A DNA stretch of 22,259 nucleotides. It comes from a virus. Below the pieces are notes generated by a model. The model was not told the origin of the DNA, searched no databases, and saw only the letters and a list, made by a program, of their open reading frames with translations. The position numbers were made by a program, and so were the translations under genes. The first letter of the stretch is position 1. Each line of letters starts with the position of its first letter. This document shows positions 1 through 22,259 of this stretch, in pieces. The DNA lies in the IMG/VR virus record IMGVR_UViG_3300017989_000476, positions 1 to 22,259 of that record, one strand, 5' to 3'.

Positions 1-1903
1 ACCCGGTGTCCTGAGACTCGTACACCGGGAGCCACCCCCTGTCCCCGGCGCTGTAGCCCGTTGTGACCCACGAGCCCGTGCTGGTCGCTTTGTCATAGTT
101 GTGCGTATGCGTGCTCACATCCACGCCGTCGACGTTGCCGGACACCGTGATGTTGCCGGATAGATTGAGGTGCTGCGCATAGATCGTGCCGGCTCGATTG
201 CTGACATTGCCGATGTCGTGCGTGCTCAGCGGTCGCAGCTCGCCGCTGCGAAACGCCCACTCATTGCTGTTGTTGGGCGCCACGTAGACGATGCCGCCGG
301 TATTGGTTATGACCAGCGCCGTGTCCGACTCCAGCCTATTGGCGTGGACCGTGGCAAAGTAGAGCGACGACGAGCCTATATTGCGGCTGCTGTCGGCGTC
401 GGGGAGTAGGTTGCCGGCGAGAGCCCGCGAGCCATCGGCCAGGAGGTATTGCTCATGGTCGTCACCGTCGAGGCCGGTGAGGTCGCCGTGATCGATGGAG
501 GGCAAGTCGCTGGCGTCGATGCTACCCCAATCCGCCGTTGTGCCGTCGCCCTGCAGGTATCCAGTGCCGATGGCCAGGCGCCCCCATGCGGGAGTGTCAT
601 TGGCTAGAATCAGATCGCCCTGGACAGGGCTGGCCGTCACCGTGTCAGCATGGGCCACGCCGAGGATGTCGTGGTCGGCCAGGGTCTCCTCGTCAGTCGG
701 TGCATCGATCGGGATCGGCGCTGATCCAGAGCCGTGCCCCGTCGCCGCCTGCTTCTGCTTGGACAGCATCGTCGGCTCGGGGTCACCCAGCGCAATCTCC
801 AGGTGCTCGAATCCATCGGCGTCGTAGCTAAGTTGCACGCCGACCACGGTGTCGTGTTGCACCGTCGTGCCAAAGTAGGCCGAGTTGTAGGAGACCTGAT
901 CGCCCAGCTCGAAGGTGCCGCCGTACTTGATCTCTGCTGTTTGCACCAGGCGAAACTTGACTGTCTCGGTAGCGCGGAATTGGTCCAGGGCTTGCTGGCG
1001 CGACACGGCGCGGTCATCGTCGACGATGTACTCGCGGAGGCCGTAGGTGCTGATCCGGTCTGTGTCGCGAGTCACCGCCGTCAATGATTTGTTGTAGATC
1101 GCGTTGCGCTCCGACGTGGTGTCCTCGATCAGCTCCACGCTGAGCACATTTTCGGCGGCGTCATTGATCAGGATCTCGGCGTTGCTGTCGGTGTTGCCCT
1201 TGGACCTGTCAGCGCCTCGGCGCGGGTAGTAGGTGTCAAACTCCAGGCCAAACGATCCGCCGGGCCAGACGGTGTACACGTCATAGTCAATGACGCCATG
1301 CTCTCGGCTCCACGAGTAGAGCTTGTCGAGCAGCTTTTCGCCGCGGGCCGTCAATGTCTGACCCGCGGCCGCCTCGCTCTTGTTGGCCGCCACCTGCCAG
1401 CCGCTGAGGCTGCGTGCGTTGCCGCCAGGGTCATTGTAGGCCGTGCCGCTCACCACCTGGTACCGCACGGCGTCCTTGATGGCATCATCGGCGTGGCCGG
1501 TGAACTCGACTTCATCCGAGGTATTGCCCAGGATGCGAATGCCGTCCAGCTCAAAGGCCGCCGGCAAACACTCGATCTCGACGGCCCCTTCGATGACAAA
1601 CCCGCTGTTGTCCCTGGCTCGCCGCCGCCGTTCGACGCGATACACTGCCTCGTACCGCCCGCAGCGCCAGAACTCGATGTACGTCTGACCTGTTACGATG
1701 CTGGTAAAGTGCGGCGACGCTTTGTCCAGTACAAAGCTCAATGAACCGTCTTTGTGTGCGAATAGACCCAACGCCACACGTACATCGCGGGCGTCGTGTA
1801 GCTCGATCCCAGAGCCCTCCGTCCGATTGTCCGGCGGATAGGCAATGAGTTGGCAATGCTCGCCAAAGCGCACATTGGTCGGAACGCTGTCAACCAAAGC
1901 CAT
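1..1903 (-). CDS. Tail hub / fibre protein, ReqiPepy6 Gp37-like N-terminus (partial, runs off left edge)
   Basis: An open frame starts with ATG at 1903 (TGATG overlap with the distal tail gene, AAGGTG upstream) and stays open for 634 codons to the window edge, so the C-terminus is missing. The first ~350 residues look like the Siphovirus ReqiPepy6 Gp37-like family, the baseplate hub protein that follows Dit in many siphoviruses: mixed beta-rich sequence with a segment around ELGDQVSYNSAYFGTTVQ. From about residue 390 the sequence becomes fibre-like. Residues ~469-494 carry the common fibre motif DHGDLTGLDGDDHEQYLL followed by ADGSRAL, and then RNIGSSSLYFATVHANRL, a motif typical of trimeric tail fibres. 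It therefore appears to be a hub fused to a receptor-binding or fibre stalk, acting at the tail tip. Family assignment is from recalled pattern and synteny; the fibre motif is directly visible. Confidence 0.8.
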   Translation of the reverse strand, partial: MALVDSVPTNVRFGEHCQLIAYPPDNRTEGSGIELHDARDVRVALGLFAHKDGSLSFVLDKASPHFTSIVTGQTYIEFWRCGRYEAVYRVERRRRARDNSGFVIEGAVEIECLPAAFELDGIRILGNTSDEVEFTGHADDAIKDAVRYQVVSGTAYNDPGGNARSLSGWQVAANKSEAAAGQTLTARGEKLLDKLYSWSREHGVIDYDVYTVWPGGSFGLEFDTYYPRRGADRSKGNTDSNAEILINDAAENVLSVELIEDTTSERNAIYNKSLTAVTRDTDRISTYGLREYIVDDDRAVSRQQALDQFRATETVKFRLVQTAEIKYGGTFELGDQVSYNSAYFGTTVQHDTVVGVQLSYDADGFEHLEIALGDPEPTMLSKQKQAATGHGSGSAPIPIDAPTDEETLADHDILGVAHADTVTASPVQGDLILANDTPAWGRLAIGTGYLQGDGTTADWGSIDASDLPSIDHGDLTGLDGDDHEQYLLADGSRALAGNLLPDADSSRNIGSSSLYFATVHANRLESDTALVITNTGGIVYVAPNNSNEWAFRSGELRPLSTHDIGNVSNRAGTIYAQHLNLSGNITVSGNVDGVDVSTHTHNYDKATSTGSWVTTGYSAGDRGWLPVYESQDTG

Positions 1904-2727
1904 CAGTACGGCACCTTGTAATACTTGGTGAATTGCAGCGTGATTGCCGCATTGCTACCTGATTCGCCAGACACAGTGACCTCCGTGGTGCCAACCGGCA
2001 GCCGCCACCAGGTCGACAGCGCAGTCCGTCGGCCGGTCCATGTCTCGGCTGTGCCGCCGCCCGAGGCGGTATATGTCGCGCCGAATGTGTCCACCTCTGG
2101 GCGAAAGTCAATGGCCAGGATGCCGCCGACGTTGCCCGAGAGCTGGAGGTACTCGCCGTCGGCGTTGCCCAGCCAGGGGGAGTTGGCGTCGCCGGATAGC
2201 GTCACCTCCAGCCACGTCTCGACATTGCTGTTGGCGCACGACAGGGCCACCGCCGTTGCGCCGTTCATCTGGCCGGTGACCGTGGTCGGCGTCGGGTCGT
2301 ACCAGACTGGGTCTACCGCCTCACATTCCAGCGTGATGATGACGATGTGATCGCGGTTGGTCAGGTTGGACTCATCGATCTCGTAACCGGTGCGGTACAA
2401 GTCGATGTAGCGAATGTTGCCTGACTCTAGCGTCTCCTTGACGATGAACGCGCCCCGGCTGGGGTCGGTGCGCCACAAGAACGCCGCAATCTCGCTCTCG
2501 ACGGCATCGTAGCTCTGCACCCGGAGCCCAAACTTGGGGCGGAGGACCAGTACCTCCTCGGAGTAGCCGATGCGCCGCAGCGGACGCCGCCGCAGCAACC
2601 GCTCGTTGCGGCTGGGCTCCTTGCGTTGCCAGGTGCCCTCGATCGGCCATTTCCAGCGAACATGGTTGGCCGTCGTACATTGGAATTCGCTGCTGTCGGC
2701 GTCGATGATGGATAGAGCCCTGGTCAT
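1903..2727 (-). CDS. Distal tail protein (Dit-like, phage tail family)
   Basis: This 274-aa protein follows the tape measure gene directly (ATGA overlap; GGAGG nine bases before the ATG) and precedes the hub/fibre gene, the canonical place of Dit. Dit forms the hexameric ring joining the tail tube to the tip. The N-terminal half has the Dit-like pattern of basic and aromatic residues with a segment GAFIVKETLESGNIRYIDL, and the second half (about 145-274) is a beta-rich, Gly/Thr/Ser-rich domain ending in FTKYYKVPY that resembles the galectin or carbohydrate-binding-like insert of large Dit proteins. Length fits classical to evolved Dit. No catalytic motif is visible. Assignment rests mainly on order and fold-like composition. 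Confidence 0.75.
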   Translation of the reverse strand: MTRALSIIDADSSEFQCTTANHVRWKWPIEGTWQRKEPSRNERLLRRRPLRRIGYSEEVLVLRPKFGLRVQSYDAVESEIAAFLWRTDPSRGAFIVKETLESGNIRYIDLYRTGYEIDESNLTNRDHIVIITLECEAVDPVWYDPTPTTVTGQMNGATAVALSCANSNVETWLEVTLSGDANSPWLGNADGEYLQLSGNVGGILAIDFRPEVDTFGATYTASGGGTAETWTGRRTALSTWWRLPVGTTEVTVSGESGSNAAITLQFTKYYKVPY

Positions 2728-5700
2728 GGCGTGGCGCCTCCTGTCGCTGCCGCCGGTACCGCCGCGTCGCGCAACATGGCCGCAATCTGCGCCATCCTGT
2801 CCCCCAGCTCGCGGCTCAGTGTGTCGCCCAGTTGCTGGCTCACGATGTCAACCAGCTCCTGCGGATCACCGGCGGTCACGTCGCCGAACGTCACCGGAAC
2901 ACTGATCTGCAACAGCGCCCCGCCAACGCCGGCCACCGCGCCTTCTGCCGGTGGCAAAGCGCCCGCCGCCTGATTGCCGGTCGCTGTGGGGATCTCGGGC
3001 AAACGAAGCCCGGAGAGTTGCTGCGCGCTGAGGTTAAACGCCACCACGGCGTCGGCCATGTATCCGGCAATGGCTGTCGCGCTGCCCAGCGCCATTTGCA
3101 CCTGGCGCAACCCCTGCAAGTTGGTGAACCAGCCCTTGAGCGCCTCGACGATACCGGCGGCTCGCGGCGCCCAGCCCTCCAATTGCTCCGTCTTGCCGGC
3201 CATCTCCTCGGCCAACTCAGGCAAGCTCTTGTATTCGCCATAGCCGTTCATCATGGGGTCCATCGCTTCGTTGAGCTGGCTCACGATGTCCTGCCCAACC
3301 TGGCGCCCCCCGCGCAGCCCGCCCATGCGAGAGATCTCGGTCAGCGTCTTGCCCACATCAAAGATCGAAAAGACACTGGCCAGGTTCTCCATGCTTTCGG
3401 CGGCGGCTGGCAACAGATCGCGGGTGCCCTGCTCAGTCGCCTCGATGAACTGCGTTTGCACATCGCTGATAAACTCTTTCAGATCCGGCACGGCCAGGCG
3501 CATCGTCGCCAGGAACTGCTTGAGCCGCGTCGAGAAGACGCCGATGTTGGGAAGCTCCAGCACCTGAGTCAAGTCAACGCCTAGCACCTCGAACAAGCTC
3601 TTGATGTCACCGGCGACATCCGCCGCGGCCTCCAGGGCTTTTCGAGTATCATCCGGAATCTCTTGGATCCAATTGTAGAGTTGGCCGCCGAGGAATCGGA
3701 GCTGGCGCACGTAGGCCAACGCCTTGGGCACAAAGTTGAACTGGACCGGCACCAGCTTGCCGAGGTCAGGGCCGACTAGGCCGAACAGCTTCTTGACATC
3801 GTCGGCGACCTGGCCCGCAGCCTCGACGGAATCATGGAGGTTCTCGGGAATCTCTTTGATCCAGTTGTAGAGTTGGCCGCCGAGGAATCGGAGCTGGCGC
3901 ACGTAGGCCATGGCCTTGGCTGGGAAGGCGAACTCGACCGGCACCACCTTTTCGAGGTCCAGGCCAATGAGGCTGAAGAGCTCCTTGACCATCGGCGCGA
4001 TCTCGCTGGCGGTCTGCAAGGCCTGGTGCAATCCCTCGGGGATCTGGCGCAACCAGTTAAAAATCGAGGAGCCCAAGATGCGGAGTTGATCGATGTAGCT
4101 CTCGGCGTTGGCAGCAAAGTTGCCCTCAGCGGGCGCGACCTTGCTCAGGTCCGTGCCGATGATGCCCAGGATGTTTTTCACATAGCCGACGACGCCGGCC
4201 ACCTTCTGCAGCTCGCTCTCCGTCTCGCCTTCGGGTACGGTGCCCCAGGTGTCGCGGATGTCCTGGACCACGAGAAACGCCGCTTCAAAGAGGGCACGCA
4301 CCTGGTCTTGCCAGGTGGTCAGGTCGGGCATTTCCTCGACCGTCGCCAGCTCGCCGATGTCTGTCGACGCAAAGCGCAGCAGCTCCGCCATCGGTGACAG
4401 ATACTCTTTGACGGCGTCGAGCTTGTCTTTGAGGTTAAACTCGGGGTCCTCTAGCCAATCATAGACAGCCTTGGCCGACTGCTTGACAAAGCTGCCCATC
4501 TTATCAAAGCCCTGGGCCAGGTTCTCGGGCATCTCGCGGCCGATCCAATCGACGATGCCCTCAAAGGCGCTTTGCGCCGCCTGGACCCCGGCGTCGATGT
4601 CCTTCGCTACATCGGTCAGGCTCTTGGTCGCCGATTGCGCCGACGTCGCCGCATCTGTAGCCGCCGTCTCGAATCCGCCAAAGTCATCGGCGGTATATTC
4701 TGCCTGGATCGAGGCCAAAATCTCGTCGCGGATCGATTCAAAGTCGGTCTGGTAGCCCGCCAGCGCCTCCTCGGCTTTTGCCAAGTCTTGGTCATAGGCA
4801 GCGTTGATGGCATTGACGGTTGTGATAGCATCACTGACCAAACCCTCGGAGAGCTGCCCACTGACCGTCTGCATATTGGCGGCGTGGTTGATCTGTTGCT
4901 GTAGCTGTAGGCCCTGGCCCTCTGTTAGTGCCCCGAGAATGGCTTCCAGGCCAGCGTCGGTCAGCTTGCCCTGCGCGTTGTATTGCAGCGCGGTTTCGGC
5001 GATGCTGAGCAGGGTCTTTTGTCGCTGCTGCTTAAGTTGCTGGATGTACGCCTGCTGCTGTGCTATTTGCTGCTTGGCATAGTTGAGCTGAGCCATCCGC
5101 TGTTGCTGCTGGTATGCAGCGGAGGCGTTGGAGCGCGACGCTTCAAACTTGGAGGTTAGCGTCGCCAGCTCTTGCTCTTTGCCGGCCTGGGCCAGCGCGG
5201 CGGCTTCGGCCTCATAGTCCGCTCGCGCCTGGATGCTATCCATCTGATACTGAAGCTCGGCGTCGGCCTGGCTCTGCAAATAGTCCTCTTGCAGGTTGGC
5301 CATAGCGTCCTGATGGCTGGTGCGGATCGATTCAAGCTCTGAAAATGCGTTCTGATAGGCCGAGGCCATCTCGGCGCCAAATTCCGCAGCCTTGGCTGCC
5401 ATCTCGTCCAGCGATTGGCGGAACGCGGCCATTCCCTGTGGCGCTTGCTGGCCGAACCGGGTCGCCTCTGCTTCAGCTTCGGTGAAGGCGCGCTTTAGCT
5501 GATCGGCCGACAGACTCCCGCGCACAGCCAGTTGATTGGTGGCTTCCCCGGCTTCCGCAACGCTAGTCTGCGCTTCCTCTGCGCTGCTTTTCACGCCGAA
5601 CAGCGATTCGGCCAGTTGGCGCCCCCACTGAAGGCCGGTCTGTTGGGCACCGATCTCGGAGAAAAGCGCCTTGAACTTACCGACCTCCTGGTTGGTTGCG

Positions 5701-6716
5701 GCGAGCCCGGGCGTGATCTTGACCAGCCACTCGAGGAGCTTGCCCAGGTTAGCCGCGAATTCGACAATGCCCTCGCGGATCGCCGGATCGGCCAGCCATT
5801 CGGCCAGCGCGTCGACGATGGTTTGAATGTGAGGGAGCATCGCCTCCAGAACGGGGAGCAGGTTAGCCCCGATCTGGTCCTTCATATTGGCGAACGCGGT
5901 TTCGACGGCGCGAACCTTTTGCTCGACGCTACCCAGCACCGTCGGCATGTCGGCCGTGTTGTCCTTGAGCAACCGCATGACCTGGTTCATCAGCGCCGTC
6001 TGCTGCTCAGATTTGGTCAGCGCATCGGCGCTTTTACCTAACTCCCGCGCATAGTCCTCATATGCCGCAGTGAGGTCGACCTGGATGGCCAGGTTGTCGA
6101 GGATCATCGGCGAGAGGCGGCCCACGCCGGTGATGAGGCTGTTGACCAAAAAGTCCATGCTCTGGCCGGTGCTTGCTGACACCTTGGCCAGGTGCTGCAT
6201 GGCGTTGGGCAGCGTTTGGGCAAAGTCCTGACCAACGAGCTGCGCCGCCTGGTTGAACTGTCGCATCAATTCGGCGTCGGTGACCATGTTCATGGTGCCG
6301 GCGCGCATCCGCTCAATCGAGCCACCCAGCGCATCAAACGCCTGGGCAACCTGGGGCAATCCGGTGGACGCAGTGACCATCTCGCGCACGCCGGATACCA
6401 GCGACTGCACGCCGCGGGCTGCCAACATGCCGCCGGCGACTCCGATGATGCCACCCAGCACGCCCTTGATTCCGCTGGCCGCCTTGCCGATTGAGCCTAA
6501 CCCACGAGAGCCTTGATCGCCGGTTTTTTCCAGTGCCTGCCCGAGGTTGCGCGCCTCTTTGCCGGTGTCCTTTAGCGCATCCTCGGCGCGGTCTGCGGCG
6601 TCATCGGCGCGCCGCCCGACGTCCTGGATGTTGTTGAGTACGTCGGCCAAGCCCTGCACCTTCCAGGTGAAGGCCCCGTATACGCCGCCGAGATCCGTGC
6701 CGCCTACTCGATCCAC
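2724..6716 (-). CDS. Tail tape measure protein
   Basis: At 1330 aa this is the longest gene, located between the chaperone frames and Dit, as expected of the protein that sets tail length. A GTG start at 6716 is preferred: it has GGAG ten bases upstream and overlaps the preceding stop by 13 bases. Residues ~20-70 are charged and helical; ~72-110 is a Gly/Ala-rich hydrophobic stretch (GVLGGIIGVAGGMLAARG). Residues ~110-320 carry the conserved TMP-like region including VSASTGQSMDFLVNSLITGV. Residues ~440-600 form a long Gln/Ala/Glu-rich coiled coil. Three 64-residue tandem repeats occupy ~873-1064. No lysozyme or peptidase motif was noticed. With the rule of thumb of about 1.5 angstrom per residue, the tail would be roughly 200 nm. 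Confidence 0.93.
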   Translation of the reverse strand: MDRVGGTDLGGVYGAFTWKVQGLADVLNNIQDVGRRADDAADRAEDALKDTGKEARNLGQALEKTGDQGSRGLGSIGKAASGIKGVLGGIIGVAGGMLAARGVQSLVSGVREMVTASTGLPQVAQAFDALGGSIERMRAGTMNMVTDAELMRQFNQAAQLVGQDFAQTLPNAMQHLAKVSASTGQSMDFLVNSLITGVGRLSPMILDNLAIQVDLTAAYEDYARELGKSADALTKSEQQTALMNQVMRLLKDNTADMPTVLGSVEQKVRAVETAFANMKDQIGANLLPVLEAMLPHIQTIVDALAEWLADPAIREGIVEFAANLGKLLEWLVKITPGLAATNQEVGKFKALFSEIGAQQTGLQWGRQLAESLFGVKSSAEEAQTSVAEAGEATNQLAVRGSLSADQLKRAFTEAEAEATRFGQQAPQGMAAFRQSLDEMAAKAAEFGAEMASAYQNAFSELESIRTSHQDAMANLQEDYLQSQADAELQYQMDSIQARADYEAEAAALAQAGKEQELATLTSKFEASRSNASAAYQQQQRMAQLNYAKQQIAQQQAYIQQLKQQRQKTLLSIAETALQYNAQGKLTDAGLEAILGALTEGQGLQLQQQINHAANMQTVSGQLSEGLVSDAITTVNAINAAYDQDLAKAEEALAGYQTDFESIRDEILASIQAEYTADDFGGFETAATDAATSAQSATKSLTDVAKDIDAGVQAAQSAFEGIVDWIGREMPENLAQGFDKMGSFVKQSAKAVYDWLEDPEFNLKDKLDAVKEYLSPMAELLRFASTDIGELATVEEMPDLTTWQDQVRALFEAAFLVVQDIRDTWGTVPEGETESELQKVAGVVGYVKNILGIIGTDLSKVAPAEGNFAANAESYIDQLRILGSSIFNWLRQIPEGLHQALQTASEIAPMVKELFSLIGLDLEKVVPVEFAFPAKAMAYVRQLRFLGGQLYNWIKEIPENLHDSVEAAGQVADDVKKLFGLVGPDLGKLVPVQFNFVPKALAYVRQLRFLGGQLYNWIQEIPDDTRKALEAAADVAGDIKSLFEVLGVDLTQVLELPNIGVFSTRLKQFLATMRLAVPDLKEFISDVQTQFIEATEQGTRDLLPAAAESMENLASVFSIFDVGKTLTEISRMGGLRGGRQVGQDIVSQLNEAMDPMMNGYGEYKSLPELAEEMAGKTEQLEGWAPRAAGIVEALKGWFTNLQGLRQVQMALGSATAIAGYMADAVVAFNLSAQQLSGLRLPEIPTATGNQAAGALPPAEGAVAGVGGALLQISVPVTFGDVTAGDPQELVDIVSQQLGDTLSRELGDRMAQIAAMLRDAAVPAAATGGATP
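3525..4100 (-). repeat. Three tandem 64-residue repeats inside the tape measure gene
   Basis: Three in-frame 192-base units encode repeats that begin SYIDQLRILG, AYVRQLRFLG and AYVRQLRFLG and share a pattern NWI.EIP...........A....V..LF...G.DL.K..PV. Units two and three are identical over 46 bases (3673-3718 and 3865-3910, exactly 192 bases apart). The first unit is more diverged, and a weaker copy may precede it around 4101-4330. The third unit loses similarity in its last ~15 residues. Confidence 0.85.
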
Positions 6717-6994
6717 TCGCCTACTACTCCGCTGATCTTGCCCATGATGCGCCCCCCACTGATCGTCGCCCTGCTGGGCGCTGGCGTTTTATGTCGCGTT
6801 GTTGGCTCTTGGTGCTCGTGCAGAATGCCGCGCAGGGCGATGGCCTGGTCGAAGCAGTACGCCTGCCAGGGGTCGCACAGCCCGATTATCTGCGAGGGCC
6901 GCTGCCCGTATCGCTGGGCCATGGCATCGAGGAGAATCGCCTCATGACTCTTCACGAAACCCGGCAAAAACGTCGAGCCCCCCATTGATCGCAA
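6704..6994 (-). CDS. Tail assembly chaperone, T-like frame (expressed by frameshift from the gene at 6942-7367)
   Basis: This frame (96 codons from a TTG at 6994; internal ATG at 6985) overlaps the end of the preceding gene by 53 bases and lies between the tail tube gene and the tape measure gene. That is the position of the lambda gpT frame, fused to gpG by programmed frameshifting. No ribosome binding site precedes the TTG or the ATG, which favours synthesis as a C-terminal extension. The extension would add roughly 90 residues, including GGSTFLPGFVKSHEAILLDA and a basic C-terminal part. GPGT-type fusions act as chaperones that bind the tape measure during tail assembly and are absent from the virion. 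The residue sequence is not recognisable by itself; the assignment is from context and the slip site. Confidence 0.7.
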   Translation of the reverse strand: MRSMGGSTFLPGFVKSHEAILLDAMAQRYGQRPSQIIGLCDPWQAYCFDQAIALRGILHEHQEPTTRHKTPAPSRATISGGRIMGKISGVVGEWIE

Positions 6995-7367
6995 ACTGCC
7001 CCAGCGCCATCAGGTCCGCGTCTGACACCGCGTCGATCGACACCTCATCGTCTGCCTGCGGGTCGTCATCGACGATCTGGGGATATAGCGTCACTCGCTT
7101 GGCAAGCCAGACCATGACGTCCATCAGCCCCGCCAACTCCTCGGGATCCAGCTCGGCCATCGAGCGTTTGCCGTCCATCATCTCAGTGACCATCGGGATC
7201 AGCGCGTTGGGCACATCCCCGCGGGCGATGGCCTGCACCAGGCTCACCGTTCGCACGCGGCATACCCGCCCTGATGGCAACTGCACGAGCCATGTCTTGG
7301 CCCGCCATTCGTTGGCCGGTGTCAGCACCAGATCCTCGCTGGGCACCGCTTTGATCCTGTCCGTCAT
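6942..7367 (-). CDS. Tail assembly chaperone, G-like
   Basis: A 141-aa protein between the tail tube gene and the tape measure, the same size as lambda gpG. The ATG at 7367 has a strong GAGGAGAG upstream. Visible features are an N-terminal segment (about 1-50) with LTPANEWRAKTWLVQLPSG, a helical middle with LDPEELAGLMDVMVWLAKRV (about 75-94), and an acidic linker (DDDPQADDE) before the C-terminal end, where the slip site lies. The acidic linker and the short tail after the slip site are typical of this class. Function: prevents aggregation of and recruits the tape measure; the frameshifted longer product binds tube subunits. Confidence 0.8.
   Translation of the reverse strand: MTDRIKAVPSEDLVLTPANEWRAKTWLVQLPSGRVCRVRTVSLVQAIARGDVPNALIPMVTEMMDGKRSMAELDPEELAGLMDVMVWLAKRVTLYPQIVDDDPQADDEVSIDAVSDADLMALGQFAINGGLDVFAGFREES
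6978..6983 (-). promoter_or_regulatory. Probable programmed ribosomal frameshift site (GGGGGG)
   Basis: On the minus strand the zero frame reads AAT GGG GGG CTC GAC. The downstream chaperone frame is reached by a -2 (or +1) shift here: tRNA-Gly on the second GGG can re-pair with GGG two bases back, and the next codon becomes GGC (Gly), then TCG. A -1 shift is excluded because that frame stops within a few codons (TGC CGG GTT TCG TGA after the TTT downstream). A -2 shift has been reported for the Mu tail chaperone genes. Confidence 0.65.
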
Positions 7368-7387
7368 CTATCTCTCTCCTCTCGTAA

Positions 7388-7422
7388 GGGGCCGACACCC
7401 AGGAGGATGAGGCATCGGCCCC
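7388..7422 (-). other. Stem-loop after the tail tube gene
   Basis: Between the tail tube stop and the chaperone start, the minus strand has GGGGCCGA and TCGGCCCC separated by a 19-base loop, an 8-bp perfect GC-rich stem that a T.G wobble can extend. No T-tract follows (TTACGAGAGG follows), so it is not a classical intrinsic terminator. It may protect the 3' end of the tube mRNA or lower downstream expression. Confidence 0.6.
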
Positions 7423-7443
7423 CAGTGTTGTAGCGCTGCCGTA

Positions 7444-7998
7444 CTAGGCCAGGATGGAGATGGCGTAGTAGGCGCCGCCGGTGGGTACCTCGGGCAAAGC
7501 GCCGTCTTCGATATCCGTCGTGGTCTTTTGCGCCTCCCAGTCGAACAGGATCGGCGCCCACTTCTCGGCGTTGGCCCCGTCCGGCGCGGAGAAGGGCTTG
7601 ATCTGCGCCTTGAACACCGTGATTCGGATCTCAGCCGCGGAGTCATCAGAGTCATCCACAGCATAGAGATCGATCTGCAACTCGACGTTGTTCGGCGTAA
7701 GCTCGGCGTCCTCCATCATGTAGTAGCGTTTGGACTCGACGCCGTCGATGCCGGTGCCAGACGTGACGGCGCTCTTGCCGTACAGCGCCTCCAGCACCGT
7801 TTCATCGAACTTGTCGCCGCCGATCTGGCCCGAGAGCCGCTGGTTCATGTACTCTTCATCGGTCTCGCCGTCGCCCTCGAATTCGATGGTCGTGTATTCC
7901 GGCTCCATCGTGAGGGTGTTACCGAAGGGCAAGTCGGTGGTCGAGGCGTCGCTTTCCGTGATCTGGACATCCTTGATGCCCTTGACCTTGTAGGCCAT
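7444..7998 (-). CDS. Major tail protein (tail tube)
   Basis: A 184-aa acidic, beta-rich protein with the strongest visible ribosome binding site of the region (GGAGACGACAAC then ATG), as expected for an abundant structural protein. The sequence starts MAYKVKGIKDVQITESDAST and contains PEYTTIEFEGDGETDEEYMN, typical of the tail tube fold of siphoviruses. The C-terminal half holds alternating short hydrophobic segments (VELQIDLYAV, AEIRITVFKA) and ends in TGGAYYAISILA. It sits between the tail completion genes and the chaperones, the usual place of the tube subunit. It polymerises around the tape measure to form the tail tube. Confidence 0.85.
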   Translation of the reverse strand: MAYKVKGIKDVQITESDASTTDLPFGNTLTMEPEYTTIEFEGDGETDEEYMNQRLSGQIGGDKFDETVLEALYGKSAVTSGTGIDGVESKRYYMMEDAELTPNNVELQIDLYAVDDSDDSAAEIRITVFKAQIKPFSAPDGANAEKWAPILFDWEAQKTTTDIEDGALPEVPTGGAYYAISILA

Positions 7999-8010
7999 GT
8001 TGTCGTCTCC

Positions 8011-8430
8011 TTATACTCGTGGCACGCTGAACCGCGCCGTTTTGAGTAGCTTGTTCCAGTCGTCATCGGCCTGCTCTTCTGAGGTGCCGTCGTAGGTGCA
8101 ACGTCCCCAGTAGCGACCGTCAAAGGTGAATGATTCGTAGCCGTCGAATAGCGCCCGGAGCTGATCGATGATCCGATCGATGCGCCAGTAGCCCCAACCG
8201 GAGCCGCTGCGATCGTCGTAGATGTACCAGGTAAAGAACTGGCGAGCCGTGATCTCCGAGGTGGGCGTCTCTGCGCCCATACGGAGCACCACGAACGGTG
8301 CCGTCGTCACAGCGTCGGGATCTGCCGCCGCACGCGGATACACGCTGTCAGCGCCGTCGCCCAACATGGCGATCAGCGTTGCGTCCCCCGATGCGCGGGT
8401 CAAAACCTGCCGCTTGAGTGGCGTCGTCAT
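8011..8430 (-). CDS. Tail terminator / completion protein (DUF3168-like)
   Basis: A 139-aa protein upstream of the tail tube gene with an ATGA overlap to the previous stop. The N-terminus (LKRQVLTRASGDATLIAMLGDGADSVYPRA) matches the LR..L..D..L..ll.. VYP pattern of DUF3168-type tail completion proteins, and it is followed by PFVVLRMG, then a long segment FFTWYIYDDRSGSGWGYW and a helix RIDRIIDQLRALFDG. Tail terminators cap the tube at the head end and connect it to the head. The start has little Shine-Dalgarno signal, and coupling to the upstream gene is probable. Confidence comes from both sequence pattern and position. Confidence 0.65.
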   Translation of the reverse strand: MTTPLKRQVLTRASGDATLIAMLGDGADSVYPRAAADPDAVTTAPFVVLRMGAETPTSEITARQFFTWYIYDDRSGSGWGYWRIDRIIDQLRALFDGYESFTFDGRYWGRCTYDGTSEEQADDDWNKLLKTARFSVPRV

Positions 8431-8771
8431 CCTTGCCAGATCCTCACCAAATCCTGGTAAATCCGTCCCGAGAACTGTTCCAGCGCCGGGCGCACGATGG
8501 CGTAACGTCCTGCGTGGGCCAACTCCAGGAACACCATATAATCCGGTGGCCCGCCGCCCTTCAGGAACAACCGCAGCGCGTCCTCGCTGAAATCGGTGAT
8601 TCCCTCCAGGCTATTACGAGCATTGCCGGTGCGGTCCGTCCAGCGGGCGTTGGCTCGCATCCAGTTGCCGATCTCTGCGGCGTAGGAGCGCAGCAATGCC
8701 CGACTGGCGCGAACACGTTGATCATGCGCCCGACGCATGTTGGACATGACATCGCCTTGGCCTGCCATCAT
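8427..8771 (-). CDS. HK97 gp10-like head-tail connector / minor structural protein
   Basis: A 114-aa protein when read from ATG at 8771 (ATGA overlap with the previous stop; ATG at 8768 is equally possible). A longer frame upstream runs back through the preceding gene and is not supported. The sequence has basic N-terminal helices (MRRAHDQRVRASRALLRSYAAEIGNWMRANARWTDRTGNARNSL) and then a conserved-looking GPPDYMVFLELAHAGRYAIVRPAL. The arrangement, helix, a W..RTG.AR.S motif, and then ..Y...lE..H.grya...P.. , is typical of HK97-gp10-like neck proteins. It would bridge the head completion ring and the tail. Confidence 0.7.
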   Translation of the reverse strand: MMAGQGDVMSNMRRAHDQRVRASRALLRSYAAEIGNWMRANARWTDRTGNARNSLEGITDFSEDALRLFLKGGGPPDYMVFLELAHAGRYAIVRPALEQFSGRIYQDLVRIWQG

Positions 8772-9142
8772 TCGGCGCCTTGCGTTGTTTCCAGCGCGAG
8801 CACCAGGTGCGTGCTCCAATCAGCGACGTGGCGGATCACAGCCTGCTCGCCGCTCGATCGCTGGATCGTGCGGCCGGTTTTGAGTGCGGCGCGCTTGGCC
8901 GCTGCGCCATCGCTGAGATCCACATAGGCCACGTAGCTGATCTGTGCCCTGATGGCCTCGGGGATCCGATCCATGGAGCCGCTGGCCGGATGGATGTCCA
9001 CATCGGCGACTGTCGTATTGCTGGCCGCTACGCGGATGGGGTTGCCATCATCGTCGGTGCTCGTGGTCCAACCCGGAGCCAGCACAGTGATGGTTTCCAG
9101 CTCATCGCGGAGTGTCAGCGCAAACATCGGCCCTGGCGTCAC
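8768..9142 (-). CDS. Putative head closure protein
   Basis: A 124-aa protein, GTG start at 9142 forming a GTGA overlap with the previous stop. It has alternating beta segments: TLRDELETITVLAPG, TVADVDIHPASGSMDRIP, AIRAQISYVAYVDL and STHLVLALETT. The size and beta-rich pattern, together with the position directly before the gp10-like gene, match the head-closure (SPP1 gp16-like) role of plugging the portal and docking the tail. A specific family cannot be named from the sequence, so the functional call is position-based. Confidence 0.55.
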   Translation of the reverse strand: MTPGPMFALTLRDELETITVLAPGWTTSTDDDGNPIRVAASNTTVADVDIHPASGSMDRIPEAIRAQISYVAYVDLSDGAAAKRAALKTGRTIQRSSGEQAVIRHVADWSTHLVLALETTQGAE

Positions 9143-9462
9143 TGATAGTCCCCATCACTGTCGGCGTACTTGGCGACGCTGAGCGTGTCTGTTTCGATGG
9201 ATACACCCACCTCGGCGCGGAGCTTGGCGGCACGTTCGTGGAGCACATTGCGGCCAACCGAGATTCCGCCGCGAGAGTAGGACTCGTACACGTCCTCACG
9301 AGCCATGTACTCATAGCAGTCAGCCAGCGCCAGATTGCGCTGGTTGGCCGTTGTCGATTCGCTGTCATGCTCATCGAGGAACGCAATGATCACCCAGTCG
9401 GGCAAGACATCATTGTCGTCCGTTGTTTTGAGGCGTATCCAGGCCAAATCACTGATCGCCAT
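9139..9462 (-). CDS. Putative head-tail adaptor (gp6-like)
   Basis: Read from ATG at 9462 (GAGGA about nine bases upstream); a longer frame begins at 9504 inside the upstream gene and is not preferred. This gives 107 aa. The protein is alpha-helical and carries LADCYEYMAREDVYESYSRGGISVGRNVLHERAAKLRAE at about 46-84. The YSRGGISV then helix with RAA.LR pattern is common in HK97 gp6-like head-tail adaptors that follow the portal ring. The acidic C-terminus ends in KYADSDGDYQ. It overlaps the HhH-like gene at its 5' end by 14 bases. Confidence 0.6.
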   Translation of the reverse strand: MAISDLAWIRLKTTDDNDVLPDWVIIAFLDEHDSESTTANQRNLALADCYEYMAREDVYESYSRGGISVGRNVLHERAAKLRAEVGVSIETDTLSVAKYADSDGDYQ

Positions 9463-9745
9463 TGATATGGTCCTCGATCTTGGCCAGCGTCGCCTCGCCG
9501 ACACCCGGCACGGCGGCCAGGTCGGCGAGGGAGACCAGCGGGGGCTGCAGGCGTTCGGCAGCGGCTTCCAGGAGGTCGGCCAGCTCCTCCCGCTGCTTCA
9601 TCGCTCTCACTCGCTGGTCGCCGCGACGACCGATGCGAGCTTCGACATCGACGTCGATGCCCAACCGGTGAGCCACAACTTCTGCGGCGGCAACGATGCG
9701 CTTCTGTGCGGCGGCGTCTCTAGCCGCCAGGTTGGATAGTCGCAT
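9449..9745 (-). CDS. Small helical protein with C-terminal helix-hairpin-helix-like motif
   Basis: A 98-aa, Ala/Arg-rich, mainly helical protein with a good AGGAG before ATG at 9745. The C-terminal residues ~71-93 read VSLADLAAVPGVGEATLAKI, which matches the helix-hairpin-helix pattern (L..L.GVG...A..I). The N-terminal ~70 residues form a likely coiled coil with basic patches (IGRRGDQRVRAMKQREEL). HhH motifs usually contact DNA non-specifically, and small helical proteins of this size occur in phage neck operons next to the adaptor gene. Function is not known. Confidence 0.6.
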   Translation of the reverse strand: MRLSNLAARDAAAQKRIVAAAEVVAHRLGIDVDVEARIGRRGDQRVRAMKQREELADLLEAAAERLQPPLVSLADLAAVPGVGEATLAKIEDHINGDQ

Positions 9746-9753
9746 GCGATCTC

Positions 9754-10908
9754 CTAGTTAGCCGACGAGCTGACGCGGTACCAGTTGGTGCCATCGCAGA
9801 CCAGGTGCAATGTATCGTCCTGATCCATAGCCATGGCGCTGTCCAACTTCATCGTGCCCGAGTCGGCGATGTTGATAGTGTTTGATCCGGTGTTGATCAG
9901 GATCACCTCTTCGCCGTCGCTGCCCACCGTGACTGTCGGCGTCACCTCGCCAGCCGCGGCAATTTCCTGAATCCGGCCGGTGGGCGTGAACGCCGTGCCG
10001 TTGGTTACCGTGATCACAGACTCGAGAGGCGAGATGAGCTTGCCGCTCACACTCAGGTTGCCGTCGGCGAGCGTGACGTTGCTGCCGGCCAATGCGGTGA
10101 ATGTGTTGGCGGTGATCCGAAAGTCGTCGGCGCCCGCGACCTCGACGTCGATCTGGTCGTCGGTGTCTGCGGTGATGCTGGTGTCGTTGTCGGCGTCCAG
10201 GTCGATCTTGGTGCCGCTCACGTCAACGCCGATGTCAAAGCCGGTGCCCACGCGGAGACCGATCTCGGTCGCCGTGACGACGCCAGAGACATTGTCAATC
10301 TCAACGCCAACCAGCGTATTGGTGCCGCTGGTTGCAGCCGTCGGCAACATGTCCACATTGAGCCAGTACATGGCATTGGTGCCCGTGGTGTAGGCCGGCG
10401 AGGTGCCGGTGATCTCTACAATGGCGCTCGTGGACTCGGTCGCCGCCGGATTGTCCTTGATGATCACATAGTCATCGCCGGCGAGGGCGATATCGATCTG
10501 ATCGTCAGTGTCCGCGGTGATCGTAGTGTCGGCGTCGGCGTCCAGCGTGATGGGGTTGCCGTTGGCATCTAGAGGCCCAACAATCGAGCTCCCCAACTGC
10601 GCCGTGAACGCGTTAGCAGTAAAGGTAAAGTCCTTGGCGCCCGACAGATACACGTCCAGCGTATCGTCTGTGCTGGCGTCCAGGTAGGTGTCCTGGTCCT
10701 CATCGAGGTAAACGGCGTTGCCGTCCATGTCGAGCTCGGAATGGAACAGCGCGCCGCCGTACCAGAGCGTGAACTTGCGCGCTACCAGCCACCCGCCGGG
10801 ATTCCAGCCGTAGGGCTGCGACTCGGCTACGACGGCGCCGCCGATGGTGAACAGCAGAGTGATCCATACAGCGATACAGAACAGTCGCTGCAGATTGTTT
10901 CGTCTCAT
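9754..10908 (-). CDS. Signal-peptide protein with acidic tandem repeats (possible head fibre or surface protein)
   Basis: A 384-aa protein with AGGAG six bases before ATG at 10908. Residues 1-28 look like a Sec signal peptide: basic MRRNNLQR, hydrophobic core CIAVWITLLFTIGGAVV, and a cleavage-like VVA-ES. The mature part is very acidic, and repeats three times the pattern LD..GN.I.LDAD.DT.I.ADTDDQID...AG.DD (about 59-94, 113-147, 229-263). The last part (~300-384) resembles the C-terminal domains of phage fibres, with DTLHLVCDGTNWYRVSSSAN. Its place, directly after the major capsid gene and its stem-loop, fits a head fibre or decoration protein, but a signal peptide is unexpected for a virion protein. 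An alternative is a secreted or cell-surface protein expressed during infection. No family name is claimed. Confidence 0.65.
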   Translation of the reverse strand: MRRNNLQRLFCIAVWITLLFTIGGAVVAESQPYGWNPGGWLVARKFTLWYGGALFHSELDMDGNAVYLDEDQDTYLDASTDDTLDVYLSGAKDFTFTANAFTAQLGSSIVGPLDANGNPITLDADADTTITADTDDQIDIALAGDDYVIIKDNPAATESTSAIVEITGTSPAYTTGTNAMYWLNVDMLPTAATSGTNTLVGVEIDNVSGVVTATEIGLRVGTGFDIGVDVSGTKIDLDADNDTSITADTDDQIDVEVAGADDFRITANTFTALAGSNVTLADGNLSVSGKLISPLESVITVTNGTAFTPTGRIQEIAAAGEVTPTVTVGSDGEEVILINTGSNTINIADSGTMKLDSAMAMDQDDTLHLVCDGTNWYRVSSSAN

Positions 10909-10924
10909 CGTCTTATCTCCTGAA

Positions 10925-10944
10925 GGGGAGCCTCGCGACTCCCC
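10925..10944 (-). other. Stem-loop after the major capsid gene
   Basis: The minus strand reads GGGGAG, an 8-base loop (TCGCGAGG) and CTCCCC, directly upstream of the AGGAG site of the next gene. The 6-bp GC-rich stem has no T-tract behind it, so it is not a typical terminator. It parallels the stem-loop after the tail tube gene. Confidence 0.5.
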
Positions 10945-10966
10945 CCAATTTCAGTTACAGTCCGTG

Positions 10967-12037
10967 CTAGACGGCCAGCGGTGCGTCGTAGCCGCTCGGG
11001 ATAGCGTAGGAGCCGTTGCCGATGCGGTAGACCAGCGCGCCGAGGCGATTGGCGACGCCAAAGCCGCAGAATCGCAGGTAACGCATGCCCTTGTGGTTGC
11101 CGTCGATATCGATCTCTTCGGTGAAGAATCCCTGCAGCGTCGCCGAGTCGTACTCGCGCATCCAAAGCACGGGTGCCGTGCCGCGGGCGTGGCCGAACAG
11201 GTAGGAGTCGGGGAGGTTTTTCCACTCCACGATCCAGCACTTGTCGACCTTGCCCAGCACCTCGTGGCCGAAGCTCGCGCCAAAGGCGGTCGCCACTTGG
11301 TCGGTGTTTACACCATAGCGGAGGTCAGGGTCACCGACCTCGGTGAACCCGGTGAGGTTCTGGATCGAGCTCTTCAGATTGGTGGGCGTGTAAACCACAA
11401 TGTCGGAGCCCTCGTTGACCGGGTGCTCCATCAACTCGTCGTAGATGTCGTCGAACGGGTTGTTGGAGTCGTCGATCGAGCTGGCCTGCGCCAGGTAGTG
11501 GTCATCGTCGGCCGCGGAGCCCGACGTTTTGAGGAACTCAGTGCCATCACCGTTGGCCAGCGGCTCGACGGTGAGCGAGCCATGCAAATCGTCGCTGTAC
11601 GTCCAGGAGACGTTGTCAAAGAGGGCCGCCAGCATGTGCCGCCTCAACCAATCCTTGTCGCGCTGGATGGAGTTGAGCGTCCGGCGGTTGGCTTCCTCGA
11701 CGGTCATCAGGTTGGCGCTGACCCGGTTGGCGCCAAACGCGGTGCCCCCCCCCTGGATCGGGAAAGCCACGTCGTAGTAGCCCTCTTCTCGCACAGGGAG
11801 CGGGTTGCCGTCCTCGTTCAACGGCTGCAGGGTGCCGCTGCCAGGCTGCATGTAGCGGGTCTTGTATTCGGTTGTGCGTCGCACGAGATCGGCCATCATC
11901 GAATTGACCTGGCGGTTGTACTCGCCGACGCTCGTTCGGATAGCATCAAAGACGCGGTCTACACCGACGTCCGAGATGCGTTCGTTCATCAGGCCTGCGA
12001 GCTCTACAAAGCCGTAGGCCAACGTGTTGTTTGCCAT
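10967..12037 (-). CDS. Major capsid protein
   Basis: A 356-aa protein following scaffold and decoration genes, the standard place and size for an HK97-fold major capsid protein. GAGGTAA about nine bases before the ATG gives a strong initiation signal. The N-terminal ~60 residues are helical (MANNTLAYGFVELAGLMNERISDVGV), followed by a long region with FPIQGGGTAFGANRVSANLM (about 93-112), and the C-terminal part includes GFTEVGDPDLRYGVNTDQVATAFGASF and RYLRFCGFGVANRLGALVYRIGNGSYAIPSG. No recognisable protease site or N-terminal cleavage domain is visible, which fits the separate scaffold gene. The HK97 fold is inferred from position and size, not seen directly. Confidence 0.88.
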   Translation of the reverse strand: MANNTLAYGFVELAGLMNERISDVGVDRVFDAIRTSVGEYNRQVNSMMADLVRRTTEYKTRYMQPGSGTLQPLNEDGNPLPVREEGYYDVAFPIQGGGTAFGANRVSANLMTVEEANRRTLNSIQRDKDWLRRHMLAALFDNVSWTYSDDLHGSLTVEPLANGDGTEFLKTSGSAADDDHYLAQASSIDDSNNPFDDIYDELMEHPVNEGSDIVVYTPTNLKSSIQNLTGFTEVGDPDLRYGVNTDQVATAFGASFGHEVLGKVDKCWIVEWKNLPDSYLFGHARGTAPVLWMREYDSATLQGFFTEEIDIDGNHKGMRYLRFCGFGVANRLGALVYRIGNGSYAIPSGYDAPLAV

Positions 12038-12077
12038 TTCGTGTTACCTCGTCTTGATCTTGATCTAGCTGATTGGC

Positions 12078-12482
12078 CTACAGGTCCACGCGGAGCACTT
12101 TGTCCGCGGTCGTGTGCGCGAACACGGGCTCGACGGTGCCGACGATCTTCTCTACACTGCCAGCGGCGTCGGCCAGGCGCCCGTCGGTGTCTGACAGGTA
12201 CACATCGGCGTCATAGTCGAGGTCGCCCAGGATATTGCCCAGGTCGACCAGGCCCTTGCGGATCACCTCCAGCGATTCGCCAGCGGCCGCGCTCTGCAGG
12301 GCAATGCCTGCGCTGCGAGCCTCAGCGCTCGTGGTGGCATTCGACGGCGTGACCTTGCCGTTCGACGTGTCCCGCCGTACCACCTGGCCAGCGGTGATCG
12401 ACTCAGCGGCCGGGCCGCTGAACTGCTCGAGGATCTGTACAGGGGCGACATCCGTCGCCGTCACTGCGCTCAAGTTGGTCAT
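12078..12482 (-). CDS. Capsid decoration / cement protein (DUF2190-like)
   Basis: A 134-aa protein between scaffold and major capsid genes, initiated with CGGAG upstream of ATG at 12482. Its beta-rich pattern follows DUF2190-type capsid cement proteins: AESITAGQVVRRDTSNGKV, then ARSAGIALQSAAAGESLEVIRKG, then DYDADVYLSDTDGRLADA, and a closing KVLRVDL. It probably binds at capsid surface axes and stabilises the shell. It is a likely abundant protein. The family call is from the pattern AG..V..D..GK, A..AGIA...A.AGE..EV...G and VYLSD.DG.L. Confidence 0.7.
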   Translation of the reverse strand: MTNLSAVTATDVAPVQILEQFSGPAAESITAGQVVRRDTSNGKVTPSNATTSAEARSAGIALQSAAAGESLEVIRKGLVDLGNILGDLDYDADVYLSDTDGRLADAAGSVEKIVGTVEPVFAHTTADKVLRVDL

Positions 12483-12513
12483 GTCTGCTACTCCGTTTGT
12501 CTAGCGCTGGCAG

Positions 12514-13173
12514 CTACAGGCCTTGCACCTGGTAGCTACGCCTGCGCTTTTCATCGTCACTCAGGTTGTGGCTCACGCCGCGTCGCGGGTTGTTCGTGGG
12601 TGATCCCGTCGACGGTAGCGCGAGCTTGTCAGCGTTCTCGGTCAGGTATTCGAGCTGCTCCACAGGGTCCAGCTTGTCCAGTAGCGGGGTCAGATGCTCA
12701 GGAACCCCCTCGCGGGCTTTGTCGACGTAGCTCTTCAGCGCCTTGGCGTAGCGATCGCGCTCGGCCGTCAGCGTCTCGATCTGCGGCTCGAATTCGCTCA
12801 GCTTGGCCTCTGCATCCTCAGCCTTCTTTTGCGCCTTCTCGGCCAGCTCCTTGAATTCGCCGGCCTCCTCAAGGCGCTTCGCCTCAGCTTTGTCGGCCTC
12901 CCGCTCCTTGGCCTTGCGCTCCTTTTCCAATTCCTTGCGCCTCTCGCGCTCAGACTGGAGAGCCGATGTCAAGCCACCGGTATGCTCTGCGTAGGCGGCA
13001 CGCACTGCCTCGGATTGCTCTGCAAGCCAGGTCTCAAATTCGATGTCTTCTGGCGTCTCGCCATCGCCATCGTCGTTGGTATCGTCGTCGGCGGGCTCAG
13101 GATCTCCCTGGCCCTCGCCGGCGCCAGCATCGTCTGGCGCAAATCGGAACAGCTTTTGTGTCAACTCATCCAT
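12514..13173 (-). CDS. Scaffold protein
   Basis: A 219-aa highly charged protein with GGAGGA before ATG at 13173. Residues ~15-50 are very acidic (DDAGAGEGQGDPEPADDDTN), ~65-150 form a long charged coiled coil with QSERERRKELEKERKAKE followed by AEAKRLEEAGEFKELAEKAQ, and the C-terminus is basic (SDDEKRRRSYQVQGL), typical of capsid-binding ends in phage scaffolds. The place immediately upstream of decoration and capsid genes supports the call. No protease domain is visible. Synthesis probably starts downstream of the intrinsic terminator at 13220-13253, which suggests its level is set by read-through or by another signal. Confidence 0.85.
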   Translation of the reverse strand: MDELTQKLFRFAPDDAGAGEGQGDPEPADDDTNDDGDGETPEDIEFETWLAEQSEAVRAAYAEHTGGLTSALQSERERRKELEKERKAKEREADKAEAKRLEEAGEFKELAEKAQKKAEDAEAKLSEFEPQIETLTAERDRYAKALKSYVDKAREGVPEHLTPLLDKLDPVEQLEYLTENADKLALPSTGSPTNNPRRGVSHNLSDDEKRRRSYQVQGL

Positions 13174-13219
13174 GTTGTCCTCCGCATCTCGCGGTTAGCG
13201 GGCGTCTCGCCCTGATCGG

Positions 13220-13253
13220 AAAAAAAGAAAAAGGCCCGCTCTCACAGCGGGCC
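13220..13253 (-). terminator. Strong intrinsic terminator upstream of the scaffold gene
   Basis: Minus strand: GGCCCGCT, 5-base loop GTGAG, AGCGGGCC, then TTTTTCTTTTTTT. The 8-bp GC stem followed by a T-rich tract is a textbook rho-independent terminator for transcripts coming from the terminase side. Only 46 bases separate it from the scaffold ATG, which leaves little room for a full promoter, so read-through or antitermination is likely needed for the capsid genes. Confidence 0.85.
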
Positions 13254-13332
13254 GAGGTGATCGGCGGGCCGTCGTGAAAGCGGGCCGGACTAGCTCTGCT
13301 AGTGGGGCCTATTCGGTTGTGCGTTAGCTATC
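13254..13332 (-). other. Intergenic leader with stem-loop and repeated GGCCCGC half-sites
   Basis: Between the 37-aa gene and the terminator the minus strand carries a perfect 6-bp stem ACTAGC-AGA-GCTAGT (13289-13303) and two more copies of GGCCCGC (at 13286-13280 and 13270-13264), in addition to the one that forms the left terminator arm (13253-13247). The single AGCGGGCC arm could pair with any of these. A further 5-bp stem GGGCG-AGA-CGCCC lies after the terminator (13200-13212). No promoter is recognised. Confidence 0.5.
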
Positions 13333-13446
13333 TCATAATCGTCGCTCCAATGCGCTCCGCACGCTGATCCCGTGGCGCTTGCAGATGGCGTCCATTACGA
13401 TCAGGATTGCGCGCACGATCTGCTGCCAGAACTCGGTATCACTCAT
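13333..13446 (-). CDS. Small conserved-looking phage protein, 37 aa
   Basis: From ATG at 13446 (GGAGAG about ten bases upstream; the start overlaps the previous stop as ATGAGTGA) the gene encodes MSDTEFWQQIVRAILIVMDA followed by a short basic C-terminus ending in SVRSALERRL. Upstream extension to 13554 is rejected because it overlaps the 55-aa gene completely. The FWQQIVRAILIVMDAI segment is amphipathic or hydrophobic; the protein resembles small proteins I recall in phage head operons next to the Cys-containing gene. No function is known. It lies directly before the capsid terminator. Confidence 0.6.
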   Translation of the reverse strand: MSDTEFWQQIVRAILIVMDAICKRHGISVRSALERRL

Positions 13447-13606
13447 CCGGCATCTCTCCGCCACCGATGGCCAGTGCCTGCTGAATCGCCTTCTGCCGCG
13501 CTTGACGGCGGCTTTTGGCGTCCCCCGGCGTGTAGGTGTAGCAAGTGCCCTCATTGCCGTATTTGAACCCTGGCCTATTGCCTTTGATACAGCGTTTGAT
13601 CGGCAT
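13439..13606 (-). CDS. Small conserved-looking phage protein with two cysteines, 55 aa
   Basis: ATG at 13606 gives a 55-aa basic protein that starts MPIKRCIKGNRPGFKYGNEG, contains CYTYTPGD and ends GGGEMPDE. The C...GKPG.K.G..G.CYTY..G......A...A..QG.AIGGGE pattern is one I recall for a widespread small phage gene without assigned function. Two Cys residues (6 and 22) flank a short loop, suggesting a small knuckle, but only two Cys are present, so a zinc site is not complete in one chain. There is no clear ribosome binding site; the start lies two bases after the stop of the membrane peptide, suggesting reinitiation. A possible longer start lies at 13627. Confidence 0.65.
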   Translation of the reverse strand: MPIKRCIKGNRPGFKYGNEGTCYTYTPGDAKSRRQARQKAIQQALAIGGGEMPDE

Positions 13607-13608
13607 CG

Positions 13609-13683
13609 TTAGTCTCGTGTCATCCATAGCAATACAGCGACCGCCAGTGCATAGCCCAGCAAGAGCCAAGCTATCCAGGGCAC
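13609..13683 (-). CDS. Possible 24-aa single-pass membrane peptide
   Basis: GTG at 13683 (GGGGG a few bases upstream) opens a 24-codon frame, MPWIAWLLLGYALAVAVLLW then MTRD, ending in TAA at 13609. The start overlaps the end of the second GT4 gene, and the next ATG comes two bases after the TAA. The peptide is almost all hydrophobic with a short charged C-terminus, i.e. one transmembrane helix. Tight packing at both ends supports real translation; a chance frame of this size is possible. It could be a small inner-membrane accessory for the glycan cassette or for lysis. No family is recognised. Confidence 0.4.
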   Translation of the reverse strand: MPWIAWLLLGYALAVAVLLWMTRD

Positions 13684-14534
13684 GCCGTGCCCCCATCCAT
13701 CAATCGTCGCTCAGCCTCTGCCCAGAACTCGGCCATGACGTGCCGCCAGGTGCATGTGGACAGAATCGTCGCCGGCCTGGTTGCCCCCCGCGCTTTCAAC
13801 AACTGCGACAGGAGGTATGTCAGTTGTGGTTGCACCGGCACACGTGGGTCTATCCAATGAGCCCGCAACGGTGCAAACCAGCGACGATAATCGGCCATGT
13901 CAAGGCAAGTAAACTCCGTGGCACATGCCGCCGCCTCCAGTGCTGGCAACTCAAAGCCCTCAACGCGGCGGGTCGCCAGTGCCAGGTGGCTTTCGTTGTA
14001 CAACCGGCACATTGTGGCGTCCGGCACGTTCTCAAAGTGGCAGTAGTGCTCGCCCCAGTCAAAGTCTTGCCCTACGTGGCAAAAATCGACGCCCAGCGCC
14101 ACACAGGCCTCGTAGGCCTCACGGAGGCACTCTGTCTCAGCGACGTATCCGGTGGCCATGATGCCGTACCGCTTCTCGACGTCCATCGGGTAGAACACGT
14201 CCATGTCGACGCCCAGCGGTGTCTGATAGAGTCTGTCCGTCGGCAAATCATAGTAGCTGGCCACCATATCGACATCGGCCCAGACCGCCGGCCAGTCAGC
14301 GACGTCCGCGGTTTTATGGCAATACTGCCACATGATCACTCGCTGATCGTCGTGTTCGCGCTGGAGGTCCTCGATCTCACCGCTGCCCACGACGTGGGCG
14401 ATGAGCCAGTCGGCGTCCTCTCGCCGCGGCGTGAACTCTATCCACTCAGGGGCGTGCTTGCTGGATTCGCTGACGACGCGGCGCACAGCACGTGATAAAT
14501 GCGCCTTGCAGGCGTTCCAAACGGTGACGGTCAC
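13671..14534 (-). CDS. GT4-like glycosyltransferase, 287 aa
   Basis: GTG at 14534 overlaps the TGA of the kinase-methyltransferase gene (GTGA) with GGAGGAAT upstream; the frame extends back to 14963 but that part only shadows the methyltransferase. The 287-aa protein has a GT-B layout: the N-terminal domain ends near PLGVDMDVFYPMD (about 106-118), a junction motif of GT4 enzymes, and the C-terminal domain has VEGFELPALEAAACATEFTC with a complete E-X7-E motif (E192 and E200). It is shorter than usual GT4 enzymes (about 350-400 aa), with a small N-terminal domain. It probably transfers a sugar from a nucleotide donor to the glycan made by this cassette. It is co-transcribed with the other four cassette genes. 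Confidence 0.75.
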   Translation of the reverse strand: MTVTVWNACKAHLSRAVRRVVSESSKHAPEWIEFTPRREDADWLIAHVVGSGEIEDLQREHDDQRVIMWQYCHKTADVADWPAVWADVDMVASYYDLPTDRLYQTPLGVDMDVFYPMDVEKRYGIMATGYVAETECLREAYEACVALGVDFCHVGQDFDWGEHYCHFENVPDATMCRLYNESHLALATRRVEGFELPALEAAACATEFTCLDMADYRRWFAPLRAHWIDPRVPVQPQLTYLLSQLLKARGATRPATILSTCTWRHVMAEFWAEAERRLMDGGTACPG

Positions 14535-15667
14535 GATTCCTCCCTCTGTAGCACATAGATCGGTCGCTGGCGCTCGGAGGTCCCCAGGCGATGGATCGCC
14601 CAGCCGGGGAATGTCTCCGCCAGATAGCGGCGCCAGCCCATGTCGTCTCGCTTGGATGCGTATTCGCCGATGCGGAGTGCCTCGAAATAGAACGTCTGCG
14701 TCGCCTGACGGATCATGGCCATCAATTCCTCGCGCCGGGCGACGTGCATCCACACGCTGAGGCAGAACACGACGTCGTATGCCGCCTGCCCCGTGTGTTC
14801 CTGGAGCCAGTCGAGGGTGAGGTGGTTCAGGTCGCAGACGTAGAACTCGGCCGGGCACTCGTACAGCGCCGCGACCTCGCGAGCGCAGCGGATGATGTTT
14901 TGCCCGCGATCGAGGCCTACCGCGCGACGTGCGCCATCTCGCACCGATTGCATCGTGAACCAACCTAGGTTACAGCCCAGATCGAGCACCGTCTTGCCGG
15001 CGACGCCTGGGTGCATGATCTGCCAACGGTGCCGACAGTTGCGCTCCCCGGCGAGATGGTACCCGCCCGGCCAGTCCATCTGCTGGTAGCTCATTGCCAC
15101 GCCGGTGGCGGGCGCCTTGCGAATCTGGGCGTCCAGGGCGCGGAGTTGCGTCGTCGAGGGCCGCTGATCCATCACGAGGTCCCTTTCTATGCCATAGATC
15201 GAGTGCATCCAGCACAGGACGGCGTCCAGGCAGAGATAGGAACGCAGGACGTCCGGCCCCTTGCCCCACAAGTCGACCAGCGCGGGGCGCTCGCATGGTC
15301 TGGCGTGCTGAAAGTCGATCAGCACCGGATGGCCGTCGTAGTCGAGCATGATATTCTCAATTTTGACGTCGCGATGGGCGTAGCCGCGCGCATGGATGGC
15401 CCGCAGCGTCGCCAACAGCTCGACGGAGATCTGGTGGGCTTGACCGGCGGTCAGCATCGGACAGTCAGCCAGGCAGCGCCCGTATTCGGGCATCTCATAC
15501 CAATCGGCGCCTTGGGCCAGGATGGGCACCACGCCGTCGATGCCAGCCAGGTCCATCAGGGCCGTCACAGCGTTGCGCGTCGGACGCTCTTTGCGTATGA
15601 CGCCGTCTCGCACGCGGTACAGACGAGATCCGCTGGCGTTGTAGCGTGCGCCGATGCGCTCTCTCAC
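14531..15667 (-). CDS. Protein-kinase-like domain fused to SAM-dependent methyltransferase
   Basis: GTG at 15667 overlaps the TGA of the acyltransferase gene (GTGA); GAGG and GGTG lie upstream. A longer frame to 15724 runs into that gene and is not preferred. The 378-aa protein has two domains. Residues ~14-200 are kinase-like: a candidate Lys at 26, AHRDVKIENIML with HRD at 98-100 and Asn105, and LIDFQHARP with D118-F119-Q120 (DFQ instead of DFG). Residues ~210-378 are a class I methyltransferase: TVLDLGCNLGWFTMQ (226-240), acidic Asp253 in VGLDRG, CDL at 278-280, and DVVFCLSVWMHV (298-309). The same pair of activities, in reverse order, forms WbdD, which phosphorylates then methylates the end of the E. 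coli O9a glycan. By analogy it may cap a glycan; that is inference. The kinase substrate may also be a lipid or protein. Confidence 0.85.
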   Translation of the reverse strand: MRERIGARYNASGSRLYRVRDGVIRKERPTRNAVTALMDLAGIDGVVPILAQGADWYEMPEYGRCLADCPMLTAGQAHQISVELLATLRAIHARGYAHRDVKIENIMLDYDGHPVLIDFQHARPCERPALVDLWGKGPDVLRSYLCLDAVLCWMHSIYGIERDLVMDQRPSTTQLRALDAQIRKAPATGVAMSYQQMDWPGGYHLAGERNCRHRWQIMHPGVAGKTVLDLGCNLGWFTMQSVRDGARRAVGLDRGQNIIRCAREVAALYECPAEFYVCDLNHLTLDWLQEHTGQAAYDVVFCLSVWMHVARREELMAMIRQATQTFYFEALRIGEYASKRDDMGWRRYLAETFPGWAIHRLGTSERQRPIYVLQREES

Positions 15668-16173
15668 GCGTTCACCGCCCTCTCGCCGATCTTGCGCGCC
15701 GGAACGCCGGCCCAGATTTCCCATTCAGGAATGTCCCGCGTTGCCACCGCGCCCGCGCCCAGGACTGCTCCCTCATTCAATGTCACACCGGGCAACACAA
15801 TGGCCCCTGCGCCCAGAAAGGCGTAACGGGCGATGTATACCCGAGATCGATTCACGACCTGCCTCTCTTGTGGCGATGCCGCCGACATACTCAACCCCGA
15901 TGGCCTATTCGATCCGGCGATGATCTTGGCTCCGGAGGCCAGCGCAGCATAGTCGCCAATCTCTACCAAACCACCGCCAATGTTGACGTGGCAGAACGAG
16001 GCGATGTGAACGTATCGGCCCACCGTCACGCCCAAGCCGCCCTCGATCTTGACGAATGAATCCACTCTGCAATAGTCGTCTAGCTCGATTTGCCCAGGGC
16101 GCAGGATGATCGTCGGCTCATAGATCTCGACGCCGACGCCACACCATGGCCTTACGCCGTGTTCGGATGCCAT
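15664..16173 (-). CDS. Left-handed beta-helix (hexapeptide) acyltransferase
   Basis: ATG at 16173 (GAGGGTGAGGGT upstream) gives 169 aa; the frame upstream to 16230 overlaps the GT-A gene and is unsupported. Residues ~14-160 show hexapeptide-repeat periodicity of the left-handed beta-helix, with VGRYVHIASFCHVNIGGG (51-68), EIGDYAALASGAKIIAGS (71-88) and FLGAGAIVLPGVTLNEGAVL (119-138), then GAGAVATRDIPEW and AGVPARKIG, the terminal signature of O-acetyltransferases of the WbbJ, VatB and galactoside acetyltransferase type. A loop at about 89-110 interrupts the coils as in sugar acetyltransferases. It probably O- or N-acylates a sugar of the glycan made by the neighbouring glycosyltransferases. 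Active as a trimer in the family. Confidence 0.85.
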   Translation of the reverse strand: MASEHGVRPWCGVGVEIYEPTIILRPGQIELDDYCRVDSFVKIEGGLGVTVGRYVHIASFCHVNIGGGLVEIGDYAALASGAKIIAGSNRPSGLSMSAASPQERQVVNRSRVYIARYAFLGAGAIVLPGVTLNEGAVLGAGAVATRDIPEWEIWAGVPARKIGERAVNA

Positions 16174-16889
16174 ACCCTCACCCTCGGATCGCACCACACG
16201 CGATACCCAGCTCGCCTCGCCTGCTCGCACCAGCCGACGATGGCCCGATCGCTGGCGTGTACACCGGCTCTAGCTGCCCGCGCGGTCATGAGCAGGCACG
16301 ACCCTGCGCTGTACAACGGAAACGGCTCACTCGGCGGCGGCTGCTCTCTGTCAAACGTGGCCCCATCCGGTAGTTGCCGAAACGACCAGGTGTCATAGAG
16401 CACAGAGCCCTTGCGCTTGTTGGCTTCGAGCCAGGCGTGGTCGGTGTTGTGTGTCGGCGGGTGCTCGACGGCTACCCATGGTGCAACGATGTCCACACGA
16501 GTTGCGATCAACTTGCTCAGCAACTGAGGGCCCCAGATCAAGTCGCTCTCAATCCACAGGATGTACTGCGCCCAACCGTCGAGCAGCGCCGACCACACCG
16601 CCCTGGAGCCCACCGTCGAGCAATCGATCATGCGGTCAGGGTCGGTGACGGAGCCCTTGGGTGTATGCCCCAGGTGGTGCTGCATCACCACGATGTCGCG
16701 CCCCGAGCCCCGCTGCCACTTGCAGAGCTCGTCATAGGTATGATCCCTGCTATCGCCCTCGATCAAGTACAGACGCATGGCGTCATCTGGCCAGTCCAGG
16801 GCGTCGATCTGGCGCACAAAGCGCCCCAAGTCCCCGCGCCGAACGCTGTTGCAGAACATGCTACAGATGGCCACCCGCTGCTCAGCCAT
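16152..16889 (-). CDS. Glycosyltransferase, GT-A-like with ESD motif
   Basis: ATG at 16889 with GAGGAG upstream gives 245 aa; the frame upstream to 16946 overlaps the GT4 gene. The N-terminus (MAEQRVAICSMFCNSVRRGD) has the VAI....N beta-strand start of GT-A enzymes, followed by MRLYLIEGDSRDHTYDEL and then YILWIESDLIWGPQLLSKLI. The ESD at about 114-116 sits where the metal-binding DXD lies. The C-terminal half has SFRQLPDGATFD and PLYSAGSCLLMTARAARAG, and the end has RVRVWHPNTA with a His that often ligands metal in this fold. It has an 8-base overlap with the upstream GT4 gene and 22 bases with the acyltransferase. Likely a glycan-building transferase in the cytoplasm; the sugar is unknown. 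Confidence 0.75.
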   Translation of the reverse strand: MAEQRVAICSMFCNSVRRGDLGRFVRQIDALDWPDDAMRLYLIEGDSRDHTYDELCKWQRGSGRDIVVMQHHLGHTPKGSVTDPDRMIDCSTVGSRAVWSALLDGWAQYILWIESDLIWGPQLLSKLIATRVDIVAPWVAVEHPPTHNTDHAWLEANKRKGSVLYDTWSFRQLPDGATFDREQPPPSEPFPLYSAGSCLLMTARAARAGVHASDRAIVGWCEQARRAGYRVWCDPRVRVWHPNTA

Positions 16890-18123
16890 GCCACTCCTCG
16901 CCCCCGAGGTCTTTGTGCCGCAGCATAGATTCGCGGAATAGTGCATCGAACCGCTCGGGGACCTGCTGTGTCTCCCATGTATGTTCTTTAGCCCAGCGCA
17001 TGCAGCGCCAGCGCATCAGGTCATAGCCCTTACCGCAATACATTGTATTGAGCCCGTCGACCACCGCCTCGATATCGACCATGGCGTACTGGGTCGTGTT
17101 GCGGCACGCTGTGTAAGTGTACGTGTACGACAACAGGATCCCGGCTTGGCCGACGTAGGACATTGCCGCATAGTCAGTGATCAGCGTCGGCGTGCCGGCG
17201 GCCTGGGCCTCGTGTGTGCTCAGCTCCCAACCGCCACCGGCCGTGGTCGAGAGGTGGCAATCGGCGGCGTTGTAGATCTGATTGAGCTTTTCGATCGGAA
17301 CGCCCAGGCGCTGCGGTCCCAGGCCAGAGTGCATCACCTGGTCGCCAATGCCGTACCGCTCGATCAGCGCTGGGATGTCGTAGCCGCCGTCGATGACTAA
17401 CGGGGTGTGGAGCCACAGCCTGGCCTCAGGCTTGTCTTGAGCGAACATGGCAAAGGCCTCGATCGTCGATGGCCACTGTTTGCGCTCCTGATTCTTATCG
17501 ATGCGAAGCACGATGAACCAATCATCGGGGATCTCTGTGCCGCTCTCCTTGTTCAGCGCTGCCCTGGCCCTGCGTTTCGCCGTCTTTTTGTCGTCACCCA
17601 TCGGCCAGAACTCGTCGGAATCGACGCCGTGGCCGATGACCTCCAAACGATCGCCAAGCTGACGATCGAGATCGCGGATCACCTCCTTGGCGTACTCGGT
17701 GTACACGACGGGGATCGACGCCTGTCGTATGCCGTCAAGGTAGCTGGCCGGGAACGGGTCGCCGTCTACCGGCGAATAGGTCACCACCGGCACCGTGGCC
17801 AGCGCCTCGGCGTTGTCCCGATAGCTGTAAAACTCCTCGATGATGGGCAGATCGTTGAGGATCCACACCACGTCGGGCTGGAGCCGGCCGATCAGATCTT
17901 TGACTCTGCCCACGCCGTACACGTCGCGGGCCGGCGAGTACTGTGGCAGGTAGTACTGATATGGGTACCGATCCAGGTCGGGCATATCGCCGTGATAGTT
18001 GATAGCGCACAGGTGCACATCGTACTCGCCACTGTCTACCAGCGGATAGAGCACATGATCCACAACGCGACCAAAGCCGGTCGGGATTTGCGGCGCGTCG
18101 GCAAAGGCTAATAAACGGATCAC
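16882..18123 (-). CDS. GT4 family glycosyltransferase, 413 aa
   Basis: GTG at 18123 follows a strong AGGAGGA. The protein is GT-B fold: N-terminal MIRLLAFADAPQIPTGFGRV with a Rossmann strand and glycine loop, PVVTYSPVDGDPFP (about 111-125), VIGHGVDSDEFWPM (junction), then WFIVLRIDKNQERKQWPSTI, where R.....RK matches the donor-binding R and K of GT4, and finally GGGWELSTHEAQAAGTPTLI. The last matches the E-X7-E region, with E305 kept but the first Glu replaced by Gly297. Full family length. It leads the cassette of five glycan genes, next to the minor head gene; typical phage transferases of this type modify virion or surface sugars. The acceptor is unknown. Confidence 0.85.
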   Translation of the reverse strand: MIRLLAFADAPQIPTGFGRVVDHVLYPLVDSGEYDVHLCAINYHGDMPDLDRYPYQYYLPQYSPARDVYGVGRVKDLIGRLQPDVVWILNDLPIIEEFYSYRDNAEALATVPVVTYSPVDGDPFPASYLDGIRQASIPVVYTEYAKEVIRDLDRQLGDRLEVIGHGVDSDEFWPMGDDKKTAKRRARAALNKESGTEIPDDWFIVLRIDKNQERKQWPSTIEAFAMFAQDKPEARLWLHTPLVIDGGYDIPALIERYGIGDQVMHSGLGPQRLGVPIEKLNQIYNAADCHLSTTAGGGWELSTHEAQAAGTPTLITDYAAMSYVGQAGILLSYTYTYTACRNTTQYAMVDIEAVVDGLNTMYCGKGYDLMRWRCMRWAKEHTWETQQVPERFDALFRESMLRHKDLGGEEWHG

Positions 18124-18200
18124 CGTTTCCTCCTCTTCACTGGTCCCCGATGCCGATAGGTGCCCGCTGGCACCCTGCGTCGACTGCGGCGCTTGGTCAC
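18120..18200 (-). CDS. Possible 26-aa arginine-rich peptide
   Basis: A GTG at 18200 overlaps the TGA of the minor head gene (GTGA), and the frame ends with TGA at 18120-18122, overlapping the GTG of the GT4 gene. The 26 residues MTKRRSRRRVPAGTYRHRGP then VKRRKR contain 13 Lys or Arg and one His. The overlap at both ends is the pattern of a translated gene in this operon. Part of the basic bias comes from the AGGAGGA ribosome site of the next gene, so translation is not proven. A basic peptide could bind nucleic acid. No family is recognised. Confidence 0.4.
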   Translation of the reverse strand: MTKRRSRRRVPAGTYRHRGPVKRRKR

Positions 18201-19204
18201 GCTGCCATCCTCTCCATCAGCACCTCTCGCGGCGTCAATACTGTCTCTGTCGTGCAAAGACCGTTCGGATGATCCAGCGGTGTTCGGCCAGGCAGGTATA
18301 CGCCGCGTGGATCGATGCCGTATCGCTGTAGCCTGGCCAGCATCCGTTGCTCTGCCCGCTTGCCCGCCGGCGGTTGCCCGTCGAGGATCACCGTGCCCGG
18401 CATGCGTTCGGCCCAGTCGTCACAGATGTCGCGCGCGGTGCGCCCGTCGGTGGCCGCCAGCATCCTCTGGGCGTGTTGTGGACTCAGCACCCAGCGACTG
18501 CCCAGGGCGATGCCTGCGTCGGCCAGCTCGGCGTCGGCCTGATCCCGTGCCTCGCCATACGCCTGATTGATCTCTGTCCTGGCCAGGCGGTACGCGTTGT
18601 ACGAGACATTGCGCGGCTGGTTGGAATAGATGGCGCTAGGTACATCGCCCTTGGGCAACACACGGTCAGGGAGCAGCCACCGCTCGGCGCGTTTGGCGAT
18701 CTTGGCCGCCGACCAGCCCTGGTTGACGCCGTTTAGCACGTCCTGCTGCAACCATTGTCGGCTGGCATAGTCCAACCGCCAGATCCTATCGCTCAAATTG
18801 AGCCCCTTGATGGTGCGTTCGGTCATGATGTCGACCACGCGGCGCGGAATGTCGTCGAACCCCGGCAACCCCGGGAACGCCACACCCTGGACATACACAT
18901 TGAGCGCCCGTTGGCTGCCCGTTGCAGCAACGGTGGCCGCCTGACTGATTTGGCTGAGCAGCTGCCCCTCATAGCTGGTGCGAAACTGGCCCAGCGCCAC
19001 GCCGACTTCGCGCTCGATGATGCCCATGTCTTGCAGCGTCAACTCGCCGCCCTCGCCGGCCAACCTCGTGATCGTGCCCGAGATCCTGTCGGCGACATCC
19101 CGCAACAGATCGACGATGGCGCCGCGCAGCCGACGTTCGTCGCGTTCGTATAGCTTGCGCGCCTCGGCCAGCGCCTTGTGATACAGGTCCTCGGGACTCG
19201 GCAT
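18197..19204 (-). CDS. Minor head protein (Mu F-like)
   Basis: A 335-aa protein starting with ATG at 19204, overlapping the portal stop (TGATG), directly after the portal gene as for Mu gpF and SPP1 gp7-type minor head proteins. The N-terminal ~170 residues are helical (HKALAEARKLYERDERRLRG). From ~200 the Mu F region is visible: NVSYNAYRLARTEINQAYGE (about 209-228), GSRWVLSPQHAQR (about 247-259), ICDDWAERMPG and then DHPNGLCTTETVLTPREVLM near 312-331, the (H)PN.(R/L)C pattern of the family's C-terminal end. It is probably ejected with or bound at the portal vertex in procapsid assembly. The GTGA overlap at its end leads into the glycan cassette. Confidence 0.85.
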   Translation of the reverse strand: MPSPEDLYHKALAEARKLYERDERRLRGAIVDLLRDVADRISGTITRLAGEGGELTLQDMGIIEREVGVALGQFRTSYEGQLLSQISQAATVAATGSQRALNVYVQGVAFPGLPGFDDIPRRVVDIMTERTIKGLNLSDRIWRLDYASRQWLQQDVLNGVNQGWSAAKIAKRAERWLLPDRVLPKGDVPSAIYSNQPRNVSYNAYRLARTEINQAYGEARDQADAELADAGIALGSRWVLSPQHAQRMLAATDGRTARDICDDWAERMPGTVILDGQPPAGKRAEQRMLARLQRYGIDPRGVYLPGRTPLDHPNGLCTTETVLTPREVLMERMAA

Positions 19205-20652
19205 CAGACGGCGTCCTCATCGTCGGCATCCGGCGGCCAGTTGGCGAACTCTGCCATCTGCTGCGCCTTTTCCCTGTCTGCGGCCTGGATCAAATCGGGG
19301 ATCTCATCGTTATCGTAGCCTCGTTTGCGCAAATACTCGGCCCGACTGATCGTGCCGGCGGTCAGGTCAGTGAGCGCCAGGCGCTGCTCCATTTCCTCGT
19401 CGCTGGGTAGGATCGATCCGCACTCGATATCGTGCGACACGTCGTAGATGTCCTGCGCCTTGCCCATCATCACCATGGCCATGGCGTTGGCCCGATGCAG
19501 CGCTTCGATGGCCTGGCGCCGCATGCCCTCCAGCTTGATCTGCAACTCGGTGAGTTGCAGGTTGACACTGTACCCCGACGGGTTGTTCTGCTCCCGCACA
19601 CGTTTGATGTGCCACTCAGGGAGCATCTCCTCGACGTTGCCTTTGCACCAATCGACAAACTCGGTCATGTTCTGAATTGAGCCCGACCATTCCAGCATCT
19701 CCAGGCGAGGCGTGACGCCCTCGGGGAGCCCAGCCGGCGGGTTGATGAACCAAGCGTTTGTCTGCCCCTTGGTTTCCTCGCCCTTGGTCAGCGAGCCAGC
19801 CTTGATATGATAGGCCACAAGCTGCGGGTCAGCATTGATGCGGATGATGTCTGCCATTTGCGAGGCGATCTCATTGACGGCGTCCAGGCTGGGCAACACC
19901 TCGGCAAACGTCGATGCGCCATAAACCTCGCCGATGTCAATGAGTCTCACTGGCACAACGGGGAGCAACCCCTGCCGGGCCAGCGGATCGTCGCGCTCCC
20001 ACTCGTCTGCATCGACAGGATTGGAGTCAAATGTGTAGGGCTGGTTGTCACGCAGCGTCTCATAGCGATCTGGATAAATGGCCAGCGTATACGTGTGCAT
20101 CTCGCCGCTGGCCTCAAAGTAATTATAGGATAGCTCCGCATAGGCCAGCCTGTCCTGGTCGTGCGGGTCATAGGCAACGTCGAACTCTTGCGCGCTATGT
20201 ATGAGGATCTTGGGCTGCCGGACATCGCCAGCCAGGCGCAGATAGACGTCGCCCATCACCGATCCCCAAAGCAGGAGGCGGTAAAGCTGCGTCTGAAGCT
20301 GCGACCGCTGCCAGAGATCGACGATGGCGCGCTCTATGGCCTGGGTGTCCGAGGTGACCACCACCGGCGGCGCAAGGACGGCGGCGGCGTCCAGGTTGCC
20401 AGCCTGAGTGCAGACATTGAACAGACTCTTGATCTTCTGATAGAGGTTCTCGGATTCACGCCGCGCACCCTTGCCCTTGATCGACTCGATCAGGTCAGCG
20501 TCGTACATGCGATTGAGATAGTACGCCCAGTTGAGCTGGTACCGCTCCAAGCGGTCGCTCTGCGTCTCCTGGATCGCCGCCGTGGCAATGTCCAGCGGGT
20601 TACGAGCGCCGAAATAATCGGCTGTGACTTTGAGATAGTCTCTTATCGCCAT
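19204..20652 (-). CDS. Portal protein
   Basis: A 482-aa protein three bases after the terminase large gene and before the minor head gene. The N-terminal part has the pattern of SPP1/phi29-like portals (ERYQLNWAYYLNRMYDADLI about 36-55, then SLFNVCTQAGNLDAAAVLAP). Residues ~180-260 form a beta-rich middle (YTLAIYPDRYETLRDNQPYT). Residues ~255-300 contain GQTNAWFINPPAGLPEGVTP and the crown-like helical part follows with QLTELQIKLEGMRRQAIEAL (about 375-394). Its role is a dodecameric DNA channel at one capsid vertex and docking site for the terminase. The C-terminus is acidic (WPPDADDEDAV). ATG at 20652; ribosome binding site weak. Confidence 0.9.
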   Translation of the reverse strand: MAIRDYLKVTADYFGARNPLDIATAAIQETQSDRLERYQLNWAYYLNRMYDADLIESIKGKGARRESENLYQKIKSLFNVCTQAGNLDAAAVLAPPVVVTSDTQAIERAIVDLWQRSQLQTQLYRLLLWGSVMGDVYLRLAGDVRQPKILIHSAQEFDVAYDPHDQDRLAYAELSYNYFEASGEMHTYTLAIYPDRYETLRDNQPYTFDSNPVDADEWERDDPLARQGLLPVVPVRLIDIGEVYGASTFAEVLPSLDAVNEIASQMADIIRINADPQLVAYHIKAGSLTKGEETKGQTNAWFINPPAGLPEGVTPRLEMLEWSGSIQNMTEFVDWCKGNVEEMLPEWHIKRVREQNNPSGYSVNLQLTELQIKLEGMRRQAIEALHRANAMAMVMMGKAQDIYDVSHDIECGSILPSDEEMEQRLALTDLTAGTISRAEYLRKRGYDNDEIPDLIQAADREKAQQMAEFANWPPDADDEDAV

Positions 20653-20655
20653 GAT

Positions 20656-21873
20656 TTACCAGAGTGCAATGGTGCCAGCCTCTACCTCAACAGGTTGGGA
20701 AAGCGCCATGCCGTGCCAGGCCAGCGCGGTTGCAATGACGGTGTCGTCGTGCATGCCGGGCGGCGCGTTGTAACGCACACGCCCAGACGGTAGGCGCTCC
20801 ATCTCGTAAGCCTGCAATTCATTGATGAGCACCGGATCATTGATGATCTTCAGCGAACCAGTCTCCACCCCCAGTTGCAGCGATTCGATGGCGTGGGCCT
20901 TGGTTGCGTTGGTCGTGGTGAACCCACGGACAGGCAACCCATGCATCTGGAGATCCTCGATGTTCGGCTCGCCGATCGAGTTGCGTTCGGCAATGATCAC
21001 CGTTGGCCGGAATCGCTGATCCAGCGCCTCCAGGTATCGCCGCTGGACACGATAGTCAACCTGGTTGAACCGTTCCAGGTGCACAATCTCCTGCGTCGTG
21101 ATGTCACCGACGGCAAAGACGGTAAAATCTTCGATCTTGGCCCAGTCGACACCGATGACGTACTCGTGGCCCGGCAAGGCCGCGTCTTGCTCGTGCGCCG
21201 TTGCAGCATCGACCACACCGCGGAATACACCGCCGGCATCCTCGAGGAACTGGGCGAGTATTTCCTGGGCAAAGATGCGCGCCGGCATCTCGCGCCGCAT
21301 GCGCTCGATCTCTTCTTTGTCAATGTACGGGTTAGCGCTGGTCGGCATCTGCCAGCTCATCCACTCGGGATACGCCTCGTCCTGGCCCTGAGTCCACATC
21401 TGCCAAAAGCCGTTGCGGCCTTTGGGCGTGGAGAAAAACCATGCATCGCCCGCAGCATCGACAAGCAACGGTCGGAGGGCGGCGTTCCAAATAGGCATGA
21501 GATCGGCAACCATCGCCGCCTCATCGACGATAATCCGCTTGTACCAGCGACTGCGCCCCGCGTTGGCGTCCTGGAGAGTCCACATTTCAAGCACGCCCTT
21601 GGTGGCCAGCTCCAAACGATGGTCGCCAGCGTGGCTGCGCATCGTGATCGGCTCTAGCACCTCGCAAATCTCTTGCCAGGCATCGATCATTACCTTGTAG
21701 GTCGGTGCAAACCAGCCGACGGGTTGGCCTGAGAGCATCGGCCAGATGATGCGGTCGATGCCCAATTTGGTTTTGCCAAAGCGCCGGCCACATGCTGCGA
21801 CGTTGTAGCGCCGCGCTTCGTCAACTATTCTCTGTTGGGCCAGGTGGGGCATCGGGAGATGAATCTCCTGCAC
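20656..21873 (-). CDS. terL: Terminase large subunit
   Basis: The ATPase-nuclease that packages DNA. I prefer the GTG at 21873 (AGGGGGG upstream), giving 405 aa; ATG at 21888 or 21897 are alternatives, all overlapping the small subunit by tens of bases. ATPase domain: Walker A CGRRFGKT (28-35), adenine-binding region FAPTYK, Walker B RIIVDEAAMV with D117-E118, and coupling motif WFFSTPKG (145-152). Nuclease domain: YVIGVDWA with D243, VIIAERNSIGEPN with Glu at about 302, and the metal-binding HDDTVIATALAWHG at about 379-392. All catalytic motifs are intact. The gene has a longer open frame upstream to 22005 that only covers the small subunit gene. Confidence 0.95.
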   Translation of the reverse strand: MQEIHLPMPHLAQQRIVDEARRYNVAACGRRFGKTKLGIDRIIWPMLSGQPVGWFAPTYKVMIDAWQEICEVLEPITMRSHAGDHRLELATKGVLEMWTLQDANAGRSRWYKRIIVDEAAMVADLMPIWNAALRPLLVDAAGDAWFFSTPKGRNGFWQMWTQGQDEAYPEWMSWQMPTSANPYIDKEEIERMRREMPARIFAQEILAQFLEDAGGVFRGVVDAATAHEQDAALPGHEYVIGVDWAKIEDFTVFAVGDITTQEIVHLERFNQVDYRVQRRYLEALDQRFRPTVIIAERNSIGEPNIEDLQMHGLPVRGFTTTNATKAHAIESLQLGVETGSLKIINDPVLINELQAYEMERLPSGRVRYNAPPGMHDDTVIATALAWHGMALSQPVEVEAGTIALW

Positions 21874-22259
21874 CGCCCCCCTCGTCATGCTCGTCATACA
21901 CCACCTTGATGGTGAGTTGGCCGTCGCCAAAGTCGGTCGGTTGCATGGCCTTACCCATTTCCCACTCGATGATCTCAGTAGAAACGCTCTGTCGCAGCTT
22001 TTCATCTGAGCTATCCAAGCCAGAAACCTTGACCAGCATGGCCTTGGCCAGGTTGCGGCGCCGCAGTGTTGATGCCACTACGATGCCATCATGGGCCATC
22101 AGGCGCACCGCGTCTTTGACAAGGTCTGGCCAGTGATAGACAGTGTCTGGCCTGATGCCAACGGCCAGAGCGGCGTCCTTGTCTGTGCTGTGTTCCTGAC
22201 GAGCCACGACAAATCTGATCTGATCTGTAGAAAGCTGCTCCAATATGGACCGCAGCTCC
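21821..22259 (-). CDS. terS: Terminase small subunit (5' end beyond window)
   Basis: The frame is open to the right edge of the window. A TTG at 22243 is the first start codon inside it, but codons upstream (coding ELRSI) continue to the edge, so the true start is probably outside. The visible C-terminal part contains LSTDQIRFVVARQEH, a typical opening for small subunits, then KDAALAVGIRPDTVYHWP, a helix-turn-helix with TVYHW as the recognition end. The acidic tail (EHDEGGGAGDSSPDAPPGP) is typical of small subunits that contact the large one. It would bind the packaging site and recruit TerL. The 3' end overlaps the large subunit gene. Confidence 0.82.
   Translation of the reverse strand, partial: ELRSILEQLSTDQIRFVVARQEHSTDKDAALAVGIRPDTVYHWPDLVKDAVRLMAHDGIVVASTLRRRNLAKAMLVKVSGLDSSDEKLRQSVSTEIIEWEMGKAMQPTDFGDGQLTIKVVYDEHDEGGGAGDSSPDAPPGPTENS

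What the first reader, a model, noticed from the sequence alone, without database searches (positions are those of the whole stretch)
13671..18123. Five-gene glycan cassette (two GT4, GT-A-like, acyltransferase, kinase-methyltransferase) in a head-gene cluster
Seen: five tightly overlapping minus-strand genes between the Mu F-like minor head gene and the scaffold gene, a position normally free of accessory genes. Known: GT4 and GT-A enzymes, hexapeptide acyltransferases, kinase-like and class I methyltransferase domains act on glycans elsewhere. Inferred: together they build, acylate and cap a glycan on a virion protein or the host surface. Phage-encoded virion glycosylation is known for some actinobacteriophages; a complete set with a capping-type enzyme seems unusual.
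Basis: partly seen in the sequence, partly recalled or inferred. Interest (0 to 1): 0.82.

Follow-up and report, generated by a model that had tools for sequence, protein, structure and literature searches.

The report
Sugar-modifying gene cassette beside phage-head genes
A bacterial virus carries five overlapping genes that probably build and trim a short sugar chain, wedged among its shell-building genes; similar sets are already known in other phages, but this one adds an acyl-transfer enzyme and an unusual kinase-methyltransferase fusion.

Summary
The five minus-strand genes are real, intact and tightly coupled, at about 18123-13671: GT4, a probable GT-A glycosyltransferase, a hexapeptide acyltransferase, a kinase+methyltransferase fusion, and a second GT4. 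They lie between a Mu F-like gene and the scaffold/cement/capsid genes of a 22 kb IMG/VR phage contig; MCP relatives in three Chloroflexota MAGs hint at a Chloroflexota host. Cluster O mycobacteriophages (Corndog, Firecracker) carry a methyltransferase and glycosyltransferases between portal and protease, and S-CBS4 carries GT4-GT2-MT in an equivalent place. Of 20 relatives with a homologous capsid protein and the interval on the contig, 4 hold sugar-modifying, acyl-transferring or carbohydrate-binding genes there; in one of them (L103) the GT4 is 54% identical. In the other 16 I identified none, though not every ORF was scanned; in one of these (L106) a GT cassette follows the capsid gene instead. 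Best reading: a late-expressed cassette, in a variable accessory slot, that glycosylates a virion (head) protein. New here, in this sample, are the acyltransferase and the kinase-MT, whose domain order is the reverse of WbdD's. Target and chemistry are untested; both structure predictions failed.

The parts
16882..18123 (-). GT4-a: GT-B family glycosyltransferase, 413 aa, GTG start with AGGAGG upstream
   Evidence: phrog_2170 2.3e-31; Pfam GT4 domains sub-threshold; 54% identical to the GT4 in the same slot of L103
16152..16889 (-). Probable GT-A glycosyltransferase, 245 aa, with an ESD (DxD-like) motif
   Evidence: phrog_1574 3.6e-10 (unknown function), Anp1 0.0025; a phrog_1574 member is annotated glycosyltransferase; hhalign to phage GT2 not significant; fold inconclusive
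15664..16173 (-). Left-handed beta-helix (hexapeptide) acyltransferase, 169 aa
   Evidence: Hexapep 5.3e-10; PDB 3vbp 4.2e-19 over residues 32-184 of the long ORF
14531..15667 (-). Kinase (N-terminal) + class I methyltransferase (C-terminal) fusion, 378 aa; HRD...N, DF and VLDLGCNLG motifs intact
   Evidence: Pkinase 2e-9, Methyltransf_25 1.3e-8; motifs; no relative in phages, IMG/VR or genome scans
13671..14534 (-). GT4-b: shorter GT-B glycosyltransferase, 287 aa, with EGFELPALE; GTG start overlaps the previous stop by 4 nt
   Evidence: PF13524 4.3e-5, phrog_2170 5.4e-9 and phrog_4356 4.5e-6; motif
13233..13253 (-). Intrinsic terminator-like hairpin, stem of 8 pairs followed by TTTTTCTTTT, between cassette and scaffold
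   Evidence: rediscovered, shuffle frequency 0.025
18197..19204 (-). Mu F-like head morphogenesis protein, left border of the slot
   Evidence: phrog_1657 3.5e-31
12514..13173 (-). Scaffold-like acidic coiled-coil protein, right border of the slot
   Evidence: position and composition; homologues just before cement and capsid genes in relatives
12078..12482 (-). Cement/decoration protein, a possible glycan acceptor
   Evidence: Phage_cement_2 1.8e-5
10967..12037 (-). Major capsid protein, a possible glycan acceptor
   Evidence: phrog_3990 2e-20

Best explanation
The five genes are one co-translated accessory cassette in a variable slot between the packaging/portal genes and the scaffold/capsid genes. 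Shown: the gene layout, the families of at least four of the five proteins, the presence of other carbohydrate-related genes in the same slot of some relatives. Inferred: late in infection the three glycosyltransferases, using host nucleotide sugars in the cytoplasm, build a short glycan on a head protein (capsid, cement or neighbouring surface protein); the hexapeptide enzyme acylates one sugar; the kinase-methyltransferase phosphorylates and/or methylates the outer sugar, ending or masking the chain. The likely benefit is altered surface recognition or stability of the particle.
For: Coupled genes with Shine-Dalgarno-like motifs before each; family hits; same-slot relative L103 holding GT4 (54% identity), methyltransferase, phosphodiesterase and a laminin-G/lectin-like gene; L098 with a GT-A-like gene, L099 with CBM5/12 and virion-structural hits, L122 with a GNAT acetyltransferase in the slot; L106 (capsid 52% identical in best segment) with GT4s after the capsid gene. 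Precedents: Corndog/Firecracker MT+GTs between portal and protease, enzymes seen in infected cells but not in virions, capsid peptides under-represented and modification proposed (PMC4351075 passages); mycobacteriophage capsid and tail-tube glycans as cited in PMC12619734 and PMC11256854 passages.
Against: No direct evidence of any glycan, acceptor or expression. Cluster O enzymes gave no blastp hit to these at E 0.01. Related GT4s also sit outside head regions (L125 upstream of terminase near groEL; L128 near a DNA polymerase; S-EIV1 beside a primase). A terminator-like hairpin separates the cassette from scaffold and capsid, so co-transcription with the capsid gene is not assured. In 16 of 20 relatives with the interval on the contig no such gene was identified.
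Confidence: 0.58

Rival explanations
1. The cassette modifies the host cell-surface polysaccharide late in infection (superinfection exclusion or release), not the virion.
For: Hexapeptide relatives in phages include the K1 capsule O-acetyltransferase neuO of CUS-3; Gratiaviridae portal-MCP kinase+GT genes were proposed to modify host capsule (PMC8008677 passages); an exported protein family sits after the capsid gene; WbdD acts on O antigen (PMC3482155 passages).
Against: Position inside the head-gene block, no flippase or membrane-anchored GtrB-like partner recognised in the scanned window proteins; the slot in L103 and L099 also carries lectin-like or virion-structural genes.
Confidence: 0.25
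2. The enzymes hypermodify phage DNA with sugars, as phage DNA glycosyltransferases do.
For: Phage GTs that glycosylate DNA are known (cited in PMC12619734 passages); the replication part of the genome is not on this contig, so base-modifying partners cannot be excluded.
Against: No DNA-base modification gene was recognised among the proteins scanned; acyltransferase and kinase-MT are not expected partners; location is with head genes.
Confidence: 0.07
3. A loose set of acquired genes with no joint pathway, accumulated at a permissive site between two operons.
For: Slot contents differ widely between relatives, most hold no such gene that I identified; terminator-like hairpin at the edge.
Against: 4-22 nt overlaps, ribosome-binding-like motifs before each gene, intact catalytic motifs in the kinase-MT and GT4-b, and one shared theme.
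Confidence: 0.1

Closest known systems
Cluster O mycobacteriophages (Corndog, Firecracker, Dylan, JangDynasty) portal-protease interval
   Same: Methyltransferase plus glycosyltransferases in tight series between portal and capsid maturation protease
   Different: Different enzyme families (TylF O-MT, GT2-like, GT25-like), no blastp hit at E 0.01, no acyltransferase or kinase in the Pfam scan of Firecracker gp33-36
Synechococcus phage S-CBS4, Pontimonas phage phiPsal1, Microcystis phage Mae-JY09 GT4 cassettes
   Same: GT4 homologues of GT4-a (about 25-30% identity) next to GT2 and MT (S-CBS4, phiPsal1) or an epimerase (Mae-JY09), inside head genes
   Different: No kinase-MT or hexapeptide gene recognised among the cassette proteins scanned; in phiPsal1 and Mae-JY09 the cassette follows the capsid gene
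IMG/VR contig 3300014656_001424 (L103/L123)
   Same: TerL, portal, Mu F, scaffold, cement, capsid and P12 homologues in the same order; GT4 54% identical in the same slot
   Different: Slot otherwise holds methyltransferase, type I phosphodiesterase, laminin-G-like and unknown genes
WbdD of E. coli O9a
   Same: Kinase and class I methyltransferase in one chain; among the best-scoring PDB chains for the whole protein
   Different: WbdD is MT-kinase-coiled coil, 708 aa (PMC3482155); here kinase-MT, 378 aa; with the kinase half alone WbdD is not among the 60 listed PDB matches

Membership tests
Glycan cassette in the portal-to-capsid interval (Corndog type) | Two or more glycosyltransferases plus a methyltransferase in series between portal and protease/scaffold | tested here: met
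   the third GT (GT-A) is probable only
Glycan cassette in the portal-to-capsid interval (Corndog type) | Homologous enzymes | tested here: not met
   blastp at E 0.01, no hit to Firecracker gp33-gp36; so it is filed as the same kind of arrangement, not as a homologous family
Glycan cassette in the portal-to-capsid interval (Corndog type) | Glycan on a virion protein | not testable with these tools
   needs mass spectrometry of virions
WbdD chain terminators | Kinase and methyltransferase in one chain | tested here: met
WbdD chain terminators | N-terminal methyltransferase, then kinase, then coiled coil | tested here: not met
   order is kinase then methyltransferase, ending at residue 378; reference order from PMC3482155
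WbdD chain terminators | Phosphorylates terminal sugar and methylates the phosphate | not testable with these tools
   needs an enzyme assay
Phage GT4 family phrog_2170 | Full-length profile match | tested here: met
   residues 7-385 of 413, 2.3e-31
Phage GT4 family phrog_2170 | GT4 EX7E motif (recalled as typical of CAZy GT4, not a stated requirement of the PHROG) | tested here: not met
   GT4-a has GGGWELSTHE, first Glu absent, as in L103 and S-EIV1; GT4-b has it
Hexapeptide (left-handed beta-helix) acyltransferases | Hexapeptide repeats above the curated cut-off | tested here: met
   PF00132 39 bits, cut-off 27
GT-A glycosyltransferases | GT-A fold or curated profile match | tested here: inconclusive
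   Anp1 below cut-off; model pLDDT 43.5 with no Foldseek match at E 0.001 or better and methyltransferases ranked first; hhalign E 0.06

The most novel reading that the evidence does not exclude
The phage makes an acylated, phosphate- or methylphosphate-capped glycan on its capsid, using a compact kinase-methyltransferase of reversed domain order as a chain terminator: a WbdD-like length-control and capping step moved from bacterial surface polysaccharide to virion decoration.
Probability: 0.15. Interest if true: 0.72.

Novelty: new variant of a known kind. Interest (0 to 1): 0.38.

Why it matters
Phage virion glycosylation is best documented in mycobacteriophages (as cited). A cassette of the same layout in a probable Chloroflexota phage, plus a slot in related phages that sometimes holds sugar-modifying enzymes and sometimes carbohydrate-binding genes, suggests that remodelling of the head surface with or for carbohydrates recurs across distant phages. 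The kinase-methyltransferase would be a testable candidate for a cap on virion glycans.

Tried and rejected
Single-protein scans with the kinase-MT (IMG/VR and genomes), Mu F and portal proteins found no relatives. TerL relatives proved a poor guide: by profile search their portal, Mu F and capsid genes were mostly unrelated to the window's. The first GT4 alignment was too diverse to scan with. AlphaFold on the kinase-MT alone gave pLDDT 37.9 and on the GT-A alignment 43.5; Foldseek on the latter gave nothing better than E 0.025, mostly methyltransferases among the listed rows, and is not used. Profile-profile comparison of the GT-A family with phage GT2s was not significant, though it aligned the DxD-like stretch and the C-terminal motif; a methyltransferase control scored lower. 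A terminator before scaffold as a general feature of the slot: not found by the same scan in 17 relatives. A sample of 350 genomes drawn from the phylum of G003 held only matches of the kinase stretch to the kinase-MT at E 1e-8 or better, in 6 of 350. Rfam gathering search of the window: no match.

Full report
Setting. The window is a whole IMG/VR record of 22,259 bases with the head genes on the minus strand: TerL 22005-20656, SPP1-like portal 20652-19204, Mu F-like 19204-18197, the cassette, a small ORF 13554-13333, a scaffold-like gene 13173-12514, cement protein 12482-12078, capsid 12037-10967, an exported-looking protein 10908-9754, then connector/tail-sized genes and a 1330-aa ORF 6716-2724, by size and position the tape measure.

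Five ORFs fill 18123-13671. Picking starts with Shine-Dalgarno-like motifs gives overlaps of 8, 22, 4 and 4 nt. Families: GT4-a phrog_2170 2.3e-31; hexapeptide acyltransferase Pfam 5e-10 and PDB 3vbp 4e-19; kinase 2e-9 plus class I methyltransferase 1.5e-8 in one protein; GT4-b phrog_2170 5e-9. The GT-A call is weaker: phrog_1574 (unknown function) and sub-threshold Anp1; another phrog_1574 member is annotated glycosyltransferase and the slot gene of L098 also matches phrog_12406 'glycosyltransferase'. My attempts to confirm the fold were inconclusive. Motifs: HRDVKIEN, DF and VLDLGCNLG are intact in the kinase-MT; GT4-b has EGFELPALE; GT4-a lacks the first Glu of the recalled EX7E motif, as do L103 and S-EIV1.

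The position is not unusual. Cluster O mycobacteriophages carry an O-methyltransferase, two glycosyltransferases and an N-acetylglucosaminyltransferase between portal and protease; the paper reports the proteins in infected cells but not in virions and suggests capsid modification (PMC4351075, passages only). The Firecracker and Dylan records show the order. JangDynasty is the same (PMC5968724, passage). Gratiaviridae carry a HipA-like kinase, ATPase and GT between portal and MCP, read there as host-capsule modification (PMC8008677, passages). S-CBS4 has GT4, GT2 and MT after a phrog_24776 gene that follows the portal; phiPsal1 and Mae-JY09 have GT4 cassettes after the capsid gene. Mycobacteriophage capsid glycans are cited in PMC11256854 and PMC12619734 (passages); the primary paper was not held.

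Relatives with the same capsid. Capsid scans gave 27 loci, L096-L122. Seven lack the interval between the portal/Mu F side and scaffold and were dropped: L096, L097, L111, L116, L117, L120, L121. In the other 20 (some Mu F and scaffold genes there are presumed from position), 4 hold sugar-modifying, acyl-transferring or carbohydrate-binding genes in the interval: L103 (GT4, methyltransferase, phosphodiesterase, laminin-G-like), L098 (GT-A-like plus an unknown), L099 (CBM5/12 and virion-structural matches), L122 (GNAT acetyltransferase among unknown genes). In the remaining 16 I identified none, but not every ORF was scanned. One of those, L106, has GT4 homologues after its capsid gene. L146, a further capsid relative fetched later, has a near-empty interval. 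So the site is a facultative accessory slot with a carbohydrate theme in some members. Among 88 TerL-related loci (89 counting the window), GT4-a homologues appeared in 3: L049, L070, L089; many of those contigs are short.

What is different here. In this sample I found no other head-region cassette with a kinase-MT fusion or a hexapeptide enzyme; not all neighbours were scanned. The kinase-MT had no tblastn hit in 50,697 phage records at E 1e-3, and pattern scans of IMG/VR and of genomes, which reach only close relatives, confirmed none. WbdD is the nearest two-domain PDB entry for the whole protein, but its order is MT-kinase-coiled coil (PMC3482155 passages) and the kinase half alone matches other protein kinases better. 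The LbH gene has distant phage relatives including CUS-3 neuO, a host-capsule acetyltransferase, which keeps the host-surface rival alive. A full-text search for 'phage-encoded' with 'kinase-methyltransferase' returned 0 papers; this covers only the held open-licence library.

Expression. A terminator-like hairpin at 13253-13233 lies between cassette and scaffold; the same scan found none in 17 relatives. The cassette may therefore end a packaging-side transcript here; promoter scans found nothing above chance.

Host. Three of the four capsid relatives in the genome collection come from MAGs named Ardenticatenia, Promineifilum and Chloroflexi 54-19, one from Hydrogenedentota; that these three belong to Chloroflexota is recalled. 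In a sample of 350 genomes from the phylum of G003 (the Promineifilum MAG), 3 had a match, G003 itself included. Binning of phage contigs is error-prone, so a Chloroflexota host is only likely.

Judgement. A glycan-modifying cassette: very likely. Virion target: favoured by position and precedent, not shown. Capping by kinase-MT: an analogy. The kind is known; the enzyme set is a new variant.

Noticed in passing
window 10908-9754, minus strand; L096, L098, L099, L103, L104, L108, L114: A protein family encoded just after the capsid gene has a strongly hydrophobic stretch near the N-terminus in all 8 members examined, with lipobox-like motifs in L104 and L096 (motif names recalled). An exported or membrane-anchored protein in a head-gene block is unexpected.
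   Followed up: partly
L099:7298-8763, L103:7500-8240, L084:7340-8245: Carbohydrate-binding or lectin-like genes (CBM5/12, laminin-G, a weak arabinofuranosidase-type match) lie among the portal/Mu F/scaffold genes of relatives.
   Followed up: partly
L104, L107, L114, L122 and L003 (S-CBS4): A phrog_24776 protein of unknown function follows the portal where other relatives have a Mu F-like gene.
   Followed up: no
window 18123-16882; L103:4026-5273; L004:7986-9254: GT4-a and two relatives share GGGWEL in place of the usual GEGxGL, losing the first Glu of the recalled EX7E motif.
   Followed up: no
L103:5934-6911: A type I phosphodiesterase / nucleotide pyrophosphatase (PF01663, 6e-28) sits in the same slot of the closest relative.
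   Followed up: no
L125:1174-3925, L126:2893-4479: Other GT4-bearing phages carry a groEL-like gene (both) and an aminotransferase (L125) near the GT4.
   Followed up: no

Follow-up and report, generated by a model that had tools for sequence, protein, structure and literature searches.

Why should a phage place an enzyme that joins a kinase to a methyltransferase (MT) among its head genes, and on which glycan would such an enzyme act? The question arises from a virus record of 22,259 bases, the whole of which is referred to here as the window. A preliminary description of this DNA read one of its genes as a possible reversed-order analogue of WbdD, the chain terminator of E. coli O9a and K. 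pneumoniae O3 (PDB 4azs, 4ax8 and 4uw0). WbdD likewise combines a class I MT and an ePK-like kinase in one chain, and it caps O-antigen (PMC3482155).

A single reading frame within a head operon

The gene occupies positions 14531-15667 on the minus strand, where a GTG start opens a single unbroken frame that translates to 378 codons (378 amino acids); the plus strand of the same interval is interrupted by stops. The GTG at 15667 is well supported as the start, since it overlaps the TGA of the upstream acetyltransferase gene (GTGA) and lies just 3′ of a GAGAGGG stretch. The same kind of overlap (GTGA) joins the TGA of the fusion gene to the GTG that opens the glycosyltransferase gene behind it. 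Because of these overlaps on both sides, translation of the acetyltransferase, the kinase-MT and the second glycosyltransferase is probably coupled. As first described, kinase motifs (HRDVKIEN, residues 98-105, and DFQ, residues 118-120) and MT motif I (residues 227-237) stand in one frame. Judged from its sequence, this frame is one gene and not two joined by error, because the kinase-to-MT order recurs in four independent phage contigs and GC3 is equal in the two halves of the gene (0.81). The same two findings exclude the sequencing artefact that the preliminary description had allowed for.

The fusion belongs to a five-gene sugar cassette, and all large genes of the region lie on the minus strand. 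In order, the cassette encodes a GT4 glycosyltransferase of 413 amino acids (16882-18123; phrog_2170, identified by PHROG and by a profile of fused glycosyltransferases described below), a candidate GT2/Anp1-like glycosyltransferase of 264 amino acids (16152-16946; phrog_1574), a candidate hexapeptide-repeat (NeuD/WbbJ-like) sugar acetyltransferase (15664-16173; 169 amino acids from the ATG at 16173, its stop overlapping the fusion start), the kinase-MT, and a second, GT4-like glycosyltransferase of 287 amino acids that starts with GTG (13671-14534) and overlaps the fusion gene stop. A simple hydropathy scan found no strongly hydrophobic, membrane-like stretch of 19 residues in any of the five proteins. 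No ABC transporter was recognised among the scanned window genes, and the host may supply one.

The cassette sits between minor head and scaffold genes. Upstream lie TerL (20656-22005), the portal (19204-20652) and a head-morphogenesis (minor head) protein (18197-19204), and downstream a scaffold-like protein (12514-13173), homologues of which adjoin the major capsid protein (MCP) in L015-L017. Beyond these are a small conserved head protein of decoration-like character (12078-12482) and, from position and conservation, the probable MCP (10967-12037), each a possible glycan acceptor. The terminases closest to that of the window in the cultured set are those of Thermus and Tunturiibacter phages, at ~32% identity. 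The gene adjoining that for the capsid protein (9754-10908, minus strand) encodes 384 amino acids that begin like a signal peptide and include repeated units of the LDADADTTITADTDDQIDI type; it has no Pfam match. A similar-looking gene is found in the same place (9304-10281) in L014, a phage related by its capsid protein, and the gap occupied by the window cassette holds a phrog_1574/glycosyltransferase-like gene there. In another phage related by its capsid protein (L015:8152-8763, plus strand), the minor head-scaffold gap contains a CBM_5_12 carbohydrate-binding-module protein and a virion structural protein.

Relatives with a fused glycosyltransferase

Single-sequence searches of IMG/VR, phages and GTDB contigs found no close relative of the fusion protein, and plasmid matches to the protein alone covered one domain only. 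When viral sequences were scanned with the kinase alignment, most of the matches were to ordinary protein kinases. The DNA pattern HxDxKxxN-12-DFQ had no match in IMG/VR; the relatives described below carry DFE, DFD or DYG. No relative with the kinase-then-MT order reached E<=1e-18 in a shallow survey of 940 genomes from three phyla (~5-8 candidates scored per genome). A pattern for the MT motif, D-x-GCNxG-[aromatic]-F-x7-GA, identified 35 loci in IMG/VR, at four of which the MT shares its frame with a kinase that precedes it. A family profile run on all fetched loci confirmed these as four independent phage proteins and no more (L054/L057, L033/L056, L037/L058 and L040/L055), and a second signature, ER[DN]xxxRWxxMxPxV, matches these four IMG/VR contigs only. 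The kinase-first order proposed for the window protein, opposite to that of WbdD, is therefore shared by the four relatives and can be found in viral databases. These relatives are few (n=4) and ~30-34% identical, and they lie on unrelated contigs that are fragments.

Each of the four has a GT4 glycosyltransferase joined ahead of the kinase, giving GT4-kinase-MT frames of 748-824 codons. The window GT4 and the two fused glycosyltransferases that were scanned fall in the same PHROG, phrog_2170. When five proteins were searched with a profile of the four fused glycosyltransferases, the window GT4 matched at E 4.9e-31, the alignment spanning positions 6-370 of 400. The window carries a split form of this three-domain enzyme, since its separate GT4 belongs to phrog_2170 and matches the fused profile over almost its whole length. 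The other marks of the family are also present, namely the kinase-to-MT order, S[ED]RxR near the C-terminus, the ER[DN]xxxRW cap and a co-encoded phrog_2170 glycosyltransferase. We found no published GT-kinase-MT phage protein in the open-access literature. The relatives' records (29, 45 and 64 kb, with a fourth of 4 kb that is uninformative; all fragments) contain no ABC_tran gene.

Head genes also neighbour the sugar genes in several other phages. In L055 a major head protein is followed by a small protein and the triple fusion, with a tail-fibre protein two genes further on, and L056 has capsid-like and small proteins with homologues both in L055 and in Microcystis phage Mae-JY09, where the MCP-small protein-GT4 order is the same. 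The gene order is MCP-GT4-methyltransferase-GT2-neck in Pontimonas phage phiPsal1, and portal-hypothetical-GT4-galactosyltransferase-methyltransferase, ahead of the head protease, in Synechococcus phage S-CBS4. These three cultured phages share with the window a phrog_2170-like GT4 by the capsid or portal genes, and phiPsal1 and S-CBS4 also a SAM methyltransferase and a second glycosyltransferase; they differ in that the matched glycosyltransferase genes have no kinase domain and the methyltransferase is a separate gene. Tetrasphaera phage TJE1 is something of an exception, with glycosyltransferase, methyltransferase and epimerase genes just upstream of the terminase genes and not among the head genes. 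The small protein of 130-150 amino acids that is conserved between the capsid and glycosyltransferase genes in three phages (L055:4164-4601, L056:782-1234 and L162:5540-5938) may serve as a decoration protein or accept the glycan.

A minimal kinase and a WbdD-like methyltransferase

The N-terminal region (residues ~15-165; 15173-15625) is predicted to be a kinase, as the preliminary description held, with Pfam matches to Pkinase (E 2e-9, 37.7 bits against a curated cut-off of 31.7) and APH (E 3.6e-7, 30.6 bits against 23.2). The stretch from the catalytic loop to DFQ, HRDVKIENIMLDYDGHPVLIDFQ (residues 98-120; 15308-15376), aligns without gaps to HDDVRPWNVMVDARQHARLIDFG of WbdD (HDDVRPWN...LIDFG), with 11/23 residues identical; no chance match to the catalytic-loop pattern is expected in the window. 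H98, the catalytic D100 and the metal-binding N105 and D118 are invariant across the five family proteins, and D100, N105 and D118 are the counterparts of the catalytic Asp, Asn356 and Asp369 of WbdD. The residue after DF varies in the relatives (DFE, DFE, DFD and DYG). Given this variation and the intact HxD...N...D set, the DFQ of the window protein, which had been seen as leaving catalytic competence open, is no argument against activity. A Gly-rich loop and a conserved alpha-C Glu (Glu274 in WbdD, involved in Mg coordination) are not evident in the alignment (A1), and the N-lobe is modelled with pLDDT of about 44-75. A kinase profile matches the WbdD kinase with a probability of 97%, and when used alone it scores best against Hanks-type (eukaryotic-like) protein kinases, StkP and CAMKK2 among them. 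Only 64-76 residues separate DF from the MT cap across the family (76 in the window protein), which is shorter than usual for a peptide-binding protein kinase. Such a stretch would leave little room for a peptide-binding part and, together with the glycosyltransferase fusion, favours a sugar as substrate.

The C-terminal class I MT domain (residues 193-378; 14534-15091) begins at a YQQ...ERNCRHRW cap, which corresponds to the YQxI...R[DN]CxxR pre-motif of WbdD, and contains motif I, VLDLGCNLGWF (residues 227-237; 14957-14989). Several methyltransferase families of Pfam match, the best being Methyltransf_25 (E 1.3e-8, 35.8 bits against a cut-off of 27). In an AlphaFold model built from 39 sequences, confidence is high in the MT (pLDDT 85-98 in most ten-residue blocks) and low in part of the kinase, the C-lobe included; a single-sequence fold reached a pLDDT of 40. 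The structure search listed MT matches only, and the kinase assignment is by sequence. With VIA-align, the MT model superimposes on WbdD with a Z of 17.0 over 181 residues (rmsd 2.8-2.9, 24-25% identity). Many other MTs equal WbdD in Z, mostly over 155-175 residues, and WbdD is a longer match and closer in sequence than most of them. The fold list also includes the methylphosphate capping enzyme MePCE at 26% identity, and the domain matches the tRNA methyltransferase CmoB as well.

His132, His133 and Arg203 of WbdD are essential for phosphate methylation (PMC3482155). In the window protein, SVWMH (residues 304-308; 14744-14758) supplies His308 at the position of His133 and Met at that of His132, and SERQRPIY (residues 364-371; 14555-14578) supplies Arg368 at that of Arg203. 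The SAM motif, H308, R366 and R368 are invariant in the five proteins; the His132 position is Met or Gln in the family. The His133 and Arg203 equivalents are not diagnostic, being common in standalone MTs, which mostly share both; conservation of Arg203 was for this reason rejected as a mark of a phosphate MT.

Related arrangements occur elsewhere. Standalone MTs of ~205 amino acids with a YQxI...R...R cap are encoded on the plus strands of large phage contigs of 110-548 kb (L061:5854-6510, L062:5896-6510, L063:5896-6510 and L059:5902-6510). In L061-L063 the two His (SIYHHV) and the C-terminal Arg that form the phosphate site in WbdD are all present, and the MT genes sit among sugar-nucleotide-like genes, where no adjoining kinase gene was recognised. 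In a Candidatus Amesbacteria sequence (L085:5866-7290, plus strand), an MT precedes a choline-kinase-like kinase, which is the WbdD order with another kinase. In genomes of Omnitrophota and Bacteroidota (L084:5875-6723 and 6609-8099; L141 around 6001-7724), an MT gene is directly followed by a kinase-like gene, and these pairs may be two-gene counterparts of the fusion.

Comparison with WbdD and other glycan-modifying systems

The WbdD reference sequence was that of E. coli HS. A phmmer search of the PDB with the fusion protein matched WbdD in both domains, and a profile of the five family proteins placed WbdD first in the whole PDB (E 1.8e-20, against 9e-13 for the next match), a rank that it owes to both domains scoring. 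Shared features are the YQxI...RxCxxR cap, motif I, the His133 and Arg203 equivalents and the gapless H-x-D...N...D kinase core. WbdD, however, is built as MT then kinase, whereas the window protein and its four relatives are kinase then MT. The C-terminal coiled-coil ruler and polymerase/membrane-recruitment region of WbdD are absent, as the fusion protein stops 3 residues past the last MT strand. The setting differs too, in being that of a phage, with a GT4 fused or co-encoded, within a head module. In an MT tree the five proteins form their own group (93/93); WbdD falls outside it, and both the great length of its branch and the uncertainty of its position are to be noted. It follows that the idea of a reversed-order WbdD analogue survives in part: both domains are homologous and their order is opposite, but there is no ruler, no sister grouping in the MT tree and a phosphate triad that is partial. 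From the domain order and the lack of a ruler, we regard the fusion protein as resembling WbdD in its parts and as lying outside the WbdD family. We make no claim that it is a WbdD with swapped domains, since WbdD does not join the five proteins in the tree, though its position there is unsure. The chemistry is probably similar.

A precedent for fusions of a glycosyltransferase, a kinase and an MT is ORF6 of K. pneumoniae O7, an MT-kinase terminator shown to make methyl-phosphate on a glycan (PMC11231755). Like the phage family, it combines an MT, a kinase and glycosyltransferase modules in one chain. Compared by description only, it differs in having the MT first, an unrelated AmiN-like kinase, C-terminal GT2 modules, a coiled coil and a CBM, and in serving an O-antigen pathway (PMC11231755). 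For virion glycans, the mycobacteriophages Che8, Corndog and Myrna have been shown experimentally to glycosylate their capsid and tail-tube proteins with their own glycosyltransferases (cited in PMC12363180 and PMC11256854). Phage-encoded glycosyltransferases are what these systems share with the window, and the available text of these papers describes no kinase-MT cap.

Discussion

The reading that we put forward, and for which we see about an even chance, is that the fusion is a phage bifunctional enzyme that would phosphorylate and then methylate a glycan carried by its own virion. The N-terminal minimal kinase would move phosphate from ATP to a sugar of the glycan that the co-transcribed glycosyltransferases make. 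The C-terminal MT would then use SAM to methylate the phosphate, leaving a WbdD-type methyl-phosphate on the sugar; a hydroxyl of the sugar is the less likely target. Computation shows the fusion and its recurrence in four independent phages, the added GT4 there, the homology of both domains to WbdD, the intact HxD...N...D set, a confident MT fold and the head-module position, here and for related glycosyltransferases; the sugar substrate, the order of the two reactions, the methyl-phosphate product and the virion as target are what we infer. Because the cassette forms part of the head operon, proteins of the phage head or tail are the most likely carriers of the glycan. A virion glycan is favoured over host O-antigen by this head-module context, by the lack of a membrane-like stretch in the cassette proteins and by the lack of an ABC transporter in the relatives' records. 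Against phosphate as the MT substrate stand the Met or Gln at the His132 position and the frequency of the His133 and Arg203 equivalents in standalone MTs. The proposal as a whole is also weakened by the nearness of the kinase, taken alone, to eukaryotic-like protein kinases, by a Gly-rich loop and alpha-C Glu that are not evident, by the low-confidence C-lobe, by the fragmentary contigs of the relatives and by the gene order in TJE1. The fusion had been suggested to cap a glycan and so to set its length. Capping gains a link to glycans through the GT4 fusion in the relatives, while the head-module position points to the virion and not to host O-antigen. Length setting finds no support: the protein lacks a coiled-coil ruler, and the relatives' records of 29, 45 and 64 kb contain no ABC-transporter gene.

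Other explanations make different sense of the same locus. One is that the enzyme caps or modifies O-antigen or capsule on the host surface, either while the phage infects or in the lysogenic state, perhaps so as to block superinfection. Homology of both domains to the O-antigen-capping WbdD (PMC3482155) would suit such a role, as would the co-encoded glycosyltransferases and acetyltransferase. We nevertheless judge it unlikely, given a cassette that lies inside a head operon and not in a lysogeny or moron region, proteins with no strongly hydrophobic stretch, relatives whose contigs have no ABC-transporter gene, and related glycosyltransferases that adjoin capsid or portal genes in cultured phages. 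It is likewise unlikely that the two domains act separately, the kinase on one sugar or nucleotide-sugar precursor and the MT on a sugar hydroxyl, with no methyl-phosphate formed. The WbdD of E. coli O8 methylates a hydroxyl without a kinase (PMC3482155), His132 is not conserved here, and the remaining residues are common to standalone sugar-cluster MTs. On the other hand, kinase and MT remain fused and adjacent in five diverged proteins, as would suit consecutive steps on one acceptor, and the closest fold-list matches by identity include two phosphate MTs, WbdD and MePCE.

The match of the kinase profile to Hanks-type enzymes such as StkP and CAMKK2, and of the MT to CmoB, could also indicate that the kinase phosphorylates a protein of the host or the virion and that the MT modifies protein or nucleic acid, with the glycosyltransferase link incidental. 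This seems very unlikely when a GT4 is fused in 4/4 relatives, the operon consists of sugar enzymes and the 64-76 residues from DF to the MT are short for the usual protein-kinase C-lobe. Finally, the failure to find very close relatives would be expected if two genes had been joined by chance or during assembly, or if the enzyme had decayed into a pseudo-enzyme, but we give such an origin hardly any credence, because four independent contigs carry the same fusion with invariant catalytic residues and GC3 is uniform.

If the enzyme does modify a glycan of the virion, a wider and more tentative reading becomes possible, namely that GT4-kinase-MT proteins (split in the window) are an undescribed phage family that seals a head sugar with methyl-phosphate, and hence a counterpart of WbdD that arose independently in viruses with its domains in the opposite order. 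The fusion to a glycosyltransferase makes the acceptor testable, in that the product of the glycosyltransferase should be the substrate of the kinase, and the split form of 378 amino acids could stand in for WbdD as a compact enzyme with which to study sugar-phosphate methylation in vitro. In the literature considered here, methyl-phosphate capping of glycans has so far been described for a few bacterial O-antigens. Were the proposal true, a glycosyltransferase, a kinase and a WbdD-like MT fused in one chain among capsid genes would mean that viruses make capped virion glycans.
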